NCBI RefSeq assembly: GCF_000003815.2
Contig: NC_049982.1
Span: 1,746,262 to 1,810,261 of the forward strand
Direction: 5' to 3'
DNA length: 64,000 bases
Source of the DNA: Branchiostoma floridae
Lineage: Eukaryota; Chordata; Leptocardii; Amphioxiformes; Branchiostomatidae
The number at the start of each line of letters is the position of its first letter. Position 1 is the first letter of the stretch. Both the position numbers and the translations under genes were made by a program. This document shows, piece by piece, positions 1-64,000 of the stretch. The notes below the pieces were generated by a model. The model worked only from the letters and a program-made list of their open reading frames with translations. It searched no databases and was not told the DNA's origin.

Positions 1-208
1 ACATGATCAAATTCCTGAAGTTTTAAATGCACAATTTACAGTCTTAGTTTAGCAGGACCCTTTTAAGGATCAGGTAAGGGATGCTGCTCCCTCTGTGGTG
101 GCCCTTGTTTCAATCAATATTCCTACATGGCAGGTCCGGAAATTGAGGTCAGGTCAGGGTGCCGCAAATATATCAGTGAGGTGCGACGTTCTTAATAGAA
201 GTCAAGCA

Positions 209-901
209 TCACCACTCACAATATCCTTTTTCGCTCATTTGAAAAACCTGCAAAAAAAGACAATGTATAAGTTGTAGGCTCTCCATAGCATTGACATACC
301 TGCCATAGATGGAATGTGGGCGGGGGCTCGAATCTCGGCGTAGACTCCTCGACAGACGTTCGCAGCTTGTGGTTGATTTCGATGTTGGTGGCGGTACGCG
401 GCGGTTTGATGGTGGCCAGCCTTTGGATTGGTCGAGGGGTGAAACCTGGGAAAAATCAGGATTTAAAGAATTGCCATTTAAATAGCACACATACATCAAA
501 TATATTTAAAGGTAACTTAAAGGTTCATAACTTAAAGGTTAAACTTACCCTTGGGAAAGGCACTTTACACGACTTTCCTCACTTTACTCACTGACAGGTA
601 ATAAATGAGTACCTTGCTTTGGCTAGGACCATCCCTCAGATAGGACGTTAAATGGAGGTCTTGTATTTGAAGAGAGCCACAACGCGAGCATGTATAGATA
701 GAGGAAGGGTCCTTCTCGGTGCAAGTGGATCATACCTACAATTGGGGTACCCTGATCACGGGCACTAATGGAAGAGGAAAAGTCACACAAATTCTGGTCC
801 TCACCTGACCGACTCGGGTTGGGGATGTTGGCGAGATTTTCCCGCTCAGCGATGGTCGGGCCGCGAGCTGGCATGGTGCGGAGAACGATCATCACACGGG
901 C
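209..901 (-). CDS. 3' exons of an unrecognised gene
   Basis: Exon model on the minus strand: 901-805, 445-300 and probably 247-209 with stop TGA at 211-209. The first exon follows a pyrimidine-rich acceptor (TCTCCCCCAG) and ends at TCAG/GTGAGG in phase 1. The second follows TTTTTCCCAG, is open for 48 codons in the matching phase and ends at GGCAG/GTATGTC. The third is only 13 codons and less certain. The peptide is rich in Pro, Arg and Thr (for example FTPRPIQRLATIK) and I do not recognise it. Upstream exons should lie right of 901, but I could not identify them. A SINE tail sits in the intron between the first two exons. The open frames and matching phases support a real gene; the family is unknown. 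Confidence 0.45.
548..785 (+). repeat. SINE family 1, tail part
   Basis: The block starts CCCTTGGGAAAGGCAC and carries the shared motifs ATAGGACGTTAAATGG and GTGGATCATA. The same order of motifs is seen downstream of a tRNA-like head at 28391-28760 and in part at 55855-56060. The tRNA-like head is missing here, so this is a truncated copy. It lies in an intron of the minus-strand gene. Confidence 0.6.
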
Positions 902-933
902 CTGGGGGAGATGGACGACAAGATGAAGATGAG

Positions 934-966
934 TTTTGTTTGTTTGTTTGTTTGTTTGTTTGTTTG
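934..966 (+). repeat. (TTTG)n microsatellite
   Basis: Eight or so tandem GTTT units, followed by an A/T-rich tract that may be the 3' end of a LINE copy on the minus strand. Confidence 0.8.
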
Positions 967-967
967 C

Positions 968-1734
968 TGATCACTTTTTATTGACATAACAAAGATATAT
1001 TTTACATGATTGAATTCCAAATGAATCTATAGACATAGAGTGTATTCCCTACATATCCACATTCACGGTGTCAAAAATATATAACTCTTAGTTGATAGGA
1101 AGTTCGTTGATGAATTTTGCAAGATCACAGGTAAAAACTGCAGTGCCAGACCGTATAATACCTTGATACCATACAGGGCAGATTTAAACAACAACAACAA
1201 AGATTTAAAAGCTACGTCATATTTAGTTTTACAAATGAAGGCAAAATCAAAGTCAGAGGGGCTTATATGTTTGGTATCTAAGGGGGAGGGGGCGGCTTAG
1301 ACCGCTCAGAGCTGTATCATATGTCGAGACAGCAAAGAACACGTCGACACCAGATAGGGCCGGGTACGGGTTTGTTTCCATCTTTGAAGCTGTTTGCTGA
1401 CTGTCTGCGATAAGTGTGTCGTATTGCATGTTTCAAAGATCACATTTTGGTTTGCTAATTTATATCTACCGCAACAGGAGTTACGAGAAGAATGCATACC
1501 AAGTGTAAGAAAAGTATTACGTAAAGTTTCGAGAGGAAATCTTCACCACATCAACACATTGGAGAACGATTTGAGAGATTTATGCTGTCTAACGAAGACC
1601 AAAACAGTTCTGAAGTGACCAACCTGAAATCTGCTTATTGAAGAATCAACCAGCGCAACAAAAACTACAAAGAACTAAACATTTCGTGCAGAAAAATCAA
1701 AGAAAGCGACAGAAATCTCCGATCCTCTCCGCTA
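968..1734. other. Intergenic, no gene seen
   Basis: I see no exon that I can support here. Short open frames at 1306-1618 lack splice context. The stretch may hold the 5' exon of the minus-strand gene to the left. Confidence 0.4.
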
Positions 1735-1750
1735 CGCCGCCATGTTGGAT
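1734..1750 (+). promoter_or_regulatory. YY1-like motif 1
   Basis: CGCCGCCATGTTGGAT matches the core of the YY1 consensus (GCCGCCATNTTG). Similar motifs recur at 2037-2049 and, less well, at 2686-2698. In animals such motifs often lie just downstream of transcription starts. On the minus strand it could mark the start of the left-hand gene. This is a motif call only. Confidence 0.35.
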
Positions 1751-2035
1751 TGGCACCGCGTCCGCCTGGTCGCCATGACAACATTCAAGCATAATATTTA
1801 CTGCCATTTAGCTGTTCTATCAAGTTTCCCTACCAGCATTGTCACCGTACTTTTGTGCACATCTTGCGAAGCTAGTGCAAGTATTAAAGTTTTGAGAGTA
1901 TCTAGTAATGCTGACATATAATTTGTTTGCTACGAAGCAAGATTTTATTATTCTAAAATTTAAATTCATAAACAAGAGCGTTTGTTACTACCACTAAATG
2001 GGAGGGTGTTTAAAGTATAGAACAGCCAGTGTTCT

Positions 2036-2050
2036 GTCCGCCATGTTGGT
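2036..2050 (+). promoter_or_regulatory. YY1-like motif 2
   Basis: GTCCGCCATGTTGG lies about 150 bp before a strong splice donor at 2203/2204, a position expected for the start of the coiled-coil gene's 5' untranslated exon. Confidence 0.4.
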
Positions 2051-2059
2051 TCCGTGATG

Positions 2060-2203
2060 TTGACAAGTTGTTGTGAGTTTTGATCAGTTGTGATGAATGT
2101 GAGAGTTTTATCCGTCCTGGCAGGTCTTTACTGACTCCTAACCGCACCAGTTCAGCACTGAATAACCCACGGAACGTACTCAGCGCACGGGAACAACTGT
2201 CAG
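2060..2203 (+). other. Putative 5' untranslated exon of the coiled-coil gene
   Basis: A GC-richer stretch ends in CTGTCAG/GTAAGTA, a near-perfect donor. The next acceptor in the gene (5779-5780) opens one base before the first ATG, so a non-coding first exon is expected upstream. The left edge is not defined by the sequence; the YY1-like motif at 2036 suggests transcription starts near there. Confidence 0.4.
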
Positions 2204-3040
2204 GTAAGTATGAAGCGAGATAATGCGTGATTTCATGAGATTTTCTGTGTGAATTTATATCAGGCCATGTTGGTGTATCGAAATATAGTTTTCATATTTG
2301 ACATGCGTGATTTTTTCTGATCAACTGAGGGGTAAAATTTGTTGTCGTTATGATTAATGAATCCCTTTTGAGTTACATGGCTTATGACTTAAGATATTCT
2401 TAGATTATCGATCATGTCATGATATAGATACGTTTTACTTTAGCAATGTCAAGTTCAGTCTATTAAAAGAGCGAGGCTATTGACACACCCAGTGATAGAA
2501 ACCACTAAAATGAGGAAATCTTACGATTATATTTGACAATCAACACTCTGAAAATACAAATGGCATCCTGTGTCCATTATCAACCCAAAATACGATCTTT
2601 TTCACGTGTTTACGGCACAATTTTAAACATCGGAATCTGGTATCATATAGGGTGCTAGTTTTACTGTCACCGCATGTGATCATGGCAGCCATGTTGGATC
2701 GGTTAGGAACACGTTTTCAGATGTGTTTACCGACGAATTCCTGCCGTATTGGAGAATTTTCGGCCTCAAAACTTATATCACTAAGGAAGCGAAGTTATTT
2801 AGTTGTTGTTTTACCTCCATTATTTTTAATGTGAAAGAAATATTCTTCCGAGTCGCTGCCGATAGCGCCGGAACCACACGGCCGAAAATTATGACATGTT
2901 TTGTGGTCTGAGTTATTTTTGGTTTATATTGTTAACAGAAACTTTAAAAGTTGTTTATATATAAAATATTCTTATATCAAATGGATGTTTAAAAAGGGAC
3001 AAGAAAAATTGAAAAAAAAAAAAAAATTGAAAAAAACTTC

Positions 3041-3118
3041 GGCGCGGACTCGAACCGGGTCGGAGCTGTTATCACCAATTCCCGGGTCATCGTTTAATCC
3101 ACTACGCTACGCCAAACA
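3041..3118 (-). pseudogene. tRNA-like Pol III element
   Basis: On the minus strand a good A box (TAGCGTAGTGG) is followed about 40 bp later by a perfect B box (GGTTCGAGTCC) and then by T runs that could end Pol III transcription. The acceptor stem does not close when the boxes are placed in canonical positions, so this is more likely a tRNA pseudogene or the head of a SINE than a working tRNA gene. Confidence 0.4.
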
Positions 3119-3299
3119 TACACGATGAAGGCTGTATTAACAGGTATCCAAATCTAGGGCATAACTTGAATTCGTCCATTCATTCCAAGATTCAAAGATT
3201 CCAATGTCTAATCTTCCAAACAATGTCTAATCAACTATTGCTTGTGTAAAATAATGCCGGAAAGGCATGTTACAAGCTCTGATTGGCTGACTGGCATCT

Positions 3300-3352
3300 C
3301 GGTGTGTCAATAGCCTGTTTGGCTATTGGCACACTGAGTGTGTCAATAGCCA
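3300..3352. repeat. Hairpin and repeat of TGTGTCAATAGCC
   Basis: TGTGTCAATAGCC occurs twice here, separated by its inverted form (GGCTATTGGCACAC). A further inverted copy is at about 2474-2490. It lies in the first intron of the coiled-coil gene. Function unknown. Confidence 0.5.
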
Positions 3353-4360
3353 CAGCGCTATTAAAATAGATGATGATTGAAATAGGTTTATACTTTAAGT
3401 CCAAGCTTACCTCATGTGTTCCTCTGTACCATTTTTTTCTGAAATGTTTGTTTATTTTCTGAACACGTTTTTTATTTTCTGATTTTAATATATATATAGC
3501 TCAGGGCACTGGTAGCACATGTACTTGTAATTCCTGCCTACTACTAGTTCATGACTGGACATAGTAGGCCAGATCTCTATAGGTTCAGATCCTGTTATCC
3601 CCGCACACTGATCCATAAGAACACCCAGCCATTTCAAGTTCAACAACAGAAGTACCCTTGTTGTTGTTGTTGTCCTCATTTAACGTCTATTATTTCGCTA
3701 GACGTGGTCTCTTGGTGCTGAGTAACACATGGTTCGCTTTTGAGTCGATAGTCTCTCTTGGTATTTAACTCTTGGTTCTTTGTGCTTGAGAGTTGCTGGA
3801 GGAGTTTCTAGGAGAGTACGTACCCTGACATCCAGCCCACTGCCAGACAGCAGTTACAATCCATCTTTGGCCGAGCAAAGAAATTAGTCACAATTTTCCC
3901 CACCAACCCCTGCTTGGAGAGTAGTACTCTACTTCAAAAGTCTAAATACTCTCCCCAGTTGTTGTGATCCGTTTGTTCATTGATGTGGATCCAGTCTGTT
4001 CTGTTCCTGCTCACAGTAATCAGCCACTTGAACAGCCAAGTGTGCAGAAACTGTTCTCTTAAACATCTGCTGCCTCTTCACACATCAACTGTTAGGGCCT
4101 CTCTGTAGCAGTGTTCTAATTTGTGACCACAACCCTTAAAACGAGTGCTAATTCTAAACTAGTATAGTGGTACATGGTCGGTGTATTTACTTCTGCAAAA
4201 ACATCTGATCAACTATTGTCGACATAACCCTCCAAACTGACAAAAAAATCCTTCAAATTAGATATGGACTGTTAAAAGAATTGGTTCTTCAAATCTTTAG
4301 TCATTATAATTATTTATATGGACAACTTTTATACCCTACATTTTCAAAATCTTCTCACAG

Positions 4361-4736
4361 TAGAAAGGCCAAGACCAATACCCCCCCCCCCCCACCCTGT
4401 ATTTATTCGAGTCATGTGCCATTCAATTGGATGGATAACTACCACTGCACTGTGTGACACACAATAACTTCTTACAGAATGTCTTGAAATTTTTCTCTAA
4501 GATTTTTGCCCCTCTCGTGACTACCTGTGAAAAGAGCACTAGCATGCCAGTAGAAGGGCCAAGACCCCCCCCCCCGTATGCATTTCAGTCATGTGCCATT
4601 GTCACTCAATTGTACTACTTTTTTGTAGTACTACTGCACAGTGTGACACACAATAACTTCTTAGAACCTTACATCTAACGTCTTGACATTTTTCTCTAAG
4701 ATTTGTCCCCCTCTCGTGACTACCTGTGAAAAGAGC
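4361..4736 (+). repeat. Tandem repeat of about 190 bp, some two copies
   Basis: The units share GTGTGACACACAATAAC, TTTTTCTCTAAGATTT, CTCTCGTGACTACCTG and a poly-C run after AGGGCCAAGACC or AGGCCAAGACC. Intronic, no coding content. Confidence 0.7.
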
Positions 4737-5533
4737 AGCCTGACTTTCCCATTCAGAACATCTTCAGAACCTACTGAATAATAGATACCTCAGCCCTGCC
4801 CTCTTTATGCCTGTGGTGATCTGTCTATTGTACTGGCCACAAAATCAATACATCTGATCATCATGTTTGGTCACGTCTCAGTCAGGAGTCACATAGAAAA
4901 TATTGATTTTTATTGTTATAATCATTATTACTTACAAATGGGGACAGTGTGGAGGGAATTCATGTACTGATGGACCCTGCACTGATATATCACATTATAT
5001 ATAACATTAGCTGTCACAGAAATGGTCGTCTTTAGACAGATGTAATTGACAGAGTGAGTTGAAATTTCTTACTGAAATCAATGCAGTCTAGTCATAGGGC
5101 TTATTGTAATATAATATATAAAAGCCTTCAGCCTGCTAACTTAATTATTTTTTTATTTGCAAATGGTTCTGAACTATCTAGGTAATGCAGTTCTGGGATT
5201 TGACTTTGACTTGACTTTGACTTTATTGATGATGAGACAAGTCATTACATGGATCTGCCTAGGCAGCTTTGGGCTGTCTTAACTAATGATACATGGTGTT
5301 TACTATTCTTCATGAGAGTCTTCAGAACTGTTTCAGGTAAAAGGGTCCATAGAGTCTTGTCAAAGACGTGGTTTCAGACAGAGAAAAGATGGGATGCTGT
5401 CTAAAACACATGAATGATTACAAAACTTAAGGTCCTTAGTGACAAGTAATTTTTGTATTGAAAGGCAATACAATTGTTTAAAGTATCAATCAAGAAGCTA
5501 TTGGTTTGTTAGAGTTCTAATGACTAGTTAGAA

Positions 5534-5718
5534 CTACAGTCAAACCTGTATTAGGGGCCACCTCTACAGAGGGGCCATCTGTCCATAGTGGCCACTTTTT
5601 GTCGGTCCCTTGGGTATTTTATCTACAAGTTGCCACCTCTATACAGAGGCCACCTGTCTATAGTGGCCAAATTTGTCCGGTCCCTTGAGTGGCCGCTATA
5701 GACAGGTTTGACTGTAAT
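5534..5718. mobile_element. MITE with TIR ACAGTCAAACCTGT
   Basis: The left end ACAGTCAAACCTGTAT and the right end ATAGACAGGTTTGACTGT are inverted copies, flanked by TA on both sides. The interior repeats GGCCACCT and TATAGTGGCCA. This fits a non-autonomous Tc1/mariner or pogo-type element with a TA target site. It sits just upstream of the first coding exon of the coiled-coil gene. Confidence 0.7.
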
Positions 5719-5781
5719 AGAAGATGTAGGAACAGATAGAATTGATAACTCAGACTTTTTAAATTCTGTTTCCTTCCCAGG

Positions 5782-8700
5782 ATGCCCCGCTCCAGGTCAC
5801 GTCGGGACATGAACCTTCTTCAGGCCATCCTGGACACGGAGGGGTTCGGGGAGAGCGAGCATCCCGGGTCAGACAGCACCCTCAACACCACCTCCAGCGT
5901 GGGGAGCAACCCACGCAACAACCCACGCGCCAACCCACGCTGCAACCCACGCGGGGCAGACCCGCTCGACCTGGCACTGCAGCAGAAGCACCGCGAGCTG
6001 CAGCTGTTGCTATGGCAACAGCACATGGAGCGACAGGTGCTGATGCAGAGGCAGGTGTTGCAGCAGCAGGTGGTGATGCACAGGGCATCTTACCAGCACA
6101 GGAGAGGTGAGGAAGGGGGGAGGGGGAAGGGGGCTGAGGTGGGGAGGGGGAAGGAGGGAGAGCGAGGGAAGGAGGGAGGGAGAAAGAGAGAAAAGGGGTA
6201 GAGACTGAGAAGGAAGAAGGGAGGGAGGAAGGGTAGTCAGAGACAGGTGCTGTAGCAGCAGCTGGTGATGCAGATGTTATCCACAAAGAAAGGGAGGGAG
6301 GGAGGAAGGGAGGGAGAGAGAGAGAGACTGAGAAGAAAGTAGGGAGTGAAGGTTTAAACCTCACCTGTGACACTGGTAGATGCTATGCACATCATTAGAT
6401 GGTGATGCACATGTTGTCTTTTTCACAGAGATGAGGTGATATATGCAAAAGTGATCTCAATACAGTTTAGCTTATCTTTCACTTTGGTCTTTGGTTGCAA
6501 TGTTTGTAAAATATTACACTGTTCCTTGTAAATCAGGGTTTTCTTTCTATAGGCCTTGCCCCAAAGAAGCAAAAATTGAAATCTGATGCATTTGTGGACA
6601 GTACGTTGTTTTTACTGCCTGTCATTCAAACTTTTTATATTTTTAAAAAGATTCTATATTCAGACAAGGGAACAGAAGTCTGGGTGCAGGTGGCCTGTTT
6701 TTTCATTCTCCTGATTAATTATTGACATATTGAAGTCTGGGTGCAGGTGGCTCATTTCTTCTGTCACCTGATTAATTATTGACATGGAAGCTTCACTCCT
6801 GCTGCTCAGTTCGATTAACAAAAAGTCTCCCATAAAAGGCTCGGAAGGAGAACAGGTCTTACGTGTGCTTCCATTGTCCGACCTTCTTCTGTTGTCGTGT
6901 TGAGAGCTTTGTTGCCATGGCAACGGTGTTCCGGAGACACGCCCAAGTCTCCCAGGATTTGGGTTCATGACTGCATGCCTTTGTCAAGTCCTTTCGTCAC
7001 ATCTGGCTGCTCCTTTTGTACAAGATCCTTCATAAGTTGCTACACTCAAGGGGCCAATATTTGAGTCCAGGCAATCGCATATGTGGGTCAAGATGTTTTC
7101 AACACTTGAGTGAGTCATATACTCTAAACATATACATGTATCTTCACTTTTGAATGGTTCTGTACATTCCAGTGTGGCTACTGTTGGTATCAAGCTCAAA
7201 AAATTTTCAAACTGTAGATTGAAGTGATCACTGTCTATTATCAGATTATTTTTCTTAAAAAGAACTAGAATTAGTAGAAAGAGAGATTTAAATTTGTGTT
7301 CATCTGATCGTGAGCTAATCATTGTGCTGGTATTCAGGTCATGATATGCATTCTTTGTTGCCATTCATTTTACTGTAATACATTTAAGACCTTGTTTGTT
7401 TTTTTTCAGGTAAGAGAGGAAGACAGCAGAGAGGGCCTGTTAACATTCCACTAGGGAGTATCCCTCCCCCAGTACAGCCGTATTACCCTGTAGTGGCCAC
7501 ACGTGTTCCTACGCAAGTTCAGAAGTCCCAGACTAAGGTGGAAAGTAGTACCCAAACGGTGGAAATGGAAAAGTTGGCACTGAAAGACAAAGACAACAAA
7601 ATGGAAGGTAAAAAGATAAGAGAGTCTTCAAAGTCAAGGAGGGAACAAGATGAAGACAGACAGAAGGAACTTCAAAGAATCTCTAAGAGGAGAGACAAGG
7701 AGACTTCTTCGAAACATAAAAATGAAGAAAGGAAGTCATCAGAGAAAGACGACAAAGCACAGCGGAAGGAAGGAAAGAAAACAAAAAAATCAGCTGAAAT
7801 TTTAAGGGAAGATCTCAGCCCTGAAGGTCAAACCAAGGTGAGGAGCAGAGAGGCAGATGAAGGTCAAGTCAAGGAGACAGGTCAACATAGTCCAAGGTTT
7901 TCTGAGGAGGAAAAGGAAGGCAGGGGAGACTCAGACTCTGAGAGAGGTCGTAGGCATGGTGATGACCTTGGTATTAGTAAGGATAGAGACAGCAGTCATT
8001 GCCATGGAAACGAGGATCAGCACCAAGGAGACGGCAAGCTTTGTGATGTAAATGGAAATCTTCATAGAGACAGTAGCAATAGGAAGGAGAGTCCCCACAA
8101 AGATGGTGGCCACCACCATGAGGTGAAAGGTGATCTCCATGGAAACGACCGGGATGCCTCTCCACACCGGGATGCGAGTGATTCGGAGTGCTCAGACAGT
8201 GAGTACTCCTACAGCAGTTACAGCGACAGTTTCTCATCTAGCGATGAGAGCGACATCTCCAAGAGCGGGAAGGGAAGCCAGAAGAGTGGAAGCGATGAAG
8301 GGGGAACAAAGAGGGTAACATTTGCCGAGGAAGGAAGGAGGGAAGAGAAGAATGGTCAGGCGGAGGAAGACACGGAGGAGATGCATGCTGAGAAAGCAGA
8401 GAAGCTGAGAAAGGCAGAAGAGAAGGAGGTTAAGGAAACTTCAGGAAAGCGGAAGAAGCCGAGACAACAGAGTGCAGGCAGGAAGAGAACATCCACACAT
8501 CCACAGTTCACTGTCACCTCACTCTCCAGCAGTAAGCAAAATGATTATTTTCTCACCTAAGACTTCAGTCTGCAATGTGTTACCTCCTTGAAAAGGAGGT
8601 TTTGTACTCAATTTGTGATCAATTGTTGTGTTTTCATGATTATATTGGTGTTAGTCTGCAGCGATCTGAGTATTGTGTATTGGATGCATGTAGGGTGGAA

Positions 8701-11700
8701 GTAGTGTAGTAGGATAGTTGGAGAATTGGAGTGTGATTTGTCTAAAGTCCAATGGTGCTATAATGGAGAGGCAGGATGACTCAATAGTGAGAAAAATGTG
8801 TAAACCCATGTTTCCATCCTGATGTTTTTCTAAAGCGCTGACTTACACCAAATACCAAACATCAACAGCCAAGTGGTTTTCTTTGCATTTAGTAGGTCCT
8901 GATTCGATCCTGGCCGAGTCATACCAAAGACTACATAAAAATAAAATGGTACATGCTGCTTTCTCTGCTTAGCACTAATGAGTATGGGAGTAAAACACAC
9001 ACCACTACCAGCAGACTAGCCCCCTGCTGTAGTGGCTTGCACAAATGTGTGGCCCAAGGGCTACAGAAATGTAGATAGGTTACTACCCCTAATCATCTTG
9101 CCAACTATAATTGACTTTCCCTTCCCAGGGTACCTCAGTCTGGTCTCCTCACTGCTGGAGTTAAAGCTCAACCCACACTGCCCCGGGAAGGAGAGGCCCC
9201 GCACGCTCTCCTCCCAGGGGAAGAACATCTCCGAGGAGATCCTGAAGAAGCGAGCGAGGGAAGAAAAGAAGAAGAGAAGGATGGAGAGGAAACAGGAGGA
9301 GGAGGAGGCAGCATCCCCCAGGGAGAAACAACCGTTCCAGCCGTCCGACCACAACCTGAAGGTGAGATGTGGCAGGACTCTAAAAGGAGAGTAACTCCTC
9401 TGCAAACAATAGCACACGCTAAATATGCCTTATTGGATTCCTTTATTTTTATTTTTTTATTTATTTATTAATCTCAAGACAAGTGGGTGTCCCCTTAAAC
9501 TTATTGAGTTGATCTCCAAGGGGGGCCCACTATACAAGAACAACAAAACAACACATGATTACATTCAGTAAGAGTAAAGACAGCCAGTTGACAACATACA
9601 GTATTTACAAATAAACCGAAGCGTGATACATGACATGGTAAGGTATGTTCTTTGCAGAAGTTCCAGATTGTTTGTGTCTAAAGGCTAAATATTTCTTGCT
9701 CTGCCTTGACACAAATCCAACAATCCGCAGGTCCAGGAGTGACTGCACAGGAAGCGGTTAGCCGAGTGGCAGGAAGAGTGGGCCAAACAAAGACAGAAGT
9801 TAAAAATTATCTGTGTCTAAAACCTGAAATATTTCTTTACTTTCACAGAACTTTAACAGGAAGAGTGGGCCAAATGGAGACAGAAGTTAAAGATTATCTG
9901 TATCTAAAACCTGAAAATTTCTTTACTTCCACAGAACTCCGACAACCCCCAGGTTCAGGAGTGGCTGTTGAAGAAGTGGCCAGCCCAGCGGCAACAGCGG
10001 AGAGAGGAGAGAGCCAAACGGAGGCTGAAGTCTAGATTATTTCTGTCTAAAACCTGAATATTTCTTTACTTCCACAGAACTCTAACAGGAAGAGTGGGCC
10101 AAATGGAGACAGAAGTTAAAGATTGTCTGTGTCTAAAACCTGAATATTTCTTTCCTTCCACAGAACTCCAGGTTCAGGAGTGGCTGTTGAAGAAGTGGCC
10201 AGTGCAGCGGCAGCAGCAGAGAGAGGAGACAGCCAAGCGGAGGCTGAAGTTAAAGATTATCTGTGTCTAAAACCTGAGTAATTTTCTTTACTTCCACAGA
10301 ACTCCGACAACCCCCAGGTTCAGGAGTGGCAGTACAGGAAACAGTTAGCCAAGCGGCAGGAAGAGTGGGCCAAACAGAGACAGCAGTTAATGGTTATCTG
10401 TGACTAAAACCTGAATATTTCTTTACTTCCACAGAACTCCGACAACCCCCAGGTGCAGGAGTGGCTCCAGAAGAAACGGTTAGCCCAGCGGCAGCAGCGG
10501 AGAGAGGAGAGAGCCAAACGGAGGCTGAAGTTCCAGATGAAGATGGAGGAAAGGGACATGAAGATCGCGCGGATGATCGAGTCGGATGAGAAGGTGGACC
10601 AGTGGATGAGGGAGAAGAGGAAGCTGCTGAGGAGGAAGTCCCAGGTGAGAGATAAGTCTCAAGTCTCAAGTGAGAAAGTATTAAGTCTAAGGTGAGAATA
10701 TTAAGTGTCAGGTGAGAATATTAAGCCTCAGGTGAGAATATTAAGTCTCAGGTGAGAATATTAAGTCTCAGGTGAGAATATTAAGCATCAGGTGAGAATA
10801 TTTAGTCTCAGGTGAGAGAGATACACCTGTAGCCAAGCAGATGGGTTATTTGTCAAACAGATGGCCATAGCTCAGAATACCTTAGTTTATTTCTTTGTCA
10901 GTTGTTATCAGCTTTGAACTATACATGCGTAAGGATTAATTATCTATTAAAAAAATTTTACTTAAGTCGAAAACTTCTCTAGGAAAACCTACATTTGATG
11001 GGTAAACATGTTTACAAATGAAATGGATTGATTTTTGCAAAACAAGGAATGCTATACAACCCACTAGGATGTGAATCATACTTTTTTTACACAAAAAATT
11101 ATCAACACAGTATTCTTTTCTAAAATAGTTTACCAAATTCTGAATTTGGTTTTCTTTCTGCACTCTTGTACATGTATGTCACTCAAATATGTCAGCAAAA
11201 TTCTTTCTTGTTTCGTGATGGAAATTTGCATCACCTTTGTTCATCAGTAATTCTCTTCCTGTTGTGCCACAGAAGCCCAGGAAAGCTGCCGTGCAGCCGT
11301 CAGTGGGGCAACAGGCGGAGACAGAGGAGACCACGCCCCTTAGCAACAGTAACCAGGGGCAACCAGACCTCCCCACCCTGGAGAAACAGGCCAGCCAGCT
11401 GGAGGAGAGACTACTGAAGGACCTCGGCACAGAGAAGGGGCAGGGGGACACTGTGCAGCCGGCCAGTGGGAAGGTTTGTTATTTTGTTTGTTTATTTGTT
11501 ACACACAACTAGTAAACAGTCTTTAGTTTTGGATATGGGTGTTTTAGTTTACACACCCAGTACCCAAACGTGGGATTGTGTTCTTGCTGCAAAAGTTTGG
11601 GCTACATACAGTAGCAAGAGGCAGTACTCCAGTCAGAAGCTCTGAGCAAAATGTCTGATAGACATCAAAACTAAAGCATTCAAAAATTTACTGGTTGTTT

Positions 11701-14517
11701 GAAAATGTCAAAAAGATTTCCAATATCCTATATATTCTACCAACCAACCTGATAGAATTATTTTTGGATGTCTATAGTCTTGTTTAGTAAGATCCATGTG
11801 TTTATCTGATAGTGCTGAATTGTTGACTGTTATTTACTATGGGTCCTGCCCTTGGTGCTGACGTACTCATGAAATGACGTACTCATTTTCATCTGAGTCA
11901 ATGAGTAACACCATCTACAGGGGCACAAAAATGGTGCCCGATAGAGATATGAACCCAGAACTGAAAGACTCTAAGTCAGAACTCTAACAATCTTGCCACC
12001 ACTCTCTGTGCTATGTGTGGTTGGACCCTGCTAGAGATATGAACTCAGAACTCTAACCATCTTACCCCCAATATCGCCTCCCAGGTTGGAAACTCTACCA
12101 CATCTCCGTCTGACGGGAAGGTGGCAGGCATGGACGATTTTGCGCGCAGGACCGTTCCCATCCGTCCAGGGAGACTGGAAAATTCTGCAGGGGTGCAAGC
12201 AACGGGAAAGTTGCCCAGCAGACCAACGACTGCCCCACCAAGGAGCAACAGTCCGACAAAGCGACGGGGGAAGAGATCCGTGCATCCGATGTCTGCAAGG
12301 AGTGGAGGGTCCGCCAAGGCATCTGTCGAGACGCCTCGGAGCGTTGGGTCGGGGTTGGAATCAGCTCGGAGCATTGGGTCGGGGTCGGAGTCAACTCGTG
12401 ACCCGATGAGGAACCTGAGTTATGACCAGTGGCTGGTGCAGAAGAGGAGAGAGGACCAGCAGAAGAAGATGCAGGTCCAGAAGGAGGAGGTGGATCCGGA
12501 GCTGCAGAGGTCAGGAGAGGCTGTGTACACTGCTTCTTCACTTCGTCTTTTACATCCTTTCTTTATTTCTTCTTTATCTCCTGTGTGGTCTTCTTGCACC
12601 TATTTCTAACTCCTTTTCTTTACTGCCTCTAAAGATCCTTTCCTGACTTCTTTGTTACCTATTAATGTCTTCCATCAACATTGTTGTCTATTTAAACCTC
12701 TATTTTACACTTTCCTTTTTTCCCCCACTGTGGTAAGTTTTCTTGTAATGTAACTGCTGGTCAGTATCTCTGGTGGTAGGCATGTAGAGTTGTAGGCACC
12801 ACTTGTAGATGAAAGGATAATTCCACAAATATTGTCTATTGATACACCAAAAAACAGCAGTTACTTTAGCTACTGGATATGATTTTGGACCATTTTCAAA
12901 ATCATATCTTGTTGCTAAAGTAACAGTTTTTTGGCATATCTTATTATCTGGATAATTAACCTTCATCGACATCATCTATAATACCTATCCTCATTTAGGG
13001 CTAAACGTATGGGAAAAAAAGATAAAGATGCTTTTGAAAGTAAATCATGCATGTGTTGTTGAAAAGTCAGTGATATCTTCCCCTGTTCCCCCCATGCAGC
13101 ATCATTCCTGAGCTGGCGCGGCGCAGGGTGGATCGGGCGACCACAAGGAAGAAGAAACTCGACACCGGCATCAAACAGAAGCAAAGGGACGAGGACTGCA
13201 ACAAGAAGGCAGCAGAAAATCCGGTAGGAATGCAGTTTTATCTACAGTAAATCTGTTAGCTTTTGTCAGCTTTCGATTCAACAATGGAGATATCTATAGT
13301 TATGAAGCATCTATTGGCCACTTTAGAAAATAAAAACATTATTTGCTTCAATCAAATTGATAATGAATGTTATTCTTTGACACACGTTTATCTACTGGCC
13401 ACAGTTAGATAAAGTGAAGTGATATAAGAAGGAATAAGATACAGCACACTTAGCTTTAAATAAGTGTGACAAGAGCTTGGGAATTTCTACTGTATAAGGA
13501 ATCTGATACATTAGATAATGTATGTTGCATCTGTCTTCTATGTTACTCTCTGGGACAGTACCTCAGACCCAGTCCATGGAGTTTGTGCAAGCAAAACTAG
13601 TTCAAGATGACTTTCTAAAACATTTCTTTCCATCACATCTCCAGGACAACAAACCCAGGTTTATTTCATGCTAGTGTTATTCCTCCTGTACAATAATCAT
13701 GCTCTGTCTTCTCTGTCTAAACTAGTGGAAGATCAACTCAACTCACAGTACACTGAGTTTGCTCGAGCCAAACTGGTTTGAGATGACTTTCTAATGCTTC
13801 TCTCCATCACATCTCCAGGACAACAAACCCAGGTTTGTCTGGCGCTTGAGGGACGACCCCACGCTCGAGCGACCCCCGACGACCCGGCCGGGATCCAGAA
13901 GCCCCAGCCCGGGTAAGAAGTCTCCCTCTCCTCGAAGGCCCGCCAGCCCCTTAAAGGAGCCCGCCTTCTACAGGAGGCAGCGTTTCTCCAGGGAGAAGAT
14001 GCAGCAGTTTTCTCAGTCCATGAACTCGGAGAGGCCAGAACCGCAGGGCAGCGACTGCCCCGACCTCAACATGCATGATAGCAAGGGCCAATCACAGACC
14101 AGCATTCCCACAGCTGACCAATCAGGGAAGGGAACTAATGAAGAAGTTCTTGACCAATCAGAGGGAAGAACAGCTGACCAATCAGAGAAGGGAACCACTG
14201 AAGATTTGATATTCATCGACCAATCACAGTCTAAAACAGTGGACCAATCAGAGAGTGCAGATGTCAAGGCAGATAGCCAATCGCTGAGTAAGCCAGGTTC
14301 TGACCAATCAGCACCAGCATGTAAGAAAACTGACCAATCAGTAAACAGCTTGTTTGCAGCCTTGGGACTCTCGGACGAGATTGAGGAGGACATTGACTTT
14401 GAAAGCGAAAGTGATAATGAGGAGGAGAAAGTGAAGATGAAGAACGACCGTAATCTTTCCTCCTCGCAGACCTTCATAACCACAGCTGTAGATACTGATG
14501 ATGGCAGCTGTGAGTAG
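5782..14517 (+). CDS. Charged coiled-coil protein, distantly CCDC181-like
   Basis: Nine coding exons: 5782-6106, 6553-6600, 7410-8531, 9129-9361, 10435-10644, 11273-11473, 12085-12509, 13100-13223 and 13819-14517 (TAG at the end). All junctions are GT-AG with matching phases (1,1,1,0,0,0,2,0), giving 3387 nt and 1128 residues. The start ATG lies one base after an acceptor. The protein is low-complexity and very charged: a Gln/His-rich segment (about 70-110), a Lys/Glu/Ser-rich exon 3 (125-498), a basic helix near 530-560, and predicted coiled coils with W-L-x-K-K type motifs (EWLQKKR near 586, DQWLVQKR near 829). Such motifs recall CCDC181 and CCDC34, flagellar or ciliary microtubule-linked proteins; that link is from memory and weak. 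The last exon carries seven DQS repeats and an acidic end. Repeats crowd several of its splice sites. Confidence 0.7.
6666..6786 (+). repeat. Two tandem copies of a 58-bp unit
   Basis: GAAGTCTGGGTGCAGGTGG followed by CCTGATTAATTATTGACAT occurs twice in a row. Intronic, in intron 2 of the coiled-coil gene. The rest of the intron to 7409 shows nothing I can name. Confidence 0.7.
8880..9075 (+). repeat. SINE family 2, copy 1
   Basis: A B-box-like GATTCGATCCTGG is followed by CATGCTGCTTTCTCTGCTTAG, CACTAATGAG and CCCCCTGCTGTAGT motifs. The same order is found at 56980-57185, where the B box is better (GTTCGATCCCCGG). It ends about 55 bp before the acceptor of coding exon 4 of the coiled-coil gene. 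Confidence 0.65.
9700..10388 (+). repeat. Tandem partial copies of exon 5 and its acceptor
   Basis: At least six partial copies precede the real exon at 10435. Exon-like parts start at about 9707 (degenerate), 9849, 9935, 10078, 10164 and 10300; the last five follow CTTCCACAG or a close variant, the same acceptor as the real exon. Copies at 9935, 10164 and 10300 encode the start of the exon (for example NSDNPQVQEW) but run into AAGTTAAAG or similar with no good donor and soon stop. The inter-copy spacer ATCTGTGTCTAAAACCTG is also repeated. They may be dead exon copies, decoys or weak alternative exons. Confidence 0.85.
10645..10820 (+). repeat. 20-bp repeat of splice donor motif
   Basis: Directly after the donor of exon 5 (CCCAG/GTGAGA) the motif CAGGTGAGAATATTAAGTCT recurs with exact 20-bp spacing. 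GGTGAG begins at 10691, 10711, 10731, 10751, 10771, 10791 and 10811, with a worn copy near 10670. Each unit is a plausible 5' splice site resembling the end of exon 5. Read-through meets an in-frame stop near 10695. Confidence 0.9.
11474..12084. other. Intron 6 of the coiled-coil gene
   Basis: No exon supported. A short duplication of GCTAGAGATATGAACYCAGAACT-like text occurs near 11945 and 12030. Confidence 0.5.
12845..12935. repeat. Palindromic repeat
   Basis: CAGTTACTTTAGC and GGATATGATTTTGG are mirrored after a short loop as CAAAATCATATC and GCTAAAGTAAC. A related single arm lies at about 22788-22825 (CAAAATTATATCCAGTTGC). Probably a small fold-back MITE family. Confidence 0.6.
13556..13833 (+). 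repeat. Duplicated acceptor of the last coding exon
   Basis: TCCATCACATCTCCAG and the following GACAACAAACCCAGGTTT occur at 13629-13662 and again at the true acceptor (13817-13818). Upstream text (GATGACTTTCTAA, AACTAGTTC versus AACTGGTTT) is also shared, so about 175 bp was duplicated. The first copy stops being exon-like after the seventh codon and reads into a stop. Confidence 0.8.
14086..14345 (+). repeat. Coding repeat of GACCAATCA (DQS)
   Basis: Within the last exon GACCAATCA occurs seven times in frame (near 14117, 14153, 14176, 14218, 14241, 14301, 14331), with two more CCAATC motifs at 14087 and 14276. Serine is always TCA and glutamine always CAA in these copies although spacing varies. 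Confidence 0.85.
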
Positions 14518-14965
14518 CTTGTGTTTAGCACTCATGTTTCTGGAGCTGAGGGTTGAGAGAGAAGATCATTGCTGTTGTAAGGCACTCATCTGACTTAAAA
14601 TGATAATGAAATATGCTGAAAAGGGTTGCAATCCTTACTGAAAGGACATTCTTTGCCATTGTTTGTTATTGTAGTTTTCCGTTAAACTTAGCAAAAACGA
14701 AAAGGGAAATATCCCCTGTGGATGCTGTACCTTTTCCACAAGTCATGATTTTATCAGTTAGATTATAGTAGATACTGATGATGGCAGCTGTGGGTAGCTT
14801 GTGTGGTGTAGTGTTTAGCACTCATGTTTCTGGAGCTGAAGTTTGTGAGGGTAAAACCTTGCTGTTGTAAGGCACTCATCTGACTTATACTGGTGATGAA
14901 ATATGCAGAAAAGGGTTTCAGTCCTTATTGAAAGGACATTCTTAGCCATTTATTTTTCCTTTAAC
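14484..14965 (+). repeat. Duplication of exon end and 3' flank
   Basis: GATACTGATGATGGCAGCTG, then TTTAGCACTCATGTTTCTGG and TTGTAAGGCACTCATCTGAC, occur from 14490 and again from about 14770. The first copy holds the stop codon of the coiled-coil gene. A second, weaker pair (ACTTGTGGAACT) is at 15009 and 15253. Confidence 0.8.
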
Positions 14966-16071
14966 TTAGCAAAAGCTTTTTCTGTAAGTTTGTACATGTC
15001 ATTGTAACGACTTGTGGAACTCCTTGGAATGGAGCTGGAAGCTGCATGGCATTTTTGATAGGTTCTTCTGATGAATGTCATGGATAGATTTTTTAGATGA
15101 TTATCCTTATAAACTGTACTATAAGTACAGGCCTTTGAACTTGTTTTTTAAGCCAATGGAAATTTATAATGTAAGCTCATACAATATAATGTACAGATAA
15201 CCCATAGATGATGATGAGGAGGGTGTGATAAGTAAGATATTTTTTGTAAAAACTTGTGGAACTACTTTGAATGGAGCTGGGAGTTGTATAATTATGATTT
15301 TTTTATCTGTTGCATGGGTTTGGCTTGGCCTGCTTGGAAATTAGCTATGGGCAGCACAACAGCTTGCCCAGTTTTGGAATGTGGATAAATAGATTTTTAG
15401 CAAGGATAGTGTTCTGTTCCCTATACATATGTAATATGATATATAGAGTATATATAGAGAGATAGTATATAATATTATATATATATAGAGAGAGAGAGAA
15501 TGAATCTTTGATGGTGTGGATATATATATATTATAGATAGAATAATGATACATAAACTTACATGAGGCAAAGATGTTGCAAAGTATGTTTATTTTATGCA
15601 CATTAATATAATTATAAGCTTATAGATGCTAATATTAAATTTGTGGAATTATTATAATTTGCACTTTTGCTTTTGCTACTGTTGCACGACTGGAAATCTT
15701 TAATGGCAAAATAACATTTGTTTACAAACTTTTGTTTTAGCATCATCTAGTGTATGCTGTTCTCAATATGGACCATGGTTGAAAAAATTGTTCTTAATTT
15801 CCACCGCATGGAATAGATAGAATATAACACATTCTCGTCCTTAGAATTAAAACAATACACATGTATGAGGCTACTAGTGCTGCAAAGTATACTGTACAGA
15901 ATGTGAACACACAGTTCATTTGTGCACAAAAAACACGCATAAAGATGCTATTGAAAATTTCTGTAAATGTAGAATGTTGGATAACAGTTTGTCAGTTTTG
16001 CTCCTGTTGCACAATTGTAGAATTTGTAAATGTTGAAAACATCCCAACCTTCTTTCGATAGGATTTAATTC
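14966..16071. other. 3' flank, no gene seen
   Basis: A/T-rich, with TATA-type simple repeats near 15428-15535. I see no exon. The 3' end of the coiled-coil transcript probably lies here but no clear AATAAA stands out. Confidence 0.4.
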
Positions 16072-16613
16072 TACGAGGGGTGATCAATAAGTCCTCGGCC
16101 TCACCCAGAAATAATAGATTTCGAAGCATAAATGTCAAGTATAAAGTCTTATATGAATGTGTACCGAAATTCAAATTATTGTGATCATTACATTGCAGGC
16201 GACACCCAGTAACGTTAGGTTAGGTAGAAGGACAAAAAACGTGGACGATTGAGCCAATTGACCTGAGGTGTGCGCGTCAACTTGCGCTGTTGGAAGTCAG
16301 ACACCCAATTCTTTCTGCTTGAAATAGGGAAAGAATGATTATCAAACATTTTGACAATGTCTTTTGTTAATGACAAATAATTTACGGCATGGGAACTCGA
16401 CCCACACACGTCTGATCCCAATTCACCCTAAACCTCGCCACTTACCTTCTGATTTGAAAAAAAAAACCAATGCCTGTAAAGTTAATGACTGCAATGATTT
16501 GAAATTTGGAGAATATTGATAAAAGGCTTCATACTATGACGTTGTGCCTCACAATTTGAGTTGTGCTTATTATTTCTGGGTGAGGCTGAGAACTTATTGA
16601 TCACCCCTCGTAT
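16072..16613. mobile_element. Mariner-like MITE with ~43-bp TIRs
   Basis: The left end CGAGGGGTGATCAATAAGT, then CTCACCCAGAAATAATA, is mirrored at the right end by TATTATTTCTGGGTGAG and ACTTATTGATCACCCCTCG. TA flanks both ends. About 540 bp with no intact ORF, though a minus-strand stretch near 16240-16330 faintly recalls transposase. A one-ended relative is at 34996. Confidence 0.8.
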
Positions 16614-17269
16614 ACTGTAACAACCGCAGGCCATCAGGTTGAAAAATTGTCCTTAGATTTTGCCGCATGTTGCACCATATGAGTGTTTCAATGTTCATGT
16701 GTCTTATACGTATCATTAAGAAGATTAAAGCATAGAAGTATAGTTTAAAATGTAAGTTGTTTTTGCTTCTCATCATTGACAAAAAAGTATGATAGATAAG
16801 TGAATAGTGACAAATGGACGTGATGCACAAGCGTATTACTTATGATGTTACATTTCTATTTCTCCACCGAAATCTGCTTAGTTATCATCTATTGAACTAC
16901 ACGATTTGGGCTTTGCAAATATGGGGTGCTGTAAACAATAGCGCCAATGGGAAATGGTTTTGGATTTCAAAATTCTTTGCAACTAACCGATTTTTGCGAC
17001 TAAGCGTATTGCAAATAGCTGCCTTCCACTGTATTATAATATCTGTCCATTTTTGTTAAATGGTATAATACTCTGGGTTATATTATTGTTTAATGTATAA
17101 TTTTCACATCTATTCAATCTTTATTAACTTATGAATTGTATCATGATTTTGTTACTTCGGGGGAAGAGCATGTATAAGCCACGAGGCTTATACGTGCTAA
17201 CGTCTGCTTGGTCTGCTTGGATGTAAGTCATCACTAAGACATGAAGTCGTTAACGTTGTTAGAGTGACT
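16614..17269. other. Intergenic between convergent genes
   Basis: No gene seen. It separates the end of the coiled-coil gene and the end of gene A. A minus-strand AATAAA-like signal near 17120-17127 could serve gene A. Confidence 0.35.
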
Positions 17270-20200
17270 TTACCTTACCTTAGTGATGACGACATAACCG
17301 GGACCAACATTTGCCCCGGCCAGTTCCCTGGGGTTAGTGCCATTGTTGTAGGACCCTCCCCCACCCCCACAGTTATCAATACCATCCTTTCCCCTGCCCC
17401 CACCTGAGTACCCGCCCCCTCCCCCGGGGCCAGCACCACCACCGAACCCTCCCCCACCCCCTCCAAACCCCCCATCCGAGCCATGCTTCCCCCTTCCACC
17501 CTTTCCCCCGTTGACGAACGCGTACCCACCCTCTCCTCCATTAGAGCCGTCCGTACCACCGTACAGCTTCCCGCTTCCTCCGTTAGTGAGCAGACCCCCT
17601 CCTCCCCCACCCACATACTTATACCCTTTGCTCACAGTGGCCCCGTGGCCGTTCCTTCCCCCGGCAAACCCATCCAGCCATAACCTGTAAAACAACATGT
17701 AAAATTTGGCTTTCGGTCTTGGGGACGAGATCGCTTATCACTGGGACGTCATAAAAAAACTAGGCTCGTTCCTGAGGCGTCGCCAAAAAAGACAGAAGAA
17801 AGAGAAGAAAACTTGCAAAACAATTCCCTAGGGGAAAAATAGTAAACCAACCGAGGTATTATGGCCTCCGTTTAATGGCGACGCTCATACAATAGGCGCC
17901 ACGCTACTATTGGTCAATTTATCAGAATACTTCAATCCCATTGGTGAGTATTGTTTCGTCGACGGCAGTACAGCAGTTTTGCAATGTTGTTGGCTTACAA
18001 TATCATAATTCAACATTTGAGCGCATAAAACACGGCCTTTTAGAGCATATTCATGCTATGTAAGCCCTCAAACAGGTAGGTCCTTTTCTATATGATTCTA
18101 TGAAACATAAGTAGTCGGAATTGACCCGAATTTATGGTTCAAAACAGTAACTTCGTTACGCATATTTATCCCGGAAGCAAGTCGCTTCCTTGCCCCTAGT
18201 TAGTCCCTCATGCATCGGTTAAATTTACCTCACCAACCAAGGCGCGTCCTGGCCTTCGGTTGCTGCAGTTCCGTCACATTCCGCATGGCGCTTCCTGGCC
18301 AGGTGCTGGATGCCCCCTCCCCCGCCGGCTATGAGCAGGGGCGTGTCGTCGGCTGACGTCACGAACGTACCTCCGCCGCCTCCTGACGAGAAGGTGTCGT
18401 TGTTCTTCCCGCCCTCTTGTCCCGCCAGGATTTTTAGCAGCGCCGCTGAAAGAAGATTCAAGAATTCTTCTAAGGAGTAAACATGGGGACCCCCTTAACA
18501 ATGGATAAAGCAACTTAATCAACCGCAAATTAGCCATCAGAGATGATAAAGTCTACCTTCAGAAAGTACGTGAGCTCTGGCATTACATAAAGCTTTGAAG
18601 AAACTGAAATTCCAAGACACACTCAGACAGAAACGCGTGCAGCTAACGTTAACTCCCTGGTGGTAAAAAAATACATAGATAGCAACTTACGCGACCACCT
18701 CAAGAAAGGTCCAAGGGACACCTGGCCAATGGGACCACTTTTGGTGGACCCTCAGATAATTGTTTCATTTGATACAAGTTTATCAGGCCCTGAGTGAACG
18801 TCTTGGGCACTTCGTTGCACACTACGGTACACATTTATGTTATTCGTAACAATTCAAAGTTGTTCTACCTTTCTGGAGGAAGAACGTCCCGGCCACACGT
18901 GCACCCCGGCCGACCACGGACTCCACGCGACCGCTCGTCATCTTGAAGGAATAGACGTCCCAACCCCCTGAGGCACCTGTAAGAACAGGTACACACCGCT
19001 TTATACACAGCCACGTTTCATTTCAAGATAAGACGTTACGATGGCCACCTGCCGTCTTCTCCAGGGCAAAAATATTTTAGCCATGAAAAAGATGTCCGAT
19101 GGCCATCGAAACTTCGGTTCTTTACAACATCATGTGGTTGTGACAGAAGAACTCTGTTACTAGGACTGTGTACCTAAATACCCGTACCTGTATCGTACCT
19201 AAAAAAAAATGTTTAGGTACAGCAAGGAGGTTGAAAGAGGGAGGTCCGGACCTAAACATCTGTGTACCTGTAACTGTACCTAAACAAACTAAATCACTAT
19301 TAAACACTACTTTTAAGACTAACAGCCCTATCTGTTACCCATGATTCTCTTCGCCAAGAAGAGTATGAGATTGCTTGACTTGGGTCTGTATGTAGGTCAA
19401 CAGCATATAACTCGAGAAATTGTGGATGGAACTTTGTGATTTTTGGTAGGTGTGTAGCAGTTGTCGAAAGGAATGCCAAGTTTGAAAACGGTTTACCTGG
19501 CGTTTTCCTACGGTACTGCAGCGAGCTTGGTATGTTTTTTTGCGGTTTGTTTTTGGCAGCATAAGTCAAAATCTAGCTGGGTGATTTTCACGAAACTTGG
19601 TAGGTGTGTAGCGGTTTTGGAGAGGAAGGTCAAGTGCGAAAATGGTTTACCTGGCTCTTACCTATGGTGCTGTAGCGGGATTTGTATGTAAGTGCGTTTG
19701 TCTGTAAGCAAGATAACTCGAGAACCCTTGAATGGATCCTGATTATATTTGTTAGGTGGATTGGGGTTAAGAAAACGAAGGTCAAGTTCGATAATGGGCA
19801 CCCTAGTGTCTGCCTAAGGTACTGCAGCAAAACTTTTAATTTTGGCACTTCGTGTTCTGGACATGCTGTGGTCATGATTTTTGAGTAGTAGATAGCCCTT
19901 GAAACAGAGAGTAAGTGCTGTGAGTTTGGACCCCCTAGCGGCTTTTTGGGAACTGCAGGCACCGATTTCCGTTCAAACTTTGGACGAGGATAACTTGAGA
20001 ACGTGTAAACAGATCATCAGGATTTTCGGTATGTAGATAGAATGAGTGATGACTTATACAATGTAATACTAATTATGCAAATCAGTAGCTTATTTGCATA
20101 ATTAATGAGGAAAGTTCATAAATCCATGCCAACAGCATATAACTCAAGAAGCTGTGTATGGATTTTCATGATATTTAGTATTTAAGTAGCGGCTGCGGAA

Positions 20201-23200
20201 AAGAAGGTTGTGTTCGAAAATAGTTGACGTAGCATTTTCCGTTAGGACGGTAGTGGGCCGAGTGTGTGCGTCCTTTTGTTTGTGGAATGCATAACTCGAG
20301 AAGCCTTGAAAAAATCCTGATGATATTTGGTAGGTGGGTAGGGGTCAGGAAAACGAAGATAAATTATGATTGTGGGCCCCCTAGCGGCTTCCTAAGGTAC
20401 TGCAGCAAAACTTATTAACAGAAATAAACTGTGCTCTATATATCTCATTTTGACCTATATCTATGGACACAGCTGTTATACAGATGGTTTGCTGGAGGAC
20501 GCCCTTACACTGGGGACAAAGTCTAAATTGACAAGCATGAAATTCTGATTGACCAGGGATGCTACCAGGTCATCTGTCAGGTCACAGTCTGGTTTTGGTA
20601 ATGTTTGTGTGTTTGCATGTGAGGAACACAGTTCATGCAGTCATTTGCTATTTAGTAATACATGAATAAGACCTTAAAGTCTTAAATAAAGGCATGATTA
20701 TTTGGCGAAGAGATGGGTTCGTTGAACTCTAGTTTACTATACTTTTAGGTGCTAAATAAGAGCTCTGAATCCGGCCGGCGGGCGTTATCAACTTCGGGGA
20801 CTACCGTTGACGCACTTGCCGACATCACTATGTCTATGCCGGAAGGTCAAAGGTAACATCTCAGCCTTAGCACATTGAGATTGTCAAAACGTATGCGCCA
20901 TTTCTTTCTGCCTTGTCTCAAGACTGTTGTGGTCTTCCTAATAGAAGATACGGGTAGTGTATGCCTCGACCATTCAGAAAGCGTCAATGCCAACCAGTAT
21001 TGGCATTAACGTAGGCATGGACGCTATTTAGTAATAGCATTTATGGTTATGATGCTCAAGAACGAAACAGTGTATGGTAACTTTGATGTCAACTCGATGT
21101 ACGTAAACTCAACGCTGAATATTTTCATTTGTGGAAAAAAAATTTGTGATATTGTCATGAAATATAAGAAGTTTGCATGTTGAACATAAATGGAAAAGAA
21201 TGTATTAGAAACCTGCAGCTTCAATGCTGTAGTTCCCAGCCTCAGGCACGGTGAAGAGCTGGATCCCGTTCTGTAAGGTCACCAGCTTCTCGTGGTCCTG
21301 TCCGCGGTAGTGGTCACCCAGGCTGGTCGGGCCTGCACGGCCGGTGGCGCCGAGGGTGGTGAAGTTGGCTGTTCGAAAACCCGAGTCTATAGAAGAAGAA
21401 ATAGATAGAAGCTGGTCTGCTTTAATTCATTCCTTCCATATGCAAAACAAATACACAACTTTAAACATCCTGACCAAATCGCGCATCTGGATTGACCAGC
21501 CCGAACAAACAGATCCCCCACCCCACCCCCGTCCCTTCCCCCATTTTTGGAGTGAATTTATCGGCCAATCACGCTGCCTTCTGACCAGAGGCAGCAACAT
21601 GATTGGTCCGGAAATATCGATCCCTACAATAACAGGAACGTGATAATCTGATTGGCTAACGGCTGGCCAGTGATATCACAGAGCAAAGAATAGATCGCAC
21701 TACGGTATGCCAGGGTCATTCTTGACCCATACAAGTGGCGGGAAATGAGCAGCCTGGTAACCCTTCCATCGGGAGCTCGTCGCAATCTGTACGGTGCTGG
21801 GAGTTTAGCCCGCCCGCCATGTGCAATAGCGCAAAACGCGCATTTTGGGGTTTGGTTAAGTTACAGCGCTTTTCGGAGATAATTCGAAAGGGTAGCTTAA
21901 AAAGCCGCTATAAACAGGCCGCTGTCAGAAACCTATTCTTAACCCACTGGGTTCGTCAAAACACCCCTAAGCCGCAAAGTGAAGAATTGTGACCAGGTTA
22001 GGCAATGGGATGAGAGGATGGTGAATACTGGGCTTATTGCAACACTTACATTCCACGTAAGCCAAGCGCTCCTCGACTTCACGTTTGCATGCGTGCAGCT
22101 CGGCAAATCCGTGCAAAACCTCGGCTGTAGAACACAAGCGGAAAATCGTCTGTTACTGGTAAAACGATTAGGATTGAACGCCATAAAGGTACTGAGACAT
22201 CCGCAATTATGTTCTGAAAAAGTAGGCATCTTGGAACAACGTTACGTTTCTTTGTTTCTAAGAAGCATATTTTACCACAGACATTCTTTTTTTTTCCTTT
22301 TGCATATACTAGTACCCCACCTTTGGCGCATGGCAAACATATGTTCGCAATCTTATTTTGCAAACTACGACGATACCGAGGACCAACATTGACTTTCACT
22401 AAGTCAAGAGTTAGTTAGGTAACCATTTCAACACTTACAGTTTAATTTGGCGAGTTGTTCCACAAGTCCATGTGTCAGAGTACGCAGCTCCGACAAGCCT
22501 TGGAAATGCTGGGCTGCAGTAGCACAAAAACAGTAGATTTGAGGTTGGTGCATTATATCCCCCTTAATAGCATTTTTCATGTCATTTGGTTCCATCTGAT
22601 GCCCAATTTGTAATGAGCATGTTCTAAGGAGTTAATTAATACCAAGTGTGCGTGCGTCTATTTCTGTTTCCGGATTTTTGTGGTTTGTATTACTTCTAAC
22701 TTCTAAGCTGTGATGATATTTCGTATACGGATAGGGTATAAGTAGAGGAAGTTCATGGTCGAGTTCATGGACCCTTGTCTGTACTCCAAAATTATATCCA
22801 GTTGCTTGAGTAACTGCTTTTTGGCACAGTTCTGAAAGCAGAGCTGTTGTTTCTGTTGCCCTACTGGGGTGACACAACCATTAGCGCCTGCGCCTAGAGC
22901 CCACGGTGAGAAATAAAAATAAGGCTTTAAATCATTGAAAAGCCTTTCTTGGTGTGATTTTATGTGAAATCTGGGCATTTTGGGAGTGGCTGCAGTAGGA
23001 AAGACCCTACACTTGTAGAATTAGTTGTAAAAAATGACCTTTCTCCATCGAGTGGGTTTCCGCACCCCCCTGAAATAGTGGTATCGTCGCCAGAATGCTG
23101 TTTTCAGCTAAATGGGCCAATTCAAGGGCTCTAATTAGGGGGGGTGTATCAAAAGATTAGCCGTTTGGAAATTCTTGCAAATGAATTTGCTGAGACTGGA

Positions 23201-26200
23201 CATAGTAGGCTATCATTTGAAGGTAAGCTTGTATGGCTTGAACTTTTTATTCTTGAGATAATTGCATATTTGTTTCCTCAACTCTCCCATTGGAACGCAT
23301 TTATTACTGGGGGAAATTCTAATGGCATCGTCTCCCCTACTCACTTTCAAGCTCTTCAAGCTGCTGACCGGTAGACAGCTGCCAGGACTTCAGCTCCTGG
23401 TAGCCAGCGGACGATGCCACTGCATGAGGAATGATAATAATGAATGGTTTATTGGACATAGAGACATAGCGATTACAAACAAAACATCACACTTGCAGTC
23501 ATTGTAGTGACTGAATTGCGGTGAGTATTTACAATTATCGCACACACTATTACACGGTATACAAAGTTTAAAAGGGAGAAGTTGTCGCAATGTTGTTTAC
23601 AATAGAATTTATAAACTAACAAAGTAAGTGATAATTATCATATCATAGTATTGCACGTCAATATTGCACGAGAAGAGAAATCCAAAACACTGTAAATCTG
23701 ATTCACCAATTGGGATTTCTATGCAACCATCACTTAACACTAATGCAAGGTCGCAAGATGCACAACCTTACAACTTTAAAACAGGGCGAAGTCGGATAAA
23801 AACGTTCGCGTTTGAAATACTTTCTTCCACCCAACTGTTAATTGAAAATAGGAAGTCGCTGTCTTCACATACAGTAGGGTGGGTGTATTATCTTCCATTA
23901 CATAGCTTCAAACGGCCATTAGAAACAAAGAGGATTTGTTTCAAAGAATATGGTAAGGCGTCCAGCGCGATACAAGGCCAGTGAACATTAATAGAAATCT
24001 TCATTGGCGATAATGTAAAAATGCAGGGTATCTAGGGATATCACGTCGACGGGCAGTCGACAGCAATATATTTAGAAAAAGTGTGGCAATTAAAATTATT
24101 GCCATGGCGACGGTTTTATTGTTTATAAATATTAAGGATTGTTGTTATCAATGGGTTTTAATAGTCGTATTCCATTCGCCTGGCGATTAATGTTTAGAGA
24201 GGATTGCTGTCAAAAGGGGTTCTCTTGTGAGTGAAGGGTGAACTAATAATGTGAATGCTTCTCATCAATTTTACAAATCAGACCTTCATTTACATAAATC
24301 ATATCATCAGTTGATCATCTTCTCTAGCTAAATAACAATAGGCTAGAAATATCAAAGTCTTAGCAAAGAAAGCTATTGTAGTATTTTCTAATAATTTATG
24401 TAAATGAGACCCTAATTTACTTGATGTATGTCTAATAACGTTCAAATATCGTATTTGCCAAATGTTGCAAGAATGAAATTATCATCATCAACCACTTTGA
24501 TATTATAACAATTTCTCAATGATTATGCAAATTAGATAACAATTTGTATCATTTTATGTCTATCTATATTTCTCTATTTTTAAATTGCATATGCTATATG
24601 TTTGACTGAGTGTCCTATTACGCGGCTATGAATTGATAACTGATGTAGAGTCATACGCGCACTTACGCCTCTAGATACGGCCGTTTTTCATGGTCCGGAT
24701 GCGGCGCACCACTTAGAGCAAGTCACACATGTTGAACTAGAGTTCCACGACCCCATACCTTCGTCATTAATTATGCAAATAAGGCTCTCATTTGCATAAA
24801 TTATATAACTTGATCATCTCCTTCACCAAACAGACGTGCGCAATATATGTTAAGAAAGGAGGATTTTGTCGCTTTTTCTGATAATTTATGCAAATAAGGA
24901 CCTCATTTGCATAATCAATATTCAACGATGTTCACCTGTACATAACTTCCAAATGCTACAAGTATGAAATTCCCGCCATTTACCACAATGACATGAAAGC
25001 ATTTTCTCATTAATTATGCAAATTAGGTCTTTATTTTGCACAATATATATCTATCAATATTCTCTTTTTAAGTTACAAAGGTCACATGTTGCAATGGTCC
25101 TATAATTGAACTGAGCATGTTTAGACGATTTTCCAATCAATTATGCAAATTAGCTTCCAATCTGCATAATTGATATAGAATTATATGAAGCATCACGTAA
25201 CCTATCCACATACTAAAAATCATAACAATCCGTCAACCCCTTCTTGAGTTATTCCCTTTCAAAGTCTGACACTACACCTGTCCTGCAGTTCCAAAACAAG
25301 CCGCTAGGGGGCCCAAACCTATACCACTTACTCACGGCATCAAAAGCTGTCTACAACTTAAAATTCATAGCCGCGACATGTCCAGAACTCGAGATATCAA
25401 ACCAGGAAGTTCCGCTGCAGTACCGTAACAGGCCGCTAGGGGACCCAAAATCTAATCGTTTCCAGGTCTCAACAAGACCTACCCACATACCGAATATCAA
25501 TACAATCCATCCAGGCGTTCTAGAGTTATGGTGGTCTTCTACAAACAGACACACATACAAACGCTACCCAAAATATAACGTTCTTTAATGGCGATGTTAA
25601 CTATCACATCGCTATCTCACAACCCCACATGTTATACATCATTTAAGCTCAAACAATGCTTGTTTCACACATTAGTTTGCATTTTTGAAACAAAGATATC
25701 AAAGGTGAAGAAGGCCGCACCAAACTTTCCAAACTCCAAACGAACGAACCCGGAAGTGATTTCCACGACTCACGGGTCATTTTCCGAGGAACATATTTCA
25801 ACCATCCTTTATCCCCTGTTTCAAATGTTTACATTTCCATGACCACCATACTACATACTACAATTCTGGTACGTCTGAAGTACTAAGCTTTTCTCAATTT
25901 TGCACGGCGATCAATCGAAAATCGCCTCGCGAGAATACACTGCTATGCACACGTATATGTGCCCTGGTACCTGGTACTGGAAAGCATACCCGTGGAGGTA
26001 ATGGTTCAGTCCGGTATGATGCGCGGCAAAACCCGGAAGTGATTTCCACGACTCACGGGTTATTTTCCGAGGAACATATTTCAACAATCCTTTATCCCCT
26101 GTTTCAAATGTTTACATTTCCATGACCACCATACTACATACTATAATTCTGGTACGTCTGAAGTCCTAGGCTTTTCTCAATTTTGCACGGCGATCAATCG

Positions 26201-29200
26201 AAAATCGCCCCGCGAGAATACACTGCTGTGCACACGTCTGGAAAGCATACCCGTGAAGGTAATGGTTCAGTCCGGCATGATGCGCGGCATGATGCGCGGA
26301 AAAAAAATTCCTGAGATGCCTGTACAGTTTTTAGAATTCTTTGCAAATGGTCGCTCACTATACTATTAGGCTCGCCAATCAGGCGTCGCCAAAAAGTGCA
26401 ATTTAAAACCACCGTTTTTGTAAAAACAATGGATATAGGTAACCCGCGGATAAAAGTGGACAAGTGTCAAATGTTTTTGCATTACAAAAGAAAGGCAGTA
26501 TTTAGCGTTCCCCTCCATGAAGAAGACTAACCTGCGAAGTATACCAGCACGGTTGCCATGGTGAAGGTAAACACAAACACAGCGGCCTTGGACTGCTGGA
26601 GGTTCGGGTTACATCTAGTCGTTTTTTCTTCCTCCGTGGAGCGAGCCGCTACTGGCACATGGCGGGAAAATTAGTTGTTAATGTCGTCTTCTTTTGATCA
26701 CTTGGATATCTATCCTTTAAGTCCGCACATATCTATCTATCTTACTATCTAACCATGAATAAATAAAGGTTCAAAGAAACAAACAATCTATTCATCTATA
26801 CATGAATAATTCTATACCCTCTATTCTGTACTTTGTCTAATAGTTGTTGCCATACATTGTATCATTTGCAATTGTCGTGCAAAAAATTAAAGATAAAGTT
26901 CCTATAATTCATAATAGGGTTTGACAACATTAGATATGATATGATGCTCTATTGTACAAAACCAATAACCATTATAAAAGAAGACTAAACACAGATGAAC
27001 GTTCTAAATGATACAACTATCAAATTGCTTTTGTCCCGACAAAGGGAACAGAATGTGCCCTAACTAGGTATCAATCGCCACCCATATATGTACTACGTAG
27101 ACATCTGTTTTGTTTCTCAGTGATGGACACAGATTTTGTAGGTTTATCAGATCTAAAACTTTCTCAGCACTGGAACTCCTGTGCCATTGTAGTCTTAGCA
27201 GTTTCCAGTGACGACAGGAGGGTTTCCAGTGCTGAAGCTGCCTCATCTCTGGACTGTCAGTGACGACGACCACTTCAGCACTGGTGTTCCGCTACTTTTG
27301 ATTACTGTAAATGCAGAAATCTTCGCGATGGATTCATATTCGCGGTTTTCGCGGGGGCCGCTTCACCGCGAATTTAAAACCACCGCGAACATTTTTTCCA
27401 TAATAATAAGAGACTACAGTGCATGCATGGTGCTACCGCGAAATTAAAACCACCGCGAAAAGTCCATTTTCCCGCTACCGTGAAATTAAATCGCGGCGAA
27501 CTTAAATGCATTTACAGTATTTACCACTCACAGCTGGCAAGGCAGCAGAAATCTAGTGAAAACGATCGTCACCGTGTTTGTAGGTAGGATTCTGAGTCTG
27601 GGCGGTGGCGTCGGCAAGTGCTTTCCAATCAGTGGGCAGCCGGTGCCCTGGCCTTGTGCCTGGGTTAAAATGAAATCGATTTCTCTTAGGAAAACAGAAA
27701 TGATTTTGAAGTGTGCCACATGGGACAATGCTGGGTGGATACAAAGAAGCTAATGTAAATGGAACGTTTAGAAATCCTGGCAGTAAAATCAAATGCTTAC
27801 GGACATACATTGTTCAAGTCTTAGAGCAACTACTCTGTAAGCAATGTTCTTCTTCTGACTCCCGAAGCAGAGATTAAGCTCCTGATGTTTGTGGTGTCTT
27901 TTTATGAGTTTTGGTGGTACTTTCTGTATCGCCAGGCTTCACCTTTAGCTGTTGAAATAGAAACCCCAACAAAAACCCATATGCATAAAAGGGTGTCAAC
28001 ATAATGCAAAAAAAAAAGTGAACAGAAAACCGTACCTTGATACATCGGATTTGGGAACTCGGTAGATACAGCTCTACCCGGGCGTGCTTCCTCTGGCGGT
28101 GTGGATTCCGGGTTTGCATACACTGCTGGGTTTGGAGCTGCATGGGATACAATTTATAATAGTGGAGTTAAACCGGAAAAAATGTAATCACAAGCACAGT
28201 AACTCTACATTATCGACACAAGTACGTTGTATACGGTATGGGGTCAAAACCACTCGTGCATCAGTCAGGATTTTGTTTATAAATAGAGCCTGATTGTATA
28301 GGTGAAGGAAAGCTATGAGTATAACTTAAAGCCTCCATAACTACACGGAGAACACCGATAAAACCCAGGAACCTACAGCAGTGTGAAATCGTGTGGCGTA
28401 ATCGGCAGCGCTTTGGGCTCAGACTCAAGAATCAGATCAGAACCAAGAGGTTCTGGGTTCGAAACCCGCTGCGTCATCGATCTTGTGCCCTTGGGAATGC
28501 ACTTTATACGACTTTGCTCACTTCACTCAGGTGAAAAATGAGTAACTAGCTTCGGTTAGGGCCGTCCCTCGGATAGGAAGTTAAATGGAGGTCCTGTGTT
28601 GGGGAAGAGCCACACCTCAAGCACGTTAAAGAACCCACCACACTTATAGAAAAAATAGTGGCCCTTCCCTTCCCAGCGCGGGTGGATCATATTTATTTAT
28701 AATTGGGGTTGCATAATGATCAAAGTGATGATCGTGGGCGCTAACGGAAGAAGAAGAAAAAGACATTACGATTCTGGTAGTTCCATAGATCTCTCACCTG
28801 ACCCAGCCTCATATACAGGGTTTGGGTTTCTGTCAGCATTATCAGGCGATGCGTCAGGAGCGGTACGGGACCGGGCCTCATGTATCAGGCCTGCATGTAC
28901 GGGGCAACGTATGGTACACTATTTACCATGCATAAAATTCTACGTAAGATGGTGAATTTAGTTGTATTTTTTTTCGATTTAAGCATGCTTCACGGTGCTT
29001 GAATTCTGCTTAGATGAGTGTCAATATGCCATCTTTACGATTCGGCGTAAAGGCAATGCACGTGTAAATATCACGTAAGGATAAAGGAAACACAGGCTTA
29101 AACTAAGACGGGAGCTTTACGCATTCTTTCAGAGCAGGTAAAGTGTGTTTCATGCAGTGAACTATGGATAACAACAACGGTATTCTGTTCTTATGTGTTT

Positions 29201-29704
29201 TACTGGACAGCAGGGGCAGGTGACCACGGGGACGTCAAAGAGTGTCCTTGCGAAGATTCGAGTGAAAGGATAGCAGAAATCGCGCGTCGATACAACTGTT
29301 ACAGAAGCGAACTGTTTGAATCTTTCATCAATGTAACAATACATGTAGTTGCAAAAGCCGCAGTGCCTTGGGGTGGGATCACACGAGTCCGTACGAGTTG
29401 CGTAATTTACATTCTTTTGGCTTAGCTGAAGTTTCTGGGAAGAAGTTGTATTTTACGTTGAATTCTACTCTGCAGGCTGGATATCGAACCAAGTCACAAA
29501 GCGTTTTCGGCCATTAATTTTCATTTACCTAAACTTATAAGTGTAAATAAGGATGTCATACGGATTTGAATACACGTGAACCCATCCTTACATTATGTCG
29601 CGGAGATATAAATGACTGTTAAAGACTAGAAAGGAAGTCGCTACAAGCAAGAGAAGCTGTGTTTCATTACCTGTGTATCTTGGCTCGTCCTGCGGCCCAG
29701 GCAT
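17270..29704 (-). CDS. Gene A: type II membrane protein with ALK-like glycine-rich domain
   Basis: Eleven coding exons: 29704-29671 (ATG 29704-29702), 28890-28798, 28137-28036, 27659-27573, 26651-26532, 22513-22439, 22124-22050, 21386-21213, 18976-18869, 18445-18229, 17684-17270 (TAA). Most junctions are phase 1 and the sum is exactly 1500 nt, 499 residues. No signal peptide. The N-terminal tail holds NPVY (35-38), NPMY (72-75) and NPTY (100-103). A hydrophobic segment at 128-146 follows Lys127, so the N-terminus should be inside and the rest outside. Next come two homologous 25-residue stalk exons, a module with ATGRAGPTS and TVPEAGNYSIEAAG, then GGGGGTFV, LLIAGGGGG and a long Gly-rich terminal exon ending GPGYVVI. 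This order matches the glycine-rich domain of ALK and LTK, but there is no kinase. The stop lies just after an AAG/GTAAGG donor-like site, so a further exon is possible. Confidence 0.75.
19385..20415 (+). repeat. Degenerate tandem repeats (ATAACTCGAGAA type)
   Basis: Five or six diverged units share ATAACTCGAGAA, TGATATTTGGTAGGTG, GAAGGTCAAGTTCGA, CCCCCTAGCGGCTT and GGTACTGCAGCAAAACT. Inverted units of the same type are at 25240-25580. Lies in an intron of gene A. The next stretch to about 21200 shows nothing I can name. Confidence 0.75.
21216..21362 (-). other. Conversion-like tract in gene A exon
   Basis: This part of the exon at 21386-21213 is almost base-for-base the same as 57355-57501 in gene B, with one mismatch inside and differences at both edges. 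The flanking exon ends and introns are unlike. Confidence 0.85.
22514..24240. other. Intron of gene A
   Basis: No exon supported. Contains a palindrome arm at 22788 and an A/T-rich stretch at 23430-23610 that may be a worn LINE 3' end. Confidence 0.35.
24250..25180. repeat. Array of octamer palindromes (ATGCAAAT/ATTTGCAT)
   Basis: Units such as ATTATGCAAATAAGG followed closely by CTCATTTGCATAA recur at about 24770, 24884, 25011 and 25138, spaced about 114-127 bp, with worn copies at 24270, 24400 and 24520. Each is a near palindrome built from the POU octamer ATGCAAAT. A related copy is at 20060-20105 next to the ATAACTCGAG repeats. Confidence 0.75.
25236..25580 (-). repeat. Inverted copies of the ATAACTCGAG repeat
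   Basis: Two units in reverse orientation with respect to 19385-20415, recognised by AAGCCGCTAGGGGGCCC, AACAGGCCGCTAGGGGACCC and CGCTGCAGTACCG. Together with the octamer array they may be the two ends of one large old insert in the gene A intron. Confidence 0.6.
25746..26240 (+). repeat. Recent direct duplication, about 285 bp offset
   Basis: ACCCGGAAGTGATTTCCACG to the motif CGAGAATACACTGCT at 25749-25945 is repeated almost unchanged at 26031-26228. Intron of gene A. Confidence 0.85.
27302..27522. mobile_element. MITE with TIR ACTGTAAATGCA
   Basis: TACTGTAAATGCAGAAAT at the left and TAAATGCATTTACAGTA at the right are inverted ends, with TA at the borders. The interior repeats CGCGAAATTAAAACCACCGC and related words. 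A non-autonomous DNA transposon in an intron of gene A. Confidence 0.75.
28388..28760 (+). repeat. SINE family 1, full-length copy
   Basis: A tRNA-like head has an A box (TGGCGTAATCGGC) and a B box (GGTTCGAAACC) about 50 bp apart. It is followed by TTGTGCCCTTGGGAATGCAC, GGGCCGTCCCTCGGATAGGA, CACGTTAAAGAACCC and GGGTGGATCATATTT. This copy shows the family in full. It lies between gene A exons. Confidence 0.8.
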
Positions 29705-29738
29705 GGTTGTCGACACGTCCTGTCCAGGCTGCAGCCGC

Positions 29739-30062
29739 ACCTGCAATACTCACACAAAACAGCAGTAGAAGACTAATTCTTTTTTTCTACCTTTCATCCT
29801 ACAATCTGAGAAAATATGTCTTTGATGAAGTTGGTTTCAAGGACCTATTGCCGACAATGTCCTTCATGAAACATTTAACCATATTGCATTTATTATCAGC
29901 CGGACCTGCAATACTCACACAAAACAGCAGTAGAAGACTAATCTTTTTTTTTACTTTTCATCCTACAATCTGAGAAAATAATTCTTTGATAAAGTTGGTT
30001 TCAAGGACCTATTGCCGACAATGTCCTTCATGAAACATTTAACCATATTGCATTTATCGTCA
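29739..30062 (-). repeat. Duplicated acceptor region upstream of gene A exon 1
   Basis: CCTGCAATACTCACAC, AAAACAGCAGTAGAAGACTA and GACCTATTGCCGACAATGTC occur from 29739 and again from 29905. On the minus strand the repeat begins exactly at the acceptor (GAGTATTGCAG) of the exon that carries the gene A start codon, so a spare acceptor lies about 166 bp upstream. Confidence 0.75.
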
Positions 30063-30570
30063 GATATTGAGAAATACACATTCCTTATTTTGTTTTACAT
30101 GTCCTTCGAGCTGTGGGCTTAGTATGAACTGTAGCGTTCGGTTGTTTTAGATCATTCTATCGCGCGTGAAGGACAGTTATACCCCCCTCACGCCCACCGT
30201 GAAACAAGCACATAGGAACACAGCGGTTGGAACAGGACAAGCTGCACCTGGCTTGTCGAAGGGAGCTAACATCGGAGTTCCCGGCCAGCTTGGACCGACG
30301 ACGAGAAGCGGGGACACGGCCAGCGGTACCGGACAAGTCGTTAGGCCCGCCTGGTGGAAAGCTGGCAAGAACGGACATCCCAGCCCACAGTGGAGATAGC
30401 TAGGACACCGACTCCGTAAAGTTTGGAACATTCTTATATCTTAATACTCATATGATTCTACACCACCTTCAAGGTAATATCTGAATACTTGTTTACTGAT
30501 ATAATAATATAGTATAAGTCTTACTTCTTGTAGCTGTATTTACACCTTCAATATCTTTAATTTCAAGGAC

Positions 30571-32283
30571 ATGGAGAAAAAATCTGCGCTAGTTTTTTCA
30601 AGTTGGAATATCCAGGGCAGTGTTAAGAAAAAGTTTAGCGATGTAGAGTTTTGTAATTACTTTAGAAATAGTGATATTGTCTGTATACAGGAAACCTGGG
30701 CAGACAATTATGTAGATTTTCAGTTCCCAGGGTATAGTTTGTTTAGTAATAATAGATGTAGGAATAAGAGGGCAAAACGTAATTCGGGTGGGGTTGCGAC
30801 TATTTTCAAAAGTTCGTTCAGAAAGGGGATTACAAAATTAGAGAGTAGTTCAGTCGACAGCATTTGGTGCAAACTTGACAAAAAATTCTTTGGACTTGAA
30901 AAAGACCTATACCTTTGCAACATTTATATCCCTCCCGAATCCTCAAAGTCCATACAAGTCGACCCATTTGATACATTATCCATTGATATCTGCAAATTCT
31001 CCAATCTTGGCGACATAATCATCCTAGGGGATTTCAATGCTAGAACAGGATCTGTTTTGGAAACCTATTTTAGTATTGATTCCCCGGATGACCCCCTGAC
31101 AAAAGATGTTTTAGATACAAAGAAAAGGAATAATAGAGATTCTAAAGTAAACAATTACGGTAAACGCCTTATAGAATTGTGCTCGTCGGCTGATTTGACC
31201 ATATTGAATGGCAGATTCGCGGGGGATCTAAAAGGTGATTTTACATGTTATCATTATAATGGTTCAAGTGTTGTGGACTACTGCATCACTCAAAGGTCGA
31301 TGTTAACCGATATACAATATATGAATGTTAATTCTATATCGCCATTTTCCGATCACTGTCACATCTCTTTCTCATTGTCTGCAAAGCACTCTCCTCTAGT
31401 CCTGAAGGAGGATAGCCAATGTTATAATCCTAAACCAACACAATTCATTTGGACTGACGAATCAAAACAATTATATTTAGATACTATAAACAACAAAGAC
31501 ACGCATTCAAAACTGAGAGATTTCTGCAACAAAACATTCCACTCGTCAGAGGAGGCCGTAACAAGCTTCACTGAAATTTTATTAGATGTTTCCAAAAGTT
31601 CTCTTAGAATAAGACGTAAGATACAAAACAATAAAAAGACACAAATCAAAAAGAACAAAATTTGGTTTGATCTAAATTGTTGGTCCCTACGTCAAAGAGT
31701 AAAAAGATTATCTTTAGAACTGAGGAAAGAACCATGGAAACAAGAAACCAGAACGAAATATTTCACAGCCTTGAAAGAGTACAAAAAAATTATCAAACAT
31801 TCTAAACGGAATTATAAAGCCAATCTATTACGTGATCTAGAAACATTAAATGAGAAAAACCCCAAACAATTTTGGTCATTGTTCAATACTCTCGACAAGG
31901 AAGTAAACGGCACAAAACATAACGGTAACATAGATCCTAATATCACAAGTAAAGAATGGATAGAACACTTTCAAGGATTAAATAATCTGGTAAAAAACGA
32001 TGAATTTGACAGTTCTTTTGAAAAAAGTGTCACTGATTCTCTTAAACATTTAGATAAAAACGCCCAAAATTCATTAGATTACCCTTTCACGACACCAGAA
32101 ATTATGACTGGTTTGAAATCACTAAAATCTGGAAAAGCATGTGGTATTGACTCTATTTCAAACGAGATGTTAAAATATGGGGCAGAAAAGATATGCGAAC
32201 CACTGGTCATTCTCTTTAATACAATCCTTTCCAACAACAAATTTCCATCTAACTGGACCACAAGTATCCTTACACCAATTTTT
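30571..32283 (+). mobile_element. LINE, 5' part (APE and start of RT)
   Basis: One open frame begins at 30571. It carries an AP-endonuclease with the expected motifs SSWNIQG, QETWAD, ILGDFNAR and FSDHCHISF, a basic linker, then the start of a reverse transcriptase (KSGKACGIDSISNEML, ILTPIF). The frame is broken after codon 571 by foreign DNA that begins GGCGACGCCTCAGG. The rest of the RT resumes at about 41803. An open stretch at 30166-30399 may be part of the same element's 5' region. Probably L2/CR1-type by domain order; clade not certain. No longer active as it stands. Confidence 0.85.
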
Positions 32284-33284
32284 GGCGACGCCTCAGGGGC
32301 GGAGGCATTTTCTACAGTATTACGATCGCTTTGAAAGAATTTAGAAAATTCCACGAATGCATTCCCTTGGGAATTGATTTTTGGCTAAACCGCAGAGGTG
32401 TCGCCCATACAGTGGTCATTGAAGACTATTCTAGCTGTTATTTTTCTTTGTTGAGGCATTCTTTTTTTTCAGGATTAATGATTTAAGGGAACGGTCTTTT
32501 CACATAGCCGGGAATGACTGCGCTCCTTGCATATCATAAGCCGTACACACGGATTATTACGATGTCTCGCATGCTTTATGAATTTGCAATGGAGACCAAT
32601 ATGTCCCAGCTTTTTGCCGTTATGTCTTCTATAAGCCTGTGCTTTTTACAATATGGAATGAAACGCTGTCAAGTGGTTATCGTTCGGAGTCATAGAGAGC
32701 CTGATTTTGAGTGGTAGAAAAATAAACTGTTTTAAAGAAGACAAGACCAATATAGCACAACTTTTGCCAATATCTTTTGAGCTTTGCTTTTACAAGGTGG
32801 AATGATTTGCTTCGCGAGGTCAAAAAAATAATGAAGACCAATGTGTCACAGATTTTTGTCGATATATTTTTATGAAATATGAAATGTTGTGCTTTCAGGT
32901 GGTTGTCTTTTGGAATTGAAGCTGGTGTGTTACGCCGAAGGACGGTTATACCGGCTATATAGATACAGGTTACGTAAAGCCTGATTTTGAAAAGTTAATA
33001 AGTCACATGTTTCAAACAAGCCATGAAACCAATGGGTTTCAAGTTGTTTAGGTTCTGCTTTGAAGACTAGCATAGCTAGAATAAAGGAAGGACGCAGAGA
33101 CAAGGTTTTCCGTACACTGGGCACGGGAGACTGTTAAGATGGTTTGACGTTACTATATACTAGTAATGCTGGCCTCGCTAACCTCGCTAACTCTCTGACT
33201 CTCTGTCATACAAATATTCATTATATCTCGTGGTCACATTTTGGCGTATCAAACAGACAGGTCTTGTCACACCACAAAACAACG

Positions 33285-33985
33285 GTTATTTCATCTACGG
33301 TCCACTCATATACATATAAAATCAACTACTACAATGTATACACTAAAATACATATTCGTTCTATAAACAGTCAATCAATCAGTCAATCCGTGAATTCTAT
33401 AACTGGTGTCATGTCAGGTTATCTATACAATCATGTACAAGTATGATCGCAATCTATCGGCTGTACGTCTTGGCTCTGCTACTGGCCTCTACTTCCCTCA
33501 TGTTACCCTCCTTCTGTCGATGGCGCTGTTCTGGATGTTGTGTGCCCCCCTCTGTTCAGAATTTTCAAGCCGCACAAATGTATGTTCTGGCTCCTCCTAG
33601 CGATGGCCACTTCTGCATATTCTTATGTTGGTTTTCTTCATTAGTACATACACCTCCGGTTTGATTAGGTCCGTCGTCGCTGTGGTAAACTTATGTACGG
33701 TTCTTTGTTGTACATATAAAATCCACTACTATAATATATACACATTATATATACATATTCATGGTATAAATCAGCCAAAACCAGCCCGTGAATTGTCTAA
33801 CTAGTTTTAGGTTTTCTGTGGTTGTGGCAGTGCAATCGATTTGCTGCTCCAGATCTGCTACTGTTCTGGCATTTCTTAGGCCCTCTCGTTGCCTTCCTTC
33901 TGTGGACGGTGCTGTTCTGGGTGATGTGTAGCTCCTTCTCGACTTTATAAGGTGCACAGACGTCTATTCCGGTCCCTCCAGCGAT
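33285..33985 (+). repeat. Tandem duplication of about 390 bp
   Basis: ACATATAAAATCAACTACTA, then CGTGAATTCTATAACT, CTCTGCTACTGG and GGCGCTGTTCTGG at 33310-33540 match diverged text at 33710-33930 (ACATATAAAATCCACTACTA and so on). Confidence 0.6.
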
Positions 33986-34479
33986 ACAGCTCGTCTCAGC
34001 GACTTGCAGTGGAAGGACTCGACTGACTTTGTGACGGAACTGTTTCGTCCTGATGGACACAGGTACGGGTGTCAGGTACATCTCGTCGTTGTCGCTCTTG
34101 TCCTGTATGATTAGTCTGTTGGGATCAAGAGACAACACAAAAATGACATCGACCGTTTCATATACTATACGAATATACTGATACTGACACTAATGGTTTA
34201 TTCCAAAGTCACCCATAACTTTGTCATCGTCGTTGTACGTTTATTTGGGTGCTCGTCACAGCTATTAAAGATATGTTGTAGGAGCTGATGTTGAGATATC
34301 ACAAATAAAGAAAGATGAGTCACAGTGTGTGGCGTGGCGGTGTTGTGGAGTCCAAGACCTGACGAACTGAAACATGGTTTTGACTTACCTTGGTGACATA
34401 CCGAAACCCTTTGAACTTCAACTGCTTCGACGATCGACCGTCTGGAATCGCCACCGTCTGAGTAATCTCCAAGCAGATC
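33797..34479 (-). CDS. Two possible exons, product unrecognised
   Basis: Minus-strand exon 34479-34389 lies between TTATGCCATTGTAG and ACCAAG/GTAAGTC and is open for 30 codons (for example QTVAIPDGRSSKQ). The next exon can start at 34102 after AATCATACAG in the right phase and is open to a stop at 33797 (DKSDNDEMYLTPVPV and on). I do not recognise the peptide. Because it lies in the insert inside the LINE, it may be a captured gene piece or part of a transposon. Confidence 0.3.
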
Positions 34480-34643
34480 CTACAATGGCATAAGATAGTA
34501 CCAAACTGGCCAAGAAGTTTAGTCAGCCAAGAGGTGTCCATTTGCCATAGCAAAACACACTCCTAAGCCGGCTTCACTCCTCTGGCAGCTTTTGATACTA
34601 TCTTATGCTACCGTAGGATCTGCTTGGAGATTACCGTCTGAGG
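34455..34643. repeat. Inverted repeat, arms of about 52 bp
   Basis: AATCTCCAAGCAGATCCTAC and CATAAGATAGTA at 34463-34500 are mirrored at 34590-34635 (TACTATCTTATG, GTAGGATCTGCTTGGAGATT). The loop is about 85 bp. The left arm holds the acceptor and first codons of the possible exon at 34479. Confidence 0.8.
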
Positions 34644-34995
34644 GGGTCAGTGACGTACAAGAACTGTTCGGACCACTGTGTCGTTGTCACTGCGGGCGGA
34701 GAAGATGACCGTTACTGGAATATACAACCAGAGGGAATGTTTGAGAGGCCAGGAACCCCGGCGGAAAATGTAGGCGGATGGATCAAACGTTAACCAATTG
34801 ACGTTCCCTTACACATTGATACCATAACAGGTATGGTAACCGGTCAACGAGCAACAAGAAATTTTACTCAGTAAGTCATTATCAATTTTCATTTGTCACT
34901 CGAACATGTAAGTTTTAAACTAGTTGACACAAAGGAGAAAGGACCAGCATCGCCGACACTTGTACTGATCGAACTAATCAACACATCTAAATTAT

Positions 34996-35110
34996 AAGGG
35001 GTGATTAATAAATTCGCCACATCACCCAGACATAGATTGTACAAAGTATAAATGTGTATCATACTTCAAACCATTGTGATCATTACTTTCCAGGTGACAC
35101 CCGGCATAAT
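34996..35110 (+). mobile_element. One end of a mariner-like MITE
   Basis: AAGGGGTGATTAATAAATTC and TGTGATCATTACTTTCCAGG, GTGACACCC follow the same order as the left 140 bp of the element at 16072. No right end was found nearby. Confidence 0.6.
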
Positions 35111-36444
35111 TAAGAGTCACAAAAATCTTGATATCCACAGATTCATCCGTTTTCATTCACACTCGACAATGCTATTCAACATGAAGAATAGTCTGTTGAA
35201 TTGTTGCATTGATTGGAAACAAGTCCTGTGGCGATCTCGTCTGAAGTACGTTGCACTGTGGCACATATGGCCATGGCATCAATTTACCCTGGTTGATGCC
35301 TTAGTTTCCCAGAAATCCGCTTTGCTGAAAGGTTCCTTTTGTTACATGTGACAAAAATAACTTAATGCTGACTACTAGCTGGGTATTTAGGTCACCAAGA
35401 ACAATGTGGAGAATACTTTTTGGCAGGAATATAGACTGTACAGAATTTACACTGTACTTTATACTCTATGACTATAGATCTACATGCTAAACGTAACCCA
35501 GATCTGTTTTCAAGACCTTTTCAAATGGGATGAACCATTGTCCACTCTGAAGAAGAATAATAAAAACTCTAGCTGTCGACAAAATGGAGGACTACAACAA
35601 AGCAGAGTAGATCTAAGTAAACAAGAGCACAAAACCGGCGTCCCGAACAGGATCAGCCTATAAAACTGGAGCCCACCCACCTTTCCTCAGTCAAACAGTC
35701 TCCAAATCTTTTTCCCGCTCGGACCTCAGTGCCGCATGGCCGTTTTGCCCCTCTGCATCGTCCGAGATTTCCGGACCAGCGGCCTCGGAGTCTGGGGTCG
35801 GACCTCAAAGTTCTGTGTTCTTTCCTCCTCCCCGGTCGCTGGTCACTGCTAGGTTCAGTTAACGGCTCGTCATCAGCCTGCTACCAGGCCTGCCCGCTAC
35901 GGACCTCAGTTCCATTAGCCTCGACGTCAGAATGTTTGTTTCTAGGGCCTACACAGCCCAGCTCCAGGAGCAAGATACTCCCAATGAAATCTTAACCATG
36001 AGGTCTTCCTTTGGGGCATGCTGGCCCTAGTGCCGAGGAGTTTGCCTGTGCAGGCATCCAGACTACAGTTCACTCGCTCTCTATCCGACCTTCTTGTGAA
36101 AGATCAATTTTGGTCTGTTCTCCAGCCCTCTGTGAACCGTCCAAGGCACGTCTTGCTAGCTGTAGCTGTGCTCCTTCCTAACTGCCACGTCTCTGTCTCC
36201 CTACTCCTGTACATGTGGTCTTAGTTACCGGGGCGGCATGTCACTGCATGGTACAGGCGACACCCAAAAGGCCACAGCATGTAAATTATATGGATGACAT
36301 CCGATGCAGACTCCAAATTTTATACGATAAGGTGAAAAAAACAACATGACTATAAAAACAAGATGCCTAAATTTTCAAAACATGGACATCATAAACGTTG
36401 TAACAACAATGGTAAAACATGGTCACGTATCATTTTGAGCTAAC

Positions 36445-36903
36445 ATGTCTTTTATTCTTGTTCGAACCAAGTTAGAAACTTCGCTCTATTACCTCCACAA
36501 CCTCCGAACTATTTTCACTTCAACAACTATACTCATTGCTACCACAGTAGTGTCACTTCTACTAGTACAATCAAGGCTACAAGGCATATTTTCTCATTTT
36601 TATATTTTCTCTTTACCATTTTCTGAGAGGAAGGATTCATTCGCGCTGATGTCATCCACAATAGCTACTTACTGTGGCCTAATACTAGGTGAGGTGAAAG
36701 GGTCAACACAATATTCGATAAAAGATTTGCCAAAAGAATTACTAAATCTCTCAAACAAGATCTTCAACAGCTCCTCAAAAATAAGGGTAATGTTACGGTC
36801 ACATTTCCAAACGGGAACCGACCAGGCAACTTTCGCTCCTCAAGCTGGGGGTAGTTTTACGGTAACAGTTCCAAACCGGGGTCCGATTGGGCAGCTCTCG
36901 TGA
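36445..36903 (+). other. Open frame of 152 codons, doubtful
   Basis: A hydrophobic stretch near codons 25-55 is followed by polar sequence; the end overlaps the terminal repeat of the element at 36790. No homology recognised and no splice context. More likely a chance or transposon-derived frame. Confidence 0.2.
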
Positions 36904-37818
36904 ACAAATTAGAAGTATGTAGAGGGCCTAAAACACACAAGATGCAAATAGATAAGTAGTGGCCATAATCAGTGAACTGATAAACGACCATAAACAGTGT
37001 AACCACTTACTTTACCGTAACTTTACTCTAATACTAAAGAAAGGCAAAGTCGGTTCGACTAGATTCTGGTTCCACTGAAGTACATTTATTGAAGCACATT
37101 AAACAACAATCAGGTAAACAACATAACAATCAGTGTAGTAAGGAATCCCTAACCATGACACGAGCCGATGTGACAATATTACAAAGAGTCGGACATTGCG
37201 TTGTGTTTTACTATACTATACTATACAATACTACACTCACAGTTACAGGCACGGATCAGGCTTCAATACGGCTCGGCGGGTATTCCAGTTACGGCAGTGT
37301 CTCTGTACAGACTGTTCTCTTACATCGACTGAACTCAAGGACTGCCCTCAACTCTAGTTTGCTATTCTATTTATCCTATCCTAATAAGTCGGCATTATTC
37401 TATTGATATGGATGAACTAGTCCTGTTACTTTTCACATACAAGTACAAGGTTGTGTTGGCCAGACAATCCTATTGTCTTGCAGAATAGAACTGGCAGACA
37501 GGGAATTAACAGAGGGACCATTAACTACACATCAAAGAGAGCAAATGCATACATAATGAACAAGGTGTGAACGAGAAGGCAACCATCACTGTTGCTATGG
37601 GCTGTAACTTAACATACATAGAAGTAAAGAGAGTATTAACAATATTATCATAACATGGCCAGATATGCCATCGTTACAACAGCTTTACTTTTTCGAATAC
37701 AATTCAATCTCTATTGGATTGGATTTGAATATTGTTAATTTGGATGTCTATCCTTCATAAATGTAGCTTTATTTCTTTATTCCGGTAACTTCTGGTTTGG
37801 AAATGTGACCGTAGCATA
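36790..37818. mobile_element. Non-autonomous element with TACGGTCACATTTCC ends
   Basis: TTACGGTCACATTTCCAAAC at 36793 is mirrored by GTTTGGAAATGTGACCGTA at 37794. An inner pair (GGTAACAGTTCCAAACC and CCGGTAACTTCTGGTTTGG) supports the relation. About 1 kb, no ORF of note. Confidence 0.55.
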
Positions 37819-38689
37819 AGACATTCATAATCATTCTTAGGTAGCCTTATTAGCAAGTTCACAGGTACCAGTTTTGTTGATGCCAAAATGCCTAAGGTTA
37901 AAAGAGTCTTAAAAAGGCGAACACGTTCAAAAAATATGTCCAGTCTATCTTTTTTACTTTGCCGGACACTGGAAGAAGAGACTGAGACAGATAAGATAAA
38001 AGGCGTATAGAGTATTTGTAACAGATGTTTATGTTACTAGGTAACTAGGCTATTTTAGGAATAGAACACGTGACAACACCATATATGGAAGTTCATTTGA
38101 ATGTAGCATTGACCAATGGCTGGTGAGAACAGCTATGAGTAATTGGTAGAGCGCCAAGTTTGAACTGCCCAAGACGCTGCCAATGCTCTGAGAGCTACTC
38201 TTGTATGTAGTAGTATGATGTATGAAATATGATGTAGTATAGCGCATGCTTCCGTCTGTAATTACCCTATCTGTGGAGTAAGACATGGTTAGGCTTATGT
38301 ACACAATTGTGCATACTTGGATAGTATAGACTGCATAGTACATGTAACATATGTGTCAGCCAGGTTCTGTCTGGCTGTAGGTGGTATCAAATCATCAAAC
38401 GGATCCTGTTGGCTCCACCCGCTGTTGTTCATGTAGACATTTGTTTTCGGCTTTGTCCTCACGTGCATCGTAAGCCACTTCTAGTTATTTACCAGGACTT
38501 GAGGTGGCTCGCGACTGTTCGATTTTAGCTGGAGGGGGAAAGTAGGTGTTTCAGGGGTTTTTTTTTTTGGGGGGGGGGGGCTGTGATCTTTGGGCCTCCT
38601 TCCCAAGGGTGTACCATCTGACATGCATTTGGTATGCGGAAGCGTGACCTGAAAACTACGAAGGCTCAGAACTACATTAACCATATTTT

Positions 38690-40912
38690 TTTTATTTTTT
38701 TTTATTCACATTTCTTTAAAGAGGATGAGACGGAAAGCAGACCCTGCTTATCGAGGTCTTCTCCTCATGTACATAAACAAAATAAGGACACACATACAGG
38801 ACTACAAAACGCTAGATAACAAAGTCAAGAGATAATCGGATAACGACATGAAATAAAACAACAAGGAATCAAATAACAAAGTGACGTGTAGCTGGCATAC
38901 AAACTTAGAAGTAATCAAATAAGGTTATAAATCAACTTAAACAACCTGTCTATTGAACACAAGACTTAACTACATGAAAATAAACAAGGAATCAAATAAC
39001 AGAGTGACATATGGCTGATAAACAAACTTAGAAATAATAATCAAATAAGGTTTAGCTGAAACGATCTGTCTGTTTGATGAACTTAAACACAACATCAAAT
39101 AAATGACAGTTCTGAATGGTAGATAGTACTGGGTTTCCCCTGAGTAAGGTTGAACATAAAATATTTTCAGTGGTGTGTCTTGGGTCAAATGGTAAGATAG
39201 TGGTTAGAGATGACAACATATCAAGTCTTGCATCATTGTATAGAGGACAGTGTAGAAAATAATGTATAGTTGATTCGTTAAGGTGGCCACAATTACACAT
39301 AGGACTATTTACACATTTATGTTGGAACAGGTGGAAATTCAACTGACCGAAGTTAAGTCTAAGTCTAGTGAGATGGATTGCTGGGTATCTGGGACCATGN
39401 NNNNNNNNNNNNNNNNNNNNNNNNNNNNNNNNNNNNNNNNNNNNNNNNNNNNNNNNNNNNNNNNNNNNNNNNNNNNNNNNNNNNNNNNNNNNNNNNNNNN
39501 NNNNNNNNNNNNNNNNNNNNNNNNNNNNNNNNNNNNNNNNNNNNNNNNNNNNNNNNNNNNNNNNNNNNNNNNNNNNNNNNNNNNNNNNNNNNNNNNNNNN
39601 NNNNNNNNNNNNNNNNNNNNNNNNNNNNNNNNNNNNNNNNNNNNNNNNNNNNNNNNNNNNNNNNNNNNNNNNNTGAATAAGTTTGTGCTTTTGGCGTCTG
39701 CTGGCAGTAGTTTCCCACCCAACTTCTGACAAGATACTGTCGTTACTTGTTCCTCTCATTGCACCTGTGCAAATTCGAGCTGCAGTGAGCTGGACAGATT
39801 CAATTAGGTTGCAATCTTTAACCGACAATTCATCCCATACAACATCGGCGTACTCTAATAGTGGTCGTATCATAGTTTTGTAAAGAATTTCGAGTGTTTG
39901 CCTCGGAGCAAATCTTGAAATTCTCTTAAGTAAATTTGTTCGTTTCATTGCATTAGTTGTAATGATTGAAACATGTAATGACCATGATAATTTTGGCGTA
40001 AGATGTAGGCCGAGGTGTTTATGAGAGGATACCTCAGTCAACCGAATACCCATAAAATACAGTGGTGGATGTACAACTTTAGTTCGCTTGGTAGTAAAAG
40101 TTATTAGTTGAGTTTTAAGAGGGTTGAATGTAACGAGCCATTGACGTGACCAGTTATGAACTAGTCTAAGATCGTGATTTAGCCTTACAGCTGAGGTAAT
40201 AGGGTCTCTAACAATCTCAGTTAGTGAGGTATCATCTGCAAATAAGCGGCCATCCGTTTCTAAGTTGTCCACCAAATCATTGATGAAAACAAGGAAAAGA
40301 AGTGGGCCTAAAATAGAGCCCTGTGGGACACCAGCACCAATGGGTAACCATTCGGAACAGGCTCCGTTGAGTACAACACGCTGCTCACGATCATTTAGAT
40401 ATGACTCAATCCAGGCAAGGAGGGGACCAGTTATTCCTAATTGTTTTAATTTAAAAATTAGCCCCAAGTGCCAGACTTTATCAAATGCTTTAGATATGTC
40501 TAAAAAAACAGTACGTACATCAAGTCCTTGATCAAGTGCTTGATGCATATTATGTGTGAGATATAACAGTGAGTTGACTGTCGAGTCTCCCGGAGAGAAA
40601 CCTGAATTTCGATCGGTGAGCAGTTTGTTTTCGTACAAGTAGGATGACAAGGGGATATATACAATTCTCTCAAAGACTTTTGATATACAACACAGCAGGG
40701 ATATAGGCCTATAATTTGTCTTTGTCTGTTTGTCACCATTTTTATGGACGGGAATTACATTTGAGCGCTTCCAAATTCCCGGGAAGCAGCCGCCTTGAAC
40801 TGACCTATTAAACAAATTGGAAAGTGGTGCAGCAAGGGATGGGGCAATGTGTTTGAGAAGTCTGTTGCCAATGCCATCGGGTCCAGTGGCCTTACCAACG
40901 TCGAGATTGCAC
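38690..40912 (-). mobile_element. 5'-truncated LINE (CR1/Jockey-like RT)
   Basis: From about 40912 down to 39052 one frame encodes RT motifs: GKATGPDGIGN, NYRPISLL, FLDISKAFDKVWH, GVPQGSILGPLLF, FADDTSL and KHLGLHLT, then a C-terminal Cys/His part (CNCGHLNESTIHYFLHCPLY). A gap (39400-39673) interrupts the 3' third. Sequence down to about 38690 with A/T-rich tail is the 3' untranslated part. Upstream of 40912 the frame enters unrelated DNA, so the element is truncated at its 5' end. Confidence 0.85.
39400..39673. other. Assembly gap (274 N)
   Basis: Run of N inside the C-terminal part of the minus-strand LINE. Confidence 1.
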
Positions 40913-40925
40913 AAAATTAACCATA

Positions 40926-41037
40926 TTCTTCTCTGTACTAATAATACTATGTACAAACATACTGTTGAAGATGATCTACACTTTTTATTATCATGTCCCT
41001 CGTTTATATTGAGGAAAGACAGAAGATTATGGACGTA
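40926..41037 (+). mobile_element. LINE 3' fragment (EDDLHFLLSCP)
   Basis: A plus-strand frame encodes a Cys/His segment (HTVEDDLHFLLSCPSF) typical of the region after the RT in many LINEs. It abuts the truncated LINE on the other strand. Confidence 0.5.
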
Positions 41038-41179
41038 ATTACCTTGTATGACTTGTATATTGTGCATCCTATAATCCGTCTTCTTATGGACCGAACCAGT
41101 CAGATAATGTCACATAGTCCTTAATCTTTAATTCTTTGGAATTCTACATTATTGTTATGGTTATCTTCTTTATGAGAAA

Positions 41180-41348
41180 TCAGGAGAAACCAGACTGATG
41201 CGTATGGCAGAAGAAAAGCGGATCCTGCGAAAAGAACTCTACAACAGACCTGAGTCAGCTTACAGATGTGCCCTATGTGGCAGAGAATGTAATGCTCGTA
41301 TAGGACTGTTTAGCCACAGTCGACGCTGTAGGGCTGATATCAATTAGG
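41180..41348 (+). mobile_element. LINE C-terminal zinc-finger fragment
   Basis: A plus-strand frame ends in CALCGRECNARIGLFSHSRR and a stop. This finger, C-x2-C with a final H-x4-C, is common at the C-terminus of one group of animal LINE proteins. The rest of that LINE is missing. Confidence 0.55.
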
Positions 41349-41802
41349 ATGTTGCCATGGTCAATATTGACCGAATGAGGCCATATATAGATTGAAGCCG
41401 TCAGTTGCAGTAGCAATTTAAGTCCTTAATTTCTAATGCTTTAAATCTCTCTATTATTGTTATGGGAAGTTCTTGATACAAGTCTTGAAGTTTTGTACAT
41501 GTACTGTTTTAGATCTTGTTTGCACGTGTTGCAATCGATTGAAAGATCGATCGACTGACAATTCGGACTATAACCTCCCAAAGATAATGTCATAATAAGA
41601 AAATTGTCTGTGTAATAGTATCAGAAGTTCAGAATATTTTCGCCCCTCCTTAAGGCCATTTTGGCATCCCTCCCCCCCCCCCCAAAAGCGCCCAAACCAG
41701 ATCCCCCCCCCCCCCCCTCAAGCTCACCATATACACCCCGGGGCGGGTCAGTAACATTAAAATGCGTCGCCTATAGGTGTCTTTTTTAGACACCTTTACT
41801 TG

Positions 41803-43950
41803 TTAAATCTGGCGACAAATCTAACGTAGATGATTATAGAGGAATCGCCATCTCAAGCTGTCTGTCCAAATTGTTCACATTCCTTTTAAATACTCGCTTA
41901 CAGAAATTCGTTGAAAGCAATTGTCTGCTAGCGGACACTCAATTCGGATTCAGAAGAAAGTGCCGAACCTCTGACAATGTATTTATCCTGAAAGCTCTTA
42001 TTGAGAAATATATTTAAAAAAAGAGAGGGAAATTATATGTTTGCTTTGTTGACATGAAGAAAGCTTTTGACAGTGTATGGCGGGACGGTTTATTCTACAA
42101 ATTGTTAAATCTTGGTGTTGGTGGGAAATTCTTCAATGTATTGCAATCCATGTACCTCAATGTTAACTATACTGTCAGACTACAAAATGGTTTGTCAAGC
42201 CCCTTTGTTTCCACATGCGGAGTAAGACAAGGCTGCAATCTCAGTCCATTATTATTCAATATTTTTATTAACGACCTACCTCAATTCTTTGCTGATAAAT
42301 GTGACGCCGCAATTTTGAATTCTAAATCACTCAACTGTTTATCTTGGGCAGATGACTTAGCCTTGATCTCATTGTCGAAAGAGGGGCTTCAGAATTGTAT
42401 CAATAACCTGGAATCTTATTGCAACAAATGGAAATTAAGGGTTAATGTATCTAAAACGAAAGTACTGGTTTTTACAAAAGGTTCTATTAACAGATTATCA
42501 AACAAATTCTATATATATGGCAAAGAAATACTAGTAACCGACAGTTATACTTACCTTGGTATTCCCCTGACTTCTTCGGGAAAGTTTAAAGCAGCCAGGA
42601 AATATTTAAAGAATAAAGCCATGAGAGCTTTATTCAAACTAAAGTCACTTTTATTCTCAGAAAAGAACATTCCAATTCACCGAGGAATGAGCCTTTTCAA
42701 CAAGTTTGTACTGCCTATTTTACTGTACGGAGCCGAACTCACATGTTTTGACCAAACTTCTAAAGCAATCAAAATTATTGTATCAAAACAAATTCCAGAA
42801 TCTTCACCCAAAACTGTTTTCTCTTCCTTTTTAAACAAACTCCATCTAGAGGGAGGTCTCCCAGCAACTGTTAGGAAGAGTGTGTCTTCGGACCTCACTC
42901 ATACTTACGTCATCCATTTTAAGAAAAGATCAGACAAGGATAGATTATTGAGACTGGCATCAGGAATGAAATTAGAAAATGACAACTTCGCAATTGAAAA
43001 TATACGACTTTCTTCACATACTAGTATCCCAGAATTTGACACCATTGACATGAGTTTCCAAAAATTTTTACTCGGAGTACATGCGAAATCATCAAATGAC
43101 GGCATCCGTGGTGAGTTAGGAACCTTTCCCATTTCGATCAATGCTGAGATACAATTAATCAAATACTGGCACCGTCTAGCAAACTTACCCGAAGATTCTT
43201 TACTACGTGAAGCATATGATGTTGTACTTTCCGGCGAATACGACTGGACAAATCACGTAACTGACATTCTCAACTATAATGGTTTTGGACATGTATGGAC
43301 AAACCCGAGGTTGTATCATGTTAATATGCTAACCGACCAATTACGACTCCGTTTACAGGATATATACATACAAGAATGGTATTCTTCTATCCAGAATAAC
43401 TCAAAACTTTGCATTTATTCTACGCTAAAGGAAAGATACGGACAAAAGAAGTATCTTTCGAATGTACACAGTTTCGAACTTCGTAGAGCAATTACAAAGA
43501 TGAGAATCAGTAGTCACAAACTAAATATAGAAGCCGGAAGATATACTAAAATTCCCCGTGACCAGAGGTTTTGTCCATTTTGCCCAAATGAGATCGAAGA
43601 CGAACGTCACTTTGTTATGGATTGTTCTCGATATAATGATAAACGCACAGAGCTGTTCACATTACTTTCCGCTTGTTCTAAAGAATTTGCTACTCTCTGT
43701 TCGATAGATAAATTCAACTACATTCTGGGAGGCGATAACCCTCACTGTGTACAAGTAGGCAAATATATCCACGAATGTTTATACCGTAGAACTAATAGTG
43801 TTAATGACATGCTAGACCCTATATGTTGATTTAATCATACCTATAGATATCCATATATGTGTGTTTAGTTGTACTGTAAGTAGTTGTTATACATGTAGAC
43901 CTTACGAAAGTCGCTGTACTTTTGTCGTGTCAATAAAGATTGCTATTAGG
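41803..43950 (+). mobile_element. LINE, 3' part (rest of RT, C-terminus, tail)
   Basis: The RT continues with DDYRGIAISSCLSKLF, FGFRRKCRTSDN, FVDMKKAFDSVW, GVRQGCNLSPLLFNIF, SWADDLAL and YLGIPLT, then a C-terminal domain with CPFCPNEIEDERHFVMDC, ending at TGA-bearing codon near 43829. An in-frame TAA at 42015-42017, just before the KKAFDSVW motif, disables the frame. AATAAA at about 43931 is close to the 3' end. This is the continuation of the 5' part at 30571. Confidence 0.85.
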
Positions 43951-44882
43951 CGCGATTCGATCGGACGACGAGTCTGCGAGCTCTAAATTACGAGGAGGCA
44001 TNNNNNNNNNNNNNNNNNNNNNNNNNNNNNNNNNNNNNNNNNNNNNNNNNNNNNNNNNNNNNNNNNNNNNNNNNNNNNNNNNNNNNNNNNNNNNNNNNNN
44101 NNNNNNNNNNNNNNNNNNNNNNNNNNNNNNNNNNNNNNNNNNNNNNNNNNNNNNNNNNNNNNNNNNNNNNNNNNNNNNNNNNNNNNNNNNNNNNNNNNNN
44201 NNNNNNNNNNNNNNNNNNNNNNNNNNNNNNNNNNNNNNNNNNNNNNNNNNNNNNNNNNNNNNNNNNNNNNNNNNNNNNNNNNNNNNNNNNNNNNNNNNNN
44301 NNNNNNNNNNNNNNNNNNNNNNNNNNNNNNNNNNNNNNNNNNNNNNNNNNNNNNNNNNNNNNNNNNNNNNNNNNNNNNNNNNNNNNNNNNNNNNNNNNNN
44401 NNNNNNNNNNNNNNNNNNNNNNNNNNNNNNNNNNNNNNNNNNNNNNNNNNNNNNNNNNNNNNNNNNNNNNNNNNNNNNNNNNNNNNNNNNNNNNNNNNNN
44501 NNNNNNNNNNNNNNNNNNNNNNNNNNNNNNNNNNNNNNNNNNNNNNNNNNNNNNNNNNNNNNNNNNNNNNNNNNNNNNNNNNNNNNNNNNNNNNNNNNNN
44601 NNNNNNNNNNNNNNNNNNNNNNNNNNNNNNNNNNNNNNNNNNNNNNNNNNNNNNNNNNNNNNNNNNNNNNNNNNNNNNNNNNNNNNNNNNNNNNNNNNNN
44701 NNNNNNNNNNNNNNNNNNNNNNNNNNNNNNNNNNNNNNNNNNNNNNNNNNNNNNNNNNNNNNNNNNNNNNNNNNNNNNNNNNNNNNNNNNNNNAACTCTG
44801 CCATTTTCTTCGTCGGCATCAGGGTCATGCCTCCTCGTAAATTAGAGCTCGCAGACTCGTCGTCCGATCGAATCGCGCCTAA
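43946..44882. mobile_element. DNA transposon with 56-bp TIRs around a gap
   Basis: TTAGGCGCGATTCGATCGG through CGAGGAGGCAT at 43946-44001 is repeated in inverted form at 44827-44882 with one mismatch in 56. The inside is mostly N (44002-44793). No clear target-site duplication is visible. It sits at the very 3' end of the split LINE. Confidence 0.8.
44002..44793. other. Assembly gap (792 N)
   Basis: Run of N inside the TIR element. Confidence 1.
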
Positions 44883-45612
44883 TGTGAGGGGGGTATAAGG
44901 ACACGTTGATCTGATTATATGGATGATGATGATAAATTTACAGGTTTCCAAAATAGAAAAAAAAGTTTTCAACCATGTTCTAAATCGTACAAAGCAGCTT
45001 CCAAATAAGTAAGTATGTGCCGTGGATTGCAAAAAGATTGGAAAACGTATACTAATGTCATAGAACATTACAGGGTCAAACAAGATGAGAAAGAACAAAA
45101 ATTTTTGGTGCACTATATTCTGTGTGTTCAGTCATTTGTTCAACCATCCTGACCATTTTAATTTCATAATGAAGGCAGCTTTTTTGTCAAACGGCTACAT
45201 ATGCATAATAGACATGATTCATGGTGTATTTTTCAGATATAAGATAGAATATTAATTGCTGAATGGATATTAGCCTATTCACAACCTACCTAATTCATGT
45301 TTACGTATCTGTATAATTGGGGTATTTCTTTTGAACTATAGCGCGCTTGATTGCTTTTATTTTTTAAGTCTACAAAAAAACAAATATTGTTATCGTATTA
45401 CGGAAAATAGAAGAAGAACTTTATTGCGCAACGATCGTACACGGCAGAATGTATGGCAAAAAAAAAGAAGAAGAAACAAACTTACTGCATCATCCTAACT
45501 ACTAAAACAAGTATCAAACTTAGTACATATGCAGATTATGAACATAGAATGAAATTGGCATCCTAATTTCTAGAACAATAAGAGCTAGCTTAAATCATTG
45601 ATATTGTATTAC

Positions 45613-45905
45613 AGTCGAGTGGGGCTAATTATGAGTTTCGGCATTTTTTCTTATGACAAAGCAGTCTTTTATATATTTACCTATTTTAGCATTGTGGGGG
45701 TTATTACATCTAAATATATAATCAAATCTGTCTGTATCATTGAGTCTCTTAAATATAGCAACTGAAGTAGCAATGAAATTATAACATTTCAATAGGTAAT
45801 GTCCGAATTGATGACGAAATGCACAATTGATAGAAATATCGTTCAAAATATGTAAGGATGGCCATCCAACCTTATTTGGCTTAGCACAGATTTGACCTTT
45901 AAACA
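45613..45905 (-). mobile_element. LINE 3'-end fragment
   Basis: The minus frame contains DRFDYIFRCNNPHNAKIGKY, which matches in pattern the C-terminal end of the split LINE (KFNYILGGDNPHCVQVGKY). The tail GGGGCTAATTATGAGTTT also appears at 55031, where another remnant lies. Confidence 0.7.
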
Positions 45906-45939
45906 CGCCGGTGTTTCTGCACCTGCGGAGGTGTCAGGT

Positions 45940-46013
45940 GTCATGACGTCATCGGGACTCTCCAAGTTGGGACTCTAACATCGTCGCAAGCTGAACCTGG
46001 AATAATCGGAGGT
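45940..46013 (+). promoter_or_regulatory. Possible promoter with CRE and kappaB sites
   Basis: A palindromic CRE (TGACGTCA, 45944-45951) stands two bases before GGGACTCTCC (45954-45963), which fits the NF-kappaB consensus GGGRNWYYCC. About 45 bp later AATCGGAG/GTAATC could be a donor ending a 5' untranslated exon. The NLR gene starts 2.5 kb downstream on the same strand. Motif-based only. Confidence 0.35.
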
Positions 46014-46159
46014 AATCATGGTTTCATTTTACTCCCAAAGTATCTGCTATGAAGTTCTATGAAGTTTAGAAGCGGATCAGATTATGGTAATGTATTCTAA
46101 ACATAATGAAACTGCTTGAAGTTATGGTTTCAATGCGTGGGCGGGGAAGGGGTCATGGC

Positions 46160-46176
46160 TAAGATGGCGGCCGACG
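46160..46176 (+). promoter_or_regulatory. YY1 consensus site
   Basis: CTAAGATGGCGGCCGAC contains AAGATGGCGGC, a very good YY1 site, upstream of the NLR gene. Confidence 0.4.
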
Positions 46177-46179
46177 ACT

Positions 46180-48280
46180 TTAGAAATGCTATGTAAACAA
46201 CCCCATTTTTGCAGATCACTTCACCACTTTCTACTGATTGTTATCTGTATGCAAGTTTGAGTTGTTCTGGGTAACTAGCGAAAAATGGGCCCCGAGTTGA
46301 CAGTCTGTCTCGTGTAAACATAGACAGGTATATGTATTATGTACAAGGTGTGTCTATGTGCGTAACGTTTTGTATTTGTGTGTCAGGAACAAAATTTACA
46401 GTCATCTATTTTGTGTGAGCCCTTCACTAAACATAGCAACGGTGCAGCTCGGTCCCCCTGAATGCCCCCCCCCCCTATTGTTCGACGTGGCAGTGATATA
46501 TAGCTCACCTGTTCTTTAACCTGCGTGCTTTACGTATCTATTACAGGCACAACGTCATGCATGGGACTTTCCACTCGCCCCCACTTCTTACCCCGTAACT
46601 TTTAAGCAAAAGTATCGTTTTGAACCTGAACAAGGCAATTTCTAACTAGCTATAGCAGTAAGACATTTTATAGCCTGTGGAAGTGACGCGTGAACTAACC
46701 TATCGTCAGCCCACCCCCTCTGCCTGACGTGGCCTTACCTTTGTCTTCAAATCTTCTCCACAATGGCGTCGTCATAGTTGGGGGCAGCCGGACTAACCTC
46801 AGTAAAACTCAAGTTCAGCGAGCTTAATCCGTTCTGATCACTCCGTCACATCGCTGTAGGGACCAGGAAGCTTTCAATGTTCAACCGTCCTGGAAGGTAG
46901 CAGTTCAAACTTAGAGTTCGAAACATAATGTTTATTGACAGGAAATTGAGTATACAACATTGTGGGGTGGGAGGGCGTGTGGGACGGGGGGGGGGGTGCT
47001 TTAGACTTACAACTATAAACTCCTTGGTTAGGACAGAAAATGGGAGTTCGGACAGATTTGCAGCTTAGCGTCGCATGATATGGCAAGTCTGTGAAATAAT
47101 CCACGACACTGGAACTCTGCAGTAGATGCTAAGGGACTAAAGGATTCCGAATTTGAACCATGGACATAGATCTTGAAGCTATTTGCAATACGGGATATTC
47201 AACCCGGATGTGCGCACAGGTAATCTAAGCAGATGTTTCGGGAGGCGTTGTTTCTTCTTAAGGCCTTACAGATCTAGAGTGGTGCCTGAGGCATTTTGAG
47301 GGTGTTTTTGGTGTTATGAAAATATCATTTTTAGATAATGCATGGGTCTTTCCTTTTTTTCAGGTAGTATCTTATTGCATAAAGATGATTTATGCAAATT
47401 TTCATGACGTCACGATGATGTCATGGAGAGCTATATATGGCCACGCCCATTTCGGGAAAAAATGCCAGAAAAGTGTTTTGCTCCGCTTGTAATTCAACGA
47501 GTGTTATTAATACTTTACAGAAATGTATATAATAGTGATTCAAAAAGATCTATGCGTGGATTTTATCATATCTTGTAATGCTGATTTTTTATGAATTTTT
47601 TTCCTCGAATCTTAATTACCCGTTACGCTACCAGCAATTGGGAGCACTAAATAGCTAAATAGCATCCTAACGAGGCGGCTGCGCGAGACATTCTACCTTA
47701 CAGGGTATATTTCAAAATAAGATCCATTTTTCCTGGTTTTGGTGAACAGTTTTGGGGGCATATCGCTCCGATGATTACATTGTATTGATAGTAGTGACGC
47801 AATCCAATTTTTTAAGTCATAAGATCACTATGATATTTTTGAGGTCACATTTGTATTTGGCATGTGCCAAAACCTCCGTATACCAAGTTTTATTCTTGTA
47901 TCTTCAAGGAGAGGGAAAATATGGTACCGGTGTTTTTGCATATTTCATTAGCTGACTCGGATTTTAGTTCCCTTGGAACTCAAGTATTCAGGATTATTTA
48001 TGATTTTTTAGACTAAATATATAAATTGTATGGCCATGGTTTAATTCAGCATGTTACAAAACCCCAGTATACCCAGTTTTTTCCTTGTATCTTGTATGAT
48101 TGCGGAAATATTGTAATCTTGCATATTTAATTAGCTGACCCGGAGAAATTACGCCATAATTTTCTGGCCTTTGATGGCCATAACTCTGTAACGGTATGTC
48201 CGATTTTTTCGCAATAAAAACCATTCTATTTCTTTCACTAAGACCTATCCACTGATGTCAAGTTTAAAAAGCTGTGATTA
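46180..48280. other. Upstream region of NLR gene, no exon seen
   Basis: A/T-rich DNA with poly-C and poly-G runs (46465, 46987). Weakly duplicated text with CCAAAACCTCCGTATACC and ACAAAACCCCAGTATACCC occurs near 47868 and 48055. Confidence 0.4.
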
Positions 48281-48281
48281 T

Positions 48282-48388
48282 TTTATTTATTTATCTATTT
48301 ATTTATTTATTCATTCATTCATTCATTCATTCATTCATTCATTCATTCATTCATTCATTCATTCATTCATTCATTCATTTATTTATTT
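48282..48388 (+). repeat. (ATTC)n microsatellite
   Basis: Over 15 tandem ATTC units inside a tract of ATTT units, about 160 bp before the NLR start codon. Confidence 0.95.
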
Positions 48389-48547
48389 GGATTCTCCACA
48401 AGTTTCCCTACACTACCATGATAACAAAAAATGAATAAGTCTACATAGAAAATTTATTCAGTTGTTTGCTTTGTTTTATTTATTTAATTATTCATTTATT
48501 TTGTATTATTACATTTCCTAAGGTCCTAGCACAACTGATTGATCGAA

Positions 48548-51500
48548 ATGGCCGAGGCACAACCAAGCAGTCATACAGGTGAGGCTCCGGGCAAACAGAA
48601 CGTTCTATTAGGCATTCTATATTTAATATTGTTTCGTAGGGTTGCTAATCTGTTAAATTTTCTCTTTTGTTTCAATTGATCAATGACATATATGTGCAAC
48701 TTGATATTCCTGATGCTTTTTTGCTAATGCCTGATAATTAATATTCTTTGTGATTGAGACTTATCTGTAATGCTCATAATTACAGCAAACGTAACAATAG
48801 TGTTCCCAGGTCCTAGAGTCGGTGGCGTTAACTTTGCTTTGTGCTGACTTGCAGGAGTTCGTCAGTACTTCTTTATTGTTAAGGAAGAGGTCAGCTCAGA
48901 CTGGAAGGACCTGGCCTTCCATCTTGGATTTGAGCGAGCAGACACCGACAACATTGCCGGCAGAAACCGAGATGACAAGTCTCGCTGTATGGACCTGTTG
49001 GAGGAATGGCTGAAGCGGAACGGAGAGAGAGCCACCATAGAGGTCCTGAAGGAGGCTCTGTCTGAGGCGATGTTACAGAGTACCGTGGACAGTCTAGAGA
49101 AAATAACAATAAGGGGTAATAACAAAAATTTTTATGCTCTGTCTTTTTTCCATTTAGTTGCCTAAAGAGTTGTGAATAGACAAATTAAAGAAATGACAAA
49201 CACAATTTTACTAAATTTGATTTATTGCTGCACTCTTTGAAGCTTTTATCAGAATCCCAATCATGTAAAGGTTCTTCAAGCTTAGGAAATTGTATTTTTT
49301 CGCTCATGTTAATAAGAATAATTTTGATCAGCTATTTACCTCTAAAACTGCGTTTCTAGCCCCGGACATGCAACGACCTTCAAGTATTCAGCAAACGAGC
49401 AAAGAAGAAAATGGAAGACAGCCTGAGCAGGGGTTACAAATAAAAGGTAAGATGTAGTTTGGCTTTAACTTTTTCATTGGTCAAAATATCTTGGCTTTGT
49501 TTTCTTTTGTATTTTTTACGAAGTTACAAAGTTAGCCTTTCAATGTCTGCCTGACTTTGCACCATTACACATTGGTCACTTTAACTACTTTAGTAGCCGT
49601 TCCCTCAAATCTAACCTAATCTGATTTGAAATTACAGTAACCGAATAACTAATTTTTGTGCTTGATTCCAGATGTTTTCCAAGAAGCCGTGAAGGGGTTT
49701 TACGAGCTAAGGCTGGCAAAATTTAAACCTCTGATCTGGAATGACAACTTCACACTTAACCTTGTTGATATCTTTACGGAGTTAGAGTTAATAGGGACAA
49801 GGCAACAGAGACAAAACGAACAGAGAAGAAAGTTACATTCTTTAGACGACTTGTTCAAAACCGATATCACAGGGCTGTCGACTGCACCAAGGTGCATTCT
49901 GATTGAGGGTGAAGCCGGAGGGGGGAAGACAACGTTTCTGTCCAAAGAAGCCCTAGATGCCGTCTCACAGAAAACAGAGCTGGGCAGACGACATGACCTC
50001 GTCTTGTTGATCCGACTCCGGGAGGTGAGAGAGGGGGAGACCATGGAGGAGATGGTGTGGGACCAGTGTGTTCCCGAAACAACTGAAGGTGTTGATGCAC
50101 AATCCATCAGAGCAATCCTACAGAGGAGCGAGTCCCGTGTGCTTTTCCTCCTAGATGGGTATGATGAGCTGCGACCTGAGGCTAGGGAAGCCAGGAAGGC
50201 CATTCCAAAACTACTTTCTGGCAAGATATACCCCAAGAGCACGATCGTGATCACCTCCCGACCCTCAGCAGGAGTGCAGCCGTACACTCAGCCGGACTGT
50301 TACGTTAAAATCATGGGCTTCTCTCCTGACAATATGGAAAAATATGTGCAGCAATATTTTAGCATCACAGAAAACCCAGGTCAAGCAGAGGAGCTCGTCA
50401 CAATGCTGAAAGAAGAGCATCCTGTTGTGGACTTAATCCACACACCGATTTTCCTGATGTTGGTCTGTCTGCTGTGGGAAGAGGATCCAAACATGGTCTC
50501 CAATGGCACCATGACGGGAGTCTACAGTGACCTGCTGACCTGTCTGGGTAGAAAGCATTGCAAGCGGGAAGGAGTGGACATGCCAACAGATGACCTGCCT
50601 ACAGACCTGGTCGATGCATTGATGCAGCTTGGCAAGCTTGCGCTAGAGGCGCTGCTGAAAAATGAGACTCTACTTGACGTGTCGGATGTAGAGAGAACAT
50701 GTGTAAATTGGCAGCTACTTCTGAATCTTGGTGTGCTCTCCTTGGAAGTCTCTACCTCCAAACTGCATCCTAGAAAACAGCTGAACTTTTCACACAGGAC
50801 CATGCAAGAGTTCCTGGCCGGACGGTACGTCGCTCATGCTCTGATGAATAAAGACATCTCTGAGATGATGCAGCTCACTTCCATTTACAAGGCGCTTGAA
50901 CTCAGAAACTTGCTTCTGTTTACATGTGGCTGCGATTTACGTGCCGCACAAATTGTGCTAAATGAGTTGATCAGTCTAAGAAGCCAGGAATTCGTGAATC
51001 TAAGACCAGAGCACCTTGGCAAGCCAGGTTGGCAGGTGCCAGTATCAGATCGGGTGTGGGGACGTGCTGAAACATACAGACAATTCGTCCTTCTCTGTCT
51101 GGATATCCTTCATGAAAGAAAGCAGCCAGACGTATTGGAGGCTGTTAGCAAAGCCCTGCCTTATTTAGTCTTATTCCAGTTCAAGAACAGAAAGCGACAA
51201 GCTGCTTTTAAGTACTACCTGGAAAACATCCAGACAGTGGAACTTCCGGAGAGAATAATACTCAGGATGGTTGAAATTGATCAACCATGTGGTCAGTACC
51301 TGGAGGAGACATTCACATCTCCTATTCCAGATCTACGCTTGGACCTTCAATTAGCGCATAAACCGCTTATGTCACCTGATCAGACAAGCAGACTGATTTC
51401 AGGCCTAAGGAATGTTCCGGCCCTAAGGGCTCTGGATCTGACAAGTTCAAATCTAACAGTGTCATCTGTCAAGCCGCTTGTGCGGGGATTTCGACACATT

Positions 51501-52975
51501 CCCTTTCTAGAGGAGCTGGATATTTCTTGCAATCCGGAATTAGGTGATGCTGGGATTTACGTGTTAACGTATGGACTGTCTAGTGTTCCACACCTGGCTG
51601 TACTCAGTCTGGGCTTAGTCTCCATGACAGGATGGGGCATGCTTTTTCTGGCTCACCAAGTTCGCCGCTTAGTGGCACTGAGAGTTCTGGACATAAGTGC
51701 AAATGGTATAAGTGACACCGGGCTGGGATTTCTCATAGACGCCCTCCCCTTCCTCACTGCCTTGCAGGAGTTGATCTTATGTAACACTGGTATTAGACTT
51801 AGAGGCATACGCACACTGGTCCCTACACTGAGTAAACTAAAGGGACTGATTAAACTAAATGTTAGTGACAATGCCATTGGAGACATCGGACTAGAATGGC
51901 TTACTGACATTCTTCCCCTCCTTACGGCCATGAGGGTGTTGGTTTTAAATGAGATAGGTTTCACTGACAGGGGAATGTCAGCTCTGGTCAAAGCTCTGCC
52001 TCACCTGGTGGAATTGCTGGTGTTGGATGTGGGATTTAACCACATAGGAGACTCGGGGATTGTCTCACTGGTGGAAACACTCGGTCAGTCCAGCAGAGTA
52101 AACAGGGAACGAAGTCTGATCAACGCTCCTCGCAACAACACCAACCTGCGTGAACTACACATGGGGAACAATAGTAGAGTAACAGGAGTCGGACTAGGGA
52201 GGGTCGCACAGCTCATCAGCGCACTGCCGGCACTGATGAAGCTGGATATGTCTGGTTACGACTTCCCACATGCATACATGCGTGACACCGCTGCCGTGGA
52301 ACTGGCCGAGGCTCTGCCCAGACTCCCTGCCCTGGAGTGGCTCATGATAAGGAACATCTGCATGGACCCTGCAGGGTTCCAGGCAGTGGTGCAGGCCGCT
52401 GAGGAACACCCCGAACGTACTCTGTGGAAATTGAAGTAAGTTAGTCTTTGATGTAGCTGAAATATGAAACTGCTACGTTAATACAATGTACTTTCCAAAC
52501 GTCGGTAGATTATTGCGTGCGGACTGCGTGTGAGAAAACATGTTGTACACATTTCCTAACCTGATAAACCTATTAACAAAGTTTCATTTCATTAAATCAA
52601 GTAATTATTTACACATGTATTTTGAAAAAAAAACCCACTAAAAGTACCGTGTAGGTGCTTGAGACTCTTTTTGCACAACCATTGCTTTATTTCAATCAAC
52701 GTTTCGGTTGCCGCCTGTCACCTTTCTCGGTACAATTCTGACTGGTTCACATTGCACACTAGGTGTCGCTTTGACTTAGTGACAGTCCAACCTGATGAAA
52801 CTATTCATGGATAAATGTTCGTTCTTCAATTTGCAGGTACAGCAGGAGTGGTCTTCCCCGAGGAGCAGACACCAGCGCTAGATGTCTGGAGTTCGAGGGG
52901 CATATGTTTCCGTTGGGTCGGTTCAGAGCTCCGGTGATGGCGACATTTAGAAAAATGCGCATATTTTTGCTTTAA
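48548..52975 (+). CDS. Death-domain NACHT-LRR protein (NLR)
   Basis: Five coding exons: 48548-48578 (ATG), 48855-49115, 49360-49446, 49672-52435, 52837-52975 (TAA). Phases 1,1,1,2 match and the sum is 3282 nt, 1093 residues. Exon 2 encodes a Death-type domain (about 11-97; DWKDLAFHLGF, IAGRNRDD, LLEEWLKRNG). The NACHT domain has Walker A GEAGGGKTT (206-214), Walker B LFLLDGYDEL (284-293) and TSRPS (321-325); SHRTMQEFLAGRYVA near 498-512 fits the helical region after it. Leucine-rich repeats follow from about 690 to 1050 (LRALDLTSSNL, LEELDISCNPEL, LRVLDISANGI). NLRs are cytosolic sensors that oligomerise with ATP; a Death adaptor partner is expected. Exon 4 could stop at 52437-52439, but GAA/GTAAGT and an open last exon argue for splicing there. 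Upstream untranslated exons are possible. Confidence 0.88.
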
Positions 52976-53609
52976 GTACAAGACAATCGTCCACACAAAG
53001 TCGACATATCATGTTTAGTCGTACCACATGCATTTTGTTTACAATATGGGAATGACTTGGTCTTAAATAATTGTCCTTATAAAGTCAAAAATTTATGAAG
53101 TAGTATCATCACTATTCATTTACATTGTAGAAACTGCTTGTACAATTTATTTTATTTCACTGTATTATTGATGACCTGCTAAGATTGTATTCTGTTTACC
53201 TGTTATTCTGCCCGTGGAAATCAGTCCTATTTGCCTAAAGGGGCATACCATATGTATTCAAGATTAATAGATACATAAATGATTGAAAATTCTGTCGAAT
53301 GCCATGTTTGATTAGATAATTCTACAACTAAATATCTGAACCATTCCAACTGGATAAGTCCCACATCCCCACCCTCAGTCAGTCAAAACGTAGATTTTCA
53401 AAATAACAGAAGAATGCAAATATTTACCGGCATGCAGACACTGTTTCATTGGTCGAAACGACAATTGCCATGCTATCATTAGTTGACCTGCTAATTGTGA
53501 ATTACTGTCAGAATGACATGGTGAAAATACAAAGTGCCCAATGAAATGTATTTGGTCTACATGTAGTGTTCCTGTAATTTTACCTCAAACCAATGTCATT
53601 TGGTTTGAC

Positions 53610-53615
53610 AATAAA
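53610..53615 (+). terminator. AATAAA polyadenylation signal candidate
   Basis: AATAAA lies about 640 bp after the NLR stop codon and before the end of convergent gene B. 52976-53609 holds no exon. Confidence 0.35.
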
Positions 53616-53782
53616 TTCTTCTGGGTGCCGTCTTTTCTACGATTGTTTTCTACACGCGCCAACCGTCTGAGTGCCAGAAGGACGCGGAGATTGAAACAAA
53701 AGCCGGTACCAGAGATAAAGCTAACTGTTTTCTGTAGCTGGATGTGATGGGCCCCTGTCTGTATGGGTATGGCATCACCTTG

Positions 53783-56700
53783 TTAGTTCAGCAATTTTAT
53801 GTTCACGTACCCGGGTCCATCGTTGGTTCCGTTCTGACCACTGGTGTTGGTACCAGCATTGAAGGACCCTCCCCCTCCTCCACACTCACACTCCCCTCTG
53901 GGTCCCCTCCCCCCTCCGGAGTACCCCCCTCCTCCTCCCGACCCCTTACCGGTCCCGTAAGCACCCCCTCCCCCACCGAACCCTCCGTCCGCCCCGTTAT
54001 ACAGCCACCTGCCCCCCTCTCCGCCGTTCACAAACGCGTAGCCGCCCTTCCCGCCGCTAGACGTGGACCCGGGCTCGAACTCCCACCCACTCCCGCCATT
54101 TGTGAGGAAGCCCCCTCCTCCCCCACCCACGGGTCCATTCCCCTCCGTCGCGCCCTGCCCGTCGGAGCCTCCGGCATGGACGTGGTCACCAGGTCGGCCC
54201 AGGCGGTCCTTCNNNNNNNNNNNNNNNNNNNNNNNNNNNNNNNNNNNNNNNNNNNNNNNNNNNNNNNNNNNNNNNNNNNNNNNNNNNNNNNNNNNNNNNN
54301 NNNNNNNNNNNNNNNNNNNNNNNNNNNNNNNNNNNNNNNNNNNNNNNNNNNNNNNNNNNNNNNNNNNNNNNNNNNNNNNNNNNNNNNNNNNNNNNNNNNN
54401 NNNNNNNNNNNNNNNNNNNNNNNNNNNNNNNNNNNNNNNNNNNNNNNNNNNNNNNNNNNNNNNNNNNNNNNNNNNNNNNNNNNNNNNNNNNNNNNNNNNN
54501 NNNNNNNNNNNNNNNNNNNNNNNNNNNNNNNNNNNNNNNNNNNNNNNNNNNNNNNNNNNNNNNNNNNNNNNNNNNNNNNNNNNNNNNNNNNNNNNNNNNN
54601 NNNNNNNNNNNNNNNNNNNNNNNNNNNNNNNNNNNNNNNNNNNNNNNNNNNNNNNNNNNNNNNNNNNNNNNNNNNNNNNNNNNNNTTCTGATTCTGATTC
54701 CAAGCTCTAGCTGCTGCGCCACACAGACATCCCGCAAAGGAGAGGTCTTAAAGTGAACATTCTATTGAAAAAGGCAACATTTTCGCGACAATGCATAATG
54801 TTTTCTCCATAGCCTTTTGTCAAGCTAGTATTTATACCAGGTAATTAGCAAAATTATACGATACCATTTGGCTCGCCCTATAGGATTGTAAGCGACTTGC
54901 AATTAAGAAAAAACCCACCTTACACCCTGGTTTGACACGGCAAAAACAATAGGTTTTCCTATCGGGGAACTTATAATTACTAAATCAAGAATTATAAGGG
55001 GTAGCATACGTCTTATATATAGTATCACATTAAAGAGGGGCTAATCATGAGTTTTCGTATTTTTTTAAATTCAAGGATGAACCCAGAGATTTTAAGATTG
55101 TCTCCGATACATGATTGTTAGACTATGTAATTGATAATGGTTTTATTGTATATAAACCTCTGACCTCACTCGTGATTTTAGACTTAATGTATGTGTTCGT
55201 ATGTAATCAAGTCTGATCTGTTTTGACAGGATGTTATTGTATCTGTTTATGTATTTGTATATAAGTTCTTATTTGTATGAGCCCTGGACGATTAGCTCAG
55301 ATCTCAACAAACTCAATGATCTCAATGTACTTACCTGATGAAAGTGTGGTCCCATCGCATGACGGGAAGCGCGTGTGGAGCCACTCGATGCCCCCTCCCC
55401 CGCCCGCGATGATGAGGGGGGTTCCGTCACACCGCGTCACGAACGTGCCGCCCCCTCCCCCCGCCGTGAAGTGCGCCTTGTTCTCCAGACCTTCCTGTCC
55501 CACAAGGATCTTCAGCACATCTCCTGTGGAGAAAGACAAAGTCCAAAAAAATTTAGCATCGCATCATGTGGCGCGTTGGATACACTCGATCTCGGAAGTT
55601 AAGCAACGCGCGGTACGGACAGTTTCTGGATTGGAGACCAACCAAGGATGACCGGATTGCTGTAGCCGGACCAAGCATGGTCATTGCACAAAATCGTCTT
55701 CCGGGAGGGAAGTAAAACGGGGGTCCCGTGCTCGAGGAGGTGCCTCGACCAGAATCTTAAGCACATCTCCTGTGGATGGAGACAAAAAAACGTTCAGCGT
55801 CGCGTCATACGTTGAATCCGTACCGAACTGGCAGGGTGTTTGGGCTACCTGTAGAAACCACAAGTCTTGGGTTTGAATCCCTTTCATGCTCCAATTATTT
55901 TCCATTGGGAAAGAATCTTTAACTGTCTATCTTCATTAAGGTAAAAAAGAGTACCTAGCTTCGGCCAGGGCCGTCCCTCAGATAGGACGCTTAATGTAGG
56001 TCCTACTACACTTATCGAAAGAGTAAAAGACCATCCCAGTGGGAGTGGATCGAATAAATCTGTCCAGATGTGCAGCTTGTACGTTCATTGCAAGTCTGGT
56101 GTGGCGATTTACCAGATGTGATATCTGTATCTGTATCTATATAGCCGGTATAACCGCCCTTCGGCGTAACACACCAGCTTCGCAGGCACGCGGCGCGGCA
56201 GCAGCTGGTTATATTACACTGAACGACTCATCACACCTAACTTGACACAAAATCAAAAGTACCTACGATGTTGCCTTGTCGTCTTGTGCCTTGTTCTAGA
56301 ATTGATTTAGTTTTGTATTGGACAAAAGACACTTGTGGCAAAGACAACGAAAAATTGATGTAAATTTTCACCTTTGCGGAGATGAAAATCCCCCTTCATC
56401 AGTGCGCCCCTACCCCGCATGGATCGGTTCGTCTTGTGACTGAAGTAGTGCATCCTGTTCCTTCCCCTGTCCCAGCCTCCTGCAGCACCTGGGGAGGGTG
56501 GATAATCCATGACAGTAGGCAAAGGGCCAAGATGAGAAATCGCACCACAAGAAAAACTGAACGTTGGACTTTGTTTTCGCTCCAACACTTAAACCCCAAA
56601 AAGTGGGAAATGCTAGCTAAGTTTAGTAATGTTGGCCAAAAAGTACATATTCCCAGGTATACCTGGCATTAACCGCTATTGTTAAATACTACTTTTCGTG

Positions 56701-59700
56701 CAGCGAAATAGAGTAAGCAATTAGATAAGTAGATTATTTACTTAGACATATAACATACATTTGCATAATTCCACCAGGTGGCATTATAACGCAACCTCAA
56801 AAAATGCTGTTATAGAGGCCTTCTTAAGATTATCTTCAACACCTAAATATCTAAATTGTATTACATTTAAGACATTTAACATTCGGTGTTCAAGACAACC
56901 TTGGGAAGATATCTATACTAATGTTTTATGGCGGTATAATGACACCTGGTGGAATTATGATAGTCTATGTTAGATATTGCCTTCCATTCGGTAGGTCGGG
57001 AGTTCGATCCCCGGCTGAGTCATATCTAAGACTTTAAAAATAACACATGCTGTTTTCTCTACTTAGCACTCAGCACTAATGAGGAAGAGTATGAAAGTTA
57101 AACACACATCACTACCAGCGGACCAGCCCCCTGCTGTAGTAACTTGCACAAAATGTGTGGCTCAAGGGCTTCGACGCGGAGATGGGCGCCACCCTACGTA
57201 TCTTAGATGTATGGGCAAACTTTTTTTATGTTAGATATAGATGTAGCTAAAAAGATGAGATAGACAGATAGAAAGATAAAAATCTAGATAAAAAGGTAAT
57301 ACATTCTTGCAGATTCATTAATGCAAGTGCGAAAAAAGCAATTCTCTCTACCTGCGGCTTCAATGCTGTAGTTCCCAGTCTCAGGCACGGTGAAGAGCTG
57401 GATCCCGTTCTGTAAGGTCACCAGCTTCTCGTGGTCCTGTCCGCGGTAGTGGTCACCCAGGCTGGTCGGGCCTGCACGGCCGGTGGCGCCGAGGGTGGTG
57501 AACGTGGCATTCCTGAAGCCCGGACCTATAGTAAGAACATTGCGTGCAGAATGAAAAAGAAAATGTTTCAAATGCATTCTTCAAAACACGAAACCAGTTA
57601 AAGAACTTAAGTTCAAGATCTATATGTATATTTGATTTCTCTTTCTGTTTTTATCCCCTTAGATATGTCTGTCACACATGCATACAAAAGCACACACTCA
57701 CACACACACATCAACACAGACACATACACACACACATAGGCGCACATGCATACACATTACAAAAATACATGTTATTACATACATACAAACGCACGCCACA
57801 CACACATGCAGCCACACACACACTTGCCTGTGCAAGATGTTTTGCAGCACATACCTTGCAGACCGTACTTAGAACCGGGGCTAGGACGAGGAAGCTCCAC
57901 TTCCCCGTACTGTTTAGCCCCACCAGCCGTACCGGTAACGGCGCCGTTGCATTGCGTTTCTCGTTGGTGGGCTGCTTTCTCGGAAATCAGTAGAAATCCT
58001 GAAGCAATTAATAAATGAAAGAAATTAGATTGATATTACTTATGTCAGTAACTAAAGTTTGTTATTAACTGTACTTGTAACTGTAACTGTTTGTCAGTAA
58101 AGCTTGTTTTCAACTGCACCTGTGATGTGCGTCAGTAGAGATTGTTGTACACCGTACTTGTTAAGTGTCAGTAAAGTTTGTTGCTAACTGTACCTGTTAT
58201 GTGTCAGCAAAGTTTGTTGCTAACTGTACATGTTACGTGTGTCAGTGAAGTCTACTGTAGTTGTAGACTGTACCTGTTATGTATGTCAGTAAAGTTAACT
58301 CTAAACTGTACCTGTTATGTATGTCAGTAAAGTTAACTCTAAACTGTACCTGTTATGTATGTCAGTATAGTTAGCTCTAAACTGTACCTGTTATATATGT
58401 CAGTATACTTAGCTCTAAACTGTACCTGTTATATATGTCAGTATAGTTAACTCTAAACTGTACCTGTTATGTGTGTCAGTATAGTTTGCTCTAAACTGTA
58501 CCTGTTATATATGTCAGTATAGTTAGCTCTAAACTGTACCTGTTATATATGTGTCAGTATAGTTAGCTCTAAACTGTACCTGTTATATATGTCAGTATAG
58601 TTAACTCTAAACTGTACCTGTTATGTATGTCAGTATAGTTAGCTCTAAACTGTACCTGTTATGTATGTCAGTAAAGTTAACTCTAAACTGTACCTGTTAT
58701 GTATGTCAGTATAGTTAGCTCTAAACTGTACCTGGTATGTATGTCAGTATAGTTAGCTCTAAACTGTACCTGTTATATATGTCAGTAAAGTTAACTCTAA
58801 ACCGTACCTGTTATATATGTCAGTATAGTTAGCTCTAAACTGTACCTGTTATATATGTCAGTATAGTTAGCTCTAAACTGTACCTGTTATATATGTCAGT
58901 ATAGTTAGCTCTAAACTGTACCTGTTATGTATGTCAGTATAGTTAGCTCTAAACTGTACCTGTTATGTATGTCAGTAAAGTTAGCTCTAAACTGTACCTG
59001 TTATGTATGTCAGTATAATTAACTCTAAACTGTACCTGTTATATATGTCAGTTTAATTAACTCTAAACTGTACCTGTTATATATGTCAGTTTAATTAACT
59101 CTAAACTGTACCTGTTCTGTATGTCAGTAAAGTTAACTCTAAACTGTACCTGTTATGTATGTCAGTAAAGTTAACTCTAAACTGTACCTGTTATATATGT
59201 CAGTATAGTTAGCTCTAAACTGTACCTGTTATGTATGTCAGTATAGTTGGTTGCTTATTGTACCTGTTATGTAAGTCAGCAAGACCAGGCTGACCAGGTT
59301 CATCAGACTCATGGACAGAGACAGTCGGTGGAAGCTCCGCTCCAGGCCTGCGATGAGGTAACAGCCAGTTTAATCAAGAGGAAAACTCGTTTCTGTAGGT
59401 GTGTAACTTAACTAATATAAGATACTAGACTAATAGTATACCATATCGTTGAAGTTATAATTTCTACTGAAGGTGTAAGGCTGTGTAAAATATAACCTAA
59501 ATTTGGTTGTTTAATCTATCTAAATTTATATATCTATTAGTTTGGCAAACATCAGGGCATCCCAACTATCCTGTGGCTATTACAAAGGGCTAGCCCTGCT
59601 GACAAAAGCATTGAAAAGATAATTTGGACAGGATGATAATCGATAATAATATTCTTAGTAGATGAAGACTATTGTAAATGTAAATGCTCTAAAATGCCTT

Positions 59701-62700
59701 TAATGGCTTCAGACTAGAAATTTTATTCTTTTAAAAAGTTGTTAAGATAGAATTTTTATGGCACTTGAACGAGACATGAACACTAGACCAATCAACGTAT
59801 TTCCTGTTGACGCCGAGTCTGTCCCTCCACCCACACGCTTGCGGTCTCCCACGTATGTCTGAACACCTAACGTCAAGTTAAATGTAAACACCACGCAGCA
59901 GACTGATCTTCCCACGCTACATTTCACAAGGTGTCTGGTTGTAGAGAGGAAACTACTATAGTTGGTCTGTGCCGTGAGAATTCTCGTGCTTCTTAAGTTT
60001 TTGCAGCCCCCCTCTACATAGACCATAGAACACAGTTTTGTCAATGGTACGGGGTTTACGAGATAGTATCTTGGAAGCAAATAGCGCCAAATGAAACGTA
60101 ATAGCCTAATCTTAAACCGGCTGGTTCCTTGCCCAGGGTAAGAACAATAAGGAAGTGCTCCCACTGTGACTTGTCCAGCAGTTTGAATGGTGGATTGACC
60201 CCCATAACCACATAAACTCATAAACATGCCAGACTGTCTACCAGTTAGAAACAATAGTCAGAGACAGATTAGCATATTACTGGTCACAGATTCAAATACT
60301 ATACTGGTTCAAAGTACTGGTTTTCATAGGAACATTATCAAATAATACAGAATGATCCAAAGTAAATAACAAAGTTGCACAATGCAAGGTGTCAATTAGA
60401 TAATATCATGTGATAATACTATATGCAGTTCTTGAAAGAAAAACTTTTTTTCAAATTTCAAATTAGCCTTGTCAAAATTGTAACAGAGTATCTATTTGCA
60501 TCTGCATTTCTAAACTTGAAAATATATTCCTTATAGCTGATTTAGCTCTCATGAGTTATGTGTGTAGAAACATGACTTGTAATACTTGACTTAATTATAC
60601 TTATAGTAAGAAACCAATTTAGTCCTGTGCTCTGAAGAACTGTACACATAAATGCCAGCCAATGTCTCAGACTGAAGAGTAACCCAGCTGTTTTTCATTA
60701 CTTCATATTCTGGGCTAAGTGTTCTTCAAGCTAACTTCTTTATGTGCAGTCTTACTTTAATTTCTCTTTTGTCTCTAGATTTCAAACATGATTTGAAGAG
60801 TAACTTTTACTTGGTAAACTTTTTCAGCCTGGCCACTACTGATGTGCACTGTATGGGTGCCTGTAGCATACTGAAGGGCATAGTTTATATTATCTGCTCT
60901 TTATATTGTTTTACCGGCCCCTTTAAATAGTCTGCTTGTCGATAAAATATCCCGCATAATATAAACTTTATTAGGAAATACTTTACCTTAAAAAAAGAAA
61001 TGAAACAAATAGATATTAGGTCCTGTTATGATTGGAAAGGTTCTCTTTTTTGTACACATTTCTTTCTCTCTTTTTGTCATTTGATCCATAAATGTGGCTT
61101 GAACTTCAAACGTACCTGTAATACGGCCATGTACACTCTTGCAAAATGCAGGAGGGACTTTGGGTTCCTTGCCACCTGAGGAGTTAAGATATAAGTCCAT
61201 GAATTTTGTTGTACATTCAGATGGAACAAGCACAAAATCTTTTCTGTAAAATGAAACCAAAATACCTTTAATTTCAAGTATATTAAAAGTTTCACTCTTG
61301 TACAACGATCGACGTTTCCCGCCTTAAGGTAAAATTACAGGAGTAGCAAAACATTTTAATAAATGGATGATCAAGTACCAAGGACATGTGTAATTTCCCC
61401 GCCGTCCATAAGAAAAGTAGACTCCGCTTCAGTAACGAAGATTTCAAATATGATTTTTTTTTCTATTAGCTTTTGGACAGACGAGGACGATATGGCACTG
61501 CACTCAAGCTTTTTGTAACTTATATCAACAATGCCACATACACGGTACAGACAGAAGGAAAGTCGTGTAAAGTGCCTTTCCCAAGGGCACAACGTCGGGG
61601 GCACGGTGGGAATCGAACTCAGGACCCATAGATTCCGAGCCGAAAGCTCTACCAGTTACGCCAAGCCCGACGCCACGAATACCATTTACCATACACTAGC
61701 AACGTACTACTAACTTCATCTGCATTGTTTTAATTTACACTCAACCAGTTGCCTGCATATCAATTGTTGGTCACTTACTATTAGCATGTGATCACGAATC
61801 CGTAACGCAGTTTATTATATAAACATGCGGAGGCATCGGTAGATCATTAACCCTCAAACACCCGAGTGGGGTCCATTTGGACCCCAAGTGTAAATTTTGA
61901 AGCGTCATGATCATTTGAACATTTTTGATCTGAAGAAACATTCCTTCCGTGACTTTGTCAGTCAATATCTGCTATTCTTCCTCCTACGAATTGAAGAGCC
62001 AATTCATATACAATGATTACCGATAAGAATTGGAACTGAGATTTTATGAACAAAACATTATGGGGTCCGTTTGGACCCCACTCAGTCATTTTAGTCACAA
62101 AAAAAGGCCGGNNNNNNNNNNNNNNNNNNNNNNNNNNNNNNNNNNNNNNNNNNNNNNNNNNNNNNNNNNNNNNNNNNNNNNNNNNNNNNNNNNNNNNNNN
62201 NNNNNNNNNNNTTTCATATATGATATACAACATATAATAGAAAACAGTGTTAACTTGCCTGTGTTACCTGCATGCGGATTTCTTGCCTGGCGTCCGTGGC
62301 CATAGATGAGATCGCCCTGCGGATTCTCGTACACTGGGTCTAAGGGCGTGTCTCCTGGGTCTTGCCCTGGGGCAGATGGAAACGGACAGTGTAAAAGAAG
62401 GATAAGACAAAATCTATTCACAATGCAATGGATGAATTGGAAACAAAATGGAAATTTTGTGTTTGTCGTAAAGCTTTTTTTGTTGTTTTCTATCAACACT
62501 TATTAAAAGAAAATTATAAAGCCAGTTCATCACCTGATGTCAAAGAAAAATAACTAGAAAATATCATTGTCATGGCAATATGAAAGTACTTGTGTACTTT
62601 ATCGAACAACATGTTGGCTAAGCTATACGAATACAGGCTGGGGCCGACGATATGTAGTGTCCGCTCTTATGCTCACAGGTCCGCTCCCAAGGACTACACC

Positions 62701-62934
62701 CACTCACATTTCTCCTGAATTCCTACCATGGCCGATAGGTCAGACGGCGGAACTCCCACATTGTAGTGCATTGTCTACAACGGACAATCATGAACCCTGC
62801 CGTGGTCTAAAACGTCAGTTTGAACAGTGAACTACAAAACTTTACAATTTGCGTCCAAGAAAGCTGAAAGTCCGTTCCTAATACAGCTAAATTTTACCTT
62901 CGTCCGGGTTAGCTTTCCTCGGTTGGTCCCGCAT
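53783..62934 (-). CDS. Gene B: paralogue of gene A, type II glycine-rich membrane protein
   Basis: Exons seen: 62934-62898 (ATG 62934-62932), 62366-62268, 61175-61116, 59347-59264, 57998-57855, 57525-57352, 56488-56372, 55523-55335, then a gap and a terminal exon from the gap to 53783 (TAA). All junctions before the gap are phase 1, so the frame holds for 301 codons. The tail has DPVYENP and DLIYGHG tyrosine motifs; the exon at 59347 encodes the membrane segment (LSLSMSLMNLVSLVLLTYIT) after Arg and His residues, pointing to N-inside. The ectodomain has ATGRAGPTS, TVPETGNYSIEAAG, DVLKILVGQEG, GGGGGTFV, LIIAGGGGG and a Gly-rich end (GGGGGYSGGG, GPGYVNI), as in ALK/LTK but with no kinase. It lacks the coiled stalk exons of gene A and has one different 48-codon exon instead. 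One or more exons may lie in the gap. Confidence 0.7.
54213..54685. other. Assembly gap (473 N)
   Basis: Run of N between the last two resolved exons of gene B; it hides the start of the terminal exon and perhaps another exon. The flank at 55028-55090 resembles a LINE 3' end. Confidence 1.
55505..55815 (-). repeat. Duplicated acceptor of a gene B exon
   Basis: AGCACATCTCCTGTGGA at 55514 recurs at 55760, each followed by GACAAA and GTCGCGTCAT-like text. On the minus strand the upstream copy has an acceptor (CATCCACAG) and begins like the real exon (DVLKIL) but soon loses homology. The 5S-like sequence lies between the copies. Confidence 0.75.
55586..55670 (+). pseudogene. 5S rRNA-like sequence, 3' two thirds
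   Basis: CGATCTCGGAAGTTAAGCAA, then GGATTGGAGACC and GATGACCGG, TGCTGTAGCC follow the order of 5S rRNA (A box and C box of the internal promoter are recognisable). The 5' third is missing or degenerate. It could be a 5S pseudogene or the head of a 5S-derived SINE. Confidence 0.65.
55855..56065 (+). repeat. SINE family 1, diverged copy
   Basis: A B-box-like GGGTTTGAATCCC is followed by CTAGCTTCGGCCAGGGCCG, TCCCTCAGATAGGACG and GGAGTGGATCGAATA in family order. Between gene B exons. Confidence 0.65.
56975..57190 (+). repeat. SINE family 2, copy 2
   Basis: B box GTTCGATCCCCGG, then ATGCTGTTTTCTCTACTTAG, ACACACATCACTACCAGCGG and CCCCCTGCTGTAGTAACTTG as in the copy at 8880. Confidence 0.7.
57676..57840 (+). 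repeat. (CA)n-rich simple sequence
   Basis: Interrupted CA repeats next to the donor of the exon 57998-57855 of gene B. Confidence 0.85.
58040..59263 (-). repeat. 38-bp minisatellite of splice-donor units
   Basis: About 30 units of roughly 38 bp, on the plus strand GTCAGTATAGTTAGCTC then TAAACTGTACCTGTTATAT. On the minus (sense) strand each unit reads CATACATAACAG/GTACAG, a copy of the last bases and donor of the adjoining gene B exon (TTACATAACAG/GTACAA at 59264). The array starts at that donor and fills almost the whole intron. Confidence 0.92.
59742..60254 (-). other. Open frame of 170 codons, doubtful
   Basis: Cys- and Thr-containing peptide with no motif I know, in an intron of gene B. 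No acceptor or donor with matching phase was found, so it is probably chance. 60255-61115 shows no exon. Confidence 0.15.
61558..61678 (-). repeat. SINE family 1, head in minus orientation
   Basis: Read on the minus strand: A box TTGGCGTAACTGGTAG, B box AGTTCGATTCC, then GTTGTGCCCTTGGGAAAGGC and ACTTTACACGAC. This matches the head-to-tail junction of the copy at 28388. Confidence 0.75.
61847..62111 (+). mobile_element. piggyBac-like terminal sequence
   Basis: TTAACCCTCAAACACCCGAG begins with the TTAA target site and CCCT end typical of piggyBac elements, followed by GGGGTCCATTTGGACCCC, a palindrome that recurs at about 62060. The other end is not seen; the gap at 62112 follows. Confidence 0.5.
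62112..62211. other. Assembly gap (100 N)
   Basis: Exactly 100 N, so probably a gap of unknown true size in a gene B intron. Confidence 1.
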
Positions 62935-64000
62935 GCCTAGCGCCTGTCTTGTTAGGCCGATGAATACGAGGCGGCAATGGCGCGATGTCTTACCAAGAAG
63001 ATGAATTGTTTGATAACAGCAGAAGTCAATAGTAGAAAGATGGTTGATGCTACTATTCCAGTGCAGGCGATGTTATTTTGTTTTATATCGTTTCACCACG
63101 CAAGAAGTAGGTCGCGCGCATAAATCATGAAATCTGACGCAACGCCTTTTCCCTTACAAGTTTTCGTGGCATTATCTGATTTGCTGAAGGCTATGTTTTG
63201 TATAAGTATGAATATTTCCTAAAGCTTTCTGGGTTTGTTTTTATGTCTCTACAGTCTATTCTATTTCGGATTCGCTACAAAACACTAAAGTGTGAATTCG
63301 TTTTACCATCCATGGCCATGATGACGAACATTGCATGCGTAATACTTATACTTGACGTTAGAATATGCATCGGGATTGTCAGTGTATCATGAGAAATACT
63401 TTGCCTAGCAGTAACCCATTGCACATTGGATTTGAGGGGCATGTTGGGTGCATACTAACTATTCATGCTGTATGAGACAAACGCTGTATTAAATGTATTT
63501 TTTATTACAATCATGCAAATACTCGCTTCTTGAAAGATGCATAACTTTATTTTTCTGCACACCCACGTTTCAAAAGTGCGGGATTTGTCTTGTACATCAC
63601 AGTTTTTGAAATATCTGGGTGTAAATGCCATCATCTCTGTTAGTCTCAAAATTGCTGACGTACCATAGACTAGCGGCTAAAGCAATCTAGAAGAATAGTA
63701 TGATCCATTTGTTTCTATGTCAAATACATATGATAGAAGTTTAACGTTACGGTAACACTGCAAGGAAACATGTAATGTGTAAGGCTGGGAACACAAAAAT
63801 GCTGTTCATATTCGAAGGGTTGAAGGGGTATTCCATTGCCCGCTATATCATAAACGTCCAACATAAATTATGCAGGTGTAAATAGATAACCAAAAGACTA
63901 CCATGAGTAAGATATGCAGTAAAAATGTCTCCAAGCTTTCCTTCTTTGAAATGTAAATATGCTATTACCCACTTTGTGTCCTATAGCGCATATACTGTTG
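62935..64000. other. Upstream of gene B, no gene seen
   Basis: The gene B promoter should be here. No exon or clear motif found. Confidence 0.4.

Follow-up and report, generated by a model that had tools for sequence, protein, structure and literature searches.

Tandem duplications spanning both boundaries of one exon in a predicted gene of Branchiostoma floridae

In a stretch of 64,000 nucleotides from Branchiostoma floridae (contig NC_049982.1, positions 1,746,262 to 1,810,261 of the forward strand; hereafter the window), exon 5 of a predicted nine-exon gene is preceded by partial copies of its own acceptor region and followed by copies of its own donor. Upstream, the copied segment reaches from the intron tail into the exon, with a 12-bp direct match marking its limits. 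Downstream, copies of a 20-bp unit that straddles the exon end follow one another at a period different from the upstream one. These features are best explained as a two-sided "mirage", in which minisatellite-like tandem duplications happened to span both boundaries of exon 5; it is probable, and we hold this with good confidence, that they are tolerated and not functional.

Host gene and repeat arrays

The host gene model (Table 1) was built by hand from AG/GT boundaries and phase. As predicted from sequence, it comprises 1128 codons in a single open frame with consistent phases and one stop at the end. The full-length predicted protein had no match in a Pfam scan at E 0.1, none of six pieces of it scored above a curated Pfam cut-off, and searches of PDB sequences returned matches at E 4 and 0.76 only. 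Exon 5 alone gave a sub-threshold similarity to CCDC34 (E 0.007, 16.5 bits; cut-off 35), and the predicted gene has no confident family assignment. Smaller repeats occur elsewhere in the same gene model. An intron contains about two repeats of a 57-bp unit (6675-6785, Tandem Repeats Finder), and the acceptor region of exon 9 has one upstream copy at 13605-13662 (+), a second, smaller boundary duplication in the host gene (53 identities, 3 mismatches and 2 gaps relative to the boundary at 13819). A further duplication affects the last exon: its end, with the stop codon region, and the sequence beyond it recur downstream (about 14488-14690 and 14768-14980).

Table 1. Coordinates of the predicted host gene, exon 5 and the features of its two arrays (positions in the window).
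Feature	Position	Strand	Description
Host gene, nine-exon predicted model	5782..14517	+	hand-built
Host gene exons 1-5	5782-6106, 6553-6600, 7410-8531, 9129-9361, 10435-10644	+	
Host gene exons 6-9	11273-11473, 12085-12509, 13100-13223, 13819-14517	+	
Authentic exon 5 (of 9)	10435..10644	+	210 nt, phase 0/0; sole full-frame pairing among 54
12-bp sequence, left outer edge of upstream array	9657..9668	+	intronic; exact match to 10527-10538
Copy c0	9656..9798	+	short type; acceptor AG changed to AA; 12-bp match at start
Copy c1	9799..9884	+	short type, truncated inside exon head; CAG/AAC acceptor ends 9848
Copy c2	9885..10030	+	long type; CAG/AAC acceptor ends 9934; possible microexon 9935-9952
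Copy c3	10031..10113	+	short type, truncated inside exon head; CAG/AAC acceptor ends 10077
Copy c4	10114..10248	+	long type, 10-nt gap near start; CAG/AAC acceptor ends 10163
Copy c5	10249..10387	+	short type; CAG/AAC acceptor ends 10299; possible microexon 10300-10317
12-bp sequence inside exon 5	10527..10538	+	right edge of similarity, the end of the copied segment
Donor array	10645..10825	+	eight further GTGAGA sites; 20-bp register from 10691

Upstream of exon 5 there are six partial copies of a segment made up of intron tail, acceptor and exon head, in agreement with the earlier note on this DNA, which had counted about six. Local alignment of 10385-10644 to 9361-10384 gave six non-overlapping matches with scores of 74 to 225. 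Control maxima were 29 (200 Markov-1 shuffles) and 26 (47 stretches elsewhere in the window), so the copies are far above chance. The acceptor AG is kept in five of the six copies, all but c0, and reads CAG/AAC there as it does at the authentic acceptor ending at 10434. The acceptors named in the earlier note (9934, 10163, 10299 and 10434) are all confirmed, but they are four of six, as 9848 and 10077 were missing from its list. Over positions -20 to -4, the authentic acceptor has 13 pyrimidines out of 17, and the five AG-bearing copies have 12-14.

In alignment, the exon heads fall into two types, the short type being 9 nt shorter and having a different tail. The authentic exon 5 is of the long type, and from c1 onward the two types alternate strictly up to and including it. 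Divergence of the exon part is 0.028-0.194 within types and 0.170-0.316 between types, ranges that touch, and it is lowest between copies at equivalent dimer places (0.028 for c1 vs c3, 0.071 for c2 vs c4). Tandem Repeats Finder, which detects the arrays on both the acceptor side and the donor side, reports periods of about 86, 135 and 229 bp upstream. The alternation of two exon-head types indicates that the upstream array probably grew as dimers. The 12-bp edge sequence occurs only twice in the window when both strands are searched, and finding it at each outer edge agrees with the trace that tandem duplication between short direct repeats would leave.

Downstream of exon 5, GTGAGA donors follow positions 10644 (authentic), 10669, 10691, 10711, 10731, 10751, 10771, 10791 and 10811. 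The seven from 10691 to 10811 are in register, two of these units matching the 20-base consensus fully and the other five departing from it. At 10669 the site is out of register and reads CAA/GT. The earlier note had described seven exact 20-bp donor copies at 10690 to 10810; the count of seven holds for the units in register, but exactness holds for two of them, an eighth GTGAGA is present at 10669, and the positions were off by one. On the + strand, the window contains CAGGTGAGA seven times, once at the authentic donor and six times in its copies, and nowhere outside this region. The authentic donor and six copies share a predicted U1 pairing energy of -11.1 kcal/mol; the values at 10691 and 10669 are -9.6 and -4.6. 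The difference in units (20 bp downstream; about 86, 135 and 229 bp upstream) supports separate formation of the arrays on the two sides, as the earlier note had proposed.

Reading frame, constraint and the distribution of duplications

Pairing of the six acceptors with the nine donors gives 54 possible versions of exon 5. Only the authentic pairing (10434/10644) keeps the full frame; an early stop appears in the other 53, and exons from copy pairings are 235 to 963 nt long, compared with 210 nt for the authentic exon. This frame analysis speaks against protein isoforms made from the copies and the array donors, and alternative exon choice, which the earlier note had suggested, is not supported as a source of protein variety for such pairings. 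Nor do the upstream copies resemble an array of mutually exclusive or alternative exons made of complete exons, since they contain the exon head only and have no strong donor. Exceptions are two in-frame options of 18 nt and one of 93 nt, all with weak donors. Between 9849 and 10434, three GT sites reach a U1 energy of -6 kcal/mol or lower, and all are CAG/GTTCAG at -6.3 (authentic donor -11.1). Two of these, in c2 and c5, end the 18-nt in-frame exons, which encode NSDNPQ; the third, in c4, gives no in-frame exon. The 93-nt option is in c5 and has a donor energy of -2.6. RNA pairing of the acceptor array with the donor array, of the docking type, was also considered and rejected, as the predicted duplex (-68.9) is weaker than the shuffle mean (-79.9) and 92 of 100 shuffles were at least as strong in a crude single-duplex model.

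Sequence comparison gives weak evidence for constraint on the copies. The six substitutions counted in the 20-bp donor units are confined to positions 1 to 7 (P 0.002), a zone that was picked post hoc. When the donor core was preset at -3 to +6, one of six substitutions fell inside it and avoidance was not significant (P 0.16). Acceptor columns, with c0 omitted, were not significantly quieter than exon-head columns (5/25 vs 30/83, p 0.15). In the c4/c5 pair, the intron tail is quieter than the exon head (4/49 vs 21/76, p 0.011). Differences between c0 and the real exon are distributed 4/3/12 by codon position (P 0.006), but this excess at third positions is explicable by constraint on the real exon alone, and a coding history of the copies is not claimed.

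Local duplications are common across the window, and the splice sites of the host gene are not visibly favoured. Duplications with a score of at least 45 that cross internal splice sites were compared with those that cross grid points. They cross 3 of 16 host-gene boundaries. The corresponding counts for grid points are 112 of 1197 over the window (p 0.19) and 41 of 225 within the gene region (p 0.59); with 16 boundaries, both comparisons have little power. A duplication process that targets splice sites was therefore set aside, with the same reservation about power, as no enrichment was seen in the window. Further repeats in the window include a minisatellite at 58076-59279 with about 32 copies of a 38-bp unit (Tandem Repeats Finder) and a 164-bp unit in two copies with 95% matches at 29732-30057 (-) (Tandem Repeats Finder). 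The latter unit ends at an acceptor-like GTATTGCAG (-) beside a short open stretch, and it is possibly another boundary duplication, the exon having been guessed by eye. NACHT and leucine-rich repeat domains, as in innate immune receptors, are encoded by a long open frame at 49656-52439 (+); such gene content, like the style of the repeats, fits a lancelet genome. Open frames of retroelement type occur at 30571-32334 (+, endonuclease domain) and 42054-43829 (+, reverse transcriptase domain), and a retroelement-type frame at 39052-41067 (-), reverse transcriptase-like as judged by eye, is interrupted by a run of N.

Origin of the arrays and alternative readings

Tandem duplication between short repeats could account for both arrays, each of which may have been made by unequal exchange or by replication slippage. 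For the upstream array, the 229-bp period and the alternating types are most simply explained by a stepwise history of block duplication: after a first duplication, a block of two units would have been duplicated, the short type would have undergone an internal deletion, and a block would then have been duplicated once more. The copies would have decayed afterwards. The earlier note had offered a scar of repeated slippage as one of its explanations, and repeated duplication is supported by the different units, the exon-head types, the 12-bp edge match and the diverged donor units.

Exon definition would favour the innermost pair of splice sites, which encloses the shortest exon. Since no acceptor copy extends beyond the exon head and the donor copies include nothing but the exon tail, the authentic sites of exon 5 are innermost, and this pair, which encloses 210 nt, would presumably still be the one chosen by splicing. 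Any leakage to other pairings would lead to an early stop and could be removed by nonsense-mediated decay or by selection.

The copies might instead act as decoys, competing with the authentic sites and diverting transcript into stop-containing mRNA so as to lower or tune expression. Such competition is physically possible because the predicted U1 pairing of six of the eight donor copies is as strong as that of the authentic donor and the pyrimidine content of the acceptor copies is similar to that of the authentic acceptor. The early stops in 53 of the 54 pairings would provide the means, and the changes in the donor units avoid the last 13 positions, as seen post hoc. However, this avoidance loses significance when the donor-consensus zone is used, the acceptor columns have no significant constraint, and published lancelet mirages are reported to splice normally; we consider regulation by decoys unlikely. 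Gain of an intron or exon, in which the 18-nt microexon of c2 and c5 is spliced in or could potentially be, as has been considered for the globin mirages, has a slightly smaller chance of being correct. A model of this type has been proposed (PMC3087553), and the two 18-nt options ending in CAG/GTTCAG and the 93-nt option would be its raw material, but their donors pair weakly compared with the authentic donor and the CAG/GTTCAG site of c4 yields nothing in frame.

Collapse or false expansion of repeats during assembly is a further explanation, and one to which we give very little credence. The window has four runs of N (39400-39673, 44002-44793, 54213-54685 and 62112-62211), which mark it as a draft scaffold, and aberrant assembly of a mirage has been reported for a draft genome (PMC3087553). 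Nevertheless, misassembly is an unlikely source of the arrays, judging from the letters of the assembly, because the copies differ from one another by substitutions and indels, and the left edge has the short match expected from a real duplication. Even so, the precise number of copies could be inaccurate or could differ between haplotypes. The least probable of these readings, and a highly speculative one, is a paired splicing rheostat, in which both arrays would be kept and their fast-changing copy number would set the share of stop-containing mRNA, or occasionally add NSDNPQ microexons, thereby tuning the protein between individuals. Tolerated duplications across both boundaries of exon 5 remain our preferred explanation.

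Comparison with known lancelet mirages

Mirages are boundary-spanning minisatellites described in the lancelet globin genes BflGb6 and BflGb9, the name being cited from Adh3 (PMC3087553). BflGb6 has tandem copies of an intron end and exon start with units of 150-160 bp, BflGb9 has tandem copies of an exon 3' boundary (157 bp), and the units of the Adh3 mirage are cited as 10-72 bp (PMC3087553). Data from globin RT-PCR and from Adh3 suggest that regular splicing is undisturbed by mirages, copy numbers differ between two haplotypes, and repeats of this type have been proposed as seeds of introns (PMC3087553). Given the predicted gene model, the repeat unit spans an exon-intron boundary in both arrays of exon 5, which is the defining property of a mirage. 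As in the globin and Adh3 mirages, AG or GT signals are present in many copies and each unit is partly exonic. In the globin mirages as described in PMC3087553, acceptor repeats belong to one gene and donor repeats to another; exon 5 has arrays at both ends, and their units differ.

Similar repeats have been reported in other settings. In lancelet PGBD5, imperfect tandem repeats of 60 bp and 108 bp lie over 5' and 3' splice sites of adjacent exons, and their copy number varies between two assemblies (PMC3902484). This gene resembles the present case in having imperfect tandem repeats on 5' and 3' splice sites within one gene. It differs in that the units are larger and are at exons 3 and 4, with splicing taken from predicted sites and cDNA covering the N-terminus only. 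Introns can also be gained through tandem genomic duplication of AGGT segments (PMC3443670). There, too, tandem duplication copies splice-site sequence; at exon 5, by contrast, no new intron is evident and the copies are inside existing introns.

A single exon with separate arrays at both ends is not described in the available text of PMC3087553 or PMC3902484, and a search of the open-licence literature found no further lancelet reports of such repeats; as an argument for absence this is weak. The both-ended mirage on exon 5 is a modest extension of the known lancelet mirages. With several acceptors and donors of comparable predicted strength around one exon, it provides a natural test of splice-site choice, and its geometry, in which the whole exon is enclosed by the innermost pair only, leads to a direct prediction for exon definition. 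The edge match and dimer structure also reveal a way in which boundary repeats can enlarge, a point relevant to the proposal that mirages seed introns.
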